From Archangium violaceum (GTDB lineage Bacteria > Myxococcota > Myxococcia > Myxococcales > Myxococcaceae): a stretch of 64,000 nt of DNA. Below, in pieces: positions 1 through 64,000 of the stretch. Below the pieces are notes generated by a model. It did not search any database. It was not told the origin of the DNA and saw nothing but the letters and a program-made list of their open reading frames with translations. Every line of letters begins with the position of its first letter. Positions within the stretch are counted from its first letter, which is position 1. A program made the position numbers and the translations under genes. The stretch lies in NCBI RefSeq assembly GCF_016887565.1, contig NZ_CP069396.1, positions 3,313,001-3,377,000 on the forward strand, in the 5' to 3' direction.

Positions 1-559
1 CCAGGACGCTGCGCTCACCGAGGAAGCTGTCGCCGTCCCCGGTGGGCAGGCGCACCTCGGCGGAGAGGGCGACGCCCACGGGAAAGTCCTCGGGCAGCAG
101 GAGGAAGGCGCGGGGCTGGAGCCGCACGTCGCCGAAGCCGTACCTGCTCACGCCGGCCGCGCCGGGGAAGTCCTGGGCATTGAGGGCATCGCGCAGCAAC
201 TGGAAGCGGTCACCCTGGGTGAGGGTGAAGGGCACGTCCGCGGCGAGCTCCAGCCGGCGGTGGAGCTGCCAGGCGAAGAGCGCATGCGCGTCGAGCCGGT
301 AGGGGAGGAGATCCCCCAGCTTCTCGTCGCCCAGCTTGAGGGCGAGGATGCCGCGGTTGTAGTCGAAGAGGAGGGCGCCCCGGAAGCTGCCGGCGGGGTC
401 GGCCGCGGCACCTTCGAGGGCGATACCACTCCTCTGGGCAGGGGTGGCCTTCAGCGGCACGGCGTCGAAGCCGCGCGCGAAGGGATCATGGTCCGCCCGC
501 GCCGCCAGGCCGGCCAGCAGCAGGCACACCACTGCGAGTCGGGTTGCTGCGCTTCGCAA
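1..559 (-). CDS. OmpA-family-like outer-membrane protein, N-terminal part (runs off left edge)
   Basis: The reading frame is open from a TTG at 559 to the window edge (about 186 residues). It starts with a Sec signal peptide (RLAVVCLLLAGLAARA) and continues with alternating beta-strand-like segments such as ALFAWQLHRRLELAADVPF and GVALSAEVRLPTGDGDSF. That layout is typical of the N-terminal barrel of myxobacterial OmpA-family proteins; the C-terminal domain would lie outside the window. TTG is chosen because an in-frame TGA lies 17 codons upstream, no ATG or GTG comes earlier, and GGGAG sits about 8 nt before it. Its upstream neighbour is the M16 pair, separated by a strong hairpin, so it is probably a separate transcription unit. 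It could be another transporter-type barrel. Confidence 0.6.
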   Translation of the reverse strand, partial: MRSAATRLAVVCLLLAGLAARADHDPFARGFDAVPLKATPAQRSGIALEGAAADPAGSFRGALLFDYNRGILALKLGDEKLGDLLPYRLDAHALFAWQLHRRLELAADVPFTLTQGDRFQLLRDALNAQDFPGAAGVSRYGFGDVRLQPRAFLLLPEDFPVGVALSAEVRLPTGDGDSFLGERSVL

Positions 560-617
560 GGACCGCTCCCAGGGAGAGGCCCGGAAATTCGGGCCTGTCC
601 TGGCGGCTCATACCATC

Positions 618-655
618 CACTCCCGGGGGGCGGAAGAAAACCCCCCTCGGGAGTG
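618..655 (-). terminator. Hairpin after the M16 peptidase operon
   Basis: The arms CACTCCCGGGGGG and CCCCCCTCGGGAGTG face each other across a 10-nt A-rich loop, just downstream of the M16 stop codon at 681. There is no long T run, so this may be a weak or Rho-assisted terminator or an RNA 3'-end stabiliser. Confidence 0.55.
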
Positions 656-680
656 TGCCTGGAAGGACTACAGCCGTGCG

Positions 681-2297
681 CTACTTCTCCATGAACGTCT
701 GCGCGGGAACGACCTGGACGGCATCGGCCCGGATGGGGAGGGGCAGGGAGATGATGGCCTTGTCCTCGCTCAGGAGCTCGGGCGGCTTGGGCGAGGCGTA
801 GGAGATGGGCGAGGGGGGCTGCTCCTTGAGCAGCTTCGCGAGCCCGTCGGCGTCCTGGGTGACGAAGGCGAAGTTGAGGGCCTCGGGGCGGATCTGCCGG
901 CGGACGGCGGCCTGGACGGACTCGGGGGTCATCTTCGCGAGCGCGGCGCGGTACTGCTCCAGGAAGTCCGGCGTGCCGTAGAGGAGCGAGTCGATGGCGT
1001 ACCCGAGCCGGCGCTGGTCGGTCTGCTCCCACAGGCGGGAGTAGCCCAGGAGGAAGCCACGGCGCAGCTCGAACTGGTCCTGGGGGATGCCCTGCTTCAC
1101 CAGCCGGTCGAGGAAGTAGAGGGCGCCGCGGGTGGCGAACATGCCGTTGCCGGGCACCACCGGGCGGATCCACACGGTGATGTCCTGCTGGGTGCGCGCG
1201 ATGTTGGTGCGGTTGTAGGTGGTGCCGGGCTGCTCGATGAAGTGCTCGGCGTAGGCGTAGTCGCCGTAGTTGAGGCCGCGCTTCTCACGCAGCTCGCCGA
1301 AGAGGACGCCGGAGGACTGGCGGTGCTCTCCGAGGTACGAGAGGGCGAAGGACACGGGGAAGAAGTCCGGGTCCCCGCGGCGCAGGGGCGTGACGTAGCC
1401 CAGGGAGACGGCGGTGGAGAGGGTGGGCTTCTGCACCACGAGGGCGCGGCCGGCGGTGGTGGGCACGGGCGGCAGCTCCACGCGGGGAGCGCCGGTGGCC
1501 GGGAGCGCGGACAGGCGCGAGACGACGGTCTTCTGGAGCGCCTCGTCCACGGGGCCCGCGAGGCCGATGACGAGCCGGTCCTGGGTGAAGACGCGGGCGG
1601 CATGGGCCTTCACGTCCTCGAGGGTGATGGACTCCAGGCCCTTCTCGGTGCCGCCGACGAAGTGCGCGTAGGGGTGGCCCTGGTAGAGGAGCGCGTCGAG
1701 CGCCACCTTGCCGAGCATCTCGTCGTTCTCGCTGCGCAGCCCGTTGCGCACGTCGCTGAGGGCGCGGGCGCGGAGCCGCTCGAACTCCTGGGGCGAGAGA
1801 CGCGGCGCGAGGAGCACGTCGGTGAAGATGTCGAGGAAGCGGGCCAGGTGGTCCTTGTGGACGCGGCCGGAGAAGACGGTGAGCTCCTTGTCGGTGGAGG
1901 CGTTCAGCTCGGCGGCCATGGGGAAGAGGGCCTCGAGGAGCTGGGCGGAGGTGAGATTCCGCGTGCCACCTTCGGAGAGCACATCGGCGGTGAGGGCGGT
2001 GAGGCCCTCCTTGCCCTTGGGGTCATCCACCGAGCCCGCGTGGAAGACGAGCCGGAAGCTGACGATGGGGCTGGCGGGATTGGCCTGCACGACGAGCTGC
2101 ATGGGCGCGGGCCGATGAAGGGGAACGGTGGGCACGGTGGCCGGAGCCTGGGGCTGGGCGGGGGCCTGCGCCTGCTCCTGCTGCGGGGCCTGGGGCGCGG
2201 GAGCCTCGGGCGGGGGAGCGGTCTGGGAGGTGGTGGCGCAGCCGCCGAGGCACAGCGCGGCGGAGAGGGCGAGGGAGCGGGAGATGAGGGAACGCAT
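681..2297 (-). CDS. M16-family peptidase-like lipoprotein, non-catalytic subunit
   Basis: 538 residues. The N-terminus is a lipoprotein signal (LALSAALCLGG then Cys), followed by a Pro/Gln/Ala-rich linker and two M16 (insulinase/processing-peptidase) domains. Where active M16 enzymes carry HxxEH this protein reads GKEGLTALTADVLSEGG, so the zinc-binding histidines and glutamate are missing. In bacterial M16B pairs one subunit is catalytic and the other supplies the substrate-binding glycine-rich half. The start ATG overlaps the upstream gene's TAA by one base, so the two are translationally coupled. The likely site is the periplasmic side of a membrane, inferred from the lipobox. The substrate cannot be read from sequence. 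Confidence 0.88.
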   Translation of the reverse strand: MRSLISRSLALSAALCLGGCATTSQTAPPPEAPAPQAPQQEQAQAPAQPQAPATVPTVPLHRPAPMQLVVQANPASPIVSFRLVFHAGSVDDPKGKEGLTALTADVLSEGGTRNLTSAQLLEALFPMAAELNASTDKELTVFSGRVHKDHLARFLDIFTDVLLAPRLSPQEFERLRARALSDVRNGLRSENDEMLGKVALDALLYQGHPYAHFVGGTEKGLESITLEDVKAHAARVFTQDRLVIGLAGPVDEALQKTVVSRLSALPATGAPRVELPPVPTTAGRALVVQKPTLSTAVSLGYVTPLRRGDPDFFPVSFALSYLGEHRQSSGVLFGELREKRGLNYGDYAYAEHFIEQPGTTYNRTNIARTQQDITVWIRPVVPGNGMFATRGALYFLDRLVKQGIPQDQFELRRGFLLGYSRLWEQTDQRRLGYAIDSLLYGTPDFLEQYRAALAKMTPESVQAAVRRQIRPEALNFAFVTQDADGLAKLLKEQPPSPISYASPKPPELLSEDKAIISLPLPIRADAVQVVPAQTFMEK

Positions 2298-3667
2298 TAC
2301 TTCTGACCTCCGGCCGTCTTGGGGGTGAGGGTGAGCACGGTGCGGTTGGCGGCGGTGAGGTACTTCTTGGCGAAGGCGACCAGGTCGGCGGGCTTCACCT
2401 CGGAGACCCTCTGGTAGTGGCGGGCGAGCGCGTCGGGCGTGCCGTAGATGCCGGCGTACACGGAGAGCTGGGTGGCCACGGACTTGGCCGTCTCCATGCC
2501 CATGAGGAGGCCATAGCGGGTGTTGCTCTTGATGGCCTCGACGCGGGAGGCATCCACCTTGCCGGTGGCGAGCTCCTTCACCGCGGCGTTGAAGGCGCTG
2601 GCCACGGCGGCGCGGTTCTCCTCCTTCTGGAGGACGGCGACGACGCTGAAGAGGTGCGGGTCGCGGTGGATGCCGAAGTCGCTGCCGATGTCCTGGGCGA
2701 GCTGCTTGTCCAGCACGAGCTCCTTGTAGAGGGGGCTGGTGGTCCCGACGAGGTAGTCGGCGAGCACGGCCTGGATGGCGGCGTTGGCGGTGTCGAGCCG
2801 GGCCGCGGGGGTGCGCCAGGCATGGAAGTGGCGGGGCTGGGTGCTCTGGGGCCAGTCGATGTGGACGGAGCGCTCCTTCGTCTGGGGCGGCTCGGTGGGC
2901 ACGTTGACGGAGGCGACCTTGCGATCCCACGGGCCGTAGTGCTTGCGCACGGCCTGCATGAGCTTGGCGTCATCGAAGTCGCCGACGACGAAGAGGAGGA
3001 CGTTGTCGGGGGTGTACCAGCGCTCGAAGAAGGTGCGGCTGTACTGGTAGGCCTGGGGCATGGCCTTGACGTCGTCGTAGTAGCCGAGCGTGGTGTGCCC
3101 GTAGGTGTGCTTGGTGAAGGCGGTGCGGCCGAGCTCCTCCTCGATCTTCAGGTAGGGCTGGGCGGCGTTCTTGTGGTACTCGCCGAGCACGGCGAGGGCC
3201 TCGGTCTGGAAGGAAGGCTCGGAGTACTCGAGGTTGCGGAAGCGGTCGGCCTCGATCTCCACGAGCTTCTCGAGACCGGCGGTGGGGCCGTACGAGTGGT
3301 AGACGGTGATGTCATCGGAGGTGAAGGCGTTGTCATCGAAGCCGTAGGTGCTGATGACCTTCTCGCGCTCGCCCTCGGGGAAGTTCTTCGTGCCCTTGAA
3401 CATCATGTGCTCGAAGAAGTGGGCGAAGCCGGTGCGGCCGGGCTCGACCTCGTTGCGCGAGCCCACGCGCACCACGGTCTGGTAGGCGATGAGGCCGGGC
3501 GACTTGAAGGGCACGCGGACGACCGTGAGCCCGTTGGGGAGGCGGTCGACCTGCATGGGGTAGGGGAAGAAGGGGGAGGCGGGGACCTGCTCGGCGGCGG
3601 CCGGCAGGGCGACTCCCAGGAGGAGGAGCAGGAGGGGAAGGAGGCGTTGGGTCATGCGCGTTCTCAT
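2297..3667 (-). CDS. M16-family zinc metallopeptidase, catalytic subunit
   Basis: 456 residues with an N-terminal signal peptide (LLPLLLLLLGVALPAAA). The M16 active site is intact: HFFEH at residues 83-87 binds zinc with the catalytic Glu, and the third ligand is expected about 70 residues later near E157 (QTEALAVLGE). The N-terminal motif RLPNGLTVV is the standard M16 strand. It is the first gene of a two-gene operon with the inactive partner (TAATG overlap), suggesting a heterodimeric periplasmic peptidase. ATG 3667 and ATG 3655 are both possible starts; neither has a clear Shine-Dalgarno sequence. It is divergent from ssrA, with an inverted repeat (TTCCCACG/CGTGGGAA, 3722-3747) in the gap. 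Confidence 0.9.
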   Translation of the reverse strand: MRTRMTQRLLPLLLLLLGVALPAAAEQVPASPFFPYPMQVDRLPNGLTVVRVPFKSPGLIAYQTVVRVGSRNEVEPGRTGFAHFFEHMMFKGTKNFPEGEREKVISTYGFDDNAFTSDDITVYHSYGPTAGLEKLVEIEADRFRNLEYSEPSFQTEALAVLGEYHKNAAQPYLKIEEELGRTAFTKHTYGHTTLGYYDDVKAMPQAYQYSRTFFERWYTPDNVLLFVVGDFDDAKLMQAVRKHYGPWDRKVASVNVPTEPPQTKERSVHIDWPQSTQPRHFHAWRTPAARLDTANAAIQAVLADYLVGTTSPLYKELVLDKQLAQDIGSDFGIHRDPHLFSVVAVLQKEENRAAVASAFNAAVKELATGKVDASRVEAIKSNTRYGLLMGMETAKSVATQLSVYAGIYGTPDALARHYQRVSEVKPADLVAFAKKYLTAANRTVLTLTPKTAGGQK

Positions 3668-3786
3668 GTCGCTGAAGCACCCACGAGGTGGGGGCCGGAG
3701 AACGTAGCAGGCTGGTTGCTATTCCCACGGGCGGGCGGGCGTGGGAAGTGGGTGTTGGAGAACGACAGCGGGGTGCGTCAGAAGGA

Positions 3787-3814
3787 TTGACCCGGTGCCG
3801 TCAGCGGTTAAGGT
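3787..3814 (+). promoter_or_regulatory. Putative sigma-70-type promoter of ssrA
   Basis: A TTGACC box at 3787-3792 and a TAAGGT box at 3809-3814 are separated by 16 nt. They lie about 40 nt upstream of the mature tmRNA 5' end, leaving room for a leader removed by RNase P. The call rests on position and box similarity only. Confidence 0.45.
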
Positions 3815-3856
3815 GGATGAAGCAACGAGGAAGTGAGCGAAGTTGAAGTGCCCGAA

Positions 3857-4216
3857 GGGGGCGACCTGGTTTCGACGGGGGCATGGAAGTTCGAGACGCG
3901 TGCCGAGCTTGTTGGTTCGCTCGTAAAACCACCGACAAAGACACAAAAGCCAACGACAACGTTGAGCTCGCGCTGGCTGCCTAACAACAGTTCCTAGTGC
4001 GCGGTCCTCCCGCTCTCGGCCCGTGGGGTGGGGTAGGACCGTCATAATGCGGGCTGGCCGTCGAGGGTGCCTGGACTCTCGGCGGTGAGATCATCCAGGA
4101 CCGGCTCGTAGGATCCCGTCCGTGGGAGCCTGCGGGACGTAACAAACCGCGGACTACGCACGTAGGGTCAAAGGACGGAAGGCTTTCGGACGCGGGTTCG
4201 ATTCCCGCCGCCTCCA
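3857..4216 (+). ncRNA. ssrA: Transfer-messenger RNA (tmRNA)
   Basis: The one-piece tmRNA rescues stalled ribosomes with SmpB and tags the unfinished protein for proteolysis. The 5' end (GGGGGCGACCTGGTTTCGAC) pairs over 7 bp with CGCCTCC at 4209-4215, and the T arm GCGGG-TTCGATT-CCCGC precedes it. The tag reading frame at 3949-3984 encodes ANDNVELALAA followed by TAA, which I recall as the Myxococcus xanthus tag. The discriminator A is followed by CTC, so CCA is not encoded and must be added post-transcriptionally. The 3' end doubles as an integration site. Confidence 0.97.
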
Positions 4217-4218
4217 CT
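4191..4218 (+). repeat. Attachment-site core 1 (att, inside ssrA 3' end)
   Basis: A 28-bp core containing GGTTCGATTCCCGCCGCCTC covers the T arm and acceptor of ssrA. It is repeated exactly at 24257-24284 and 63259-63286, each time followed closely by a hairpin and tyrosine-recombinase remnants. This is the pattern left by integration of mobile elements at a tRNA or tmRNA 3' end. Confidence 0.85.
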
Positions 4219-4224
4219 CTTCAG

Positions 4225-4257
4225 GGCCCCAGGTTCTTCGGAACCTGGGGCCTTTTT
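4225..4257 (+). terminator. Rho-independent terminator of ssrA
   Basis: A perfect 12-bp stem (GGCCCCAGGTTC/GAACCTGGGGCC) with a TTCG tetraloop is followed by TTTTTCTTT, starting 9 nt after the tmRNA 3' end. Confidence 0.92.
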
Positions 4258-4269
4258 CTTTGTCGGCGC

Positions 4270-4676
4270 AGGTCATGGCCTGCCGGTGCCGCGGGCCGAG
4301 CGCCTCCATGTCCTTCTCCAGCCGCTTGTGAGGAGTGGTGGTCCGTCCGCGAGGTGCCGGGGGATGTCCTCCAGCGCCATCTCCCCGATGTACGGGAGGA
4401 CATGGAGCCGGAGGCGAGACTCATCCGTCCTCAAGTCCGCGACGAGGCCCTTGCGCTGCTCCAGCCAGCACTGGGTGTAGCGGGCCAGGGTGACTGGGCC
4501 TTTCTCGGGCTCTCCGAACTCCACGTTGGCGGCGAGCCGGTCTTCCAGGCGCCGCAGGGCCTCGCGGGCCTGCTGCTCCTGGCCGACCTCGAATCCGCTC
4601 GGGCTCTGCGTCCATTTCCCATCCGTCCCTTGAACCGGAGCCAGAGCTTCTTGCCTCGCTTGTAGATGCTTCCCAT
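4270..4676 (-). pseudogene. Tyrosine-recombinase (phage-type integrase) remnant next to ssrA
   Basis: The start MGSIYKRGKKLWLRFKG is typical of phage/ICE integrases. One base is missing near codon 20: in the next frame the protein continues WTQSPSGFEVGQEQQAREALR and then LARYTQCWLEQRKGLVADL, the SAM-like core-binding domain, up to GEMALEDIPRHL. There the frame jumps into a short piece reading RTDHHS...GHDLRR, the catalytic-domain region also present near 24.6 kb. The middle of the gene, including the first catalytic Arg, and the C-terminal Tyr are gone. It lies directly beside att core 1, as an integrase should. It is clearly non-functional. Confidence 0.8.
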
Positions 4677-4723
4677 GCGCTGTTTCCGAATAGAACCGCA
4701 GAGGTAGTCACAGGGTGGAACAC

Positions 4724-5155
4724 CTATTCCGCCGTGTTCATTGCCTTGGTGCGCACTCGGTCGAGGATGCGTGCGACCTGCTCCTCGACGTTGGGAGTGG
4801 CATCCGTGCGAGTCCGCGAGCGACGTGCGAGGAATTCGTCGAGGTCTTCATGGCGGATGCGGTAGACGCGACTGCCTCCTGGTCGGCACGCCGGCAGGCC
4901 ACCCGACTGGATCCATTTCCGGACGGTCGGCCTGGTCACGTCACAGTGGGCGGCGACCTCTTCCACGGTGAGCAGCGCCGGGATCGCTGGCGGGTCTTCC
5001 TGACGACGGTGCTTCCGTTGTTCAAGCTGCTGGAAGAGGGCCTGGGTCATTTCCGAGCGGATGAGGGGAGCTAGTTCCTCTTGGAAGATCCTGCGGATGG
5101 TCTCCCGGAACGCATCATCAAGCGGGGCGCCATACGGCACAGACGTGGTGCTCAT
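4724..5155 (-). CDS. Helix-turn-helix (excisionase / HTH_17-type) DNA-binding protein
   Basis: 143 residues. An N-terminal Gln/Glu-rich helical stretch precedes LLTVEEVAAHCDVTRPTVRKWIQSGGLP, a MerR-like winged HTH of the excisionase class, followed by RPGGSRVYRIRHEDLDEFLARR, the usual wing and recognition end. The ATG at 5155 overlaps the stop of the upstream gene (ATGA), and GGGAG lies 6-7 nt before it. Lying just upstream of the broken integrase, it fits a recombination directionality factor or a small regulator of the ssrA-integrated element; that role is inference. Confidence 0.7.
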   Translation of the reverse strand: MSTTSVPYGAPLDDAFRETIRRIFQEELAPLIRSEMTQALFQQLEQRKHRRQEDPPAIPALLTVEEVAAHCDVTRPTVRKWIQSGGLPACRPGGSRVYRIRHEDLDEFLARRSRTRTDATPNVEEQVARILDRVRTKAMNTAE

Positions 5156-5840
5156 GGCTGACTCCCGCGCATCTCCGCCTTGCGCTTGATGTCCCAGATG
5201 GTGCTCTTCGGGATGCCGGTGAGCTGGGCCACCTTGCGCACCGCGACGCCCTCGGCCAGCAACTTCTCGACGTGCTGGCGCTTGAGTGGGCCCGGCTGCC
5301 GGCGCTTCCGACGGGCCTGACCAGCCCGCACCTTCCGCTGGCGATCCGCTCCCTGCTGGCGCTGCATGGAGGCATAGGGCTGCGTGTCGGTCCAAGACGT
5401 GCAGATATTGGCGTCCCGGTTCTTCAAGCGCCTCTTGTTATCCCATCGAAAGACAGTGCGGCCCTCCTCCACCACTTCGTCGTTGATGCGCTTGTTCTCG
5501 TGCACGGCTTCCTCGGCGCTCATCAGACGCACGCGCTTCCGTATCGGGGCCACGTCGGCGCTGCCGGCCTTGATGCACATGAGGAGCGTCTCGGCGAACT
5601 GCGGCTTGTCCTCGATGGATGCGTGGCGAGCCACTCGCACCACTGCCCAGGTGTCGTCCTGGGCGAGGACGCTCTCTCCAGGGCGGATGCTGTCCACTCG
5701 CTGGAGCAGGCCGTAGACGCGAGCGCGCGAGGTGAAGGCGGCATCGGCCGCATGCTTGACCGGGAAGCCGCTGCCCACCGATTTGAGCGCCTCCAGGGCG
5801 GGACCGCTGAAGCCCGTATCCGCCGCGCACACCGGATTCA
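5152..5840 (-). CDS. Unrecognised element protein with C-terminal HTH; 5' end lost
   Basis: The frame ends at 5152, overlapping the next gene by 4 nt. The C-terminus is a basic linker followed by VEKLLAEGVAVRKVAQLTGIPKSTIWDIKRK, a resolvase- or Mor-like helix-turn-helix. The rest (for example RPGESVLAQDDTWAVVRVARH and RTVFRWDNKRRLKNRDANI) I do not recognise. The frame runs on past 5840, but there the opposite strand becomes a kinase fragment, so the true start was probably cut off at that junction. It forms a co-transcribed pair with the excisionase-like gene. Confidence 0.45.
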
Positions 5841-5843
5841 CCG

Positions 5844-6159
5844 GATGAAAGGCTGCCGTTCCGCGAGTCCCCGGAAGCAATCCGGTACAACGCCCGCGTG
5901 CGCGCCGAGCGTCCCACGTGGACGAGCGTGGGGGAGCTGGCCGACCGCATCCTGAGCTTCGGCCCGGAGGACGTGGAGCGCATGGCCCGGAAGGTGCCCG
6001 AGCCGCTCAAGCGGATTCTCCACAAGGCCCTGCGCGGCAACCCGGACGAGCGCTACCAGAGTGGCGGTGAGATGAGGGACGAGCTGTGCGCATGGCTGAG
6101 CAGCCAGGGCAAGCGGTTCGGACGCTCCAGGGCAGCGGCGGAACTGAGAGCCGCCGCCG
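5844..6159 (+). pseudogene. Ser/Thr protein kinase, C-terminal lobe fragment
   Basis: The frame reads RLPFRESPEAIRYNARVRAE and then VPEPLKRILHKALRGNPDERY, the end of a eukaryotic-type kinase C-lobe as found in many myxobacterial kinases (late helices with a conserved Arg and the RYQS motif). There is no catalytic loop, DFG or start codon. The left edge abuts the preceding minus-strand gene. The right edge breaks directly into IS91 transposase sequence at its CxxC motif. Confidence 0.65.
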
Positions 6160-6311
6160 GCCTCCACACCTCACGCAGGCGAATACGTCCAACGCGAACG
6201 TCCTGCTGCGCACCTCCGCCCAGTCCACTCCCGACGGCCTCTCCTTCATCGGCTCCTTCCTGGTCGCTACCTCAAGCCTCGCGCTCGCCTCCTCCGCACC
6301 TGCTTGGGGGA
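6160..6311 (-). mobile_element. IS91-family transposase relic (internal piece)
   Basis: On the minus strand it encodes the transposase C-terminal stretch around [22 protein letters not shown]. It stops at the zinc-finger-like CxxCGG on one side and at the recurrent CTTGGGGGA breakpoint (6311) on the other. There is no element end and no start codon. Confidence 0.7.
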
Positions 6312-6345
6312 GCGAGGTGTGCCCCATCACGTCCGTGGCGATCGC

Positions 6346-7299
6346 CTAGCCGCAGGTTAGCTGATGGATTGCAAACGGCATTGCCGGAGACTTGGGTTGG
6401 GGCTCGGCATCACAGGGTTTGCCCAAGAACACTTTACACAGGACCTTCTCGTTCTGGATAGTGCACGGAGTGTTTCTCAGACTGGAGCAGGATGGAAATC
6501 TCGCGCTCTTGGCTTTCGTCTCGCAGCCGAACTCGAGCTCGGACGAGTAGACCATGCCGCCGGACGAGACCACCAGATCGATCACGTTGGTCGTACCAGC
6601 CGCTAGCGAACCGCCGATCACGCTGTCCTTCGGCACATTAGCGTCTGGTTGTCGCGTCTCGGCGCCCGCTCGGAATCCTTTGCTCATCAGAGTGATGATC
6701 GCGCTGCCCAGCGGCTGGCCTCGCACCAGGTCGATGACCTGACCCGCGGTGGTGGTCGGCTGATCAGGAAACATCGGCCCCATGGGCGGTACGTCCGGCA
6801 GCGGAGTAGGGGGAGGAATCTCTGGCGTTGGAGCCGTCGGCGAACCTGGACAGTTCCCGACGAAGGCGAGTTGCGTAGTTCCATCGTCGCCGATCGTACG
6901 TCCATCCAGGAGCGTGACCCTGGCACTGAGCCTGGCGAAGTAGCTACCGTTGAAGCAAGGTGCGTGAGATACGCCGAAGCCGGTCTCGGAAAAGTAGGGT
7001 TGTTGGCGCACGACCTGAGGCGGCCTGAAAATGGACTCGGCGTCCACGCGCCTCGCTTGGGTGGATCCTTCTGGAACGACGAGCAGTTCGATGGATAAGC
7101 TGATGTTTCTGACTTCCGCGACACACTGCACAGACTGGTTGAAGGTGACCGTATCGGCGCGGAGGCCGAGCTTGAACGGCGTACGTGGGCCTGAGAAGCC
7201 GCACAAGGCGTCAGGAGGGAGCGATTGGGCGTGCGCCGAGACTGAAAGCAGCAGCAGGACCGCAACGGTCCAGAGAGCACGGCGAGAATGGTTAGGCAT
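6346..7299 (-). CDS. Secreted protein of unknown function
   Basis: 317 residues with a clear signal peptide (LWTVAVLLLLSVSAHAQS). The mature part is about 300 residues with roughly nine cysteines, a central proline-rich hinge (PEIPPPTPLPDVPP) and a C-terminal cluster CETKAKSARFPSCSSL, suggesting two disulfide-bonded domains. The start ATG has GGAG 7 nt upstream. I do not recognise the family. It lies between two tracts of transposon debris but is itself unbroken. The base composition is less GC-extreme than its neighbours and codon use is mixed, so it may have arrived horizontally. Confidence 0.6.
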   Translation of the reverse strand: MPNHSRRALWTVAVLLLLSVSAHAQSLPPDALCGFSGPRTPFKLGLRADTVTFNQSVQCVAEVRNISLSIELLVVPEGSTQARRVDAESIFRPPQVVRQQPYFSETGFGVSHAPCFNGSYFARLSARVTLLDGRTIGDDGTTQLAFVGNCPGSPTAPTPEIPPPTPLPDVPPMGPMFPDQPTTTAGQVIDLVRGQPLGSAIITLMSKGFRAGAETRQPDANVPKDSVIGGSLAAGTTNVIDLVVSSGGMVYSSELEFGCETKAKSARFPSCSSLRNTPCTIQNEKVLCKVFLGKPCDAEPQPKSPAMPFAIHQLTCG

Positions 7300-8000
7300 G
7301 CGAGATCTCCGATCGAGGTTGGTTGTTTACCGAGCGCCAGTAGTACGGAGCAGGTTCCTGGTTCGGTTCCATGCCCACCCAACGGTGATGGCGCACGCCG
7401 ACCGGATCATCGATCTTGAGCCGGCCACGACGGCGGACGAATCGTGTTCGAAGGCACCCCGGCGCCCTCGTGGCAGCGAAGTCGACGCTGACCAGCGAGC
7501 ACCTGGCGGCGCTCATTGGTGGTCCTTTGAAGGCTCGCCCATTGGGAAAAGAACGTCGCGGCGAGGTGCCCTCATCCGAACGGCGAGATGCGCGATGATC
7601 GCCAGCATGAGTACCGGGCTTGGTCAGACCATCATCTGCGGGATGAGGCCCTACGCCACCAGGGAATGGTCGAGCAGTGTGCCACCTGCTCCATCGCCGA
7701 AGCTGTCGAGTCGAGCGACGAGGTCCATGAACACGCCCGAAAAGAACGCCTGATTGGTGCGCTGCTGCCCTCGTCGACCACCTCCACCTGAGCGCTTTCA
7801 TGTTGGTCCCTTTTGTTATTCGGTGGACGGCAAGAGATCGATCTACGGACGGCTCCCCATCTCCTCCAGCGCTGAGCAGGCGCCGCTCATGTCTCTTCCC
7901 CAAGACAGGATGCGCTCTCACCAAGTAGAGGAGAAATGGCCCGTTTGTGACGGCTCAGGGAAAAGAAAACCGCGTGACGCTTCCCCGGCCGGCCACCGGG
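7300..8000. other. Stretch without a supportable gene
   Basis: No frame here has a convincing family signature. On the minus strand near 7685-7745 a short run (FFSGVFMDLVARLDSFGDG, then TLLDHSLVA and a stop) resembles the end region of DUF1501/DUF1552 proteins, but the frame is broken on both sides. I treat the tract as decayed sequence. Confidence 0.4.
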
Positions 8001-8023
8001 AAGGTGTCAAAGAACCCGCTCCG

Positions 8024-8167
8024 GACGTGGTGAGGACCCGGCTCCACCAGGCCCGGGCACTCCTCCGGGACGAGCTGGAGACCCGGCTGGGTAGCCGGCT
8101 CGAGGGGGTGTTCTCCTTGCAGGCTCCGCGTTGCGAGTACCCAGCACCGAGGCCCTGTCATTGTTAA
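8024..8167 (+). pseudogene. ECF-type RNA polymerase sigma factor, C-terminal fragment
   Basis: The frame reads VVRTRLHQARALLRDELETRL then GSRLEGVFSLQAPRCE, matching the end of region 4 and the C-tail of myxobacterial ECF sigma factors. It lacks region 2 and the HTH core. Its left side breaks at an AAGGTGTCAAAGAACCC sequence (8001-8017) that resembles the REP ends described below. Confidence 0.5.
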
Positions 8168-8199
8168 TATTTATCGTGTCCCTTCCAGGTCTGAAGCAA

Positions 8200-8260
8200 G
8201 TGAAAGCACTATCGGCTGCCGTGGCTGCCCTCGCGCTGCTCACAGGTCCTCTCGCCTATG
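8200..8260 (+). pseudogene. Signal-peptide stub of a secreted protein cut by IS66
   Basis: From GTG 8200 the frame encodes VKALSAAVAALALLTGPLAYG, a typical signal peptide, then runs into the presumed left end of the IS66 element (GTAAGCC at 8261). No mature protein remains. Confidence 0.4.
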
Positions 8261-8322
8261 GTAAGCCTCCGATCCAGCCCAGGTAGTGCAGGTGCGCGAG
8301 GGGCCGCAGAGTGCGTGGCGCG

Positions 8323-8712
8323 ATGACGACGCACACAGCGACGACGAAGACGGAGCCGGCGTGGTTGGCAGCAGCGCGGCAGCCGAGGTGGACACCGGAG
8401 GTAGCAGCGGAGGTGGTGCGAGCGTGGGAGGCGGAAGGAGGCACGCAGTCGGCCTTCATGCGCAAGTACGGGTTGCCGCGCGAGAGGCTGCGCTTCTGGA
8501 CGCGCAGGCGAGAGGGAAAGGAGGGAGCGCGGACGGCCATGTCCTTCGTGCCCGTGGAGGTGGCGCCCGCCGAGCGGAGTGAGGCGGGGCGGGAGCCGGG
8601 GGAGGCGGTGCAGGTGGAGGTGGGCGGGGTGAGAGTGCGAGTGGAGGCGGGAGCCAGCCAGGAGTTGGTGGCGCGGGTGCTGCGGGCGGTGAAGGAGGTG
8701 CAGGGGTGCTGA
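8323..8712 (+). CDS. tnpA: IS66 accessory protein TnpA
   Basis: 129 residues from ATG 8323 (a GTG at 8311 would add four). The N-terminal HTH-like part (WTPEVAAEVVRAWEAEGGTQ then RKYGLPRERLRFWTRR) matches the small first ORF of IS66 elements, and the C-terminal half FVPVEVAP...VRVRVEAG fits the family. The stop codon overlaps the tnpB GTG start, as usual in IS66. Confidence 0.8.
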   Translation: MTTHTATTKTEPAWLAAARQPRWTPEVAAEVVRAWEAEGGTQSAFMRKYGLPRERLRFWTRRREGKEGARTAMSFVPVEVAPAERSEAGREPGEAVQVEVGGVRVRVEAGASQELVARVLRAVKEVQGC

Positions 8713-9050
8713 AGCTACCGGAGGGGGTGAGAATCTGGATGGCGGCGCAGCCGTGCGACATGCGCAAGCAGGCCGACGGGCTGAGCGCGCTGGTGCAGGG
8801 CAGTCTTGGGCAGCAGCCGAAGTCGGGCCACCTGTTCGTCTTCTTCTCCAGGAGAAGGGACCTGGTGCGCATTCTCTTCTGGGACGCCAACGGGTACTGC
8901 ACCGTCAGCAAGAGGTTGGAGGCGGGGCGCTTCCGGGTGCCTGAGCCCGTGGAGGGCCAGGCCGCGGTGCACCTGGAAGCGCGGCAGCTCGCGGAGTTGC
9001 TGTCGCTGGTGGAGGAGAGCAGCGCGGTGCGCCGACGCGAGGTGCACTGA
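8706..9050 (+). CDS. tnpB: IS66 accessory protein TnpB
   Basis: 114 residues starting at GTG 8706, overlapping tnpA. The motifs MAAQPCDMRKQADGLSALV, SGHLFVFFSRRRDLVRILFWD and YCTVSKRLEAGRF are the hallmark of IS66 Orf2/TnpB. It is intact, but the downstream tnpC is truncated, so it has no transposase to serve here. Confidence 0.92.
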   Translation: MLKLPEGVRIWMAAQPCDMRKQADGLSALVQGSLGQQPKSGHLFVFFSRRRDLVRILFWDANGYCTVSKRLEAGRFRVPEPVEGQAAVHLEARQLAELLSLVEESSAVRRREVH

Positions 9051-9098
9051 GTCTTGGCTTGCGTGCCCGGCCTGACTTCGTGCATAGGCAAGGCGCGC

Positions 9099-9321
9099 AT
9101 GACTTCCGCCGTCAGAGTCGAAGAAGCCAGGGGCCAGGAGCAACAAGCCCAGCCGCCCGCCTTCGAGGGGGAAGACATGGAGGCGGTGCGCGCCTACATG
9201 CTGCAACTGCTGACGGAGGGCCGCGGCGAGCAGGCCGTTGAGATGTTGTTGGGCCTGTTGGGCCGGCTGCGCGAGGAACACAGCTCCACGGTGGTGCGCC
9301 TCAAGGAGGCGCTGCGGCAGC
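9099..9321 (+). pseudogene. tnpC: IS66 transposase TnpC, N-terminal fragment
   Basis: From ATG 9099 the frame encodes the TnpC N-terminal helix (VRAYMLQLLTEGRGEQAVEM then REEHSSTVVRLKEALRQ) and then runs straight into the left repeat of the REP-type transposon. The DDE catalytic domain is absent. Confidence 0.75.
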
Positions 9322-10411
9322 CCGAGAGGGTGTCAAAGGACTCGACACGCGGGACTCAAGCCCCGGAACGAGACTGGGTATCCCTACGAATCCCCAAGTC
9401 TTTCCAAGGACTTGAAGCTGGCTCACCGAATGCATTGGGCCTGGCGACTCGTTCGTAGGGGATGGGGATGGGCTGGCCGTTGAGGATGTTCCAGGAGGAG
9501 GGTCTCTATTTCGTAACGTCCAGGTGTTTCCAGGGACGACTGCTGCTGCGTCCCAGCGCGGAAGTGAACGAGGTGGTGGGTGGGGTGTTGGCGCGAGCCG
9601 TCCAGCAGAGTGCCGGTAACGTGCGGCTGCACGCTTTCACCTTCGCTTCCAATCACTTCCACCTGCTGGTGTGGGCTCGTGGGGCCGCGCTCGCTTCCTT
9701 CATGCAGTACCTGCGCGCCAACCTCTCCAGGAAGGTGGGCCGGTTGGTGGACTGGAGTGGAGGCTTCTGGGAGCGGCGCTACTCAGCGGAGCCGGTGCTG
9801 GACGACACGGCGCTGGTGGGGCGGTTGCGCTACGTGCTGGCCCATGGAGTGAAGGAGGGCTTGGTGCAGAGGAGTGCCGAGTGGCCGGGACTCACGTGTC
9901 TGGCGCAGCTGCTGGGCTCGGCGAGGCGGATGTTTCAGTGGTTCAACTGGACGAAGCGCTGGAGCAAGAGAGGGAGCGAGGACACGGCAGTAGGGGAGGG
10001 GCGCTTCGCCGAGGAAATCGCCGAGCCAGTGGAGTTGGAGGTGGCGCCACTGCCGTGCTGGGAAGGGCTGGGGGAGGAGGAGAGGCAGCGCGTGGTTCGG
10101 GGACTCGTGGAGGGGGTGGAAGCAGAGGCTCGCGCACAGGACACGCCCGTCTTGGGGGCGCGAGCTGTGCGGGCACAGCACCCGCATACCCGGCCCGAGC
10201 GCCTCAAGCGGAGCCCTCGGCCGTTGGGGCATGCGTCGACGCGCCAGGCCTTGAAGGAGTTGCGTGAGCAGTACCGGGCCTTCGTCGCGGCATTCCGAGA
10301 GGCGGCGGCACGGTGGATGCGAGGGGATTTCTCGGCCAGCTTTCCGCTCTTCTCCTTTCCGCCGCGTGTCGTGCCGGGTCGCGTCACTCGAATTCTCTGA
10401 CACCCTCTCGG
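9322..10411 (+). mobile_element. REP-type (Y1 HUH) transposon with imperfect inverted ends
   Basis: The left end CCGAGAGGGTGTCAAAGGAC (9322 on) and the inverted right end, whose complement begins CCGAGAGGGTGTCAGAGAAT (10411 backwards), match at about 20 of 24 positions. One transposase gene fills the interior. It sits between tnpC of IS66 and the 3' side of an sdpA-like gene, having truncated both or landed at their junction. Confidence 0.7.
9462..10400 (+). CDS. REP-associated tyrosine transposase (Y1_Tnp, HUH family)
   Basis: 312 residues. HUH enzymes nick and rejoin single-stranded DNA with one catalytic Tyr and a His-hydrophobic-His metal site. Here the HUH motif is NHFHLLVW, and the nearby FMQYLRANLSRKVGR carries the expected Tyr. 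GGFWERRYSAEPV matches the Y1 fold end. The C-terminal 120 residues are basic and family-specific. Start ATG 9462 (ATG 9468 is also possible), with AGGGG just before. The stop codon lies inside the right terminal repeat. REP-like sequences with the same ends occur near 48.7 kb. Confidence 0.85.
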   Translation: MGMGWPLRMFQEEGLYFVTSRCFQGRLLLRPSAEVNEVVGGVLARAVQQSAGNVRLHAFTFASNHFHLLVWARGAALASFMQYLRANLSRKVGRLVDWSGGFWERRYSAEPVLDDTALVGRLRYVLAHGVKEGLVQRSAEWPGLTCLAQLLGSARRMFQWFNWTKRWSKRGSEDTAVGEGRFAEEIAEPVELEVAPLPCWEGLGEEERQRVVRGLVEGVEAEARAQDTPVLGARAVRAQHPHTRPERLKRSPRPLGHASTRQALKELREQYRAFVAAFREAAARWMRGDFSASFPLFSFPPRVVPGRVTRIL

Positions 10412-10642
10412 CTCTTCCTGCGCGTTGCGGGTGAAGAACTTCCACCCCTCGGGGGCCCAGGTCCGCGTCAGGAGCTTCTTCTCGCCGGGCAGCTCGAGCG
10501 GGTTGTACGGGAGGCTACCGTGGACGGCGTAGGAGACGAGGCAGGCGGCGCCAGCGGCGAGGCCCAGGGCCACGGCGCCGAGGATTCGGAGCTGCCGCTG
10601 CGCGGGTTGCCCCGCGGAGGACGGAGTTTCTCTGTGAGACAT
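10412..10642 (-). pseudogene. SdpA-like protein, truncated at the C-terminus
   Basis: From ATG 10642 it encodes a signal-anchor (ILGAVALGLAAGAACLVSYAVH) then LPYNPLELPGEKKLLTRTWA and PEGWKFFTRNAQEEP, the conserved start of SdpA-family proteins. These help produce an SDP-type toxic peptide in sporulation killing systems. The REP transposon end cuts the frame right after this motif, so most of the protein is lost. No sdpB or sdpC partner is visible nearby. The start lacks a clear Shine-Dalgarno; an upstream start near 10708 is possible. Confidence 0.55.
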
Positions 10643-10780
10643 GGAGGACCCTGAGTGGAGGAACGGCCCCACCGCGGCGTGAGGCCGGGCGGCGACGGCG
10701 ACTCGCACTCAGGGAATGCATGCTCAGGGCCAGCGCACCGGGAGGGCTCGCCCGTGGGCAGGGGCCTCTCGGCTCCGCCA

Positions 10781-10838
10781 GGGTGTAGCGCGGGGTGTAA
10801 CAACCGAGAGGAGGGTTGAGACCTTGGGCGCTACACCC
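10781..10838. promoter_or_regulatory. Long inverted repeat upstream of the sdpA remnant
   Basis: Perfect 11-bp arms GGGTGTAGCGC (10781-10791) and GCGCTACACCC (10828-10838) flank a 36-nt loop, between the minus-strand genes at 10884 and 10642. It could be a transcription terminator for the DoxX-like gene or a regulator site. Confidence 0.35.
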
Positions 10839-10883
10839 GCGCTCCAAGGGGGGCCCAAACCCGCGACGGCGCACGTCTTTCGC

Positions 10884-11297
10884 TCAATCGTGAGTGACAA
10901 CTCCGACCGGCGTGTGAACCGTCGTCGTGTGAGGCTCCGGCGTGAAGCGGCGGTGCGCGACGTAGGCAATGCCGGTGAGCAGCAGGAGCACGCCCGCCGG
11001 AGCGCTGTCGGCGAGACCGTCCCCCGAGGCGGTGTGCGCGACGAGGGCACCGCTCAAGTCGAAGAACACGCCCGCGAACGCCCATTCCTTCAGGCGCGGC
11101 CAGCGCGAGCCGAAGACGAACGTCACGGCGGCGAGCAGCTTCCAGATGCCCAGCTCGGTCGCGATGTACGGGGGATAGCCGAGGTGCAGTGCGGCCTGCA
11201 TCGGGCGCGGCTGGTGGGTAACGTTGGCCACGCCCGAGATGAAGATCATCGCGGCCAAGAGGCCGGTGGGAATCCAGTACTTGAGTTTCGTTGTCAT
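10884..11297 (-). CDS. DoxX-like four-helix membrane protein
   Basis: 137 residues with four predicted membrane helices (GLLAAMIFISGVANV, LGIWKLLAAVTFVFG, WAFAGVFFDLSGALVAH, PAGVLLLLTGIAYVAH). The pattern, including SGVANVTHQP near the N-terminus and the IATELGIWKLLA loop, is that of DoxX_2-family proteins of unknown or redox-related function. It is divergent from the AraC-type regulator with only a 34-bp gap, which suggests that regulator controls it. Confidence 0.75.
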   Translation of the reverse strand: MTTKLKYWIPTGLLAAMIFISGVANVTHQPRPMQAALHLGYPPYIATELGIWKLLAAVTFVFGSRWPRLKEWAFAGVFFDLSGALVAHTASGDGLADSAPAGVLLLLTGIAYVAHRRFTPEPHTTTVHTPVGVVTHD

Positions 11298-11331
11298 GGC
11301 TCTTGGATAAGAGGCACGCTATGGACTGTCC

Positions 11332-12399
11332 ATGTCTCGGAAGCCAAAGAAGTTAGCCGAAACGCCAGCGCCGATGGAGCTCCAAGACCCGCGCGGCGAC
11401 GTCATCGCGGATGTGCTCGGCGCGTCGCTCCTCCGCCATGCGCTCTACAGGTCGCTCGAAGCACACGCGCCGTGGGGCCTTCGCATCCCGCAGCAGCCGC
11501 GCGCGAGCTTCTACCTCGTCGCTCGCGGCAGCGCGCGCCTCGAGGTCGAAGGAGAGCGCGTCCACATGCTCTCGCCGGGCGAGGTTGCGTTCGTTCCGCA
11601 TGGCACGCCGCACGTGATTCGTGACGCCGAGGGCTCGGCGGTCACGACCGCCTGCGACGGCCCGCTCACGTCGTGCCTCGTCCCGCGCCGCATCGGTGGG
11701 CACGGTGCGGCGACGACCGTCGTTGCGGGTTTCTTCGAAATCCGAAACGGACGGGAGCCGCCCATCCTCCAGAAAATGCCGTCGCTCGTCGTGCTGTCGT
11801 CGACAGACACCGTGTCGGGACCGTGGATCTCCGCCACGTTGCAGCTCGTCCTCGCGGAGAGCGCTGCGCCGAGGCCCGCGACCAGCGTCGTGCTCCAACG
11901 CCTCGCCGACGTGCTGTTCGTCCTCGCGCTTCGGTCGGTCGGAGCTTCCGGCCAGTGCAAGGCCCCCGGCATTCCCGCGCTCACCGACCCTCGCATCTAC
12001 GAGGCGCTGAACCTGATGCACGCGCAGCTCAAAGAGCCGTGGACGGTCGTGTCACTCGCCAAGCGCGTGAACATGTCGCGCTCGGGCTTCGCGGCGCGAT
12101 TCACGGAACTCGTCGGCGAGCCGCCGCTGCAATACCTCGCGCGCTGGCGCGTCACGCGCGCCGCCGAGCTGCTGCGCGACGGCGACGAGAAGATCGAGGC
12201 GGTCGCGAACCTCGTCGGCTACGAGAGCCTCCCGGCGTTCAGTCGCGCGTTCAAACGCTGGCAGGGCGAGAGCCCCGCGACCTTCCGGCGCGCGCTCGAA
12301 CAGCAGGGGCTGCGTCGTCAGTCCCAGCGCCCCACGCCCCGGCGGAGCGCGCAGCGCCCCGAGCCGAGCAGGGCGACCACGAAGGCCCCCACCACGTAG
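11332..12399 (+). CDS. AraC-family transcriptional regulator (cupin N-domain)
   Basis: 355 residues. The N-terminal half is a cupin (FYLVARGSARLEVEGERVHM then LSPGEVAFVPHGTPHVI), the ligand-sensing part of the Cupin_6/AraC class. The C-terminal half holds the two HTH units: WTVVSLAKRVNMSRSGFAARF and EAVANLVGYESLPAFSRAFKR. The last 30 basic residues overlap the 3' end of the convergent DoxX gene by 82 bp. Divergent placement suggests control of the DoxX-like gene at 10884. ATG 11332 is used; ATG 11374 is an alternative. Confidence 0.88.
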   Translation: MSRKPKKLAETPAPMELQDPRGDVIADVLGASLLRHALYRSLEAHAPWGLRIPQQPRASFYLVARGSARLEVEGERVHMLSPGEVAFVPHGTPHVIRDAEGSAVTTACDGPLTSCLVPRRIGGHGAATTVVAGFFEIRNGREPPILQKMPSLVVLSSTDTVSGPWISATLQLVLAESAAPRPATSVVLQRLADVLFVLALRSVGASGQCKAPGIPALTDPRIYEALNLMHAQLKEPWTVVSLAKRVNMSRSGFAARFTELVGEPPLQYLARWRVTRAAELLRDGDEKIEAVANLVGYESLPAFSRAFKRWQGESPATFRRALEQQGLRRQSQRPTPRRSAQRPEPSRATTKAPTT

Positions 12400-12724
12400 A
12401 AGACGTACAGCTCCGCCACCCAGCCGCCCGTGGGCGCCAGCCGTCCGAAGTCGTGCGCGTGCACCAGGAGCACCGCGAACAGGACGTTGAAGCCGTAGAC
12501 GAGCGCCCACAGGCGGGTCCACGCCCCCACGAGGATGAACACCGGCGCCACCACCTCCCCCACGTAGACGCCGTAGGCCATGAGCGTGGGGAGACCGTGC
12601 TCCGCCAGATCGTGCGCCACGTCTCCGGGTCCGTGCAGCAGCTTGTCTATCCCGTGGAACAGCATGAGGCCGCCCACGAGGAGCCGCAGGAGGAGCTTAC
12701 CGAGGTCCTCCAGGCGCTCCCGTG
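12318..12724 (-). pseudogene. DoxX-family membrane protein, start removed by IS91 insertion
   Basis: Four helices are present (LLLRLLVGGLMLFHGIDKLL, GVYVGEVVAPVFILVGAWTR, LVYGFNVLFAVLLVHAH, LYVFYVVGAFVVALLG), with the DoxX signature HGIDKLLHG and the end motif AELYVFYVVGAF. The frame has no start of its own: codon TPRERLEDLGK is preceded directly by the IS91 end (GCGTATAGGC at 12725). Only a few N-terminal residues are missing, so expression from inside IS91 remains conceivable. Confidence 0.7.
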
Positions 12725-12926
12725 GCGTATAGGCGGGATAGAGGGCATGTTGAGGGTGAGGGCTGGAGCGGAGGGGCCGAGGAGGGCCGCGGACGGGGGC
12801 CGCCCGAGCAGTGCGCCAGGCGGGTGGAGAAGCCGCGCAGCCCCTTGGGGAACACGCCGGCCCTGGCCGCCCTCCCATGAGGAGCGCGGCAGGGGCCTGG
12901 CTCTCTTGGCCCTGGCGGCTTGAGCT

Positions 12927-13447
12927 TCAACACCACGCGGCCTGGGGGGGCCCGCGCGTCGGGGCCAGGCTCGCACCTGCCGTGGGCAGGCCCAGGTGCT
13001 CCAGAATCGCTCGCCCCCCGCCCGCCTCGTTCACGTACGCCAGCACTCGCCGCCTGCCTCCACACCTCACGCAGGCGAACACATCCAACACGAAGGTCCT
13101 TCGTAGCAGCCCTGCCCAGTTCACTCGCGCTGGCCGCTCCTTCCTCGCTTCCTGTCTCGCCACCGCTTCAGGCGCCACGCTCGCCTCCTCCACTCCCGCT
13201 TGGGGGACCAGAAATGGCCGTAGCTTCGCGCCCGGAGCGAAGATGCCATGAAACCTCGTGAGGTTCGCCCGAGGCGGGGGTACCAGGGACGCCAGGCGAC
13301 GCAGCAACTCCAACTCGGTGAAGAAGAGGTGCGTGGTGCCGCCCGGCAGCGGGCGCTTCATCCGATAGGCGATGCGACCGTCCTCCGCTCGTGACAGCCG
13401 CTCCAGCGCCAGCGCACCGCGCGCCCCGTAGCGGCATAGCCGTTCCA
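12927..13447 (-). pseudogene. IS91-family transposase, C-terminal part
   Basis: It encodes [40 protein letters not shown] and [18 protein letters not shown], the standard C-terminal half of IS91-family Y2 transposases, including the late CxxCGGR motif. It joins in frame with 21574-22474 (1422 nt in total, 473 residues) once the inserted cassette is removed. On its own it has no start. Confidence 0.85.
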
Positions 13448-13494
13448 CATCCCATTCGCAGACTACGATACATGCAGGGCCGGTTTCGGGCTGC

Positions 13495-13938
13495 GTGACC
13501 ATCACCCTGCCGACTCATCCGCTCCAAGGCGTGCAGTTGCCGTTCATCCGCACCGTCCGCAGCCAGGACGGCAGGCGGTACATCGATGTGGAGCACCCAC
13601 CTGGCTGGTGCATGAGGCTTCCCATCGAGTGGACAGACCGCTCCCCGCCTCAGCTTCCACCCAGCATCGGCGGTCGTGAGGCTCGCCTCGGCATTTCCGA
13701 CCTGCTCAAGCTCGCTGATGCTGTTGAGGTGGCACTTCGCCAAGAGCCTGCCCCGCCGCCTGATTATGACTCAGCGGCTGCGCATAGCTTTATCCATGTT
13801 GCCTCCTCCAGTCCCTCAACCCGCACTGCCCTGGTCAACACTGCCCGCCGCAATCCGACAAGACCTCCTCAGAGCGTGGACGACCCTCCTGCACAAAATG
13901 CTTCGCGCCGAGGCCGCAAGCGCGGAGGAAAGCGATGA
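13495..13938 (+). CDS. DUF5372-like protein of the recombinase cassette
   Basis: 147 residues from GTG 13495. The first 90 residues (LPTHPLQGVQLPFIRTVRSQ, RYIDVEHPPGWCMRLPIEWT, GISDLLKLADAVEVALRQ) resemble the small DUF5372 proteins that accompany serine recombinases in such cassettes. The tail is low-complexity and basic. The stop overlaps the recombinase ATG (ATGA), indicating coupled translation. Function unknown; it may assist recombination. Confidence 0.55.
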   Translation: MTITLPTHPLQGVQLPFIRTVRSQDGRRYIDVEHPPGWCMRLPIEWTDRSPPQLPPSIGGREARLGISDLLKLADAVEVALRQEPAPPPDYDSAAAHSFIHVASSSPSTRTALVNTARRNPTRPPQSVDDPPAQNASRRGRKRGGKR

Positions 13939-14026
13939 ACGAGAAGATTCGAGCAACCCATCTGGAGCGGCGCGCGATTGTCTACCTGCGACAGTCCACA
14001 CTCAAGCAGGTCCACGAACACCATGA
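13767..14026 (+). CDS. Possible small overlapping ORF in the recombinase cassette
   Basis: 86 residues from ATG 13767: MTQRLRIALSMLPPPVPQPA then LPAAIRQDLLRAWTTLLHKML. Cassettes of this kind often carry a short protein between the DUF5372 gene and the recombinase, and the LRAWTTLLHKML helix looks protein-like. It overlaps its neighbours heavily (172 bp and 92 bp), which lowers confidence. Confidence 0.3.
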
Positions 14027-15839
14027 ATCCACCGCTCGCCAGTATGCCCTGCAACAGCGGGCCTTGGAGCTGGGTTGGCCGACCGAGCGGATAGAGACCT
14101 TGGATGAGGACATGGGCCAGAGCGGTGCAAGCGCGAGCTGGCGTGCAGGCTTCCAACGGCTGGCCGAGGACGTTGCACGCGGACGAGTAGGAGCCATCTT
14201 CTCCCTGGAAGTTTCGCGCCTGGCCCGCTCTTCAGCGGACTGGCACCGCCTGCTCGAACTGTGTGCCCTGGCCGATGTCCTCATCGCAGACGAGGACTCC
14301 GTCTTCAGCCCTCGGGATTACAATGACCGGTTGTTGCTCGGTCTCAAAGGCACCATGAGTGAGGCCGAGCAGTACTGGATGCGCCTGCGCCTGCAAGGGG
14401 GCAGACTCTCCAAGGCCAGGCGGGGCGAGCTCTTTCTCCCGCCACCGGTCGGCTACGAATGGGATGAAGCGGCTCAGCGCTTGCGCCTCGACCCTGACGA
14501 GCAGGTCCAACGCATGGTGCGCCTGGTCTTCGAGCGCTTTCGTATGGAGGGCAGTGCCTTCGCGGTCATGCGCTACTTCGAAAGGAATGGGCTGAAGATG
14601 GAAAGGAATGGGCTGAAGATGCCTGTTCGCTCTCAAAGCATGCACCAGGTGCGCTGGGGTCCCGCACGTCACGGAACCATCCTCCAGATACTTCACAATC
14701 CCGCATACGCGGGTGCCTACGTCTTCGGCCGCCGCGAGGAGCATCTGGCGCTGGTGAATGGTCAGTTGAAGCGACGGCGCATCATCAAAATGCCACAGGA
14801 AGAATGGAAGGTATGTCTGCGAGACCACCACCCGGCATATATTTCCTGGGAGGAATACCTGGCCAACCAGAAGAAGCTCCATGAAAACCGCTCCAACTCC
14901 AGGTTGCCGGACCAACGTGGTGCTGCTCGCGAAGGGAATGCGCTGCTGCAAGGCCTCGTGCTGTGTGGGCGGTGTGGCCACCGCATGCAGACGCGCTATC
15001 ACGGCCTACGACGCCATGCGTACTACGAGTGCCGTAGTCCCACACCAGAAGGTGGCGACAAGAGCATGTGCTGGATGGTCGCGGCAGCAGCGATTGATGA
15101 GGCCGTTGCCAGGCTCTTTCTCGAGGTAACTCAGCCCCCAGAAATCGAACTCGGGCTCGCCGTGGCCCGAGAGGTGGAACGCCAGGTGGGCGAGGTCCAG
15201 CATCAATGGAAGTTGCGCTTGGAGCGTGTCCGCTATGAGGCTCAACTGGCGGAGCGCCGCTATAAGGCCATTGACCCAGATAACCGTGTCGTGGCCCGGA
15301 CTCTTGAGCGCGAGTGGGACGACCGTCTTCGCGAACTCGAAGAGGCTGAGCACGAGTACCAGGAGGTCCTCAAGCGCGAGAAGCTCGAACTGACGGACAA
15401 GGACCGGGCAAGAATCCTTGCTCTCTCAAAAGACCTGTCTCGCGTCTGGAATGCGAAGAGCACGACCCATGCAGAGCGCAAAAATCTCCTCCGTATCCTT
15501 GTGCGAGAGGTAACGCTGAGGCCGCTCGAAGTGCCCGAGCGGATGACGCGTATTCAGGTGGTCTGGCAGACGGGGGCGAGCAGTGACCTCAGCATCCCAC
15601 GTCGTACTCGATTCGAGGCAAGGAAGACCTCCGCCGAAGCTGTCGAGTGCATTCGCACGCTGTTCGAAGAAAAGAGGAGCGATGACGAGATAGCGGTCGA
15701 ACTCAATCGGCGCGGCTTGCGCTCCGGTGGCAAACGCCCTTGGGATGCAAAGGCAGTGAGTTGGGTCCGCTGGCGCCACGGTCTCCATCACTTGCCCGTG
15801 CCACCGCAGGCGGGGCCGCAACCCACTCGCCGAGCTGAT
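13935..15839 (+). CDS. Large serine recombinase, first part (gene split by IS21)
   Basis: The 635 codons before the IS21 insertion encode the resolvase catalytic domain (Ser in VYLRQSTLKQV, then FSLEVSRLARSSADWHRLLE), the recombinase domain (LFLPPPVGYEWD, RHGTILQILHNPAYAGAYVFG) and the zinc ribbon (CGRCGHRMQTRYHG...YYEC), followed by a long coiled coil. A strong GGAGGAAAGCG precedes ATG 13935. Joining to 21326-21565 without the IS21 and one copy of its 5-bp target duplication gives an uninterrupted 714-residue protein. Unsplit frames read nonsense after codon 635. A tandem in-frame 21-bp duplication lies at 14579-14620. Confidence 0.85.
14579..14620 (+). repeat. Tandem 21-bp in-frame duplication in the recombinase
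   Basis: The sequence GAAAGGAATGGGCTGAAGAT plus G occurs twice in a row, giving ERNGLKM-ERNGLKM in the recombinase domain. It keeps the frame, so it may be tolerated. Confidence 0.85.
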
Positions 15840-15937
15840 TGCGTATTCCGGCGAAGTGGAACACTCGTTCCGGGCGAAGTGGAACACCCGTTCCGGCCAT
15901 GTGGAACAGTCGGAGCGTCAGCGACGCTGGCCGGGGT

Positions 15938-16696
15938 TCACTTCGCCCCCTTCTTGGCCCGGGTCAAATTCCCGCCCGGGCTGCGCACCGACTCGCCCGT
16001 GAGCTTGAGGCGATGGGCGTTGTGCACCAGCCGGTCGAGGATGGCGTCGGCCAGGGTGGCGTCGCCAATCACCGCGTGCCAGTCCTTGGGGTCGAGTTGG
16101 GAGGTAACAACGGTGGCTCCAGAGCCATAGCGGTCCTCCAACACTTCCAGCAGCTCCTTGCGCTCGCTGGCGCCCAACGGCTCCAGGCCGAAGTCGTCCA
16201 GAATCAGCACCTGGGCCTTGGCGAGTCTGCGCAGCAGGTGCGGGTAGGTGCCGTCGGCGCGAGCCTGCGCCAGCTCGTCGAAGAGACGCGAAGCGCGGCG
16301 GTACACCACGCCGTAGCCATCGCGGCACGCCTTCTGCCCCAGCGCGCACGCCAGGAAGCTCTTGCCCACGCCGGTGGGGCCCGTCACCAGCACGTTCTGC
16401 GCCTGCGCCACCCAGCGTGAGGTGGACAGCTCCAGCACCTGGCCCTTCGTCAGTCCGCGCGCCAGGCTGTAGTCGATGTCCTCCAGGCACGCCGTCTGGC
16501 GCAGCCGCGCGTTGCGCAAGCGCGAGGTGAGCTTCTTGTTCTCCCGGTGCACCCACTCGGCATCCACCAGCAGGCCCACCAGGTCCGTCGGGCCCACCTC
16601 CTTGTCGGCTGTCCGCTCCGTCCAGGTGCGTAGGTAGTTGGCCATGCCGTACAACTTCATCGCGTTGAGCTTCTCCAACGTCTGTTCCACCAGCAT
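15938..16696 (-). CDS. istB: IS21 helper ATPase IstB (outer element)
   Basis: 252 residues from ATG 16696 with GAGGAGAAG upstream. It is the AAA+ ATPase that helps the IS21 transposase choose and capture target DNA. The Walker A is TGPTGVGKSF and the Walker B LILDDFGLEPL, with the sensor region TVVTSQLDPKDWH. Intact. It follows istA in the usual order and is about 75% identical by eye to the inner copy. Confidence 0.93.
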   Translation of the reverse strand: MLVEQTLEKLNAMKLYGMANYLRTWTERTADKEVGPTDLVGLLVDAEWVHRENKKLTSRLRNARLRQTACLEDIDYSLARGLTKGQVLELSTSRWVAQAQNVLVTGPTGVGKSFLACALGQKACRDGYGVVYRRASRLFDELAQARADGTYPHLLRRLAKAQVLILDDFGLEPLGASERKELLEVLEDRYGSGATVVTSQLDPKDWHAVIGDATLADAILDRLVHNAHRLKLTGESVRSPGGNLTRAKKGAK

Positions 16697-16841
16697 CGTC
16701 TCTTCTCCTCGTTGGGGGTGTTGGGTGTTGCTCCGCCTGCGCGCGCCCGAAGGGCGCGCGCAGGCGTCCTCCGAGGCACCGGGCCGCGAGGGCCGGCACC
16801 GCGGAGAGTTGTCCGCGCGCCGTGGCCGGGCGCGCGAAGCG

Positions 16842-18188
16842 TCAGTGGTAGTAGTCGGCGCCGCGCACGTTCTCGTGCGCGGGCAGCGGGCCCTTGTCCT
16901 CGTGCGCCGCCTCCACCTCCTCGAGGTGGTGCTGGAGGATTGCTGCCACGGACTTGTAGCTGTAGGCGCGGTGGCGCACGGCCCTGGCGCACGCCTTCTC
17001 CACGCGCTGCGGCCCGTGGCGCTCAGAGAGGCGGATGACGCCCAGGGCGGAGCGGAAGCCCTGCTCGGGGTGGGGACGGCGCTTCATCAGCTCCTCCACC
17101 AGCCTCGCCGTGCTGGGCCCCACCGTGGCGGCCCAGGAGAGAATCCGGCTGGGCGTCCACTGCGCGTGCGCGCGGTGGCTGGCCGGCATGTGCTCGGCCA
17201 GCGTGGTGAAGCGTCCGCGCTCCTCGCTGCGCACGTGGCTGGCCACGCGCCGGCCGCCCAGCAGCACCTCCACGCATGACTGCGTGTAGCGCACCTCCAC
17301 CTGCTGCCCCACCAGCCCGTAGGGCACGCTGTAGCAGTGCCCCTCCAGCTCCACGTGGTAGTCCACGTTGACGCGCGCCTTCTTCCAGTGCGCCAGCTCG
17401 TAGGGCTTGTCCGGCAGCGGCTTGAGCACCGCCCTCTCCACCTCCTCGAAGAGTTGCCGGCGGCTCTTGCCCAGCTTGCGCATGGGCCGCGTGTTCAACT
17501 TCTCCAGCAGCACCGCCACCGCCTCGCGCACCTCGGAGAGCGACGTGAAGCGCCGGTTGCGCAGCGCCGCCACAATCCACCTCTCGGCCAGCAGCACTCC
17601 GTTCTCCACCTTCGCCTTGTCCCGCGGTTTGCGCGGCCGCGCCGGCACCACCGCGAAGCCGTAGTGCCTGGCCATGTCCGCGTAGCTGGGGTTGATGTCC
17701 GGCTCGTACCGGTGTACCCGCGTGACTGCCGCCTTCAGGTTGTCGGGCACCGCCAGCTCCGGCACTCCTCCGAAGTATGCCAACGCCCTCTGGTTGCACC
17801 CCACCCACGTGGCCACGTCCTCGCCGAAGACGGGCTCCGCGTACGTGTAGTTGCTGGCCCCCAGCACCGCCAGGTACAGCTTCGCCACCCGCACCTCTCC
17901 GCTCACCGCGTCGTGCACTTGCAGCCCGTCGCCGCTGAAGTCCATGAAGCACTTCTCCCCGGCCCGGTGCTCCTGTCTCATGGTGACGCTCACGCTCTTG
18001 GCCCACCGCGCGTAGCGCTCGCAGAACTGGCTGTACTGGTAGCCCTCCGGGTTGCCCTCCCGGTACTCCTGCCACAACAGTAACTTGGTGACGCCCTTGC
18101 GCCTGAGCTCCGCGTGCACGTGCGCCCAGTCCGGCTCGGGCCGATTGGCCACCACCTTGCCCTCGTCGGCGAACAGCAGCGCCGTGAG
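16842..18188 (-). pseudogene. istA: IS21 transposase IstA, C-terminal part (outer element)
   Basis: It carries the DDE integrase core (FMDFSGDGLQVHD, YTYAEPVFGEDVATWVGC, VPDNLKAAVTRVHRYEPDIN, KVENGVLLAERWIVAAL) and the C-terminal domain ending GADYYH. The N-terminal HTH is 2.7 kb away at 20917-21111, beyond the inner IS21. Joining both parts with a single copy of the 7-bp duplication gives an open 513-residue frame, so the break is due only to the insertion. Confidence 0.9.
18182..18188. repeat. Target-site duplication of the inner IS21 (left copy)
   Basis: CCGTGAG here and at 20910-20916 bracket the inner element exactly. Confidence 0.88.
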
Positions 18189-18208
18189 TGCGTGCACCGG
18201 ACCATCGC

Positions 18209-18277
18209 GATCACCGATTCCGGAGCAAGCCGATCACCGATTCCGGAGCAAGCCGATCACCGATTCCGGAGCAAGCC
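18209..18277 (+). repeat. Three tandem 23-bp sub-terminal repeats of the inner IS21
   Basis: GATCACCGATTCCGGAGCAA plus GCC occurs three times head to tail. Related inverted copies (GATCGGCTTCGTCCGGAACR...) lie at 20841-20886 near the other end. They are the presumed IstA binding sites. Confidence 0.88.
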
Positions 18278-18415
18278 GATCGGTGACACGGACGTAGGGA
18301 TGACGGATGCAGTCCAAGGGGTCATCCCCGGAGTCATGGGAGCGGAGAAGACGCTGGACGTCACATGGAAGCAGGCTGCCTCCCTCGCAAGGAGGAGGAC
18401 CTGGCCGCACCGAGG

Positions 18416-19936
18416 ATGTCCATGAGGAAGCTACGAGAGATTCTGAGACTACACCTGGAAATGGGACTGACCGGCAGGGCGATAGCGCGCAGCTGCGGAC
18501 TGTCACCGAGCACGGTGAGCGATTACCTGGGCCGGATAAAGCTGGCGCGGCTGAACTGGCCACTGCCGGCGGAGCTGGACGATGACGCAGCTCTGGAGCA
18601 GCTGCTCTTCCCCGACGAGCACAAGCCGAAGCTCAATCGCCCGGAGCCCGACTTCGCGCGAATCCACGAGGAGCTTCGGCGCAAGCACGTCACCAAGCAA
18701 TTGCTGTGGCAGGAGTACCGGGAGCAGCACCCGGATGGCTACCAGTACAGCCAGTTCTGCGAGCACTACGCGCGCTGGTGCGCGCAACTGTCGGTGACGA
18801 TGCGGCAGACGCACCGGGCCGGAGAGAAGGGCTTCGTGGACTTCAGCGGGGATGGGCTCGAGCTGGTGGTGCCCGAGACGGGGGAGAGGCAGAAGGTGAA
18901 GCTCTTCCTCTTCGTGCTGGGCGCCAGCAGCTACACCTACGTGGAGCCGGTGCTGGGGGAGGACCTGGCCACGTGGGTGGGCTGCCACAGCCGAGCGCTG
19001 GAGTACTTTGGCGGCGTGCCTCAGGTGGTGGTGCCCGACAATCTCAAGGCGGCAGTGCAGCGGCCTGACCGGTACGAGCCGGAGCTCAACCCCACCTACG
19101 CGGAGCTGGCCCGGCACTACGGTTTCGCCGTCATTCCCGCGCGCGTGCGCAAGCCGCGAGACAAGGCGAAGGTGGAGGCCGCGGTGCTGCTGGCCGAGAG
19201 GTGGATTCTGGCCGTGCTGCGCCACCAGCGCTTCAGCACGTTGCAGCAGGTGCGCGAGGCGGTGCGTCCGTTGCTCGAGAAGCTCAACGAGCGCCCCATG
19301 CGCAAGCTGGGCAAGTCGCGGCGGCAGCTCTTCGAGGAGGTGGACCGGCCCGCGCTCAAGCCCCTGCCCGCGGAGCGCTACGAGCTGGCGTGGTGGAAGA
19401 AGGCGCGCGTCAACATCGACTACCACATCGAGGTGGACGAGCACCTCTACAGCGTGCCGTACCAGTTAGTGGGCAAGCAGGTGGAAGTACGCGCCACCAC
19501 GGCGTGCGTCGAAGTCTTCCTCGCAGGCCGTCGCGTCGCCAGCCACCCGCGCGCCAGCGGGCCGCGGCCGACGACGCTGCCCGAGCACATGCCCAGCTCG
19601 CACCGCGCCCATGCGCAGTGGACGCCCTCGCGAATACTCGAGTGGGCGGCCAAGGTGGGCCCCTCGACTGCGGCGCTGGCCGAGGAGCTGATGCGTCGGC
19701 GCAAACATCCCGAGCAGGGGTTCCGCGCCTGCCTGGGCCTCATCCGCTTGAAGGAGAAGTACGGCCCGGAGCGGTTGGAGCGCGCGTGCGCGCGTGCGCT
19801 TCGGCATCGTGCCTGTACCTACGGCAGCGTCGCCGCCATCCTGCGCAACAAGCTGGAAGCCGTGGAGCCGGTGGCCGAGGAGCGCGCCGCGCTGCCCGTC
19901 CACGAGAACATCCGCGGCCCTGACTACTACCACTGA
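18416..19936 (+). CDS. istA: IS21 transposase IstA (inner element)
   Basis: 506 residues from ATG 18416 (ATG 18422 also fits GAGG). The N-terminal HTH is LTGRAIARSCGLSPSTVSDYL. The RNase-H-like DDE core includes FVDFSGDGLELVV, YTYVEPVLGEDLATWVGC and KVEAAVLLAERW, with the C-terminal domain ending GPDYYH. It is followed by istB after 118 nt. Full length compared with IS21-family transposases. Confidence 0.93.
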   Translation: MSMRKLREILRLHLEMGLTGRAIARSCGLSPSTVSDYLGRIKLARLNWPLPAELDDDAALEQLLFPDEHKPKLNRPEPDFARIHEELRRKHVTKQLLWQEYREQHPDGYQYSQFCEHYARWCAQLSVTMRQTHRAGEKGFVDFSGDGLELVVPETGERQKVKLFLFVLGASSYTYVEPVLGEDLATWVGCHSRALEYFGGVPQVVVPDNLKAAVQRPDRYEPELNPTYAELARHYGFAVIPARVRKPRDKAKVEAAVLLAERWILAVLRHQRFSTLQQVREAVRPLLEKLNERPMRKLGKSRRQLFEEVDRPALKPLPAERYELAWWKKARVNIDYHIEVDEHLYSVPYQLVGKQVEVRATTACVEVFLAGRRVASHPRASGPRPTTLPEHMPSSHRAHAQWTPSRILEWAAKVGPSTAALAEELMRRRKHPEQGFRACLGLIRLKEKYGPERLERACARALRHRACTYGSVAAILRNKLEAVEPVAEERAALPVHENIRGPDYYH

Positions 19937-20054
19937 GGTGAGAGTCTTCCTCCCCCTCGGGCAGTCCTCGAGCTCTCTGCCCCGGGGGAGCGCGGCGTCG
20001 CGCGGTGCGCGCCGCCGCGCGCTATCGCCGAGCTCGCTCACACAGAGGAAAGCC

Positions 20055-20813
20055 ATGCTGATGAAACAGACACTGGAGAAGCTCAAGGCGATGAAGCTGC
20101 TGGGGATGGCCAGCTACCTGGAGGGGTGGCTGGACGTGCCTCCCACGCAGGACGTCAGCGCGTCCGAGTTGCTCGGGCTGCTGGTGGACGCCGAGTGGAC
20201 GCAGCGAGAGAACCGCAAGCTCTCCCTGCGGTTGAAGAACGCGAAGCTGCGGCAGCCGGCATGCGTGGAGGACATCGACTACGCCCACGCCCGAGGGCTG
20301 ACGAGGGCCCAGGTGGTGGAGCTGGCCTCGTGCCGCTGGGTGGCCGCCCACCAGAACGTCCTGCTCACCGGGCCGACGGGAATGGGCAAGAGCTACCTGG
20401 CGTGCGCGCTGGGCAACAAGGCGTGCCGCGAAGGCTACACGGTGGTGTACCGCAGGGCCTCCCGGCTCTACGACGAGCTGGCCCAGGCGCGGGCCGATGG
20501 CACCTGGCGCACGGTGCTGCAGCGCTTGTCCAAGGCGCACGTCTTCATCCTCGACGACTTCGGCTTGGAGCCACTGACGGCCAACGAGCGAAGGGACCTG
20601 CTCGAAGTCTTGGAGGACCGGTGTGGAACTGCTTCCACCGTCATCACCTCCCAGCTCGATCCCAAGCAATGGCACGCGCTCATCGGTGATGCGACCGTCG
20701 CCGACGCCATCCTCGACCGGGTGGTCCACAACGCCCACCGCATCAAGCTGATGGGCGAGTCCATCCGCAAGCAGCATGGAAAGTTGACGACCGAGCCGAA
20801 GCCGGAGAAGTGA
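20055..20813 (+). CDS. istB: IS21 helper ATPase IstB (inner element)
   Basis: 252 residues from ATG 20055 with AGAGGAAAGCC upstream. Walker A TGPTGMGKSYL, Walker B FILDDFGLEPL, then VITSQLDPKQWHALIGD. It partners the inner IstA. The C-terminus is basic, as expected for DNA binding. Confidence 0.93.
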   Translation: MLMKQTLEKLKAMKLLGMASYLEGWLDVPPTQDVSASELLGLLVDAEWTQRENRKLSLRLKNAKLRQPACVEDIDYAHARGLTRAQVVELASCRWVAAHQNVLLTGPTGMGKSYLACALGNKACREGYTVVYRRASRLYDELAQARADGTWRTVLQRLSKAHVFILDDFGLEPLTANERRDLLEVLEDRCGTASTVITSQLDPKQWHALIGDATVADAILDRVVHNAHRIKLMGESIRKQHGKLTTEPKPEK

Positions 20814-20916
20814 GGGGCACCAGCGTCGCTCCGCTCCGATGATCGGCTTCGTCCGGAACAGGTGATCGGCTTCGTCCGGAACGAGTGATCGCGATGGCCG
20901 GAATACGCACCGTGAG

Positions 20917-21111
20917 CGCCGCGTCGTCGTCGAGTTGCGGCGGCAGCGGCCAGCTCGTCAGCTTCGCCGCCTTGGCCCGGTACAGGTAGCGATTCACCGT
21001 GCCCACGCCGATTCCCAGGCTCCGGGCAATCTCCCGCACCGACAGCTTCAGCTCCAACCTCTGTCTCAACAACTCTCTGAGCTTACGCATGGACAGCCTC
21101 TCTGCCGCCAT
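20917..21111 (-). pseudogene. istA: IS21 transposase IstA, N-terminal part (outer element)
   Basis: From ATG 21111 (AGGAGG upstream) it encodes MRKLRELLRQRLELKLSVRE and the HTH IARSLGIGVGTVNRYLYRA, then PPQLDDDAALT, where the inner IS21 interrupts. It continues in frame at 18188. Confidence 0.88.
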
Positions 21112-21325
21112 CAACACCTCCTTGGGGGGAGGTCAGAGGCGGCGGCTCGTCCAGCACCGTCAACGCTCCACTGGGTTTCCCATCCCGCCACCTACTTCCA
21201 GGGTGCGTTCCACTTGCCCGGAATCGGTGTTCCACATGGCCGGAATGGGCGTTCCACATGCTCCGGAATCAGTGTTCCACTTCCCCCGGAATCGGTGTTC
21301 CACATGGTCCGGTGCACGCACTGAT

Positions 21326-21565
21326 GGCCTCTACTCCGTGCGCGGGGTGGCTGAGTACTTCAACGTCACCAGGTGGATAGTGTACTACTGGATAAAAGAG
21401 GGCTGGCTCAAGGGTGTCGAGGGCGGTGGGATGGGGCGCTGCTGGTGGTTCAAGCTGGATAGCCAGACAATCAAGCGCCTGACTGATGCCAGGTCCCGAG
21501 GGTACGGGCCAGGCGGGCGTAGTCATTCCCAGAGCCGTCTCCGAGAAGAGGGGCATTATGCATAG
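21326..21565 (+). pseudogene. Large serine recombinase, C-terminal part (after IS21)
   Basis: It encodes LYSVRGVAEYFNVTRWIVYY and WIKEGWLKGVEGGGMGRCWW, a MerR-like HTH that closes many cassette-borne serine recombinases. It is in frame with codon 635 of the first part once IS21 and one CTGAT copy are removed, ending at TAG 21565. Confidence 0.8.
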
Positions 21566-21573
21566 CGCACCCA

Positions 21574-22474
21574 GTCCCTGCCTGTCGTTCTCGTGAAGGT
21601 GCGTGTTGGCGTGCAGGGAGAAGCCCTCCATGAAGGCGCATCGGGGCTGCTTGCTGGGAGGGGGCCGTACGTCTACCTCCGTCCAGCGCAGCCGCTGCTG
21701 CAGCGAGTGTGCCTGGTAGGCCTGCAGCGAGTCCTCGGGCCCTTGCGCGGGCAGGGCCCCTCTTTTCTCCAGCAGGCGCAGAACCCGGTGGCGCACCACC
21801 CTCAGCAGCTGCTCCACCTCACCTTGCGTGGGTGGCGGCAACGCCTCGAAGCGCACGCCGCCCTCCCCCGGCACGAAGACGCCGTCCGGTACCAGCGAGT
21901 GGAAGTGCGGCGTTACCTGCAAGGCGGAGCCGAAGAACTGGATGAACGACACGGCCCCGACCTGCCCACCCCGCAGACCCTGCCGCCGTGCCCTCCGCCG
22001 CTGCAGGGCGAACACCGCGCGCAGGAAGACGGTGAGGACCTCCGAGAGCAGTCCCACGTCCTTGAGCAGCACCCACCGCACCCGATGCGGAAAGGACAGC
22101 GTCCACTGACGGTAGGGCACGTGAGGCAGCACCCGCTCCACCAGGTGCACCGCTGTCACCTGCGCGCGCTTCGCGTTGCAGGAGGGACACACCCCTCGGC
22201 CCTTGCATGAGAAGGCGACGAGCAGCTCGTCCTTGCAACTCTCGCAGCGTACCCGCTCGAAGCCGTGCGCCAGCACGCCGCACTCCTGGTACCGGGCGAA
22301 GTCCCGCTCCACGTACCGGGGCAGGCCGCGCCCCACCTCGCTCGCCTCCTCCAGCAGCGTGGCCAGGTTGTCCCTCACCGCCTCGTACAGCACCGTCCCC
22401 TCCGGCCGCCTCCGCCGGTACGCCCACCCGCGCTCCTCCACCCGCCCCTCCCCAGCCACACCTCGCCAGGGCAC
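21574..22474 (-). pseudogene. IS91-family transposase, N-terminal part
   Basis: From GTG 22474 it encodes the N-terminal zinc-binding region ([20 protein letters not shown] then PSCNAKR), the LPHRVRWVLLKD region, and the HUH-like HFHSLVPDGVF followed by the catalytic domain up to HLHENDRQGL. IS91 transposases use rolling-circle transposition with paired Tyr residues. The frame continues at 13447. Between lies the recombinase cassette. Confidence 0.85.
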
Positions 22475-22536
22475 ACGCTACTGTCCGCCTCCCACGGACC
22501 TCCGTGGAGCCCCTGCCTGCTGGTGGGGTTCGGGGC

Positions 22537-22674
22537 CTACGAGAGCAAGAGGCGTAGGAGGGTCGCAGCTCGCGCCGGATTGCCCCCTTCCAGGGCCTCC
22601 AGGGCCGCTGTGACGTGCCTTGCTACATTGCTACAGCAGACCCGCGCTGGAGCGCTCTCAACACAGCTCGGCAT
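22537..22674 (-). CDS. Conserved 45-residue ORF upstream of the IS91 transposase
   Basis: It encodes [20 protein letters not shown] then [10 protein letters not shown] and a stop. An equal-length copy (63036-63173) lies upstream of the deleted IS91, with several substitutions but no frameshift. It is probably an IS91 accessory peptide; function unknown. It lies 62 bp before the transposase start on the same strand. Confidence 0.45.
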
Positions 22675-22759
22675 GGGGCAGGGGGCGGCGTAAGCGGCTG
22701 GAACTCCTACGAAAACCACCCTCAAACGTTCTGGAATGCTCTCGCCGAATGCCTCCGGC

Positions 22760-22784
22760 GGCGGGTTCGATTCCCGCCGCTTCC
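22760..22784 (+). repeat. Diverged attachment-site core 2
   Basis: GCGGGTTCGATTCCCGCCGC followed by TTCC matches the ssrA core except for one C-to-T change and loss of similarity after CC. No complete tRNA or tmRNA precedes it. The 350 bp before it are homologous to those before core 4. Confidence 0.65.
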
Positions 22785-22834
22785 TTGCAGAGCAACCCGC
22801 TTGGCCCCGGCTCCATCCCGCAGAGGGAACGGAA

Positions 22835-22869
22835 AAGGGCCCGGAATCGACTGGCGATTCCAGGCCCTT
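22835..22869 (-). terminator. Hairpin downstream of the collagen-like gene
   Basis: AAGGGCCCGGAATC and GATTCCAGGCCCTT form a 14-bp stem with one mismatch and a 7-nt loop, about 50 nt after the stop of the minus-strand gene. Confidence 0.65.
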
Positions 22870-22917
22870 GTATTGCCGTGCCCGCCCATCCACAGCGCCT
22901 GCGCTTCAGACGTGGTT

Positions 22918-23613
22918 TTACTTCCTCAAACAGACGAAACTGACGTTACGGGACGTTGAACTGTATCCGGTGGCACCAAACCCCGTCAGATACCCGTGTT
23001 GCATGCAGTAATCGCGGATCGCCCTGTTACAAGAAAGCGACACGAGTTCGGATGGAGTGCAATTCGAGTTGAGCGCCGTGAGAACAGAGATATCCGTCGT
23101 TAGAACGACCGCTCCAGGACCCGGAGGGCCTTGTGGACCGGTGTCGCCTTTGTCTCCCTTGGGTCCCGGAGAACCCTGTGGTCCAGTGGAGCCCTGCGGG
23201 CCGGGATCGCCCTTGGGGCCCTGAGTGCCCAGCGTCACATTGAAAGAATCATTCTGTTCAATGTTGGGGCCGATCGACATCGTCAGCAGGTAGGAACCGG
23301 CTTCCAAGAACGCTAGAGGCACGGAGATGATGACCTTAGAGGTGTCGTAAGTCACGACCCCCACTCCAGTTCCCATGAATTGGACGACGGGCGGAATACC
23401 GGAGGCAGTACCGAAGTTCCGGCCGTGGATGGTCATCTGGCTCAAGGCGTAGTTCACCTCCACCTTCGTGATGACCAACTGCGTCTGCCAATCCTGCGCC
23501 TGTGCCGGAACCGAGAGTCCCGCCATCACGCTAGTCAGCACGCCCAGGCTTGTGGTCATGGGCGACATGCGCAGGCGGGCAGCCAACGTCCTACTCTTGA
23601 AGAGCCTCATCAT
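22918..23613 (-). CDS. Secreted protein with IPT/TIG domain and collagen-like repeat
   Basis: 231 residues. A signal peptide ([16 protein letters not shown]) is followed by an IPT/TIG-type immunoglobulin fold ([20 protein letters not shown] then NFG). Next come about 13 uninterrupted Gly-X-Y triplets ([20 protein letters not shown] and on) and a C-terminal domain with four cysteines. Gly-X-Y runs form triple helices, so a trimeric surface or secreted fibre is likely. It is not in an operon. The start is uncertain: ATG 23613 or 23610 lack a Shine-Dalgarno. Confidence 0.75.
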
Positions 23614-24256
23614 GAGTTGAGTTTGTCTTTTTGAAGTGTGAATTTGCGAAGTGCGCGAAGGCTCTGTCGCTGGCACCCACCTTACAATAAAAGCCCTGTT
23701 TTTAAAGCGGCGACACCGGCCAAAGGTGCAGGTTGGCCGCTTCTCGAACGAGCAATTGAACGAGAGGCGAGCAGTCCCAGGTGGGCTCGGTGCTCTCTCC
23801 TTTGCCTTCACTCCGCGCGAGTAGCCGGAAGCGCCTGTGCTCCCGGCATACCCTGGAATTTGATGGTCCATAGCCTGCTCAGCAGGCAGGTAGACGCAAG
23901 TCATTGCGCTTGCTAGCGATACTGCCCAGTAGTGGAACTGGCGGGCTATACAAAGTGCGTGGAATCGAGAGCATTGCTGACCACCAGCATGGCCACTCAC
24001 CGCGCCACCATCAATACCACCCGGCTCCCTCCCTGGTTTTGATGCTCGCGCCCTGCTTCCTGCGCCCAGGACGCCGTCAATGGATCGAGGAAGGGCAGAT
24101 GCGCGCGGATTCATGTTGCATGTATGTCGCAAGAGCCTGCGGAATGACCTGGAACGGGGCGGGACAGAGGGGGACGCGGCGGGATGACGACTCCCAAGCA
24201 TTCCGGGCAGTTACGAGGTAAGGGCGCGATTCTGCTGGGAGTTTCGCACCGCCCGG
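23614..24256. other. Gene-free stretch before att core 3
   Basis: No frame on either strand shows a recognisable family. Base composition is patchier than in flanking genes. The last 100 bp may be the arm of an integrated element's att site. Confidence 0.4.
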
Positions 24257-24284
24257 CGCGGGTTCGATTCCCGCCGCCTCCACT
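24257..24284 (+). repeat. Attachment-site core 3
   Basis: Exact 28-bp match to the ssrA 3' end (4191-4218) without any tmRNA body upstream, so it is a recombination product and not a gene. It is followed by the same 80-bp downstream sequence as core 4. Confidence 0.85.
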
Positions 24285-24296
24285 GGAAGTAAAGAG

Positions 24297-24330
24297 CCCC
24301 GGGCGCCATCAGGCGACCCGGGGTTTTCTT
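24297..24330 (+). terminator. Terminator after att core 3
   Basis: The stem CCCCGGGCGCC/GGCGACCCGGGG with an ATCA loop is followed by TTTTCTTTTT. The same hairpin follows core 4 at 63299-63332. It presumably came from the 3' flank of another tmRNA locus. Confidence 0.7.
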
Positions 24331-24339
24331 TTTCCGCTG

Positions 24340-24660
24340 AAGCCGCCAGCGGCAGCCGGGCGAGCTGGCCTCGCTCGTGGCGCTGCACCTGGAGCTTCGC
24401 CACCTCGGCGCAGAGGGCCTCCCACGGGAACGTGGTGTAGAGGTCGATGGTGTTGCCGCTCTTGCGCGGGGTGTGCGTACAGAGCTCAAGGATGTCCTTC
24501 CGGGCACCGTCCGTGCGGGCCAGGGAGATCATGGTCCGGCGCAGGTCGTGGCCCCGCCGGTGCCGCAGGCCTAGCGCCTCCATGTCCTTCACCAGCCGCT
24601 TGTAGGAGTGGTGGTCCGTCCGCATCCCGCCGAACTCCACGCGGGGGCCACGGTTGGTCG
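24340..24660 (-). pseudogene. Tyrosine recombinase, C-terminal catalytic fragment
   Basis: It encodes RTDHHSYKRLVKDMEALGLR then GHDLRRTMISLART (the HxxR box), LELCTHTPRKSGNTIDLY and TFPWEAL, with the expected nucleophilic Tyr in IDLY. The upstream two-thirds of the gene is missing, replaced by IS91 debris at about 24690. It lies beside att core 3 in the same orientation as the remnant beside core 1. Confidence 0.75.
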
Positions 24661-24699
24661 GTCGGGGCATGGGCACCACGAGGTCTTCGGGTGTTGGTG

Positions 24700-24935
24700 A
24701 GCGGCCCATCGAGGCAGGGCCGTCAGGTACGCCAACACCCGGCGCCTGCCTCCACACCAGTCACTGGTGAAGACATCCAACGCGAACGTCCTGCGCAGCA
24801 GCCCCGCCCAGTCTACTGGCGGCGTCCTCTCCTTCCTCCGCTCCTGCCTCGCTCCTGCCTCAGGCGCCACGCTCGCCTCCTCTGCTCCTACCTGGGGGCG
24901 CGTCACGCTCCTCTCCTGCGCTCCTGCTTGTGGGA
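24700..24935 (-). mobile_element. IS91-family transposase relic
   Basis: It encodes VDWAGLLRRTFALDVFTSDW then [11 protein letters not shown] on the minus strand; the first Cys of the CxxC is lost (FTSDWCGG). It ends exactly at the recurrent CTTGTGGGA breakpoint. Confidence 0.65.
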
Positions 24936-25095
24936 GCAGCCGTGCGTGAGGGGCTCGATGCGCTCGACTTCGAGGGCAGGCAGCGGCTGGTACGCCTGCT
25001 CATCGAGCGCGTGGTGGTGGCGGGCGAGCACGTCACCATCGAGCACGCTGTCCCCCTCTCCGGTCGGTTTTGTCGTTTGCGGAAAAACGTCCGTG
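24936..25095 (+). pseudogene. Serine recombinase C-terminal fragment
   Basis: REGLDALDFEGRQRLVRLLI then ERVVVAGEHVTIEHAVPLSG matches the conserved segment near the end of large serine recombinases. No catalytic domain remains. It is joined directly to IS91 sequence on both sides. Confidence 0.5.
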
Positions 25096-25137
25096 GAAGT
25101 GTTCGCCTGCGTGAGGTGTGGAGGCAGGCGGAGTGTT
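25096..25137 (+). repeat. 42-bp IS91-derived direct repeat, left of the PKS
   Basis: It encodes [13 protein letters not shown] on the plus strand, the CxxCGG motif of the IS91 transposase, and nothing more of that gene. A 37/42 identical copy in the same orientation lies at 31834-31875, on the other side of the polyketide synthase. Confidence 0.75.
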
Positions 25138-25311
25138 CGACCTTGAGTGCCTATCTCTCGCGATGGCGGAGCTGACGTTCAACCCCCACGCGGGGCTGCG
25201 TCCAGCGGGTCAGGGGGGATCGGGCCCGACGTGGGTTCCTCGAGTCCGCTATCTCGGCTTCTCGATGGGGCTCGATGCTGTCGCGACATCACCCTGGCAG
25301 GAGGCCAGACC

Positions 25312-28300
25312 TCACACGCTCCACCGCCGCAAGAACGAGCGGAGGAGCTCATTGAACGCGCCGGGAAGGTGGAGCGGCACGTAATGACCGCCGTGCTCGA
25401 ATTCGTGATACTGCGCCCGCGGGATCTCTCGTTCCATGTGGCGGCCGTATCGCGGCACGGCGAGCGTGTCCTCACGTCCCTGGACCACGAGCGTGGGCGC
25501 CTTGATTCCAGCGATGCGATCGGCCGCATCGAAACGCAGGACCTCGGCCAGGTAGTCGAAGCTGCGCTCATAGCCCGCGTCGCGCTGCGATGCTTCGAGC
25601 GCCATGGTGCGGCGCGCGAGCGTCGAGGGAGCCTCTTCGGGCGTTGTCCGCCGGAGATCCGCGAGCAGCCTCCGCATCATGTCCTCCATGTTCCGGACGC
25701 TGTCCTCCTCCTCGAGGCGAGAGGTCGTATTGACCAAGGCGAGCGAGCGGACGCGGTGGGGCAGCGCGAGCGAAAACTCCTGCGCGACCATCCCGCCCAG
25801 GGACCATCCCACGATGTGCACGGCCTCGTGGACGCCGAGCCCATCGAGAACGGCGGCGACCCGCCTCGCGATCCGCGCCGGCGACAGCGAGCCGTGGGGC
25901 GCCGTGCTCCGACCATAACCCGGGTGGTTCGGGACGATGACCCGAAAGTCACGCCGGAGCTCTTCGATCTGGAACACCCAGATCGGGATTGACGCCATGA
26001 TGGGGGGGAGCAGCACGAGCGGAGCGCCCGTGCCCGCGCACAGGACGTCGATGATTTCTCCAGAGGAGAGCGTGACCATGAAGGCTTCGAGGGGAGTGCC
26101 CGAGCCCACGCTCGCCCCAGGGACGGGCGTGATGTTCACGTCGCGCTCGACCCGCTCGACCGAGAGCGCCGGCTCCTCTTCCTCGGCCTTGCGTGACGCT
26201 GCGGCGCCGTCGTCGACCTCGTCCGGAGAGGGCCGCGTGAGCGTCGCCTGACGGATTCCGAGGAGCAGGTTCGTCAACGTGCTCAAGGTGAGAGTCTGGC
26301 GGGATGCATCGGGTCGCAGGGCCATCTGTGCGGACATCGTGACGCCGAATGTTTGCTCTGCTCGTCGAAGCATCTGGAGATACATCAGCGAGTCGACACC
26401 GACGCTCTGGAGAGAGCGGTCGGAATCGATTCCTGCATCGTCGCGCAAGGTCACCTGGCGAAAGATGCCGCGGATGAGCCGCTCGACCGTGGCCGGATCG
26501 TCTAGGTTCTGCTCTTCGTGGCTCGCTGTCAGCGCCCGGCTCCTCACGAGCAGCGGGTTGGAGGCTTTGGGCAGCGTCACCTGGTTTGTCCGATAGAGCG
26601 GTTCAGGGCGCGAGGCGAGGGCGCTCCGGAGCCGCTCCTTCGAGGCGGGTGTGGCGCGGAGGGCGTCCACGGATGCGACCGGCTCGCCCAATGCGTCGGC
26701 GATGGCAAGCGAGACCGTCCCTTCGCCATTGCGGCGAGAAAGGCGCACGCGCAGGCAGGAGGCTCCGGTCGCGCGCAGGGAGACGCCCACCCAGGCGGAG
26801 GGGAGCGCCAACTCGCCTGCATCGAGAAGAAGGGAATCGAGCGCGAGCGCGTGAAGGGCAGCGTCGAGCAAGGCTGGATGCAGACCGAAGTGGTCGGCCT
26901 GCTGCGCGGCCTCTTCGGAGAGGTGAACCTCGGCAAACAGGTCGTTGCCCTGCTTCCAGGCGGCGCACAGGCCCTGGAAGTCGTGGCCATAGGCGAGACC
27001 CGCTTCGGCGAGGCGATCATAGAGGCCGTTCAGGTCGAGCGGGGTGGCTCCCGCCGGCGGCCATGCGCGTAGGTCGAAGGAGGCCGACTCCGTGGTGGCT
27101 CCAAGGGTGCCGGTGGCGTGGCGGGTCCATGGAGTGTTGGGCGGGGCGTTCTCGGGCCGGGCGTGGAGGGTCACCGACCTGCGGAAGGCCTCATCCGGGA
27201 TGCCGACGGAGAGCTGAAGATGGACCGCGCCCTTCGAGGGCAGCACAAGCGGGGACTCCAGGGTGAGCTCCTCGATACGGTCGAGCCCCACGCGGTGGGC
27301 GGCGACGAGGGCGAGCTCGACGAAGGCGGTGCCAGGCAGGAGGACCGTATCGAATACCCCGTGTCCGGCAAGCCAGGGGTGGCTTTGCAGCGAGAGACGG
27401 CCGGTGAAGAGCAGGCCATCGGCATCAGCGAAGGGAACGGCGGCGCCGAGAAGCGGATGCTCGGCGGAGACAAGGCCGGCGGAGGCCACGTCGGCGCTGC
27501 CGGCCTTGGGAGCGTCGAGCCAGTAGCGCTCGCGCTGGAAGGCGTAGGTGGGCAGCTCGATCCGACGTGCGCCGAAGGGGGCGAAGAAGGCCTTCCAATC
27601 GAGCTCGTGTCCGCGGGCGTGCAGGCCCCCCAGGGCGGCGGTGAGCGTTTCAACCTCGGGACGGTCATTGCGGAGGGCGGGCAAGAAGAGAGCGCGGGCC
27701 TGGGCCTCGTCGGACAGGCAGTCGTGGGCCATGGCGCAAAGCACGCCATGAGGTCCGAGTTCGAGGAAGGTGGTGACGCCTTCGGCCTCGAGGGTGCGCA
27801 CGCCCTCGAGAAAGCGGACGGCGTGGCGCACGTGATGTACCCAGGTTTCGGGCGAGCCGAGCTCCTCGGCGCTGGCACGCTTTCCAGTGATGTTGGAGAC
27901 GATGGGAATGCGCGGCGGATGGAAGGTGAGCCCCTCGACGACGTGTCGAAACGCGTTCAGCATTCCATCCATGCGAGGGGAGTGGGGGGCGTGGCTGATC
28001 CGCAGACGCGTGGTCTTGCGGCCGAGGGCTTTCACCTGCCTTGTGACCTCGATCACGGCCTCTTCGTCCCCCGCCACCACGGTGGACAAGGGGCCGTTGA
28101 GCGCGGCGATAGCGACGTGGGCCTCGCGTCCGACGAGCAGGGGCGCGACCTCGGCCGCGGAGGCCTGGAGCGAGACCATGGCGCCGCCCTGGGGAAGGGC
28201 CTGCATCAGGCGAGCGCGTGCGACGACGAGGGTGCAGGCGTCTTCGAGCGACAGCACGCCGGCGACGTGGGCGGCCACGAGCTCGCCGATGGAGTGGCCG

Positions 28301-31300
28301 AGCAACAGATCGGGCTTGACTCCCCAGCTTTCCGTGAGCCGGAAGAGGGCCACCTCCAGGGCGAAGAGGGCAGTCTGGGTGAAGGCGGTCTGGTGGAGCA
28401 GGGCGGCATCTTCCGAGCCTTCGGTTGCAAACAGGATGGGACGCAGGGGCCGCTCGAGCTGCGCATCGAGATGGCCGCAGACGATGTCGAGGGCATCGCG
28501 GAAGATGGGGAAAGCATCGTAGAGCGCCCGGCCCATGCCGGGATGCTGACTTCCCTGTCCGGTAAAGAGCAGAGCGAGCTTGCCCTGGGCCTTGGCTTCG
28601 TCGAGCACCACGTTGACAGCGGAGCTGCCCTGAGCGATGGCGCCGAGCGCCTCGAGAAGGGCTGCGCGGCCCTTCGCGACTACCACCGCGCGTCGTTCGA
28701 AGTGCGTTCGCGTGAGCGCGAGCGAACAGGCCACGTCCGCCAGCCCGAGGTCCGGATGGGCCTCGAGGTGTGCCCGCAGCCGCTCGGCCTGCGCCCGCAA
28801 GGCCGCTTCGGTCTTGCCCGATACGAGCAACGGCAGCGCCGCGGGCACCTCGGTTCGTGCTGCCTGTTCGGAAGAGCCCGGAGTGGGCCCGTCCTCGGAG
28901 GATGGCCAGAGCTCCGGGAACGCCGCTCCGGACGGCCGCTCTGCCGGGTAGAGCTGCCGCCAGGCCACCTGCTGGCCGCGGGTGTAGAGGATCCCCAGGG
29001 AATCGAGGAGCACCGCCCGTCCTGGCTCCTCGCGGCGCATCGAGGGCAGCGCGAGCCCAGGTTGGACGATGGGGCTCCGGTCGGAGCCGGCATGCGCGAG
29101 GCATTGCTCGACGGCCCGCGCGAGGACCGGATGAGGATTGACGTCGAGGAAGACGTCATGCCCGCTGCCGGTGAGCCGCTCGATCGTCTCCGCGAAGAGC
29201 ACCGGCTCCCGGAGGTTGTTGCACCAGTAGTCGGCGTCGAGCTCCGAACCCTCCAGGCGATGGCCCGTGACGGTCGAGTAGAACGGCACTGGGGCGCAGC
29301 GGGGTCGTATCCCTTCCAGGGCCGAGCGGAGCTCCGGCAGGAGAGGATCCATTTGCGGACAATGCGCCGCAACATCGACGTTGATCCTCCTGGCGTACAC
29401 GCCCGAGCGTCCGAGCTCGGAGAGGAGCTCGTCGATCGTGGCCGGATCGCCCGAGATCACGACGGAGCTCGGGCTCATGCTCCCCGCGACGGAGACCTTG
29501 TCCTCTCGCTCCAGGAGGGTGCGCCGCGCCTCCTTCAAAGACAGCTCGACGAGCGCCATGGTACCGCGGCCGGCGGTGCGCTTCTGGAGCCGACTCCAGA
29601 CGCAGATGATGCGCGCGGCGTCCTCCAGGCTCATACAGCCGGCGACGGTAGCCGCGGCGATCTCGCCCATGCTTTGCCCGACGACGGCCGCCGGCTCCAC
29701 GCCCCAGGACCGCCAGAGGGCCGCGAGGCTGACCTGGACGGCGAAGATTGCGGGCTGGACCCACGCAATGTCCTCGAGCCATGTCGCGTCGCCCGAGAGC
29801 AGCGCGTCCAGCAACGATCCGCCGAGGTGGGGACGCATCACCCGATCGCACCGCTCGATCGACGCGCGGAAGGCAGGCTCGCGTAGCAGGTCCGCGCCCA
29901 TGCGGCGCCATTGAGACCCCTGCCCGCCGAACACGAAGACGGGGCCGAGGCGCCCCCGGCGGGCAATGCCTGCCACCGCACCCGGGAGCGGGCGATCCTG
30001 CAGCAGACCGTCGAGCCGCGCGGCGAGGTCGTCCCGCGTGCGCGCCGTGACGGCGATCCTCTGGTCTCCTTCGCCCGCGTGAGGGGCCGCGGCAGCGCAG
30101 AGCTCCGGGAGCGAGAGAGGTCGAGAGCCATCCAGGCAAAGGTCCCTCACCCTGGCCGCGAGCTGCCGGAGACGCTCGCCGTCCATCGAGGCGAGGGGCA
30201 CCAGACAAGCGCTCTCCAGCCGAGCGCCCTCGAGGACGACATGACAGTTCGTCCCGCCGAAGCCAAAGGAGCTCACGCCCGACAGGGCCCTTCCATCTCG
30301 TTCGGGCCAAGGCTCCCTGGAGGTCGGGATCTTCAGGTGGAGGGCGTCGAACGCGATGTACGGGTTCGGGATCTCGAAATGGAGGTTCGGCGGAACTGTC
30401 CGGTTCTTCAGCGCGAGGGCCGTCTTGATGAGCCCCGCGATCCCTGCCGCGGTTTCGAGGTGGCCGATGTTCGTCTTCACCGACCCCAGGAGTAGCGGCC
30501 TATCAGCGGGCCGGCCTGCACCCAGCACGGCCCCGAGGGCGCTGGCCTCGATCGGATCGCCGAGCACGGTCCCTGTCCCGTGCGCCTCGACGTACTGGAC
30601 GTCCCGCGGGTCGACGCCCGCGTTCGCATACGCGTCCCGGAGCACGAGCTCTTGCGCAGCGGGGCTCGGCGCGGTCAGGCCGTTGCTGAAGCCATCATTG
30701 TTGATCGCGCTCCCGAGGACGAGGCCATCGATGCGATCGCCGTCCGAAAGGGCACGGGACAGGAGCTTCAAGACCACCACGCCCCCGCCCTCGCCGCGGC
30801 CATAGCCGTTCGCGCGGGCGTCGAAGGCCTTCGAGCGGCCGTCGGGGGCCAGAGCCCCGAGCTTGGCCATCGCGACCATGCTCTCGGGCCCGCTCATGAG
30901 GCTCACGCCGCCCGCGAGCGCGAGCGTGGCCTCCCCGAGGAGCAGGCTTTGACGGGCGTAGTGGACCGCGACCAGCGCGGACGAACAGGCGGTGTTGATG
31001 GCGACGCTCGGGCCGCGCAGGCCGAGCGTGTACGAGACGCGCGCGGGAATGATGCTGAGATCCTGCCCTGTGGCGCTGTGCTGCGTGAGGCGAGCGAGGG
31101 AGCTGCCAGACAGCCTGGCATAGTCTTGCCACATCGCGCCGAAGAACACTCCGGTCCTGCTGTCTTTGAGAGAGCGCGGCGGGACGCCCGCGTCTTCGAG
31201 AGCCTCCCAGGAGAGCTCGAGCATCAGGCGCTGCTGGGGATCCATCTCGGTGGCCTCTCGCGGAGAGATGCCGAAGAACGTCGGGTCGAAGCGGTCGATC

Positions 31301-31830
31301 CCCTCGATGAAGCCACCCCAGCGCGTGCCCACCTTGCCGGGCGCGAGGGGATCGGGATCGTAGAGCACGTCGGTATCCCACCGGTCAGGGGGCACCTCGG
31401 TGATCGCGTCTACCCCGGACTCCAGGAGTCTCCAGTAGCTGTCCAGGTCCGGCGCCCCGGGGAACCGGCAGGCCATCCCGACGATCGCGATGGGCTCGTT
31501 CTGCGTGGGACTGCGTTCGGCACGTTCGGCGCGTCCGGGCACAAAAGCCTCGAGATCGCTCGCCCCACCGGCCAGGTGACGCGCCAGCGCCTTTGGGGTC
31601 GGGTGTTGCCACACCAGGACGGGCGACAGGGGGCGCCCGAGCGCCTGCGCCAGGTCCGCGAGCATGCCTGTCGCGCCCTGCGAATCGAGACCATAACGAT
31701 TGAATCGTTCACGGACATCGATGGATCGCGGCTCGATGCGCAGCCGCTCCGCGAGAAGGGATGCGATCAAGGTGCGGAGGTCATCCTCCGTCAGCGCTGG
31801 CAGCCGCGGATGGGTCAGCTTGTTGGTCAT
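25312..31830 (-). CDS. Type I polyketide synthase, ACP-KS-AT-AT-DH-ACP-hydrolase
   Basis: 2172 residues. ACP1 is about 15-88 (Ser50 in GLDSQ). KS is 112-535 with the full triad C282 (TACSSA), H417 (EAHGTGT) and H457 (NIGHLE). AT1 is 630-915 (S720 in GQSMGE, H823). AT2, with its own KS-AT linker, is 1000-1370 (S1180 in GHSIGE, H1283 in HAPHS, malonyl-like). DH is 1455-1720 (H1490, D1656; the usual Gly of HxxxGxxxxP is Asp). ACP2 is 1780-1855 (S1814 in GVDSL). The alpha/beta hydrolase is 1910-2172 (S2010 in GWSLGG, D2121, H2149). No KR or ER is present. It stands alone between two IS91-derived repeats; ATG 31830 starts 3 bp from one of them and has no Shine-Dalgarno, so the true 5' end may be lost. 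Confidence 0.93.
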   Translation of the reverse strand: MTNKLTHPRLPALTEDDLRTLIASLLAERLRIEPRSIDVRERFNRYGLDSQGATGMLADLAQALGRPLSPVLVWQHPTPKALARHLAGGASDLEAFVPGRAERAERSPTQNEPIAIVGMACRFPGAPDLDSYWRLLESGVDAITEVPPDRWDTDVLYDPDPLAPGKVGTRWGGFIEGIDRFDPTFFGISPREATEMDPQQRLMLELSWEALEDAGVPPRSLKDSRTGVFFGAMWQDYARLSGSSLARLTQHSATGQDLSIIPARVSYTLGLRGPSVAINTACSSALVAVHYARQSLLLGEATLALAGGVSLMSGPESMVAMAKLGALAPDGRSKAFDARANGYGRGEGGGVVVLKLLSRALSDGDRIDGLVLGSAINNDGFSNGLTAPSPAAQELVLRDAYANAGVDPRDVQYVEAHGTGTVLGDPIEASALGAVLGAGRPADRPLLLGSVKTNIGHLETAAGIAGLIKTALALKNRTVPPNLHFEIPNPYIAFDALHLKIPTSREPWPERDGRALSGVSSFGFGGTNCHVVLEGARLESACLVPLASMDGERLRQLAARVRDLCLDGSRPLSLPELCAAAAPHAGEGDQRIAVTARTRDDLAARLDGLLQDRPLPGAVAGIARRGRLGPVFVFGGQGSQWRRMGADLLREPAFRASIERCDRVMRPHLGGSLLDALLSGDATWLEDIAWVQPAIFAVQVSLAALWRSWGVEPAAVVGQSMGEIAAATVAGCMSLEDAARIICVWSRLQKRTAGRGTMALVELSLKEARRTLLEREDKVSVAGSMSPSSVVISGDPATIDELLSELGRSGVYARRINVDVAAHCPQMDPLLPELRSALEGIRPRCAPVPFYSTVTGHRLEGSELDADYWCNNLREPVLFAETIERLTGSGHDVFLDVNPHPVLARAVEQCLAHAGSDRSPIVQPGLALPSMRREEPGRAVLLDSLGILYTRGQQVAWRQLYPAERPSGAAFPELWPSSEDGPTPGSSEQAARTEVPAALPLLVSGKTEAALRAQAERLRAHLEAHPDLGLADVACSLALTRTHFERRAVVVAKGRAALLEALGAIAQGSSAVNVVLDEAKAQGKLALLFTGQGSQHPGMGRALYDAFPIFRDALDIVCGHLDAQLERPLRPILFATEGSEDAALLHQTAFTQTALFALEVALFRLTESWGVKPDLLLGHSIGELVAAHVAGVLSLEDACTLVVARARLMQALPQGGAMVSLQASAAEVAPLLVGREAHVAIAALNGPLSTVVAGDEEAVIEVTRQVKALGRKTTRLRISHAPHSPRMDGMLNAFRHVVEGLTFHPPRIPIVSNITGKRASAEELGSPETWVHHVRHAVRFLEGVRTLEAEGVTTFLELGPHGVLCAMAHDCLSDEAQARALFLPALRNDRPEVETLTAALGGLHARGHELDWKAFFAPFGARRIELPTYAFQRERYWLDAPKAGSADVASAGLVSAEHPLLGAAVPFADADGLLFTGRLSLQSHPWLAGHGVFDTVLLPGTAFVELALVAAHRVGLDRIEELTLESPLVLPSKGAVHLQLSVGIPDEAFRRSVTLHARPENAPPNTPWTRHATGTLGATTESASFDLRAWPPAGATPLDLNGLYDRLAEAGLAYGHDFQGLCAAWKQGNDLFAEVHLSEEAAQQADHFGLHPALLDAALHALALDSLLLDAGELALPSAWVGVSLRATGASCLRVRLSRRNGEGTVSLAIADALGEPVASVDALRATPASKERLRSALASRPEPLYRTNQVTLPKASNPLLVRSRALTASHEEQNLDDPATVERLIRGIFRQVTLRDDAGIDSDRSLQSVGVDSLMYLQMLRRAEQTFGVTMSAQMALRPDASRQTLTLSTLTNLLLGIRQATLTRPSPDEVDDGAAASRKAEEEEPALSVERVERDVNITPVPGASVGSGTPLEAFMVTLSSGEIIDVLCAGTGAPLVLLPPIMASIPIWVFQIEELRRDFRVIVPNHPGYGRSTAPHGSLSPARIARRVAAVLDGLGVHEAVHIVGWSLGGMVAQEFSLALPHRVRSLALVNTTSRLEEEDSVRNMEDMMRRLLADLRRTTPEEAPSTLARRTMALEASQRDAGYERSFDYLAEVLRFDAADRIAGIKAPTLVVQGREDTLAVPRYGRHMEREIPRAQYHEFEHGGHYVPLHLPGAFNELLRSFLRRWSV

Positions 31831-31833
31831 TTC

Positions 31834-31875
31834 GAGGTGTTCGCCTGCGTGAGATGTGGATGCAGGCGGAGTATA
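31834..31875 (+). repeat. 42-bp IS91-derived direct repeat, at the PKS 5' end
   Basis: It encodes [13 protein letters not shown] on the plus strand, 37/42 identical to 25096-25137. It abuts the PKS start codon, so the PKS promoter must lie within or beyond it. Confidence 0.75.
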
Positions 31876-32028
31876 GTTGCCAGTCCTCCCATTCGCCCTC
31901 TGCGTACAGCCGAGGGCGGATGAGGCATCGAGCCGAGCCATGGTTCCGTCTCCCATGGGCCGACACCTTGGCTGTCGGGGCATTGGCGGCGCCATGACGT
32001 CGCACCACCCTCGGGGAGTCCTTGCCAT

Positions 32029-32340
32029 GTGAAGTGGCACAACCCGCCCTCGCGCTGGACCGCCAGCGAGGGACACCTCACCCTCGAGACGGGCGACCAG
32101 ACGGACTTCTGGCGCGAGACCCACTACGGCTTCATCCGCGACAGCGGGCACTTCTTCCACCAGGAGGTGGAGGGCGATTTCACCGCGACGATCCGGTTCT
32201 CGGGAGAGTACCGGGCGCTGTACGACCAGGCCGGGTTGATGGTCCGGTTGGACGAGCGCCACTGGATCAAGGCCGGCATCGAGTACACCGATGGAGTGCA
32301 ACACCTCAGCGTGGTGGTGACGCGAGGGTTCTCCGACTGA
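32029..32340 (+). pseudogene. DUF1349-family protein, N-terminal fragment
   Basis: From GTG 32029 it encodes KWHNPPSRWTASEGHLTLET, DFWRETHYGFIRDSGHFFHQ and ALYDQAGLMVRLDERHWIKA, the concanavalin-like fold of DUF1349 proteins. A TGA comes after FSD where the family normally continues about 80 residues, and downstream sequence does not restore it, so it is cut at a junction. The preceding 31876-32028 holds no gene. Confidence 0.6.
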
Positions 32341-32463
32341 TGGGCGAGCGCGGGGCGCGCCAGATTCAGCGCGCGACGAACCTCGCGGCGGCCGGCGGCG
32401 AGCTCAAGTAGCGCCGCGCCGCTTCTCCGGAGGGCCGTCCCCTCGCAGTCCCCGGAGCACGCC

Positions 32464-33102
32464 ATGACCAGCCCTCAGCCCCCGTCGCGCACCCTCACCG
32501 CCGCGCAGTCGGTCATCATCGAGCGCTTCAGCAGCTTCCTCGATGCGGAGCGCGCCCGGGCTGCCGACATCGAGGCCTTGCGCAACATCGTCGCCATGGG
32601 CTTGCGGCACTTCGTCCACCCGGACAACTCCGCCATCGCGTTCGAGTTGATGGCGCTCGCGGCCGAGGCCGTGGGCGAGGAGCTGACGCCCGCGGGCATC
32701 TGGGAGTCCGGGGCGCGAGGCGAGCTGTGGCTCCACCACGCCGTCGCCTTCCGCGCCGCCCTGGCGAACCCGGACGCGCCGGAGCCGACGAACCCGCGCC
32801 GCGCCGGGCACCTGGGCTTCACCGCCTACAACGACGAGCCCGGTCCCCACGGCCCGTGGAAGACGTTCAACGGCCGCGCCGTCCTCGGATGGGATGACCT
32901 CGGTGAGCCCACGCGGGCCCGGTGGGTGGCGGCGGGGCGAGCGGAGCGTGACAAAGCGCTCGAGATGGCGGCGTACCGGGCGAACCGCGCCCTCGTGGAC
33001 GCGGGCATCAAGGACACGGACGTGCGCGCCCTCGTCGCAGGCGCCATCCTCTCGGCGCTCTCGTCCGCGCAGGACTCGGCGTCCGCGAGCCGCAACGGCT
33101 GA
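32464..33102 (+). CDS. Hypothetical protein, possibly phage- or element-borne
   Basis: 212 residues from ATG 32464 (CGGAG 7 nt before). The sequence is soluble, helical and charged, with segments such as LRNIVAMGLRHFVHPDNSAI and WLHHAVAFRAALANPDAPEP. There is no signal peptide and no motif I recognise. It is followed after 42 bp by another gene with a good ribosome site (33145), so they were probably one operon; that partner has been cut by an IS91 end. Confidence 0.6.
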   Translation: MTSPQPPSRTLTAAQSVIIERFSSFLDAERARAADIEALRNIVAMGLRHFVHPDNSAIAFELMALAAEAVGEELTPAGIWESGARGELWLHHAVAFRAALANPDAPEPTNPRRAGHLGFTAYNDEPGPHGPWKTFNGRAVLGWDDLGEPTRARWVAAGRAERDKALEMAAYRANRALVDAGIKDTDVRALVAGAILSALSSAQDSASASRNG

Positions 33103-33144
33103 TGCGCCGCTTCTCCTGGGGGAACCCTCTTCCCAGGAGTGCCC

Positions 33145-33299
33145 ATGTCTCCCTCCAGCAGTGCCTCTTCGCTTCCCACGCGGTCGCTGTTCCTCGTCCA
33201 CGCCTTCGAGCAGATGGGGGCCACGACGTTGTGGGGAGCGAAGGGGAAGCGTGACCCCTCGACGGGTGAGCGCCTAATCCCTCGGACCCCGAGCACGTG
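33145..33299 (+). pseudogene. Hypothetical protein, N-terminal stub cut by IS91
   Basis: ATG 33145 has AGGAG 5 nt upstream. It encodes about 50 residues (SLFLVHAFEQMGATTLWGAK then GKRDPSTGERLIPRTPSTW) before the IS91 end GCGTATAGGC at 33300. Family unknown. Confidence 0.5.
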
Positions 33300-33777
33300 G
33301 CGTATAGGCAGGATAGAGGCCGTGTTGAGGGAGAGGGCTGGTGCAGAGGGGCCGAGGAGGGCCGCTGACGGGTGCCGGCCGAGCTGTGAGCCAGGCCGGA
33401 GCAAAAGCGGCGCAGCCCCTGGGGGTACACGCCGGCCGAGGCCGCCCACCCAGGAGGTGCGCGGTAGGGGCTCTTCTGGCTGGGGCGGCGTGAGCCTCAA
33501 CACCACGAGGCCTGGGGTGGCCCTCGCGCCGGGGCCAGGCGCGCACCTGCCGTGGGCAGGCCCAGGTGCTTCAGAATCGCGCGCACGCCTCCCGCCTCCT
33601 TCATGTACGCCAACACCCGCCGCCTGCCTCCACACCTCACGCAGGCGAATACGTCGAAGTCGAATGTCCTCCTGAGCACCGCCGCCCAGTCCACTCCCGA
33701 CGTCCTCTCCTTCATCGGCTCCTTGCTGGCCGCTGCCTCAGGCGCCACGCTCGCCCCCTCCTCTTCTGCTTGGGGGA
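33300..33777 (-). mobile_element. Short IS91-derived element (478 bp)
   Basis: It runs from the conserved terminus GCGTATAGGCAGGATAGAGG to the recurrent breakpoint CTTGGGGGA. It carries only the transposase C-terminus ([20 protein letters not shown] and on). It shares both ends with 52576-53057, so it looks like a unit and not a random fragment. It joins a truncated gene on each side. Confidence 0.75.
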
Positions 33778-34796
33778 GCCGAGCCGGTGAGGTTGAACGG
33801 CGACGAGTTCAAGGAGGCCGTGGCGAAGCGTGCCTGGGAGATTCGGCCCTCCGCTCGGCCCCAGGAAGCCGCCCGGAAGTTGTTCGAGGTCGAGGCGCGG
33901 AGTGGTTCGTACACGTACGAGACACGCAGCCGCCGCGTCACTCCGCTCGGGCCGGACGAACATCTGGAGGGGGCACCACCGGCGGCGGCGGTGGAGTTGA
34001 CGCGCGACTATCTGCGCTGGTGCGAGCGCACCGGCAGGCCCGGAGACTGTCTCCGCCTGCTGACGGAGAGCCCCATCGTCAACGGGGACGGCCGTTTCGC
34101 CCTGGCCCTGGCCCTTGCCAAGGGCGCCGTGCTCGACGAGATGCTGGAGGCGTTCAAGGACATGGCCGATCCACACGCCATGGTGGCGGCGGTTCTCTGG
34201 ACTTGGACCACGTACATGGTCCTCATCTCGATTCCCGACGTGACGGTCTCGAAGGGTCTCGCGGCGGTGATGACCGCCACCCTTATCTCCTACGTGGGCG
34301 TCGACACCTTCTGGGGCCTCGTCGTGGGCTTCAAGCGGCTGATGGACGAGGCGGATCGGGCCGCCACGTTCAACGAGCTGCGCGAGGCCGGGGAGCGGTA
34401 CGGCAAGATGATGGGCCGCAACGCGGCGCGTGCGTTCGCCATGCTGGCCATGGTGGCTCTCGGCAACACGGCGCCGGGGTTGGCGGCGAAGGTGCCGACG
34501 CTGCCCGGTGCGATGCAGGCGGCGGCGCAGGCGGAGACGCAGGTGGGTATCCGCCTCGCGGCAGCGGGGGAGGTGGAGACGGTTGCCGTGAGTGCCGAGA
34601 CCATCACCATCGCACTTGCTCCGGGCGCCGTGGCGATGTCGGCTCAGGGGTCGGGTGCCACGAGCGCTCCGCTCCCGGCTTCGAGAGCACCCTCAAGATC
34701 AATAATAGGTTCGGGGGGATTGCGAACCTGACCATTCGCTGGTTCAAGTACACGGACGGTCAAATCACCATCAACACCGCTTTCATTCCCCCATGA
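33778..34796 (+). pseudogene. SitA-type polymorphic toxin, 5'-truncated and toxin domain deleted
   Basis: The frame (RLNGDEFKEAVAKRAWEIRP, YLRWCERTGRPGDCLRLLTE, SKGLAAVMTATLISYVGVDT, FAMLAMVALGNTAPGLAAKV) matches the conserved delivery region of myxobacterial SitA5-like toxins, lipoproteins passed between sibling cells by TraA/TraB outer-membrane exchange. The lipoprotein signal is gone, replaced by the IS91 junction at 33777. After AMSAQGSGATSAPLP the frame shifts and stops at 34731. In the next frame only a C-terminal toxin tail survives (NRFGGIANLTIRWFKYTDGQ then ITINTAFIPP), whose stop overlaps the immunity ATG. The toxin is dead. Confidence 0.65.
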
Positions 34797-35227
34797 CGGA
34801 CCATCTCGAATATCTGGCGAAGCGAGTGCTGGAGACAGGAGGAGCAGAGACAGAGCGGGCCTTCCGCGATGCGCTCCGTCACATCTCCGACCCTGCTGTG
34901 CTCCGGGTGCTTGCAGGAAAGTTCTACGCTGAGCCCGAGGTATCGGTGCCCACCTATGAACGACTCCTGGAGCTGATGCCCAAGGACGTGCTCACACGGG
35001 TTGAACTCGGATTCATCTATTTCCTCATGGGAGAAGACGGCGAGGCGCGTCGGCAGCTCGGCATGGCCCAGGCGTTGGACCCGGAGCACGTGCAGGTTCT
35101 CACCTTGGCGGCAGCGTTGGCACGTGAGCCAGCCGAGAAGGTGCGGCTCTACCGCCGCATTCTCCAGAAAGAACCGCTGAACGAGATTGCACGCGGCAAG
35201 CTTCGTGAGATGGGGGAAACGCCGTAG
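34793..35227 (+). CDS. SitI-type immunity protein, TPR-like
   Basis: 144 residues, helical throughout, with TPR-like pairs (AEPEVSVPTYERLLELMPKD, VELGFIYFLMGEDGEARRQL, AAALAREPAEKVRLYRRILQ). The ATG overlaps the toxin stop (ATGA), the coupling expected of toxin/immunity pairs. The gene is intact while its toxin is not, so it is an orphan immunity gene that could still protect against a matching toxin from relatives. The assignment rests on position and fold type. Confidence 0.6.
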   Translation: MTDHLEYLAKRVLETGGAETERAFRDALRHISDPAVLRVLAGKFYAEPEVSVPTYERLLELMPKDVLTRVELGFIYFLMGEDGEARRQLGMAQALDPEHVQVLTLAAALAREPAEKVRLYRRILQKEPLNEIARGKLREMGETP

Positions 35228-35705
35228 TTCTTGGCCTGGAGGCCGTAATGGGGCAGACGGATTCCAAGAAGAAGCTCGGGCGCTTCGCTGCCGACTGCCG
35301 ACAATGAAGCACATGGAGGAGCAACCCAGGCCAAGAAGGCTGCGCGCCCGTTGCTTCTTCTTCTCCTCCTGCCTCGCCTCTTCCGGCCCTGACTCGGGAC
35401 CCGCTTGAGGGAGAACCTTCAGGCCCACCATCTGCGCCGCGCTCGGCATCACGCTCAGCGGTTGAGCGTCCCGTCACCCCGGCCCCGCTCCGCTCGGGAA
35501 CAGCTTGAGCCTGCCCCAGTAGACCGGACGATGGCCAGGAGGAAGAACCTACCTGGACCGGCACGGCAACACCCGTTGGCAACTGGAGCGGATACACAAC
35601 GTGAGGCCCTCGCCGAGCTGGTGGCCCGCTTCCTCGCCCACCTTCCTCATCACGCCCGCCCAGGATGCGACGCCGGGCCTCAAGCTCCTCCCTGCCAGTC
35701 CCGAG
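35228..35705. other. Gene-free stretch with an IS91 relic
   Basis: About 35336-35412 encodes, on the minus strand, LPQAGPESGPEEARQEEKKK, a diverged IS91 transposase piece ending at the recurrent CTTGAGGGA breakpoint. The rest (35413-35705) shows no recognisable gene on either strand. Confidence 0.45.
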
Positions 35706-36962
35706 TCAGAAGCAGGAGTCCTCCGGGCGCAGGTGCTCACGAGTGAGTGGCAGCCCGGAGGGGGCAACTCCCTGCTTCAACAGCAACGTCTGATAGACGC
35801 GAAGCCCGCTCCGCTGGAACTCCCGCGCGAAGCCAGCGAGGTAGGCCCGGAAGGCGCGGTAGCGGCGAGCCCCCACGAGCTGCTCCACACGCTCCGCGTT
35901 CCGCTCCAGCCGGTGCAGCCAATGGCGAAGGGTGTAGAGGTAATGATCACTCAGGCTCTCGACATCGCGGATATCGAACCCGGCGCTCTCCACGTTCGAC
36001 AGCATCGTCCCTAGTGAAGACAAACCGGCCTCCGGAAAGATGAATTCCTGGATGAACTCCCCATGGCCGCGGAAATTCGCCAATGGTGAGCAGACAATTC
36101 CCTGGTTGAGGAACAGCCCGCCTTGTCGAAGCAGGGACGAGACCCTCTGGAAGAAGTCCTGCTGGAATGACTCGCCGACATGCTCGACGACCCCGACCGC
36201 CGCGATCTTGTCAAACCGCCCTGGCCCATCAAGGTCACGGAAGTCCTGGACCTTGATGTGGCAACGATCCGAGACGCCATGCTCCGCCGCCAGCTGCCTG
36301 GCGCGAGCCGCCTGGAGCTCGCTCAGAGTCGTCCCAAGGACCTCCGCACCATAGTGCTTCGCAGCGTACACGGAAAACGCCCCCCAGCCACACCCCAGGT
36401 CGAGGAGCCGATCGCCGGGACGCAGGAGCAGCTTGCGGCAGATGTGGTCCAATTTTCGCACCTGAGCGCTCTCAAGACTCTCGTCTGGAGAGCTGAAGTA
36501 GGCGCAGGTGTAGAGCAACTTGTCATCGAGCCAGAGCCGCCAGAATTCGAGCGGCAGGTCATAGTGATAGTTCACGGCCTCGCGGGTGCGCTCCTTGGAG
36601 GCGGCAAGCTCCCGCAGCGGAAGCCTGGCACTGCCGTCCTGGAGTGGTCCTCGCGGTTGGACCAACAGGCGCTCGATGCAACCAATCGCCGCCTCCATGT
36701 TGCCCTCGACGTCCAGGTCACCTTCGACATACGCCTGTCCGAGTGCGCGCACGTCCCGTAGGCGCAGCGTCCGCGAAGCGGCTTGTGCATCCTTGAAGAC
36801 AAGCGTGAAATGGTGCTGCTGCCCGGGACTGGGCTCCAGGAGGGTATCCATCCCCAGTCTCACTGCGAAGTCCCGTGGGCCCCCTAGCGCAAGCAACGTA
36901 TCAAGGGCGGCGCGCAACTGGGCATCTCCATGAAACTCGGTCATGGACTGGGTGGAATCCAT
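35706..36962 (-). CDS. Cyclopropane-fatty-acid-synthase-family methyltransferase
   Basis: 418 residues. The family transfers a methylene or methyl from SAM onto unsaturated acyl chains of phospholipids or related lipids. The N-terminal domain (about 1-120) is CFA-type. AVNYHYDLPLEFWRLWLDDK then LLYTCAYF is the family hallmark. The SAM-binding loop is LLDLGCGWGAFSVYAAKHYG (186-205), followed by VGVVEHVGESF. AGGAGGAAGCG precedes ATG 36962. It is the last gene of the kinase-NACHT operon, 37 bp after the acyl-CoA dehydrogenase stop. The exact lipid substrate is unknown. Confidence 0.9.
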   Translation of the reverse strand: MDSTQSMTEFHGDAQLRAALDTLLALGGPRDFAVRLGMDTLLEPSPGQQHHFTLVFKDAQAASRTLRLRDVRALGQAYVEGDLDVEGNMEAAIGCIERLLVQPRGPLQDGSARLPLRELAASKERTREAVNYHYDLPLEFWRLWLDDKLLYTCAYFSSPDESLESAQVRKLDHICRKLLLRPGDRLLDLGCGWGAFSVYAAKHYGAEVLGTTLSELQAARARQLAAEHGVSDRCHIKVQDFRDLDGPGRFDKIAAVGVVEHVGESFQQDFFQRVSSLLRQGGLFLNQGIVCSPLANFRGHGEFIQEFIFPEAGLSSLGTMLSNVESAGFDIRDVESLSDHYLYTLRHWLHRLERNAERVEQLVGARRYRAFRAYLAGFAREFQRSGLRVYQTLLLKQGVAPSGLPLTREHLRPEDSCF

Positions 36963-36999
36963 CGCTTCCTCCTGGAATGTGGACCTTGCCGGGCGAGCA

Positions 37000-38169
37000 T
37001 CACGCCTGCCGGACCTGCCCGTAGCCTCGCGTCTTGGCGATAATCTCGTTCATGATCTCGCTCGTGCCACCCCCAATGGGAAGGACGCGTACGTCACGAT
37101 AGAGACGCTCCACGCGTGTCTCGCGCATGTAGCCCATCCCGCCAAAGAGCTGCACGGCTTCGTAACAAACATCCTGCGCCACCTGACTCGAGAAATTCTT
37201 TGCCTCGCAGACCTGCTCGATGACGCTGCCGCCTCTGCGAACATTATCGGCTACGACGTAGTTGAAGCACTTGGCGGCCCGCATCAGCGTGGCCATATGC
37301 GCCAGCTTGTGGCGAACCACCTGAGAGGCCAGCAATGGACCACCAAACGCGGAGCGCTCCTGCGCATAGCGCTCCGCATCGGTCAATGCCACCTCGGCGC
37401 TGGCATGTCCATAGGCAGCGAGGATCAGCCGCTCCATCTGGAAGTTGAGCATCGTGGCCTTGAAGCCGCTGCCCTCGTCGCCCAGCCGGTTTTCAACGGG
37501 GACCTGGCAGTCCTCGAAGGAGAGTGTGGCCGTGTCACTCGCTCGCCACCCCATCTTCTTGAGTGCGCGCGAGATGCTGAACCCCCGCGTGCCCTTCTCC
37601 ACGACGAAGAAAGTGAGTCCCCGGTGCGGCTCGTTGCTGGTGCGGGCCAGGACACAGACGAGATCGGCCCGACTCCCACCGGTGATGAAGGTCTTGGAGC
37701 CGTTGAGCACATAGTGCTCTCCATCTCGAACGGCCCTGGTACGAATCGCCGCGACGTCGGACCCGGCGTGTGGTTCGGTGATGGCGAGCGCGATGAGTTT
37801 CCGCCCCGCCAGCACGGGAGGGATGAAGCGCTGCTTCTGTGCCTCCGTGCCGAGATGGAGGATGGGGGGGAGCGCGATGTCCAGGCTGTTCAGGCTGGCG
37901 AGCACCCCCGTGCACCCGCCCCACATGAGTGCTTCGATCTGCAGCAGCACGTGGAAGACGTCACCTCCCGCACCACCATAGGCTGGGGGAAAGTTCACCC
38001 CGAGGAACCCCGCGGCACCCGCTTTCTCGTAGAGCTCACGAGGAAACCCCTCTTCCTCATCCCACTGAAACGCATGGGGCGCTATCTCCGCCTCCGCGAA
38101 CTTTCGGCAGTTCGCGTAGAACTGGCGATGGGTGTCTTCGAGAAAGGAGTCCAATAAAACGTCCGACAT
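37000..38169 (-). CDS. Acyl-CoA dehydrogenase
   Basis: 389 residues from ATG 38169 (GAGGCGG upstream). A flavoenzyme that makes the alpha,beta-double bond in acyl-CoA or acyl-carrier thioesters. Signatures are AITEPHAGSDVAAIRTRAVR, NGSKTFITGGSRADL, QLFGGMGYMRETRVERLYRD and GTSEIMNEII. The catalytic Glu of short-chain types (YEGTSE) is Gly here (IGGGTSE), but MERLILAAYG carries a Glu at the position used by isovaleryl- and long-chain enzymes, so activity is plausible. It sits 25 bp after the kinase-NACHT gene and 37 bp before the methyltransferase. Confidence 0.92.
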   Translation of the reverse strand: MSDVLLDSFLEDTHRQFYANCRKFAEAEIAPHAFQWDEEEGFPRELYEKAGAAGFLGVNFPPAYGGAGGDVFHVLLQIEALMWGGCTGVLASLNSLDIALPPILHLGTEAQKQRFIPPVLAGRKLIALAITEPHAGSDVAAIRTRAVRDGEHYVLNGSKTFITGGSRADLVCVLARTSNEPHRGLTFFVVEKGTRGFSISRALKKMGWRASDTATLSFEDCQVPVENRLGDEGSGFKATMLNFQMERLILAAYGHASAEVALTDAERYAQERSAFGGPLLASQVVRHKLAHMATLMRAAKCFNYVVADNVRRGGSVIEQVCEAKNFSSQVAQDVCYEAVQLFGGMGYMRETRVERLYRDVRVLPIGGGTSEIMNEIIAKTRGYGQVRQA

Positions 38170-38194
38170 GTCCGCCTCGTGCCTGGCTTTCCTC

Positions 38195-41100
38195 TCAATG
38201 TTCCCTGCCAGCGTGAAGCTGTTGGCAGGTGCGGTAGAGTTCCGCCACCTCTGGGACCAGCTCGTACCCCATGAGTACCCGGCCAATTTTTTCACCCGGG
38301 TCGAGGATTGCTGGTAGCTCCCTCGCTACGTCCACGATGTGAGCACCGTACCTGCGGGCCACTACCAGGCAATACAGATAGTGGACCACCGAGATCGGCC
38401 GGTGCGGATCCTCGAGCGCTATATACTGGGCTTGCAGGAACGCGGCTTGAATGGAACGGTGCTCGGGAAGGAGCCGTGCGCCCTCCTCCGTCTGCGTACA
38501 CATCATCAGCAGGGCCTCCCGCTGAGCGTCCTCTTGCATACCCAGCCGGGGCCAGGGGACGTTGGGGGGACGTGTCCCGAATCGCTGAGCATAGGCCTTC
38601 GCGTAACACCAGACGATGCTCGCGAGCACCGGACTGACCGCGACCCCAGGCTTCGGGGAGAGGTAGGTGTCGAAGACGGGCAGCAACTGCATGCGCAGAT
38701 CTTGAGCCGACGAGTCGTCATCGCGTAACGCGCGGTAGCCGAGTCCGTTCAGGGCAATGCATCGGGCTACAGGTGTCCATTCGTCGAGCGAGTTGACGAG
38801 GAGCTCGATGGCGGGGCCGTCCATCGGGACGCGAGAGCTGGTCATCAGTGCACAGAAATTGGCCGTGATCAGGTGGGAGCGGGTCTCCTTCGCCTGCTGG
38901 AGTACCTTCCGCACCAGCTCTCTCTGGACCTGCTTGCCTTCCCCACAGAGCAGCTCGCCCGCGGTCTTGCACATCCGCGGCGTGTAGCCGATGTGCCGCA
39001 GCTCGTTTACGAACCCGGTACTGATGCACTGCGCGAGGTAGCGCGCGGCGAGGAAGTCTTGCCACTCGCGATGCATAAACCTGGCCCGATCGTGCCCGGT
39101 GGGGATGAAGACGCTGCGGCTGAACAACGCCCGGCAGGTCCTCTCCTGGAGGACCAGCCGGAAGCCCTGGAGCTGCACGGACAGGGATTCGTTGGACGTA
39201 CTGCGGATGTACTCGCTCCACCGCTGGCAAACGCGCTGCGCCTCATCCCTCAGTGCGCCAATGGACATTTCGCCATGGAGCCCCATATAGAAGATGGAGC
39301 CCACCAGGGTGAGAGCATCCAGCCACTGCTCGACATCGGTGAGTTGATAGCCGTCGCCGGGCAGCTCGTTGAGATGGCTCTTCTCGATGATGGCCAGCAG
39401 AACCTGCCGTATGATCTCCGCCTGGGTCGGTGTCGAGCGTTCGTCGACGAGCCGGGACGCGCGCTGCCCGAGCCACGCCAGAACGAGAGGGGTCAGGAGC
39501 AGTTTTCGCGCGCCTGGATTCTGGATGTGCTTGAGCACGCTCCCCACGCCGGGAAAGCGCTCGCAGGCTTGTTCGACGGTGAGCGGAAGGATCTCCAGGA
39601 TGTGGTCTGTATCACTGGCAAGCGCACGCAGCCCAGGCTGGCTGCTACGGACGCCCAGGACGAAAGACAGCCCCGCATTGTCCGCGAACTCGCGGGACAG
39701 CCAGTGGAGCATCTCCCGGATGTCCGAGATACCAAGGGCCTGGTTGTTGGCGAGGAATTCGTCGACCCCGTCGAACAGGAGGGCCGTGGGAAGCGTGGCG
39801 AGCCGCCGCTCCAGCCACTCGGGTCCGACCGCTCCCGGGAAGGTCAGCTGGTTGCTCACCCATTCGCACCATCGCTGGCTCAGAACGTTGAACAAGAGCT
39901 GCCCCCGCTTCACCGAATCCACCGCGAGGATGGTACGGATCTCCTCGGGACTCAGGCTCTCCTGTTGCATCGGAAGGATGAGCGGCAGGATGTGGCTTGC
40001 CTTCAAGTCTTGTAGGAACTCGAGTGCCAGCCGGCGTCCCACCGCTCTGAAGGTGATCGACTTGCCAACGCCCGCATTTCCGGTCACCACGATTCGGGGA
40101 GGCACGCTTGCTCGTGTCCGGATGAGCTTCAACAACCGCTCGCACACCTCCTGTTGTGTTCCGGAGATGGCGTAGTCGACGGTGGGCGGCGTGCCGTCCC
40201 GGGTGTCTCGTCCCCTCTCCGTCTCCATCTCCCCGATGAGCGTCTGGATGTGTACCGCGCGATCCAGGTCGAAGCATCGAGCAATGACCTCCGATGCCAC
40301 CACCAGATCCGATTGCGCCATATAGGCGGGAAAGCTCACCGTATTGCAGATGGCATCCAGCAGGCTCTCCATCGGCGTCAAGGGTCGGACGTCGCTCTCG
40401 GACAACCCACTGGGAGGCCGTCTCCGCAAGTGCTCCTGCAGGTTGAGCACCTCGAGAGTGGGCCAAGGCAGCCGTGCCTGCTCCATCGCCTGGGCCCACT
40501 GCGTGTACTCCGTTTCGAGCACCCGCAGGTACCTGCGCCGCGCGGTGGCGCCAGGCGAGGGCACCGCCGATGGAGCGCCAGGGCCAGCCGGCTCCCTGGA
40601 GTTGGGTTCCGCCACGTCGACGAGCTGCCGTGCCCAGGATGAAACGAGCTTGCGCAAGTCGATGGGGCCTCCGTCCACACGTAATGCCTCCAGCAACCCA
40701 GCACAGTCGCGCCGGAGCATCGTCTTCGTCACGATGCAGCCCAGACCCTTGGTGATGAAGAGGAGGTTCACGCCGTGAGGAAACGCGGTCCGAAGCGTGT
40801 CGCGCAACTGGTCCGCTGCCGTCTCGATGTCCCGGCGCCGCGCAGCGCGCAACGCGGAGCGCACGAAGAGAATGTCCGTCTCGACTCCCAACCGGCGGAG
40901 CAACAACTCTGGCAGTTGGCTCCAATCATCCGCCTCGGAAGCGGCCAGCATGAATACAATGGCGAACCGGGAAATCTGGACGGCCCCCGGTGAAGGCTGT
41001 GCATGGTGGTAGAGGAGAGATCCATCTCCCGAGGAGGACCAGAATGGCTGCTGTGCCAGGGCGCCAGGATCGGACTCCATCCCCTGGACCTGCGGGGTTA

Positions 41101-42220
41101 CGAACGCGGGAGTCGCGGACACTCGGGAGACCTCGAGGCGGCCCGAGAACGGACGCTCGCCATCGGAACGCATCCGCCGCAGGAGCTTCTCGAGCTGGAA
41201 TGCGAGTTCGTCTGCCGTCTGGTATCGCTTGCTCCGGTCCTTGCTCATGGAACGGAGCACCACCTGGGAGAGGCTGGCCGGCAGGTCTGGACGGGAGATG
41301 CTCAACTGGGGGGACGGCGCGTCGGAGAGGACCTGATCCCGGACGGAGGCGACATCCGAGCTGGAGAAAGGAAGCCGCCCCGCCAGCATCTGGTACAGGA
41401 TGACGCCCAGGCTCCATATGTCGGTACGCGCATCCACCGGCTCTCCCCGCCACTGCTCGGGAGCCATATAGACTGCTGTTCCCGCGATTGGCAGAACAGG
41501 CGGCCCGACGCTCCGCCCTCTGTCCTGCGGAACGTGTGAGCTCCCAGAAGGGGCTTGGGCCAGGAGGGCCAGACCAAAGTCGAGAATCTTCACCGGCTCA
41601 TGGTCGGGCAGGAAGATGTTCTGGGGCTTGAGGTCGCGGTGGAACACCCCCTGCTGGTGAGCGTGCACCAGCCCTTTTGCCACCTGTAACGCGATGTCGA
41701 GCGCGTCCGTTGCCGGGAGCTGCCGCTTCCGCCGTGCGTTCAGGAGCTCCCAGAGCGAATGGCCCTGAAGGTACTCCATGACGATGAAGGGCGGGTCGTG
41801 TGAGTCGTCGAACTCGAAGATCTGAACGATGTTGCCGTGCCTCAGACGAGCAATGGCCCGGGCTTCGTGATGAAAGAGCGCCTTGAGCTCTTGTGAGGAC
41901 AGGCCGCCGAAAGGCACGAAGAACTTGATCGCCACGTCACGGAAGAGCTTCGAGTCCCTTGCGCGGAAGACCCTTCCCATCCCTCCAGCGCCGATCTCCT
42001 CCAGCAGTTCGAACTTACCACCGAGACCCACTCGCGCTGGCAGCTTCTCATGGACAGGGGGCGGTTGTACTCCGGTTGCCGGCGATGCGACGGCCTTGAG
42101 CAAGGAATCCTCGATGCTGGAGGACACATCGCGCTCGTCCAAGCCCCTCACCTTGATGGGAATGCCCTCGGTCGAAGGAGACTCACCGACGGGCTCCCGC
42201 TCCTCATACGGATCCGGCAT
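38195..42220 (-). CDS. Ser/Thr protein kinase fused to a NACHT/STAND ATPase
   Basis: 1341 residues. The Hanks-type kinase (about 70-345) has every key motif: GAGGMG (77-82), K99 in VAIKF, HRDLKPQN (194-201), DFG (214-216) and MAPEQ. Residues 415-500 resemble a Ser-hydrolase core, but the nucleophile position reads FITKGLGCIV, so it is degenerate. The NACHT-type NTPase has P-loop GNAGVGKS (714-721) and Walker B LLFDGVDEF (814-822), and a long alpha-helical C-terminus follows. Such tripartite STAND proteins act as sensors or switches in signalling, cell death and phage defence. ATG 42220 has AGGGAG 7 nt before; ATG 42253 or TTG 42256 are alternatives. It is the first gene of a three-gene operon. 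Confidence 0.9.
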   Translation of the reverse strand: MPDPYEEREPVGESPSTEGIPIKVRGLDERDVSSSIEDSLLKAVASPATGVQPPPVHEKLPARVGLGGKFELLEEIGAGGMGRVFRARDSKLFRDVAIKFFVPFGGLSSQELKALFHHEARAIARLRHGNIVQIFEFDDSHDPPFIVMEYLQGHSLWELLNARRKRQLPATDALDIALQVAKGLVHAHQQGVFHRDLKPQNIFLPDHEPVKILDFGLALLAQAPSGSSHVPQDRGRSVGPPVLPIAGTAVYMAPEQWRGEPVDARTDIWSLGVILYQMLAGRLPFSSSDVASVRDQVLSDAPSPQLSISRPDLPASLSQVVLRSMSKDRSKRYQTADELAFQLEKLLRRMRSDGERPFSGRLEVSRVSATPAFVTPQVQGMESDPGALAQQPFWSSSGDGSLLYHHAQPSPGAVQISRFAIVFMLAASEADDWSQLPELLLRRLGVETDILFVRSALRAARRRDIETAADQLRDTLRTAFPHGVNLLFITKGLGCIVTKTMLRRDCAGLLEALRVDGGPIDLRKLVSSWARQLVDVAEPNSREPAGPGAPSAVPSPGATARRRYLRVLETEYTQWAQAMEQARLPWPTLEVLNLQEHLRRRPPSGLSESDVRPLTPMESLLDAICNTVSFPAYMAQSDLVVASEVIARCFDLDRAVHIQTLIGEMETERGRDTRDGTPPTVDYAISGTQQEVCERLLKLIRTRASVPPRIVVTGNAGVGKSITFRAVGRRLALEFLQDLKASHILPLILPMQQESLSPEEIRTILAVDSVKRGQLLFNVLSQRWCEWVSNQLTFPGAVGPEWLERRLATLPTALLFDGVDEFLANNQALGISDIREMLHWLSREFADNAGLSFVLGVRSSQPGLRALASDTDHILEILPLTVEQACERFPGVGSVLKHIQNPGARKLLLTPLVLAWLGQRASRLVDERSTPTQAEIIRQVLLAIIEKSHLNELPGDGYQLTDVEQWLDALTLVGSIFYMGLHGEMSIGALRDEAQRVCQRWSEYIRSTSNESLSVQLQGFRLVLQERTCRALFSRSVFIPTGHDRARFMHREWQDFLAARYLAQCISTGFVNELRHIGYTPRMCKTAGELLCGEGKQVQRELVRKVLQQAKETRSHLITANFCALMTSSRVPMDGPAIELLVNSLDEWTPVARCIALNGLGYRALRDDDSSAQDLRMQLLPVFDTYLSPKPGVAVSPVLASIVWCYAKAYAQRFGTRPPNVPWPRLGMQEDAQREALLMMCTQTEEGARLLPEHRSIQAAFLQAQYIALEDPHRPISVVHYLYCLVVARRYGAHIVDVARELPAILDPGEKIGRVLMGYELVPEVAELYRTCQQLHAGREH

Positions 42221-42615
42221 GACCGGGCTCCCTGTGGTTGGCCGGAAATTCATCAAAGTGGCCCGCCCAAACGCCTGCTTGTCGATTCAACGCCCCCTTC
42301 AGGAAAACTTGGGGTTCGTGCCACGCAGCGCGCAACCCATGCAGGAAGAAGGGCAGCCATGCGACTGGCATGCCGCCTCTCCCAGCGTCACACTCTTGAT
42401 GCGAGCACCCACCTGATGCCCCTGGTCTCCTGGTGCAGCGTCCATCGTCTCCCCTCTACGAGAGAGATGAACGAAGGACACCTTGTGATGGGCGGAGGGC
42501 GCGGGAATGCAGCCCCAGCGGAGGGGCAAGCCGGGAGGCCTGGATGAAATCCAGCGTCCAGGCATCTCGGGTTCTTCGAGGGACCCACCCAAGGGCCAGG
42601 CGGCCTTTCAAGGGT

Positions 42616-42653
42616 CAGGAAACCGCCGCTCTATCCAACTGAGCTACGGAACC
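42616..42653 (-). pseudogene. tRNA 5'-half remnant (probably tRNA-Arg)
   Basis: On the minus strand GGTTCCGTAGCTCAGTTGGA then TAGAGCGGCGGTTTCCTGAC gives an acceptor strand, a proper D arm and the first side of an anticodon arm with CCT in the loop. The T arm and complementary acceptor are absent, so it is not a functional tRNA. Confidence 0.55.
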
Positions 42654-42704
42654 GCGAGTGGGACGTGGTTTGTAGCAGGCACCCTGGCTCGCACCGTGAG
42701 CAGC

Positions 42705-43304
42705 TCAGGGAGTGAAGAGGAACCGCGAGGACTGCTTCACCCAGGCCCGTCGCGTCTCGAGCGAACCGAAGTCGAGCCGGATGAACGGATCGAACAGCCT
42801 CGGCATCATCGAGAGCAGCGACAGCGAGGACCAGAGCTGGGTCAACGCCAGCCGCAGCCCGCTCTCCGACAGGTGAGGTGTGACCGGGGCGAGCCGCGAG
42901 GCCAGCTCCCCAAGGAACGTGTTGAGGCGCTGGATGGCGGCGCCGTCGTAGCGCTGATGCACGAGCGCTTCGTGGAAGTGCGCATGCGCGATGCGCGGGT
43001 AGCGCGTCGTGTTGCTCACGATGTCCTCGAGCAGGGTCTCGAACGCCTCGCGAATGCCGAGCCCCTCGGCCCGGAGGCGGTCGAAATCCGCGAGGACGTT
43101 CCCGAACGCCTCCTCCAGCGTCCGCTCGAGCGCCTGCGCCAGCAGCTTCTCCTTACTCCGGAAGTAGTAGCTGATCGCCGCGCTGTTCACCTGCGCCTCG
43201 CGGGCGATCTCCCGGATGCCGGTGGCGTCCAGCCCGTCCCGCCCGATGCAGGTGATGGTCGCCGCGAGGATGCGCTCCCGGGTCTCCTGCTCCTTGCTAC
43301 CCAT
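42705..43304 (-). CDS. TetR-family transcriptional repressor
   Basis: 199 residues from ATG 43304. The N-terminal HTH is TRERILAATITCIGRDGLDA, TGIREIAREAQVNSAAISYY and FRSKEKLLAQAL, a textbook TetR head. The C-terminal ligand domain is helical. It is divergent from the hydrolase/outer-membrane gene pair with a 106-bp gap that holds a four-box repeat (43361-43408), almost certainly its operator. It would repress the pair, and perhaps itself, until an unknown ligand binds. Confidence 0.9.
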   Translation of the reverse strand: MGSKEQETRERILAATITCIGRDGLDATGIREIAREAQVNSAAISYYFRSKEKLLAQALERTLEEAFGNVLADFDRLRAEGLGIREAFETLLEDIVSNTTRYPRIAHAHFHEALVHQRYDGAAIQRLNTFLGELASRLAPVTPHLSESGLRLALTQLWSSLSLLSMMPRLFDPFIRLDFGSLETRRAWVKQSSRFLFTP

Positions 43305-43360
43305 CCCTTCAACCCCTTGAAATAACACGTGTTCACGCCGTGCATTTGACACCACGGCCC

Positions 43361-43408
43361 GATTCAATCTATCGATTCAATCAACCGATTGAATCCGGAG
43401 ATTGAATC
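43361..43408. promoter_or_regulatory. Four-box palindromic operator for the TetR regulator
   Basis: The 9-mers GATTCAATC (43361), GATTCAATC (43374), GATTGAATC (43387) and GATTGAATC (43400) are spaced exactly 13 bp apart with 4-bp spacers. The first two are inverted relative to the last two, so the whole 48 bp is a symmetric array. It ends 2 bp before the hydrolase ATG. Confidence 0.8.
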
Positions 43409-43410
43409 CT

Positions 43411-44772
43411 ATGACTCACCCTGGTGGCAACAGTAGCGCAGGAAGGCTCACCCGACGAAGCGTGCTGGTGGGAGCGGGGTTGTTCGCGGGAGGAGCCGCG
43501 GCGGCGGTGGGCACGCGGAGGGCGCTGGAGCCAGCCTCGACGGACGTCATCGGCATCAACCCGCGAAGCGACGCCTGGTACGACCTGCGCATGTCCGGAG
43601 ACGGGCTGATGGACAACCAGCTGCTGTGGTTCCTGGGCCACGCCGCGCACGGGCAGAGCGACGTGGGCGACGTGCTGGAGACGGCCCAACGCATCCAGCC
43701 CGGCGACGAGCGGAGCTGGTTCGAGGCGTGGCTCCAGACGGCGCGGCGGGTCCACGGCGTCGCCAGCACCGCCGAGTCGAAGGGCCACGCGCTGAGCGCG
43801 GGCCAGGCCTACGCGCGCGCCGCGAACTACTACCGAGCGGCGACGATGCACTACACCAACACGGCGGATCCGCGGCTGCTCGAGGTGACGCACAACGCCG
43901 TCACCACGTTCGAGAAGTCGAACGCGTTGCTCGGCTATCTGGCGCAGCCGCTCGACATCCCCTACGAGGGCACCACCCTCCCCGCCTACTTCCTCCGCTC
44001 GCCGTACGCGAAGCCGAGCGCCCCCATCCTCCTGCTCCACCAGGGCCTGCATGCCTGGCCGGAGGAGACGAAATGGGTCTGGGACGGCGCGCACAAGCGG
44101 GGCTACCACGTGCTCCTCTTCCACGGGCCGGGCCAGGGACGGGCGCTGCGCGAGAAGCGGTTGAGCTTCCGGCCCGATTGGGAGAAGGCGGTCAGCCCGG
44201 TGGTGGACGCGGCCGAGCGCATCAGCGGCGTGGACCCGCGCCGCATCCTGCTGATGGGTCTGTCGTTCGGAGGCGCGCTGGCCCCCCGGGCGGCTGCTTT
44301 CGAGCCGCGCATCGCCCTGTGCATCGCCAATCCGGGCGTCCTGAGCTGGTGGGAGTCCACGAGCGGGCACTTCAACCGCTTCCTCCCGGGCTCGCTCTCC
44401 CTGCTGAAGTCGCACCCGGAGCGGTTCGATCAGGCGATCCTCGGGCTGGCGGAGCGCTGGCCCACCGCGAAGTACTGGCTGCGCGACGTGTTCTGGAAGC
44501 ATGGAGCCCGCACGCCCTCCGAGCTCTTCCGCAAGCTGGAGGAGTTCAACAATGAGTCCGTCGTCGACCGCATCCGCTGCCCGGTGCTCATCATGGAGGG
44601 GGAGGCGGAGGACGCGTCGCCCGGCCAGTCCCAGAAGCTCTACGACGCGCTGCGCGGGCCCAAGCACCTGATGACCTTCACCCGGGACGAGGCCGCGCCC
44701 CTCCACTGCCAGGCAGCATCCACGGCACTGGCGGAGCAGCGGCTGTTCGACTGGCTCGACGAGAACGTGTGA
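43411..44772 (+). CDS. Alpha/beta hydrolase with Tat signal (FrsA/DUF1100-like)
   Basis: 453 residues from ATG 43411 (GGAG 10 nt before). The N-terminus is a twin-arginine signal (RLTRRSVLVGAGLFAGGAAA), so the folded enzyme is probably exported. The helical lid domain (about 70-190) is followed by a hydrolase core with nucleophile motif LLMGLSFGGALAPRAAAFEP, an acidic residue in LIMEGEAEDASP and a His in RDEAAPLHCQAAS. The layout resembles 2,6-dihydropseudooxynicotine-hydrolase/FrsA-type enzymes. It is cotranscribed with the following outer-membrane gene (7-bp gap) and controlled by the adjacent TetR. Confidence 0.85.
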   Translation: MTHPGGNSSAGRLTRRSVLVGAGLFAGGAAAAVGTRRALEPASTDVIGINPRSDAWYDLRMSGDGLMDNQLLWFLGHAAHGQSDVGDVLETAQRIQPGDERSWFEAWLQTARRVHGVASTAESKGHALSAGQAYARAANYYRAATMHYTNTADPRLLEVTHNAVTTFEKSNALLGYLAQPLDIPYEGTTLPAYFLRSPYAKPSAPILLLHQGLHAWPEETKWVWDGAHKRGYHVLLFHGPGQGRALREKRLSFRPDWEKAVSPVVDAAERISGVDPRRILLMGLSFGGALAPRAAAFEPRIALCIANPGVLSWWESTSGHFNRFLPGSLSLLKSHPERFDQAILGLAERWPTAKYWLRDVFWKHGARTPSELFRKLEEFNNESVVDRIRCPVLIMEGEAEDASPGQSQKLYDALRGPKHLMTFTRDEAAPLHCQAASTALAEQRLFDWLDENV

Positions 44773-44779
44773 GACCGAG

Positions 44780-45844
44780 ATGACCTCCCTGACCCTTCTC
44801 TCGGCCACCCTCGGCATCGTCCTCGCCACGGCTCCGCAAGAGGAGCGCGGACAGTTCAGCGTGGTCCCCTTCGTCCTGCCCGCGTACCAGCCGGAGACGA
44901 GCTTCCTGCTCGGCGGCGCGGCCTCGTTCGTGTACCAGCCCCCGGTGGCCAGCGGCCGCCGGGAGTCCCAGGTGCTGCTGAGCGCCGCCGCGAGCGTGCG
45001 CGGGCAGTTCACGCTGCTGTTGCAACCGGACGTGTACTTCCTGGACGACCGGCTCAACCTGACGGCCACCGCCAGTGTGGCGCGGTTTCCGGACCGCTTC
45101 TTCGGCATGGGCGCGAACACGCGGGCCGAGGACGTGGAGGAGTTCACGCCCATCTTCCTCGAGCTCGAGCTGAGCCCGAAGTGGCGTGTCGCGCCCCGGC
45201 TGTACCTCGGCCCCACGCTGCGTCACCAGTATGTGCGCATCACCCAGATGGAGGAGGACGGCGCCCTGCGCACCATGACGGGCGCCCATGGAGGGGGAAC
45301 GCTCCAGCTCGGCCTCATGGCGCTCTATGACTCGCGAGACAACACCCTGAACCCCACGACGGGATTCCTGATGCGGCTCAACCTGCGCAGGGCCAGCGCG
45401 GACTGGGGCTCGGACTACACGTTCGACCTGCTCCGGTTGGACGCCCGGCGGTACATCACACTCCCATGGGGCCAGCGGCACGTGCTCGCGATGCAGGGCC
45501 TGGTGGAGTTGCGCCGCGGCGAGCCACCCTTCTACGACACGGGGCGGCTCGGGGGCATGGAGCTGGGCAGGGGGTACCTGGAGGGGCGCTTCCGCGAGCG
45601 CCAGCACCTCGCCGCACAGGTGGAGTACCGCGCGCCCCTCTTCTGGCGGCTGGGCGCAGTGGCCTTCGCCTCCGCGGCGACGGTGGCCCGGAGCCTGGGG
45701 GGCCCCGAGACCTGGGAGCTCAAGCCCGCGGGGGGCGTGGGACTGAGGCTCGCGCCCCTCGCCGACGTGCCGGTGAACATCCGGCTCGACGTGGCCTACG
45801 GCACGGAGCTGGGCTTCTACCTGAACGTGGGCGAGGCCTTCTGA
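44780..45844 (+). CDS. Omp85/BamA-type outer-membrane beta-barrel protein
   Basis: 354 residues. A signal peptide is followed by alternating amphipathic strands and C-terminal surface-antigen motifs (GLMALYDSRDNTLNPTTGFL, LDARRYITLPWGQRHVLAMQ, DTGRLGGMELGRGYLEGRF then RERQHLAAQVEYRAPLFWRL). This is the barrel half of Omp85/patatin-associated proteins, without POTRA domains. The start follows the hydrolase stop by 7 bp. With a Tat-exported hydrolase in the same operon it may form an export or envelope function. Confidence 0.8.
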   Translation: MTSLTLLSATLGIVLATAPQEERGQFSVVPFVLPAYQPETSFLLGGAASFVYQPPVASGRRESQVLLSAAASVRGQFTLLLQPDVYFLDDRLNLTATASVARFPDRFFGMGANTRAEDVEEFTPIFLELELSPKWRVAPRLYLGPTLRHQYVRITQMEEDGALRTMTGAHGGGTLQLGLMALYDSRDNTLNPTTGFLMRLNLRRASADWGSDYTFDLLRLDARRYITLPWGQRHVLAMQGLVELRRGEPPFYDTGRLGGMELGRGYLEGRFRERQHLAAQVEYRAPLFWRLGAVAFASAATVARSLGGPETWELKPAGGVGLRLAPLADVPVNIRLDVAYGTELGFYLNVGEAF

Positions 45845-45865
45845 GGCACATGTCCAGGCGCCGGT

Positions 45866-45904
45866 GCGTATAGGCAGGATAGAGGCCGTGTTGAGGGGGA
45901 GGGC
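45866..45904 (-). mobile_element. IS91 terminus scar (39 bp)
   Basis: GCGTATAGGCAGGATAGAGG and the next 19 bp of the IS91 terminus are present, then similarity stops. Only the element tip is left. Confidence 0.75.
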
Positions 45905-46091
45905 AATCGTCAGAGAGTCCGTGCTGCAGGAGCTTGGACCGTCCGCAACCCATGAGTCACTTGCGGCCATCCGAGCGCAGGCCGCCATGCAGCCGCCGAA
46001 GTTCCGGTCTTGTGTGGCCTGTGGACATCGGATTGGCACCTTGACGTCACCGACTTGCGAGAGCTGCGGCTCCCGAGCGAGAAACGGATAG
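45905..46091 (+). pseudogene. Zinc-ribbon protein, C-terminal fragment
   Basis: Downstream of the scar the frame reads SVLQELGPSATHESLAAIRA, QAAMQPPKFRSCVACGHRIG and TLTSPTCESCG, then stops. Two CxxC pairs form a plausible zinc ribbon. No native start remains; family not recognised. Confidence 0.4.
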
Positions 46092-46150
46092 GGGCCCTGA
46101 TGAGGCCTATGCCTAAGGGACCCTGAAACCCTGGATGCCAGGAGGTGGCC

Positions 46151-48655
46151 ATGAGGCAGATGCTGTGGACGTGGAAGACGAAGCGCTTCCTGGGGGCAAT
46201 GGCCGTACTGCTGCTCGCCGCCAGCACGGGCTGTGAAGAAGCCAGACCCAATACGCCCCCCACCGTCCTGGAGGGCACGCAGTCCGCCACCCAGGTGCAG
46301 GCCCTGGAGACGGTCACCCTTCGCGTGACGGCGCGGGATACCGAGAGCCGCTCGCTCCGCTTCTCCTGGGAAGCCAGCGCGGGCACGCTCGGCACCCGGA
46401 ACGATACGGAGACCACCAGCGAGGTGACGTGGAGCGCCCCCGCCTGCTCCGGCCGCGGCACCGGCGACGTCACCCTCACCGTCACCGTCTCCGACGAGCA
46501 GGGTGGCTCCGACTCCAGGTCCTTCCCCCTCTCCATCCTTCGCTGCCGTGCCCTCTTCATCGCCAGTGGCGACACCCACTCCCTGGCCCGGCTCTCCGAC
46601 GGCACCGTCTGGGCCTGGGGAAGCAACAACTCGGGCCAGCTCGGTGATGGGACAAGCACCGCCGCGCGCGCCACGCCTGCCCAGGTGTCCGGGCTGACGG
46701 GCGTCACCGCCCTGGCTGCCGGCTTCAGTCACTCGCTGGCCGTGCGCCAGGACGGCACCGTCTGGGCCTGGGGCAGCAACAGCTCGGGTCAGCTCGGCGA
46801 CGGCACCACCACCTCGCGCTCCACCCCCGTCCAGGTACCTGGGCTGACAGACGTCACCGCCCTGGCCGCCGGCTCCTACCACTCGCTGGCCGTGCGCCAG
46901 GACGGCACCGTCTGGACCTGGGGCCTCAACAACTACGGCCAGCTCGGCGACGGAACCACCACCTCGCGCTCCACCCCCGTCCAGGTGCCTGGGCTGACGG
47001 ACGTCACCGCCGTGGCCGCCGGCTTCGGCTTCTCCCTGGCCCGGCGCCAGGACGGCACCGTCTGGGCCTGGGGACTCAACGACTACGGCCAGCTCGGCGA
47101 TGGGACCACCACCCAACGCTCCACTCCCGTGCAGGTGTCCGGGCTGACGGGGACCACCACCCTGGCCGCTGGCCTCACACACGCCCTGGCCCTGCGCAAC
47201 GACGGCACCGTCTGGGGCTGGGGACAGGCCGGCCTGGTGGGTCAGCCCGGCAATGAGCCCACCCCTTGGGCGATTTCCACTCCCGTGCAGGTACCCGGGC
47301 TGACGGGCGCCACCGCCGTCGCCGCCGGCAGCTACCACTCCCTCGTCCTGCGCAATGACAGCACCGTCTGGGCCTGGGGGAACAACGACTTGGGTCAGCT
47401 CGGCGATGGGACCACCACCCCGCGCAACACTCCTGTCCAGGTGCCCGGACTGACCGGGGTCATCGCCATCGCCGCCGGCTCCAACCACTCCCTGACCCTG
47501 CTCGACGACGGCTCGGTCCGGACCTGCGGGGACAACGCCTTCGGGCAGCTCGGTGATGGGAAGACCACCCACCGCTTCACTCCCGTCCAGGTACACGGGC
47601 TGACGGGCGTCACCGCCATCCTCGCGGGCGACCGTCACACCCTGGCCCTGCGCAACGACGGTACCGTCTGGGCCTGGGGCAGCAACAGCTCGGGTCAGCT
47701 CGGAGATGGGACCACCACCCCCCGCCGCACCCCCGTCCAGGTGCCCGGGCTGTCCGGCATCACCGCCCTCGCCAGCAGCTGGAACCACACCCTGGCCCTG
47801 CGCAACGACGGCACCGTCTGGGCCTGGGGGAGCAACGACCACGGCCAGCTCGGCGACGGAACCACCACCCGGCGTTCCACCCCCGTCCAGGTGCCCGGGC
47901 TGTCCGGCATCACCGCCCTCTCCGCCAACGTGTCCCACTCCCTGGCCCTGCGCAACGACGGCACCGTCTGGGCCTGGGGCTTCAACTTCTCAGGGGAGCT
48001 CGGCGATGGAACCACCACCCAGCGCACCTCCCCTGTCCAGGTGTCCGGGCTGACGGATGTCACCGCCCTCTTCGCGGGCGTCGAGCACTCCATGGCCCTG
48101 CGCAACGACGGCACCATCTGGGCCTGGGGTGCCAACGGCGTTGGCCAGCTCGGCGATGGCTCCTCCACCCCGCGCACCACGCCTGCCCCGGTGTCCGGGC
48201 TGACCGGCATCACCGCCCTCCGCGTTGGCGGGGGCCACACCCTGGCCTTGCGCCAGGACGGCACCGTCTGGGCCTGGGGTTGGAACCAATACGGCCAGGT
48301 CGGCGACGGGACCACCACCCACCGCCGCACCCCCTTCCTCGTGCCCGAGCTGACGGGCATCACCGCCTTCTCCGCCGGCTTCAGCCACAGCCTGGCCCTC
48401 CGCGAGAACGGCACCCTCCTGGCCTGGGGTTACAACCTCTACGGCCAGCTGGGCGATGGGACCACCTCTCCCCGCCTCACCGCCACCCAGGTGTCCTCGC
48501 TGCCCGGCCTCACCGCTGTCGCCACGGGCTCCTCCCACTCCCTGGCCCTGCTCGGTGACGGCACCCTCCTGGCCTGGGGCAGCAACTCGAACGGCCAGCT
48601 CGGCAACGGGACCGAGGCCGCCAATCCAACCCCCGGGCCCGTCTCCCTCCCGTGA
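46151..48655 (+). CDS. RCC1-repeat lipoprotein
   Basis: 834 residues from ATG 46151, preceded by AGGAGG 5 nt away. A lipoprotein signal (MAVLLLAASTGC) is followed by an Ig/cadherin-like domain (VTLRVTARDTESRSLRFSWE). Then come 14 RCC1-type repeats, each near DGTVWAWGSNSSGQLGDGTT with TPVQVPGL, enough for two seven-bladed propellers. In myxobacteria such proteins are cell-surface; their ligands are unknown. The repeats are very similar at DNA level, indicating recent expansion or gene conversion. Confidence 0.92.
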   Translation: MRQMLWTWKTKRFLGAMAVLLLAASTGCEEARPNTPPTVLEGTQSATQVQALETVTLRVTARDTESRSLRFSWEASAGTLGTRNDTETTSEVTWSAPACSGRGTGDVTLTVTVSDEQGGSDSRSFPLSILRCRALFIASGDTHSLARLSDGTVWAWGSNNSGQLGDGTSTAARATPAQVSGLTGVTALAAGFSHSLAVRQDGTVWAWGSNSSGQLGDGTTTSRSTPVQVPGLTDVTALAAGSYHSLAVRQDGTVWTWGLNNYGQLGDGTTTSRSTPVQVPGLTDVTAVAAGFGFSLARRQDGTVWAWGLNDYGQLGDGTTTQRSTPVQVSGLTGTTTLAAGLTHALALRNDGTVWGWGQAGLVGQPGNEPTPWAISTPVQVPGLTGATAVAAGSYHSLVLRNDSTVWAWGNNDLGQLGDGTTTPRNTPVQVPGLTGVIAIAAGSNHSLTLLDDGSVRTCGDNAFGQLGDGKTTHRFTPVQVHGLTGVTAILAGDRHTLALRNDGTVWAWGSNSSGQLGDGTTTPRRTPVQVPGLSGITALASSWNHTLALRNDGTVWAWGSNDHGQLGDGTTTRRSTPVQVPGLSGITALSANVSHSLALRNDGTVWAWGFNFSGELGDGTTTQRTSPVQVSGLTDVTALFAGVEHSMALRNDGTIWAWGANGVGQLGDGSSTPRTTPAPVSGLTGITALRVGGGHTLALRQDGTVWAWGWNQYGQVGDGTTTHRRTPFLVPELTGITAFSAGFSHSLALRENGTLLAWGYNLYGQLGDGTTSPRLTATQVSSLPGLTAVATGSSHSLALLGDGTLLAWGSNSNGQLGNGTEAANPTPGPVSLP

Positions 48656-48709
48656 AGCCCCACGGCGCCGGGGAGGGCACGTCCAGACTCCCCTGGGAAA
48701 GGCGGGAAA

Positions 48710-48852
48710 GGTGTCAGAGGATTCGAGTCGGAGCCTGCCGCTATCGAGGGGGGCATCACCGCAACGAGCCGGCCGTCCTCCCGTACAAATCCTCTGACAC
48801 CTTCTGCGGCGCGTACAAATCCTCTGACACCTTCTGCGGACACCTTCTGCGG
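48710..48852. repeat. REP-like element related to the Y1 transposon ends
   Basis: GGTGTCAGAGGATTCGA (48710-48726) faces an inverted 28-bp unit containing AAATCCTCTGACACCTTCTG, present twice (48782-48809 and 48812-48839) plus a 13-bp partial third copy (48840-48852). The half-sites match the terminal repeats of the REP-type transposon at 9322-10411, so this looks like a non-autonomous REP element. Confidence 0.7.
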
Positions 48853-48854
48853 GC

Positions 48855-49673
48855 TCAGCAACCGCCGACGTTGTGCAACTTACGCGACCGCTGATCCCAG
48901 AGCAGAAAGCGCCCGTCCTTCTCGCAGCACCCGATATAGAGGACATCACAGCGGTGCTTCTGCGCCCAGTTCACATCGACATCCTTGGGTGTCACCTCGG
49001 TGCAACCCAGCGTGCGGTCCGCGGGCAACGGTCCGCGGTTGCTCGGCTGGCTGCCCGGAAATGATTGCCACTTCAGACCGGACGGACTGCTCAGACCCAC
49101 CCGGACCTCGGCCGCATCGTCGTACCTGAACCGACGGAGCTCGCGCGACAGGGTCTCCAATCGAGGGCCGGAAGGATTGGGTTCGGAGGTCAACCCCCGG
49201 GCGAGCTCCGACTGGGAACTCAGGCCTGGTAGCGCATAGTCCACGGTGCCGTCGCAATTGAAGTCGCCCTTGACTGCCTCCGGTCCTTCCGCGGATGGAT
49301 CCAGGATACCGAGCGGGGTGAAGTCGGGGGCCGCCTTGCGGAGCGAGGCCTTCGCGTTGGCGGGAAGCGCGGAGAGAAAACGCTCTTGTGCCTTCACGGC
49401 GTCTACCCACTGGGCCCGGGCCTCTTCCTCGGAGGCGAACCCGATCGAGGCCCACCAGGGTTTCGCGCTGGGGGCGACCGCCTCCGGACGAGCCCCCGCA
49501 TCGGCAATCACTGAGGGAGGCGCCCCCGCGTCAGGGAGTGCCTTTGCTTCCACGGCGGCTGGCGCCTCCGAAGACTTGCAACTGCTGACCAGAGGGCCCG
49601 CTACCATCAGCCAGGCGAACGGGGTCGTGCGGAGGGGATGGCTGCGTCGAGCTCGGATGGGCATGCCGCCCAT
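48855..49673 (-). CDS. Lipoprotein of unknown function with FG-GAP-like motif
   Basis: 272 residues. The signal ends in a lipobox-like VAGPLVSSC; an Ala/Pro linker follows, then a domain with KGDFNCDGTVDYALPGLSSQ, a calcium-binding-like FG-GAP motif, and a Cys-rich C-terminus (CDVLYIGCCEKDGR, ending NVGGC). The family is otherwise not recognised. ATG 49673 and 49664 are possible starts. The stop lies 3 bp from the REP-like element. Confidence 0.65.
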   Translation of the reverse strand: MGGMPIRARRSHPLRTTPFAWLMVAGPLVSSCKSSEAPAAVEAKALPDAGAPPSVIADAGARPEAVAPSAKPWWASIGFASEEEARAQWVDAVKAQERFLSALPANAKASLRKAAPDFTPLGILDPSAEGPEAVKGDFNCDGTVDYALPGLSSQSELARGLTSEPNPSGPRLETLSRELRRFRYDDAAEVRVGLSSPSGLKWQSFPGSQPSNRGPLPADRTLGCTEVTPKDVDVNWAQKHRCDVLYIGCCEKDGRFLLWDQRSRKLHNVGGC

Positions 49674-49705
49674 TCTAGGTCATTGCTGCCCTCCTCTGGG
49701 TTGCT

Positions 49706-49839
49706 ATGAATTCTCGCACCATGATCTCCAAGAGTTCCTCCTCATCCGACCTGCTGGTTCGCGCGCGACAAGCCCTTCGCGAGGAGCGGTTCGAAGAAGC
49801 CGCCGCCCTGGTAGAACAGGCCGCGGGAGCACTGGTGCT
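49706..49839 (+). pseudogene. Hypothetical protein, N-terminal stub cut by IS91
   Basis: From ATG 49706 (or 49721) it encodes SDLLVRARQALREERFEEAA ALVEQAAGALVL, the start of a helical repeat protein, and then enters the IS91 terminus at 49840. Confidence 0.45.
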
Positions 49840-50853
49840 GCGTATAGGCAGGATAGAGGCCGTGTTGAGGGGGAGGGCTGGTGCAGAGGGGCCGAGGAGG
49901 GCCGCTGACGGGTGCCGGCCGAGCTGTGAGCCAGGCCGGAGCAAAAGCGGCGCAGCCCCTGGGGGTACACGCCGGCCGAGGCCGCCCACCCAGGAGGTGC
50001 GCGGTAGGGGCTCTTCTGGCTGGGGCGGCGTGAGCCTCAACACCACGAGGCCTGGGGTGGCCCTCGCGCCGGGGCCAGGCGCGCACCTGCCGTGGGCAGG
50101 CCCAGGTGCTTCAGAATCGCGCGCACGCCTCCCGCCTCCTTCATGTACGCCAACACCCGCCGCCTGCCTCCACACCTCACGCAGGCGAATACGTCGAAGT
50201 CGAATGTCCTCCTGAGCACCGCCGCCCAGTCCACTCCCGACGTCCTCTCCTTCATCGGCTCCTTGCTGGCCGCTGCCTCAGGCGCCACGCTCGCCCCCTC
50301 CTCTTCTGCTTGGGGGACCAGAAATGGCCGCAGGTGCGCGCCTGGAGCGAAGACGCCGTGAAACCTCGTGAGGTTTGCCCGAGGCGGAGGCACCAGGGAC
50401 ACCACACGCCGTAAGAATTCCAGCCCGGTGAAGAGCAGGTGCGTGGTGCCGTCCGGCAGCGGGCGCTTCATTCGGTAGGCGATGCGGCCGTCCTCCGCTC
50501 GTGACAAACGCTCCAGCGCCAGCGCACCGCGTGCCCCGTAGCGGCACAGCCGCTCCAGACCCTGCCTGTCGTTCGCATGAAGGTGCGTGTTGGCATGCAG
50601 GGAGAATCCCTCCAGGAAGGCGCACCGGGGCTGCTTTCTGGGAGGGGGCCGGGCGTCCATCTCCGTCCAGCGCAGCCGCTGCTGTAGCGAGTGTGCCTGC
50701 TAGGCCTGCTGCGCGTCCTCGGGCCCTTGGGCGGGGAGGGCCCCTCTTTTCTCCAGCAGGCGCAGCACCCGGTGACGCACCACCCGCAGCAGCCGCTCCA
50801 CCTCTGCTTGCGTGGGCGGAGGCAATGGCTCGAAGCGCACGCCGTCCTCGCCT
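49840..50853 (-). mobile_element. IS91-family fragment with terminus (about 1 kb)
   Basis: It runs from GCGTATAGGCAGGATAGAGG (49840) into the middle of the transposase near 50853. The transposase frame ([20 protein letters not shown] and so on, minus strand) is interrupted by TAG at about 50702-50704 where the full copy has Tyr (QAY). The N-terminal 40% is absent. Confidence 0.8.
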
Positions 50854-51379
50854 GGAGGCCGTGCTCCGGTTGATGCCTGTCCTGGTGGAGGAGGACACCG
50901 AATTCAAACACCGCGAGGTGCTCAGGGACACGGACTTCCTGCGCGAGCGCCTCTCCGCGCTTCCCCCGAAGAAGTTCGAGTCGATCTCCAGCGCCGACAA
51001 ATACACGGTGACCGTGCAGTTGGCTGCCTGGGACAGGGAGTTGGGGCGGCATTAGTACTTCTTCTCCAAGACGCTGCTCAACATGGACGTCTACCAGCAG
51101 CTGGACACCCAGGTCGCCACCAAGAACCTGGGCACCGAGTGGTTGAGCTCGGGCGCCTATTACCGCCTGGCGACGAGCACCTATGGAAACGTCGTCTTCG
51201 GCAATCCCCAGGTGCAGACCATCCGGAGCTACGGCCAGCGTACGCCCCATGCCCTCATCGCGACGCCGCAGCAGAACCCGAACGTCTGGATTGTCGGCTG
51301 GGAGGACCAGAACGCGGGCGGCAACCGCACCTTCAACGACTCGGTCATCCTCATCAAAAAGGTGCCGCCGTCCCCGTAG
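50854..51379 (+). pseudogene. DUF4114-like protein, C-terminal pseudogene
   Basis: One frame runs through both halves: RLMPVLVEEDTEFKHREVLR to AAWDRELGRH, a TAG at 51053-51055, then YFFSKTLLNMDVYQQLDTQV to WIVGWEDQNAGGNRTFNDSV and a stop at 51379. The last part resembles the acidic DUF4114 domain found in surface proteins. The 5' end is fused to IS91. A single amber codon separates the halves, so this is either decay or two unrelated pieces in phase. Confidence 0.5.
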
Positions 51380-51539
51380 GCCCGGTCCCGTCGGCGCGCG
51401 AGTGCCTCGGCGCGCTGAAGCACCGCGGTAAGTGGGGGCCGTGGCGCTTCGCGACCCAGCGTTGCGTCACGGCCGACGGAAATTGGACCTCGGTCCGCGA
51501 TAACGGTGGCATAGTCCCTTCCCCTTCACCGAGGTCACC

Positions 51540-51749
51540 ATGATTCGCTCCACGAAGAAGGCAGCCCAGGTCCTGCTCGCGGTCGCCGCGGGCTTCGTCG
51601 TGTCGTTCGGTGCCACCCAGGCCGTTCCGGGCGCGCAGCAGGTGCCGCTCGATATCAGCTGCAACGACTACTGCGTGCCGCAGTGCGTGGAAGCCGGCTT
51701 CGCGTATGGCTTCTGCCAGGCCGGCAGGGTGTGCGCCTGCTACAACTGA
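51540..51749 (+). CDS. Secreted defensin-like peptide (CS-alpha-beta cysteine pattern)
   Basis: 69 residues from ATG 51540, with GAGG 6 nt before. A signal peptide (VLLAVAAGFVVSFGATQA) leads to a short mature peptide with six cysteines: C41, C45, C49, C59, C65, C67. The spacing C-x3-C-x3-C-x9-C-x5-C-x-C, with Gly two before C4 (GFC), is the CxxxC / GxC / CxC signature of CS-alpha-beta defensins. Defensin-like peptides have been reported from myxobacteria (Anaeromyxobacter, Stigmatella). The likely role is an extracellular antimicrobial or protease inhibitor. A hairpin follows. It is not in an operon. Confidence 0.75.
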   Translation: MIRSTKKAAQVLLAVAAGFVVSFGATQAVPGAQQVPLDISCNDYCVPQCVEAGFAYGFCQAGRVCACYN

Positions 51750-51765
51750 GGACGCGGCTCTGAGC

Positions 51766-51789
51766 GCGGGGCTGGCCAGCCAGCCCCGC
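51766..51789. terminator. Hairpin between the defensin-like gene and the dehydrogenase remnant
   Basis: GCGGGGCTGG and CCAGCCCCGC form a perfect 10-bp stem with a 4-nt loop. It lies 17 bp after the peptide stop and 11 bp after the stop of the convergent gene, so it may serve both. There is no T run. Confidence 0.6.
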
Positions 51790-51799
51790 GGCTCGTGCA

Positions 51800-52575
51800 T
51801 CAACCCAGCAGCTTGAACGTTTCGCGAGCAATCACCAGCCGCTGCACCTCGCTGGTGCCCTCGTAGATGGTCTGCACGCGGGCGTCGCGGAAGTACCGCT
51901 CGACGGGGAACTCGTCGATGTAGCCGTAGCCGCCGTGCAGCAGCTCCGCCGCCTCCAACTGCGTCTTCATGTCCGCCATCATGAAGCGCGGGCCCTGGAA
52001 GTCGCCGATGGACTGACCGAAGGCCTTGCGGTCCTTCGAGTACGCCACCGCCGCGTCCAGCGCCGCCCGGCCCACGCCGCACGCCTGCGAGGCGATGCCG
52101 ATGCGGCCGCCGTCCAGCGCCGTCATCGCTAGCCGGAAGCCCTGCCCCTCCTGGCCCAGGAGGTTCTCCGCCGGAATCACGCAGTCCTCGAACGTCAGCG
52201 ACACCGTGTTCGAGGCGCGCAGCCCCATCTTGTCCTCGTGCTTCCCGATGATGAGGCCCTTCGTCCCGCCCTCCACGATGAAGCAGGACAGGCCCTTGTT
52301 GCCCGTCGGGGACGTGCGCGCCCACACCACCATGACGCCGGCGTACGCGCCGGACGTAATCCACTGCTTGCTGCCGTTGAGGACGTACGTGTCGCCGCGC
52401 TTCACCGCCGAGGTGAGCATCGCGCCCGGGTCCGAGCCCGCGTGCGGCTCGGACAGCGCGAAGGAGCCGGCAATGGCCTCACCGGACGTCAGCCGCGTGA
52501 CGAACTTCTCGCGCTGCGCGTCCGTGCCGAAGGCGTGGATGAGCTCCGCGCACATGTTCGTCACGGCCATGTGGG
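51800..52575 (-). pseudogene. Acyl-CoA dehydrogenase, 5'-truncated with internal deletion
   Basis: It begins at the IS91 terminus (52575) inside MCAELIHAFGTDAQREKFVT and continues FALSEPHAGSDPGAMLTSAV, SKQWITSGAYAGVMVVWART and IYEGTSEVQRLVIARE (catalytic Glu of the short-chain type present). The first 100 or so residues are gone. Between LEAAEL and LHGGYGY about 45 residues expected in the C-terminal helical domain are missing in frame. It cannot fold normally. Confidence 0.8.
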
Positions 52576-53057
52576 GCGTATAGGCGGGAGAGAGGCCATG
52601 TAGAGGGAGAGGGCTGGAGCGCAGGAGCCGAGGAGGGCCGCTGACGGGGCCGCCCGAGCAGTACGCCAGGCGGGTGGAGAAGCCGCGCAGCCCCTTGGGA
52701 TACACGTCGGCCCAGGCCGCCTTCCCATGAGGTGCGCGGCAGGGGACTGGCTCTCTTGGCTGGGGCGGCTTGAGCCTCAATACCACGCGGTCTGGGGGGG
52801 CCCTCGCGCCGGGGCCAGCCCCGCACCTGCCGTGGCCAGGCCCAGGTGCTCTAGAATCGCTCGCACTCCACCCCCTCCCTTCACGTACGCCAGCACCCGA
52901 CGCCTGCCTCCACACCTCACGCAGACGAACACGTCTAAGTCGAACGTCCTCTTGAGCAACTCTGCCCAGTCCACTCGCGGCGACTTCTCCTTCATCGGCT
53001 CCTTCCTGGCCGCTACCTCAAGCCTCGCGCTTGCCTCCTCCTCACCTGCTTGAGGGA
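52576..53057 (-). mobile_element. Short IS91-derived element (482 bp)
   Basis: It shares both ends with 33300-33777: GCGTATAGGCGGGAGAGAGG at one side and the CTTGAGGGA breakpoint at the other. It encodes only the transposase C-terminus (VDWAELLKRTFDLDVFVCVR). It truncates the acyl-CoA dehydrogenase on one side and a histidine kinase on the other. Confidence 0.75.
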
Positions 53058-53604
53058 GCGCGACACGCATGGAGAGATCGTCCGCTGGTTCGGCACCAAC
53101 ACCAACGTGGATGAGCAGCGCCGCCAGGCCACCGCGCTCAAGGAGGCCGTCGAGGCGCGCGACATCTTTCTCTCGGTCGCGAGCCACGAGCTCAAGACGC
53201 CGCTCACGCCCATGGCGATCCGCCTCCAAGGGCTCGCGCGCACTCTCGACAAACAGGCCGACTCACCTTTCGTGCAACAAGTGCGCGCGTACACCGAAAG
53301 CGCGAAGCGGCAGATCGACAAGCTCGCCGCGCTGGTCAACGACTTGCTCGACGTGTCGCGGATCTCCTCCGGGCGGTTCCGGATGGAGCTGGAGCCGACA
53401 GATCTGGCGGTGCTCGCTCGGGACGTGGTGACGCGCTTCGAGCCGGAGGCGCAGCGCGCGGGCTCATCGCTGGAACTGCACGCGCCGCCCTCCCTGACCG
53501 CTCGCTCCGCGAAGCTGCGTGTCGAGCAGGTGTTCACCAACCTCGTCGACAACGCGATCAAGTATGGCGCCGGCGCGCCGCTCTCGGTGACGCTCGAGCG
53601 AATG
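53058..53604 (+). pseudogene. Histidine kinase fragment (PAS end, HisKA, partial ATPase)
   Basis: The frame starts in a PAS C-cap (THGEIVRWFGTNTNVDEQRR), then the dimerisation and phosphoacceptor helix FLSVASHELKTPLTPM (His in SHELKTP). The ATPase N-box VEQVFTNLVDNAIKYG follows, after which the frame is lost at LSVTLER. The G boxes are missing, so ATP cannot be bound. The sequence 53605-53705 holds no clear gene. Confidence 0.75.
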
Positions 53605-53705
53605 TTGTTCCCGGTGAACGCGCTTTCGAGATAGTACCGGATTGCCACACCCACCTTCACGCTGCCAACGAGCTGCGTGAGCCTGTTCAACCGGAAGAGG
53701 CAGCA

Positions 53706-56675
53706 ATGCAATCACAGGTGCGCAGGAGTGTACGGGCATGGTCTCCCATGCCACTTTTCGCAGCGTTCGCGGTCTGCTCCCTTGTCGTAGGCTGCTCGAC
53801 ATCGTCGGCGCCGTCGACGCCGGAGCTCGAGGTTGTGCGCGCGGGCGCGGTCATTCAAGACGCCAATTTCGCCGACTCCGTCTTCGTCAACGGCCTCCAG
53901 GGGCCGACCACCATGACCTTCGCGCCCGACGGGCGCCTGTTCGTCTCGGAGAAGAACGGCTCGCTGCGCATCGTCGAGAACGGCCAGCTTCTGCCGACTC
54001 CGTTCGTGGCGCTCACCGTGGACGATGACAACGAGCGCGGGCTGATGGGCATCGCGTTCGATCCCAACTTCCCCCATAACCATTACCTGTATGTTTATTA
54101 CACGGCAGACGACGGCACCATTCACAATCGCCTGAGCCGCTTCACCGCCAACGGCAATGTGGCGGTGCCCGGGAGCGAGCTGGTGCTCGCCGACTTTCCG
54201 ACGCTCGACGCCGCCAACCACAACGGCGGCGCGGTTCACTTCGGACTCGACGGCAAGCTCTACGTCTCGGTCGGCGAAAACGCGGTCTCCTCCAACTCGC
54301 AGAGCCTGAACACGCCGCTCGGCAAGCTGCTGCGCTTCAACCCGGACGGCACCATCCCCACCGACAATCCGTTCTACGCGACCGCCACGGGGCTCGCCAA
54401 GGCGACCTGGGCGCTGGGTCTGCGCAATCCCTTCACCTTCGCCGTTCAGCCCGGCACGGGGACCCTGTTCATCAACGACGTGGGCGAAGGCGGCTGGGAG
54501 GAGATCAACCGCGGCCAGGCCGGTGCCAACTACGGCTGGCCGTTCACGGAAGGTTATTTCACGAATCGCCCGGAGCTCACGCAGCCGTTCTTCGCGTACC
54601 CGCATGGCACCGGTACGGCCGCCGGTAACTGCATTGCAGGCGGTGCCTTCTACAACCCACCGACCTCGGCGTTTCCCGGCGCATACTACGGCCAGTACTT
54701 CTTCGCGGATTACACCAACAACTGGATCAGGCGCATCGACCCCAACTCCGGCGCGAATTCGCTGTTCGCGACGGACATCGCGGGGCCTGTGGATCTCGAC
54801 GTGGGGCCCGACGGCGCGCTCTACTATCTGGCGCGCGGTTCGGGCCAGGTGGGTCGCATCGCCTACACGGCGTCGCTGCCGCCGAGCATCGCTCAGCAGC
54901 CAGCGAACGCGCTGGTGTCGGTCGGCTATCCGGCGACCTTCACGGTCTCGGCGAGCGGAGAGCCGCCGCTCACCTATCAATGGCAGCGGGGCGGCGTGAA
55001 CATCGCCGGTGCGACGTCGCCGAGCTACGTGCTGAACTCCGCGCAGCTCGCCGACAGTGGCGCGCGCTTCCGCGTGGTCGTGACCAACGGGCTTGGCTCG
55101 ACCACCAGCGCCGAGGCGGTGCTGACGGTGACGTCCAACAAGCCGCCGGTGGCCACGATCGTGACACCGGGCGCGAGCGCGACCTACACCGCGGCCACCA
55201 ACCTGACGTTCTCCGGCTCGGCCAGCGACCAGGAGGATGGCTCGCTGCCGCCGAGCGCGATGACCTGGAGCATCGTCTTCCACCACGATACCCACACGCA
55301 CCCAGCCATGCCCGATACCACTGGCATCGCGAGCGGGAGCTGGCTGATCCCGAACGTCGGCGAGAGCTCGTCCAACGTCTGGTATCGCGTGTGGCTCACG
55401 GTGCGCGACTCGATCGGCCTCACCCACACGACGTATCGCGACGTCTATCCGGTCACGGTGCCGATCACGGTGCACACCGTGCCGTTCGGGCTGCAGGTGC
55501 TGATGGACGGGCAGCCGTTCACGGCGCCGCACAACACGGTCGGCGTGGTCGGCGTCATCCGCTCGGTGGGCGTCGACTCACCGCAGTACGCGAACGGAAA
55601 ATTCTGGGCGTTCTCGTCGTGGTCGGACGGCGGCGCGCAATCGCATACCTTCACCACGCCTGGCAGCTCGGCCACATTTACGGCCACCTTCGTCGAGACC
55701 TCGGGCGGGAGCTGCTACCAGATTCAAAGCGAGCGCACGGACAAGTGGCTCACCGTCAACACCGCGGGCAAGGTCGTCGCCGGCAGCACGACGCAAGCCG
55801 GGGGGCAGATCTTCCAGCTCGTTCCGACCGGCACCCGGTACAAGCTCAAGGGCTCGGGCAGCGCGTTCCTGGCGGTGGTGTCAAACCAGCTCACGATGAG
55901 CGCAAACTTCTCCAGCGCGGAGTCGTTCACGCAGCTTCCCTGCGGCTATGGCGGGCGCACGCGTGTCGGCTTCCAGGCCTCGTCGGGAAGCGCGCCCCAC
56001 TGGAAGGAAGCCACGCCGGGCGAGCCGATCCAGAGCGGTGACGGCGGCAATGGCGGCGCCTGCAACGCGGCCGATGGCGGCGCTTGGGAGGGCTTCTACC
56101 TCGAACCGGTGGCCTGCCCGGGGAGCAGCACCGGCCCGGTGTGCGGCAACGGCACCGTCGAGGGCAGCGAGCAGTGCGACGACGGCAACACCAGCTCGGG
56201 CGATGGCTGCAATGCGACGTGCACCATCGAGGCCGGCAGCAGCGCGGGCTGCTTCCGCATCCAGAGCGAGCGCACCGACAATTGGCTCACCGTCGACGGC
56301 ACGGGCAAGGTGGCCGCCCTCAGCACGACGCAGACCGGTGGCGAGGTCTTCGAGCTCGTCACGAGCGGCACGCAATACAAGCTCCGAGGCGCGAGCGGCG
56401 CGTACCTGGCGGTGGTCGCGAACCAGCTCACCGTGAACGCCACGCTTGGCACGGCGGAGCCGTTCACGCGCCACGCCTGCGGCGTCTACGGCGGCCGCAA
56501 TCGCTATGGCTTCGAATCGTCGACGGGCACCGCGCGCAACTGGAAGGAGGTCACCCCCGGCGCTCCCATCCAGAGCGGAAGTGGCGGCAACGGGGGCGTC
56601 TGCAATGCCACCGACGGTGGATCGTGGGAAGCCTTCTACCTCGAGCCCGCGACCTGCCCCGGAGCGAAGAGGTAG
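53706..56675 (+). CDS. PQQ-dependent sugar dehydrogenase-like lipoprotein with Ig and beta-trefoil-like domains
   Basis: 989 residues from ATG 53706 (GAAGAGG 5 nt before). A lipoprotein signal (FAAFAVCSLVVGC) is followed by a six-bladed GSDH/sorbosone-dehydrogenase propeller (about 55-390: GPTTMTFAPDGRLFVSEKNG, RGLMGIAFDPNF, WALGLRNPFTFAV, GANYGWPFTEGY). An Ig-like domain (395-475), a PKD-like region and two copies of a lectin-like repeat (IQSERTDKWLTVNTAGKVVA and IQSERTDNWLTVDGTGKVAA) come next, separated by a DUF4215 Cys motif (CGNGTVEGSEQCDDGNTSSG). Probably surface-attached and acting on sugars. Confidence 0.88.
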   Translation: MQSQVRRSVRAWSPMPLFAAFAVCSLVVGCSTSSAPSTPELEVVRAGAVIQDANFADSVFVNGLQGPTTMTFAPDGRLFVSEKNGSLRIVENGQLLPTPFVALTVDDDNERGLMGIAFDPNFPHNHYLYVYYTADDGTIHNRLSRFTANGNVAVPGSELVLADFPTLDAANHNGGAVHFGLDGKLYVSVGENAVSSNSQSLNTPLGKLLRFNPDGTIPTDNPFYATATGLAKATWALGLRNPFTFAVQPGTGTLFINDVGEGGWEEINRGQAGANYGWPFTEGYFTNRPELTQPFFAYPHGTGTAAGNCIAGGAFYNPPTSAFPGAYYGQYFFADYTNNWIRRIDPNSGANSLFATDIAGPVDLDVGPDGALYYLARGSGQVGRIAYTASLPPSIAQQPANALVSVGYPATFTVSASGEPPLTYQWQRGGVNIAGATSPSYVLNSAQLADSGARFRVVVTNGLGSTTSAEAVLTVTSNKPPVATIVTPGASATYTAATNLTFSGSASDQEDGSLPPSAMTWSIVFHHDTHTHPAMPDTTGIASGSWLIPNVGESSSNVWYRVWLTVRDSIGLTHTTYRDVYPVTVPITVHTVPFGLQVLMDGQPFTAPHNTVGVVGVIRSVGVDSPQYANGKFWAFSSWSDGGAQSHTFTTPGSSATFTATFVETSGGSCYQIQSERTDKWLTVNTAGKVVAGSTTQAGGQIFQLVPTGTRYKLKGSGSAFLAVVSNQLTMSANFSSAESFTQLPCGYGGRTRVGFQASSGSAPHWKEATPGEPIQSGDGGNGGACNAADGGAWEGFYLEPVACPGSSTGPVCGNGTVEGSEQCDDGNTSSGDGCNATCTIEAGSSAGCFRIQSERTDNWLTVDGTGKVAALSTTQTGGEVFELVTSGTQYKLRGASGAYLAVVANQLTVNATLGTAEPFTRHACGVYGGRNRYGFESSTGTARNWKEVTPGAPIQSGSGGNGGVCNATDGGSWEAFYLEPATCPGAKR

Positions 56676-56777
56676 GTCCCCCACCCCGTAGACCCAGGGA
56701 AGTGGAGCGCCCAGACGGGCCGGAAGCCCCAGCGGCTTCCGGCCCGGTGAGACTCCACACAGGGGCTCCTGGCTTAC

Positions 56778-56982
56778 CAGTCGAACGTCCTCTTGAGCAA
56801 CTCTGCCCAGTCCACTCGCGGCGACTTCTCCTTCATCGGCTCCTTCCTGGCCGCTACCTCAAGCCTCGCGCTTGCCTCCTCCTCACCTGCTTGAGGGACC
56901 AGAAATGGCCGCAGTTTGGCGCCTGGAGCGAAGACGCCGTGGAACCTCGTGAGGTTTGCCCGAGGCGGAGGCACCAGGGATG
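56778..56982 (-). mobile_element. IS91-family transposase relic (internal piece)
   Basis: It encodes [40 protein letters not shown] and VDWAELLKRTFDW, lacking both element ends. Here the usual CTTGAGGGA site is read through, unlike in the short elements. Confidence 0.7.
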
Positions 56983-57180
56983 CCAACACCAGAAGCCCAG
57001 GCGCTGTACCGGGGTAGGGCCAGTCTGGTGGAGAACGTCAACGCACAGCTCAAGCAGCACTACGGCCTGGAGAAGCTGGTGGTGCGCGGGCTGGACAAGG
57101 TGACGAGCGTGGCCGTGCTCACGGCTCTGGCGCACAACCTGCTTGTCCACGGCTCCACTCTCGTGAACCTGCTGGGCTGA
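56983..57180 (+). pseudogene. DDE transposase (IS5/IS1182-like), C-terminal fragment
   Basis: TPEAQALYRGRASLVENVNA then QLKQHYGLEKLVVRGLDKVT and LTALAHNLLVHGS is the end of a DDE transposase, with the catalytic Glu in SLVENVNAQLK. The N-terminal part and element ends are absent. Confidence 0.65.
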
Positions 57181-57329
57181 CAACTACCACGGACCCGCCG
57201 CGACCTCCGCCGGGCCCACGTCCCATCACGCTCCTATGCGCCCTATCCGGTCCGGGTGTCGGCCGACGAGGGCCGCGCTGCGCCCTCATCTGGCCTTCCT
57301 CCTCGATAATTTATCGACTGCTCTTCAGC

Positions 57330-57479
57330 GCTCGACTGGGGCTGGTACAAGCAGAGCTGGGTCCGGTGGAAGCACAAGGAGATTGGCAATCCCTACACGG
57401 AGCCCTCCTCCTCGGACCAGCCGCGCGTGATAGCGGAGACCCTGGACGCTCAGTTGACCTGGCTCGACGGCTTCCTATG
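57330..57479 (+). pseudogene. Unrecognised C-terminal gene fragment
   Basis: An open frame reads WYKQSWVRWKHKEIGNPYTE then PSSSDQPRVIAETLDAQLTW and LDGFL before TGA. It looks protein-like but I do not recognise it, and no start or upstream part is present. 57181-57329 contains nothing I can support. Confidence 0.3.
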
Positions 57480-57556
57480 AACGACCGGTGGGCTCCCACG
57501 GAGCTCCGCCCAGCCCGCTCTGGGAGTGTGCCGCCCCTGGCTGCGGAGCTGCCCGC

Positions 57557-59023
57557 TCAATCCTGCCGCGGGCAGGCGGCTGCCGAGGGCGTCGTCCAAG
57601 CCCTGCCGAGCGCGGCGACGGCGAGCCGGTAGGCCGCGTCCTGCTCGACGCGGCGTTCGCCCACCGCGGGCTGCACGAAGCAGTGTGGCATCGCGCCATG
57701 ATGGGCGAGGGGCTCGGGCCAGACGAAGCGGAAGGCGAGCAACGGGATGCCGATCTCCATTCCCGAATGGGGCAGCGCCAGGTCCCATTTGTAGCCGCTG
57801 GTGTTGCCGCCATGCGTACCCCCCACTTCCTCGCCGACGAAGAGTCCGCGGTCGGTCGCGCGCAGCATCGAGGCGAGCTCGGCGCCACCCGAAAAGGTAT
57901 AGCCGTCGGCCAGCACCACCAGCCTCCCCGTGAAGACCGGCGCGACTGGTTGCCAATGGGTCATGAGCCCCTCGGGTGGGGCATTCAGCCGGAACAGGTC
58001 GCCCCCCGGGCCCTGGCGGACAGTGGGCAGTTCCTCGGCATCGTAGATGTCGTGCTCGAACACCTTGCCCGACAGGCTGGTCACCCGAAGCTTGTTCGGG
58101 CGCGAGCGCACCGAGGCATATTTCTGCATCGGCGCGGGAACGAGATACGAGAAGAGGATGCTCTCGTTCGGCTCGGAGCCGCCGCCATTGTCGCGAAGGT
58201 CGAGGATGAGGTTGCGCACGTTGCGGGCTTGGAGCGCATCGAAGATCGCCTGGAGGGTCGCGCGGTAATCGGCGCCGGCCGCGCGATAGCGCCGATTGCT
58301 GAATGTTGGGACATAGAGATAGGCAGTGTCGGCGTCGATCCATTGCAACGTTGCGACCGGGTTGGGATCGGGCGGCGGCGCGGGACGTGCGGAGACCGGG
58401 ACGGAGGAGAGGCGACGGCGCACGGCCCTGCCGTCCGGGAGCCGCAGCCGCAAGTCGAACGCCGGCTCGTTGCCTCGCATCCACCAGCGCGTGACGGCAT
58501 AGCCGCGGCCAGCACGATCGCGCATCACGCCGGTGCGGATGTCTCCGTCATGGGCGCTCGCCCGCATCATCTCGTCGAGCAGTGCGCGCTGCTCCTCTCC
58601 GTTGATGGCGAGCAGGCGAGTGCCAGCGGGGATGTCGGCCGCGGCGCCATGGCCGGCGACCACGAACACGCCGTCGTCCCGCCACAACAGGTCGAGCGGG
58701 AAGAGGCGTGCGTCCTCGCGGTGGCGGCAATTCATCGCGTCGCTGCGCGCGACCGACAGATGGCCCTCGCCGATGCCTCCGAGCAGTGGGCGGAGCGCAC
58801 GAAACAGCTCCTCGTCCGAACGGGCGCGGGCGGCCTCGGCGCGCGCCTGGGCCTTGCGGCGTTCCCAGTCCTGGCGAGTCTGTCGCCAGTAGAGGTCCGG
58901 CATCGCGGTCTCTACCGTGGAAATGGCGAGCTCCAGATCCTCGCGAGCCTGGAGCGGCGTGAGGCTGCCGGACGGGCATGAGGAAACGGCGAGTCGCAAG
59001 GCCAGCACGGCGGAGACGAGCAT
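57557..59023 (-). CDS. S41-family (tail-specific) peptidase
   Basis: 488 residues from ATG 59023 with GCAGGAGGGCG just upstream. A short N-terminal hydrophobic segment suggests export. A helical N-domain (to about 110) is followed by a PDZ-like part (VVAGHGAAADIPAGTRLLAI) and the S41 core: YLYVPTFSN, LILDLRDNGGGSEPNESILF and VVLADGYTFSGGAELASMLR, where the Ser of TFSGGAE is the nucleophile. The family's Lys partner should lie about 25 residues on. It probably degrades peptides in the periplasm or outside the cell. It is not in an operon. Confidence 0.85.
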   Translation of the reverse strand: MLVSAVLALRLAVSSCPSGSLTPLQAREDLELAISTVETAMPDLYWRQTRQDWERRKAQARAEAARARSDEELFRALRPLLGGIGEGHLSVARSDAMNCRHREDARLFPLDLLWRDDGVFVVAGHGAAADIPAGTRLLAINGEEQRALLDEMMRASAHDGDIRTGVMRDRAGRGYAVTRWWMRGNEPAFDLRLRLPDGRAVRRRLSSVPVSARPAPPPDPNPVATLQWIDADTAYLYVPTFSNRRYRAAGADYRATLQAIFDALQARNVRNLILDLRDNGGGSEPNESILFSYLVPAPMQKYASVRSRPNKLRVTSLSGKVFEHDIYDAEELPTVRQGPGGDLFRLNAPPEGLMTHWQPVAPVFTGRLVVLADGYTFSGGAELASMLRATDRGLFVGEEVGGTHGGNTSGYKWDLALPHSGMEIGIPLLAFRFVWPEPLAHHGAMPHCFVQPAVGERRVEQDAAYRLAVAALGRAWTTPSAAACPRQD

Positions 59024-59170
59024 CGCCCTCCTGCTAATGCAGGGCCGTGACGATCGCCAGGGGCATCACTCCCATCTCAGCTCCAGGGTGTGTCTGGCGG
59101 CCGTGGCGTGGATCTTCAAGCCGGGCTACCGGCGAAGACCCAGGCGCCACGGCCCCTGGCTGCGCTCGTC

Positions 59171-62100
59171 TCAGGGAGTGACGGTGACGAGCGTGCCCGC
59201 CCTGGCGTTGTTGTCCTCGAACAGCTCGACCATTCCGTTCTGCGGATCCACCACGGCCCCCACGTAGTACGCTCCCGTGTTGGGCACGTACGCCGGGCCC
59301 ACCACCGACAGCAGCTGGCACTGGCCCGCGCTCAGCGTCGCCGTGGAGTTGTAGCCCAGGAAGGCATCCGGCGAGGGGCCCATGGGGCCGTTCGGAGTGA
59401 TGGTGGTGTCCGCCGACAGGTAGACTTCCACCACCGTGCTCCCAGCCTGCGTGCCCTGGTTGCACACCGTCACCGAGGCCGTGAGCGACTGGCCCTGCTT
59501 CACGGTGCTCGCGCTCGACACCGCCGAGACGAAGAAGTCCGGCTTGTTGCCAATGCCGATGCGGTTGCCCGCCTTGGCGTTGTTGTCCTCGATGAGCTCC
59601 GCCAGCGAGTTCTGCCCATCCACCACCGCGCCCAGGTAGTAGGTGCCGTCCGCGGGCACGTACGCCGAGCCCTGCACCGTCAGCGCCTTGCACTGCCCCG
59701 CGGTGAGGTACTGCGGAGCGGCACTGCCCAGGAAGCTATCCGGCGAAGGCCCCGTGGGCCCGTTGGGCGTGATGGTGGTATCCGCCGAGAGGTAGACTTC
59801 CACCGACGTGGTGCCCGCCTGAGTGCCCTGGTTGCACACCGTCACCGAGGCGGTGAGCTGCTGGCCCGGCAGGGCGCTGGCCGGCCCCGTCACCGCTGAC
59901 ACCACGAAGTCCGGCTTGTTACCGATGCCCAGGCGGGTGCCCGCCTTGGTGTTGTTGTCCTCGATCAACTCGGCCACGGAGCTCTGAGGATCCGCCACCG
60001 CGCCCAGGTAGTAGGCGCCGTCCGCGGGCACGTACGCCGAGCCCTGCACCGTCAGCGTCTGGCACTGGCCGGCGCTCAGGTACGTCGAAGAGGCGGAGCC
60101 CACGAAGGAGTCAGGCGAAGGCCCCGTGGGCCCATTGGGAGTGATGGTGGTGTCCGCCGAGAGGTAGACCTCCACCGGCGCGCTGCCCCCCACGGTACCC
60201 TGGTTGCACACCGTCACCGAGGCGGTGAGCTGCTGGCCCGGCAGGGCGCTGGCCGGCCCCGTCACCGCCGAGACGATGAAGTCCGGCTTGCGGCCGATGC
60301 CCATGCGGGTGCCTGCCCGGGTGTTGTTGTCCTCGAGCAGCTCGGCCACGTCGCTGTACGGGTCCGCGACGGCGCCCAGGTAGTAGGCGCCCTCGGTGGG
60401 CACGGACGGCGAGCCCTGCAGCGTCAGCGTCTGACACTGGCTCGGGTTGAGGTACTGCGAATAGACAGAGCCCACGAAGGAGTCAGGCGAAGGCCCCATC
60501 GGCCCGTTGGGGGTGATGGTGGTGTCCGCCGAGAGGTACACCTCCACGCCGGTGCTGCCACCCTGAGTGCCCTGGTTGCACACCGTCACCGAGGCGGTGA
60601 ACTGCTGCCCGGGGCTGCTCGACACGAAGCTGGCCGGCCCCGTCACCGCCGAGACGATGAAGTCCGGCTTGTTGCCGATGCCCATGCGGGTGCCCGCCTT
60701 GGTGTTGTTGCTCTCGATCAGCTCGGCCACGGAGTTCTGCGGATCCGCCACCGCCCCCAGGTAGAAGCCGCCCTCGGTGGGCACGTACGCCGAGCCCTGC
60801 ACCGCCAGCGTCTGGCACTGCCCTGCGTTGAGGTACGGCGAGGAGACATAGCCCACGTAGGAGTCCGGCGAAGGCCCCGTGGGCCCGCTGGGCGTGATGG
60901 TGGTGTCCGCCGAGAGGTACACCTCCACGCTGGTGCTGCCCCCTTGCGTACCCTGGTTGCACACCGTCACCGAGGCAGTGAACTGCTGCCCGGACGGGGC
61001 GCTGGCAGGCCCCGTCACCGCCGAGACGATGAAGTCCGGCTTGTTGCCAATGCCCAGGCGGGTGCCCGCCTTGGTGTTGTTGTCCTCGATCAACTCGGCC
61101 ACGGAGCTCTGAGGATCCGCCACCGCGCCCAGGTAGTAGGCGCCGTCCGCGGGCACGTACGCCGAGCCCTGCACCGTCAGCGTCTGGCACTGGCCGGCGC
61201 TCAGGTACGTCGAAGAGGCGGAGCCCACGAAGGAGTCAGGCGAAGGCCCCGTGGGCCCATTGGGAGTGATGGTGGTGTCCGCCGAGAGGTAGACCTCCAC
61301 CGGCGCGCTGCCCCCCACGGTACCCTGGTTGCACACCGTCACCGAGGCGGTGAGCTGCTGGCCCGGCAGGGCGCTGGCCGGCCCCGTCACCGCCGAGACG
61401 ATGAAGTCCGGCTTGCGGCCGATGCCCATGCGGGTGCCTGCCCGGGTGTTGTTGTCCTCGAGCAGCTCGGCCACGTCGCTGTACGGGTCCGCGACGGCGC
61501 CCAGGTAGTAGGCGCCCTCGGTGGGCACGGACGGCGAGCCCTGCAGCGTCAGCGTCTGACACTGGCTCGGGTTGAGGTACTGCGAATAGACAGAGCCCAC
61601 GAAGGAGTCAGGCGAAGGCCCCATCGGCCCGTTGGGGGTGATGGTGGTGTCCGCCGAGAGGTACACCTCCACGCCGGTGCTGCCACCCTGAGTGCCCTGG
61701 TTGCACACCGTCACCGAGGCGGTGAACTGCTGCCCGGGGCTGCTCGACACGAAGCTGGCCGGCCCCGTCACCGCCGAGACGATGAAGTCCGGCTTGTTGC
61801 CGATGCCCATGCGGGTGCCCGCCTTGGCGTTGTTGTTCTCCAGTACCTCCACCACGGAGTTCTGCGGATCCGCCACCGCGCCCAGGTAGTAGCCACCCTC
61901 GGTGGGCACGTACGCCGAGCCCTGCACCGCCAGCGTCTGGCACTGGCCGGGGTTGAAGTACTGGGAGGAGACAGAGCCCACGTAGGAATCCGGCGAAGGC
62001 CCGGTGGAACCCATGGGAGTGATGGTGGTGTCCGTCGAGAGGTACACCTCCACGCCGGTGCTGCCCCCTTGCGTACCCTGGTTGCACACCGTCACCGAGG

Positions 62101-62299
62101 CAGTGAGCTGCTGCCCGGGCATGGCGCTGGCGGGCCCCGTCACCGAGGACACCACGAAGTCCGGACCGGATACGACAGCCTGGCTCGTGGTACCGCGCTC
62201 AACTGCCGTGCTGCTGTCCGCCGAGCCCTCGCACCCCGCCGCCGCCAGCAACGCCACCGCTCCCAGAAGGCTTCCGACCCTGCTGGTCCTTCGATTCAT
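59171..62299 (-). CDS. Lipoprotein with eight CARDB repeats
   Basis: 1042 residues. A lipoprotein signal (LGAVALLAAAGC) is followed by eight CARDB-type Ig-like domains of about 125 residues, each opening PDFIVSAVTGPAS and containing ASVTVCNQGTQGGSTGVEVY, TTITPNGPTGPSPDSFVGS and CQTLTVQGSAYVPADGAYYL. Each domain keeps a Cys pair (VCNQG, QCQTL). CARDB domains are adhesion or spacer modules on surface proteins. Domains 2-3 and 5-6 are almost identical at DNA level (1125-bp offset), showing recent duplication. Confidence 0.9.
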   Translation of the reverse strand: MNRRTSRVGSLLGAVALLAAAGCEGSADSSTAVERGTTSQAVVSGPDFVVSSVTGPASAMPGQQLTASVTVCNQGTQGGSTGVEVYLSTDTTITPMGSTGPSPDSYVGSVSSQYFNPGQCQTLAVQGSAYVPTEGGYYLGAVADPQNSVVEVLENNNAKAGTRMGIGNKPDFIVSAVTGPASFVSSSPGQQFTASVTVCNQGTQGGSTGVEVYLSADTTITPNGPMGPSPDSFVGSVYSQYLNPSQCQTLTLQGSPSVPTEGAYYLGAVADPYSDVAELLEDNNTRAGTRMGIGRKPDFIVSAVTGPASALPGQQLTASVTVCNQGTVGGSAPVEVYLSADTTITPNGPTGPSPDSFVGSASSTYLSAGQCQTLTVQGSAYVPADGAYYLGAVADPQSSVAELIEDNNTKAGTRLGIGNKPDFIVSAVTGPASAPSGQQFTASVTVCNQGTQGGSTSVEVYLSADTTITPSGPTGPSPDSYVGYVSSPYLNAGQCQTLAVQGSAYVPTEGGFYLGAVADPQNSVAELIESNNTKAGTRMGIGNKPDFIVSAVTGPASFVSSSPGQQFTASVTVCNQGTQGGSTGVEVYLSADTTITPNGPMGPSPDSFVGSVYSQYLNPSQCQTLTLQGSPSVPTEGAYYLGAVADPYSDVAELLEDNNTRAGTRMGIGRKPDFIVSAVTGPASALPGQQLTASVTVCNQGTVGGSAPVEVYLSADTTITPNGPTGPSPDSFVGSASSTYLSAGQCQTLTVQGSAYVPADGAYYLGAVADPQSSVAELIEDNNTKAGTRLGIGNKPDFVVSAVTGPASALPGQQLTASVTVCNQGTQAGTTSVEVYLSADTTITPNGPTGPSPDSFLGSAAPQYLTAGQCKALTVQGSAYVPADGTYYLGAVVDGQNSLAELIEDNNAKAGNRIGIGNKPDFFVSAVSSASTVKQGQSLTASVTVCNQGTQAGSTVVEVYLSADTTITPNGPMGPSPDAFLGYNSTATLSAGQCQLLSVVGPAYVPNTGAYYVGAVVDPQNGMVELFEDNNARAGTLVTVTP
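59930..61800 (-). repeat. Near-identical internal duplication in the CARDB gene
   Basis: Roughly 59930-60680 matches 61055-61805 almost base for base at a constant offset of 1125 bp (three domains of 375 bp). Confidence 0.8.
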
Positions 62300-62421
62300 G
62301 CGCCACCCCAGGTGAAATCAGTCAGTCCGGCCTACCGCGCAATTCACGCGAAGGGCGAAATAACAACTCGGGCGATGAAGGGACAAGCAAAATTGCCGCA
62401 ACTTTCCTCTCTCAGAGTATG

Positions 62422-62466
62422 AAAAAGCCACCTCTGCCTACTTGGAACGAGGGAGAGGTGGCTCTT
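62422..62466 (-). terminator. Orphan terminator pointing leftward
   Basis: AGCCACCTCT and AGAGGTGGCT form a 10-bp stem. On the minus strand it is followed by a TTTTT-type run, so it would stop leftward transcription. The gene it served lay to the right and has been replaced by the IS91 end at 62481. Confidence 0.6.
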
Positions 62467-62688
62467 CGCAGCAGGGAGCGGCGTATAGGCAGGATAAAGG
62501 CCGTGTTGAGGGGAGGGCTGGTGCAGAGGGGCCGCTGAGGGCCGCTGACGGGTGCCCCCCGGGCTATGCGGCAGGCCGGTGCGGAGAGAGTGCAGCCTCC
62601 TGGAGGCACACGCCGGCCCAAGGGGCCCCGCCTCCTGGAAGGACGCAGCAGGGGCGTGGGCTTGTGGGGCAGCGCGACTGCTTGGGGC

Positions 62689-62973
62689 TCAACACCACGC
62701 CAGCTGCGCTGGCCCCTGCGCCGGGGCCAGCTGAGCAGGCCACGAGGGCAGCCCCAAGTGCTCCAGAATGGCGCGCACCCCACCAGGAGCCGTCAGGTAC
62801 GCCAGCACCCGCCGCCTGCCCCCACACCTCTGGCAAGTGAAGACGTCCACCAGCAGTGTGGCCAGGTTGTCCCTCACCGCCTCGTACAGCACCGTCCCCT
62901 CCGGCTGCCTCCGCCGGTACGCCCACCCGCGCTCCTCCACCTGCCCCTCCCCAGCTACACCTCGCCAGGGCAC
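62689..62973 (-). pseudogene. IS91 transposase with 370-residue in-frame internal deletion
   Basis: 94 residues: the N-terminus [20 protein letters not shown] to [10 protein letters not shown] is fused in frame to [20 protein letters not shown] and the C-terminus. Zinc-binding N-domain, HUH and catalytic Tyr are all lost. The fusion point is again the CxxCGG motif. Confidence 0.75.
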
Positions 62974-63035
62974 ACGCTACCGTCCGCTTCCCACGGGCCT
63001 GTGTGGAGCCCCTGCCTGCTTGTGGGGTTCGGGGC

Positions 63036-63173
63036 CTACGAGAGCAGAAGGCGCAGGAGGGTCGCGGCCCGCGCTGGGTTGCCTCCTTCCAGGGCCGCCA
63101 GGGCCGCCGCGACGTGCCTTGCTACATTGCTACAGCAGACCCGCGCTGAAGCGCTCTCAACACAGCCCGGCAT
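63036..63173 (-). CDS. Conserved 45-residue ORF of the IS91 element (second copy)
   Basis: It encodes [20 protein letters not shown] then [10 protein letters not shown], the same length as 22537-22674 with a handful of changes and no frameshift. No ribosome site is obvious. It may be a real peptide or just conserved element DNA. Confidence 0.4.
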
Positions 63174-63258
63174 GGGGTAGGGGACGGCGTAAGCGGCTGG
63201 AACTCCTACGAAAACCGCTCTCGACCGTTCTGGAGCGCTCTGGCCGGAAGCCTCGGGA

Positions 63259-63286
63259 CGCGGGTTCGATTCCCGCCGCCTCCACT
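63259..63286 (+). repeat. Attachment-site core 4
   Basis: Exact 28-bp copy of the ssrA 3' end without a tmRNA body. With core 1 it brackets 59 kb of accessory DNA. The same hairpin (63299-63332) and integrase remnant follow as at core 3. Confidence 0.85.
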
Positions 63287-63298
63287 GGAAGTAAAGAG

Positions 63299-63332
63299 CC
63301 CCGGGCGCCATCAGGCGACCCGGGGTTTTCTT
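63299..63332 (+). terminator. Terminator after att core 4
   Basis: CCCCGGGCGCC/GGCGACCCGGGG stem, ATCA loop and TTTTCTTTTT tail, matching 24297-24330. Confidence 0.7.
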
Positions 63333-63334
63333 TT

Positions 63335-63480
63335 TCCGCTGAAGCCGCCAGCCGCAGCCGGACGAGCTGGTAAGCGCTCGTGGCGCTGGACCTGAAGCTT
63401 CGCCACCTCGGCGCAGAGGGCCTCCCACGGGACGAGGGTGTAGAGGTCGATGGTGTTGCCGCTCTTGCTCCTTCACCCGC
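63335..63480 (-). pseudogene. Tyrosine recombinase, extreme C-terminal fragment
   Basis: The minus strand retains SGNTIDLYTLVPWEALCAEV then AKLQVQ, the nucleophilic-Tyr end of the integrase found at 24340-24660. At about 63467 it is joined to a short piece encoding the earlier RRVKE segment, the intervening HxxR box being deleted. Confidence 0.6.
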
Positions 63481-63551
63481 CGCTTGTAGGAGTGGTGATC
63501 CGTCCGCTGAGATCACAGGCGCACAAAGTGCGCGGGTCTCAGTCTACGGAC

Positions 63552-63665
63552 TCACTTCGAGTTTGAATCTTTGACCCCGACCCATTCGAGAGCTTCCTCG
63601 TTTTCGCCGAAAGTGCGCATCTCAATGGCCTTGCCGTTTCGGAACGTGAAGACATCCATGATAGG
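63552..63665 (-). pseudogene. SnoaL/NTF2-like protein, C-terminal fragment
   Basis: MDVFTFRNGKAIEMRTFGEN then EEALEWVGVKDS resembles the last strands of SnoaL-like (NTF2-fold) proteins. Upstream sequence does not continue the fold. Confidence 0.4.
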
Positions 63666-63776
63666 CGATGGAAAAATGGCAGCGTGAGGCACCGCGAGCC
63701 TGGAGAACGCCAAAAGCGTTCGGAGGGACGCGGGCGGGAGTTTTTCGTAGCGACTTGCGCGGAGAAAAACGGACCG

Positions 63777-63897
63777 CATAAGGCTCGACGGCTCCCTGGC
63801 GTACGCGCAGCAGAAGGGCGACACGCTGAAGGCGGTGGTGGAGAGACTGGGAGTGTCGGAGCCGACGTTGCAGGCGTGGTCGAGCGCGGAGGGGTGA
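63777..63897 (+). pseudogene. Transposase-type HTH fragment
   Basis: GSLAYAQQKGDTLKAVVERL then GVSEPTLQAWSSAEG resembles the helix-turn-helix of small IS3/IS66-type first ORFs; it stops at 63897. The upstream part is missing. Confidence 0.35.
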
Positions 63898-64000
63898 TTG
63901 CGGAGGAGCCCGAGGGCGCCCTCCTCGAGCCATCCTATGGCGTTGCCATCAACGTCGGAATCGATGCGAAGCTCCGCGGATCATGCGCGACGACGATGGT
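63894..64000 (+). CDS. Open frame running off the right edge
   Basis: From GTG 63894 the frame is open to the edge (IAEEPEGALLEPSYGVAINV then GIDAKLRG), with GGAGGG just before. Too short to identify. Confidence 0.25.
   Translation, partial: MIAEEPEGALLEPSYGVAINVGIDAKLRGSCATTM

Follow-up and report, generated by a model that had tools for sequence, protein, structure and literature searches.

An Archangium violaceum locus encodes a Ser/Thr kinase fused to a STAND ATPase directly ahead of two lipid-modifying enzymes, which raises the question of whether the three proteins work together or are merely transcribed together. We examined this locus within a window of 64,000 nucleotides, following up a preliminary description that had proposed a new system in which a switch protein controls the desaturation and methylation of acyl chains.

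The three genes run leftward at 42220-38195, 38169-37000 and 36962-35706. They encode, in order, a kinase-NACHT protein of 1341 amino acids (with an alternative TTG start at 42256), an acyl-CoA dehydrogenase of the long-chain/isovaleryl type (389 amino acids) and a SAM methyltransferase of the CFA family (418 amino acids). The first frame stops at 38195 and gene 2 starts with the ATG at 38169; the second stops at 37000, ahead of the ATG at 36962. The gaps are therefore 25 and 37 nt, exactly as first described. The good ribosome sites attributed to all three genes held for the third, which has AGGAGG 6 nt before ATG 36962, whereas those of the first two are moderate (GGGAG before ATG 42220 and GAGG before the second ATG). 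The 1341-codon frame is about three times the longest simulated run and far beyond chance: in 200 segments simulated as first-order Markov copies, the longest open run averaged 281 codons and never exceeded 460. A scan of the intergenic gaps for terminator-like or promoter-like sites found none between the three genes, and the only two terminator-like matches lie within gene 1, below the number in shuffles. GC3 is 0.76, 0.77 and 0.78-0.79 in the three genes, as opposed to 0.92-0.94 in the genes on their right (TetR, hydrolase and Omp85), and the dehydrogenase and methyltransferase genes are the closest of the operon pairs in codon usage. Same-strand genes with very short gaps are normally operonic, and from the spacing, strand and composition we infer that the three genes are co-transcribed, in keeping with the single transcription unit proposed earlier. 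The operon may in fact begin with a 48-codon frame upstream of the kinase gene (42299-42445, minus strand) that has a strong ribosome site and four Cys spaced CX4CX3CX2C; a homologue search with its product gave nothing convincing. An Rfam search of 30000-48000 returned no match.

The protein encoded by gene 1 consists of a kinase domain (residues 70-334), a middle region (374-690), a NACHT domain (about 690-1100) and a helical C-terminus (1100-1341). The kinase domain matches Pfam Pkinase at E 2e-47 and is of the Hanks Ser/Thr type, having the VAIK Lys, HRDLKPQN with the HRD Asp, DFG and APE all in place. The NACHT match is borderline by score, at E 3e-5 for the whole protein and 6e-6 for the segment alone, with 24-27 bits (26.5 at the closest) against a Pfam cut-off of 26.7. 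It is clear by motif: Walker A reads GNAGVGKS and Walker B LLFDGVDEF, and the hallmark helix that follows the ATPase is FMHREWQDFLAARYL (F.H...Q.FLAA type). On these features gene 1 can be assigned to the NACHT-clade STAND ATPases. The motifs of both domains are intact and bear out the initial view of a Ser/Thr kinase fused to a STAND ATPase. Residues 374-690 and 1100-1341 match no Pfam or PADLOC family, and PADLOC gave no match to the middle, NACHT and C-terminal parts except SspF at E 0.07. A single-sequence AlphaFold2 model of residues 374-1341 had a mean pLDDT of 41 and was not used. An alpha/beta-hydrolase, as precedes some STAND ATPases, was considered at 430-520 on a faint likeness of LLFITKGLGCIVTK to the typical FVGHSLGGLVVK, and was rejected: Pfam was empty there and the nucleophile Ser would be replaced by Gly. 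This 968-residue orphan region, middle and C-terminus included, is the part of the protein most deserving of a structure.

The kinase module of gene 1 and its N-terminal extension are 37-41% identical over about 340 amino acids to kinase-cyclase-AAA-TPR proteins of the same genus (for example at loci L117 and L128), which likewise combine this homologous kinase module with a P-loop switch and end in a repeat-like region. The similarity stops after the kinase module. Those proteins have their own adenylate-cyclase-like segment, an AAA-type ATPase and TPR-like repeats, whereas gene 1 has a NACHT domain whose Walker B is DGVDE, and its middle and C-terminus are unrelated to theirs. Because homology is confined to the kinase module, gene 1 is best read as a kinase module of local descent fused to a NACHT switch.

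Relatives of the remainder were sought in genome sets that represent each species by a single genome and cover roughly half of the species in GTDB. A protein search with residues 374-1341 came back empty for 96 family genomes, 195 Myxococcota genomes, plasmids and phages. Pattern scans covered 84,980 species genomes and also viral contigs; they detect close relatives only, and they found no kinase-NACHT relative. Among 40 loci with NACHT hits taken from relatives, 25 have large proteins carrying a kinase domain (kinase-NTPase fusions); these were rejected as relatives of gene 1, with similarity ending after the kinase. None of the 40 loci had a dehydrogenase or CFA-type relative in flanks of up to about 8 kb. 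Two other candidates were set aside: an apparent paralogue in the same genome at 3564406 (34%), which is a P-loop protein in a run resembling cobalamin-biosynthesis genes, and an isolated, weak C-terminal match of 75 amino acids in G183. The preliminary description had offered the neighbours of homologues as the means of refuting the system; since the non-kinase part has no homologue in the 195 Myxococcota genomes, that comparison cannot be passed.

The second gene belongs to the LCAD/IVD-type acyl-CoA dehydrogenases, with Pfam Acyl-CoA_dh_N, M and 1 all far above cut-off and the catalytic Glu in helix G, where FQMERL aligns to FQAERL of PDB 3r7k. It carries GGGT where medium- and short-chain enzymes carry YEGT. 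Its best PDB relatives are 3r7k and 3oib, and it has all three domains and the Glu position of the long-chain/isovaleryl dehydrogenases (3r7k, 3oib, 8w0t), but no relative found exceeds 53% identity to it. The nearest family relative (53%) lies within a tandem of dehydrogenases in G053, and the nearest relatives as a group are found in tandem-dehydrogenase or catabolic settings. Elsewhere in the ssrA island described below, a second acyl-CoA dehydrogenase gene (51800-52915, minus strand) has its N-terminus replaced by repeat-derived sequence and its C-terminal domain partly missing, and is probably a pseudogene.

The third gene matches CMAS at E 4e-80, far above cut-off, with the SAM motif present. 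It resembles known CFA synthases (PDB 5z9o, 7qos, 6bqc) and a plasmid-borne CFA subfamily in its full-length match, SAM motif and active-site Cys, Glu and Tyr, retained as C153, E260 and Y341; it differs in Q287, which replaces the bicarbonate-ligand His of most relatives. The same Gln is found in two relatives of 42-43% identity (L078 and L079), which makes Q287 a trait of a subgroup and not a sign of decay. Thus the statement that both enzymes have all key motifs was right for the dehydrogenase domains and Glu and for C153, E260 and Y341, and slightly overstated for Q287. The nearest methyltransferase relatives (43% identity) lie in unrelated contexts. On plasmids, with incomplete gene tables that make these contexts a guide only, relatives adjoin genes for phosphoketolase, acetate kinase, type II GAPDH, transaldolase/transketolase, a general stress protein or desaturases, and a kinase-NACHT neighbour was never seen among them. 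Within the family, 1 of 29 loci with a methyltransferase relative has an adjoining dehydrogenase (G045), which is of a different subfamily. At that locus (L065, 2417-7491), the CFA-type methyltransferase gene overlaps an AidB-like acyl-CoA dehydrogenase gene, and an acetate kinase-like gene comes next; an Acidovorax plasmid (L184) likewise carries acetate kinase together with CFA relatives.

The long-chain acyl-CoA dehydrogenase family oxidises C2-C3 of acyl-CoA thioesters to trans-2-enoyl-CoA, and CFA-type enzymes modify phospholipids at cis double bonds in mid-chain. Gene 2 encodes an acyl-CoA enzyme and not a phospholipid or membrane desaturase, so that its reaction and that of gene 3 do not belong to a single pathway: the enzymes catalyse non-consecutive steps, and to speak of desaturation and methylation of acyl chains was chemically loose. 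A described pairing that comes close is the BfaA/BfaB operon of mycobacteria, which makes 10-methylstearate and likewise couples a CFA-like methyltransferase with a flavoenzyme (PMC5660069). BfaA, however, is an FAD-binding oxidoreductase that reduces a methylene intermediate and is not an acyl-CoA dehydrogenase, and that operon lacks a kinase-NACHT gene (PMC5660069).

The operon lies in mobile DNA. An ssrA (tmRNA) gene is present at 3857-4217 (plus strand, 3' end 4188-4217), and att-like copies of its 3' end, 24-29 nt long, lie at 24257-24283 and 63256-63285 on the same strand, the two sharing further flanking sequence. The three ssrA 3' ends point to a tandem pair of ssrA islands, about 20 and 39 kb long, and the copies at 24257 and 63256 place the operon inside the second, as the description of an ssrA-integrated accessory region had it. 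A frame at 24077-24757 (minus strand) spans the att-like repeat and, with motifs RHRRGHDLRRT...THTP...Y, reads like a C-terminal relic of a tyrosine recombinase.

Within the island, the segment from 35288 to 42713 is private to this genome in the genus: against five sister genomes it gave no close DNA match, only paralogue matches of 66-69%, kinase fragments and a tRNA piece. To its left is a block (33300-35287) with many copies across the genus at 82-94% identity, in which a lipoprotein-like frame presumably resembles the myxobacterial SitA-type polymorphic toxins. To its right, a block with the TetR regulator, hydrolase and Omp85-like genes (42705-45844, conserved from 42714 on) is 82% identical in sister genome G003, at a different chromosomal position and without the operon. 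The right border of the unique segment carries a truncated tRNA-Arg(CCT) gene (42617-42684, minus strand), represented by its 5' half and roughly 30 bp of upstream sequence; it points into the operon, and an intact copy is present at G000:C1:5848700-5848768. The half gene could be a recombination scar and, with its upstream DNA, is a possible source of a promoter for the operon. The private segment and a GC3 apart from that of the right-hand genes fit joint acquisition, and the tight spacing together with this composition suggests that the three genes arrived or ameliorated together. The operon is horizontally acquired and made of known parts, in a combination found once. No independent genome among those searched has the same set, and relatives' neighbours differ, which leaves the designation of a new system unsupported. 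Tabulation of the two downstream families did recover relatives (53% and 43%), but their settings differ and none has the kinase-NACHT gene.

A polyketide synthase gene lies 3.5 kb downstream on the same strand (25312-32172, minus), with the Pfam order ACP-KS-AT-AT-DH-ACP-hydrolase-like. Its codon usage is close to that of the operon genes, and its tandem acyltransferase matches, dehydratase and hydrolase/thioesterase-like end would suit a lipid/polyketide biosynthetic cluster to which the operon once belonged and from which it was split by a later insertion. That history is very improbable. The DNA at 25311-31830 is 98.3% identical in G003, at another location with repeats on its borders and with none of the three operon genes nearby, which marks the synthase as a separate, mobile passenger and largely refutes the cluster.

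Two readings of the operon remain in close contention. We tentatively favour, as the most likely role of this acquired and co-transcribed operon of an NLR-like kinase and two lipid enzymes, a stress- or damage-responsive unit for lipid adjustment. In such a unit the C-terminal region, the middle domain or both would sense a ligand or disturbance, and the NACHT domain would exchange nucleotide and oligomerise. The clustered N-terminal kinases would then trans-phosphorylate themselves and a target, which might be either enzyme or a shared or other regulator, and the dehydrogenase and CFA-type methyltransferase would alter the acyl-chain pool and membrane lipids. The 25/37-bp spacing, shared GC3, private segment, intact kinase and NACHT motifs and same-genus kinase homology argue for this reading, as does the frequent occurrence of plasmid methyltransferase relatives in stress or central-metabolism cassettes. 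Against it stand the single instance, the differing neighbours of relatives, the non-consecutive reactions and an insertion-rich mosaic of a kind that often unites unrelated genes. Its weakest step is control of the enzymes by the kinase, for which co-location is the sole pointer; functional coupling is plausible but unproven, and co-transcription without coupling is just as probable. An orphan kinase-NACHT gene of signalling or defence would in that case have landed upstream of two ordinary lipid-metabolism genes in a recombination-prone island; the enzymes would serve stress tolerance or metabolism in general, and the kinase would have another target. The mosaic itself (the repeat block, the synthase copied elsewhere in G003 and the separately conserved TetR/hydrolase/Omp85 block) speaks for this second reading, and the tandem or catabolic settings of dehydrogenase relatives, the variable cassettes of methyltransferase relatives and the failure to find a second trio agree with it. 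The very tight spacing and a shared composition unlike that of the right-hand neighbours do not.

An anti-phage role is unlikely. On that reading the C-terminus would sense a phage protein, NACHT oligomerisation would follow, and infection would abort through a change in the membrane made by the kinase, either alone or together with the lipid enzymes. Gene 1 shares with bNACHT, Avs, EruA and HyoA a tripartite plan of N-terminal effector-type domain, central NACHT and variable C-terminus, and this kinase-STAND architecture lies within an accessory island; it differs in that the effector is an active-looking Ser/Thr kinase and similarity is found in the NACHT core only. In multicellular bacteria, Ser/Thr kinases occur among the effectors of STAND conflict systems (PMC7159879, PMC8195603), and the papers searched describe both Ser/Thr kinases and NACHT ATPases in the conflict systems of such bacteria (PMC7159879, PMC8195603, PMC10907252). 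The PADLOC models PD-T4-6 and MAD6 match the kinase domain, and EruA and HyoA match weakly over the conserved F.H...Q.FLAA stretch. These PADLOC and NCBIfam matches run through generic domains, however, and are far below curated cut-offs (MAD6 167.8 against 460 bits, EruA 21.9 against 1000, HyoA 20.8 against 1200), so that gene 1 reaches the curated score of none of the known antiphage NACHT families. Nor does the locus belong to MADS (methylation-associated defence), which requires the full mad gene set, with kinase and methyltransferase above their curated scores; the mad2 match covers just 121 residues of the SAM fold in the CFA enzyme. The defence-library matches come through generic kinase and methyltransferase folds. 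Recognisable defence genes were not seen beside the operon, the literature searched gave no link between a CFA-type enzyme and an NLR effector, and soluble long-chain acyl-CoA dehydrogenases are not known to act as killing effectors. No described system with this gene set was found in the literature and libraries searched, as had been supposed.

The more specific proposal, that an NLR-like receptor with a Ser/Thr kinase output switches membrane acyl-chain chemistry through its two co-operonic enzymes, with lipid remodelling as the effector arm, is quite unlikely. Were the coupling true, a STAND receptor would act through lipid change and not by cutting DNA, NAD or proteins, and in a social bacterium kinase signalling would be tied to the composition of the membrane. 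As found, the locus is an instance of genus-private myxobacterial islands assembling new kinase-NTPase architectures beside metabolic genes.
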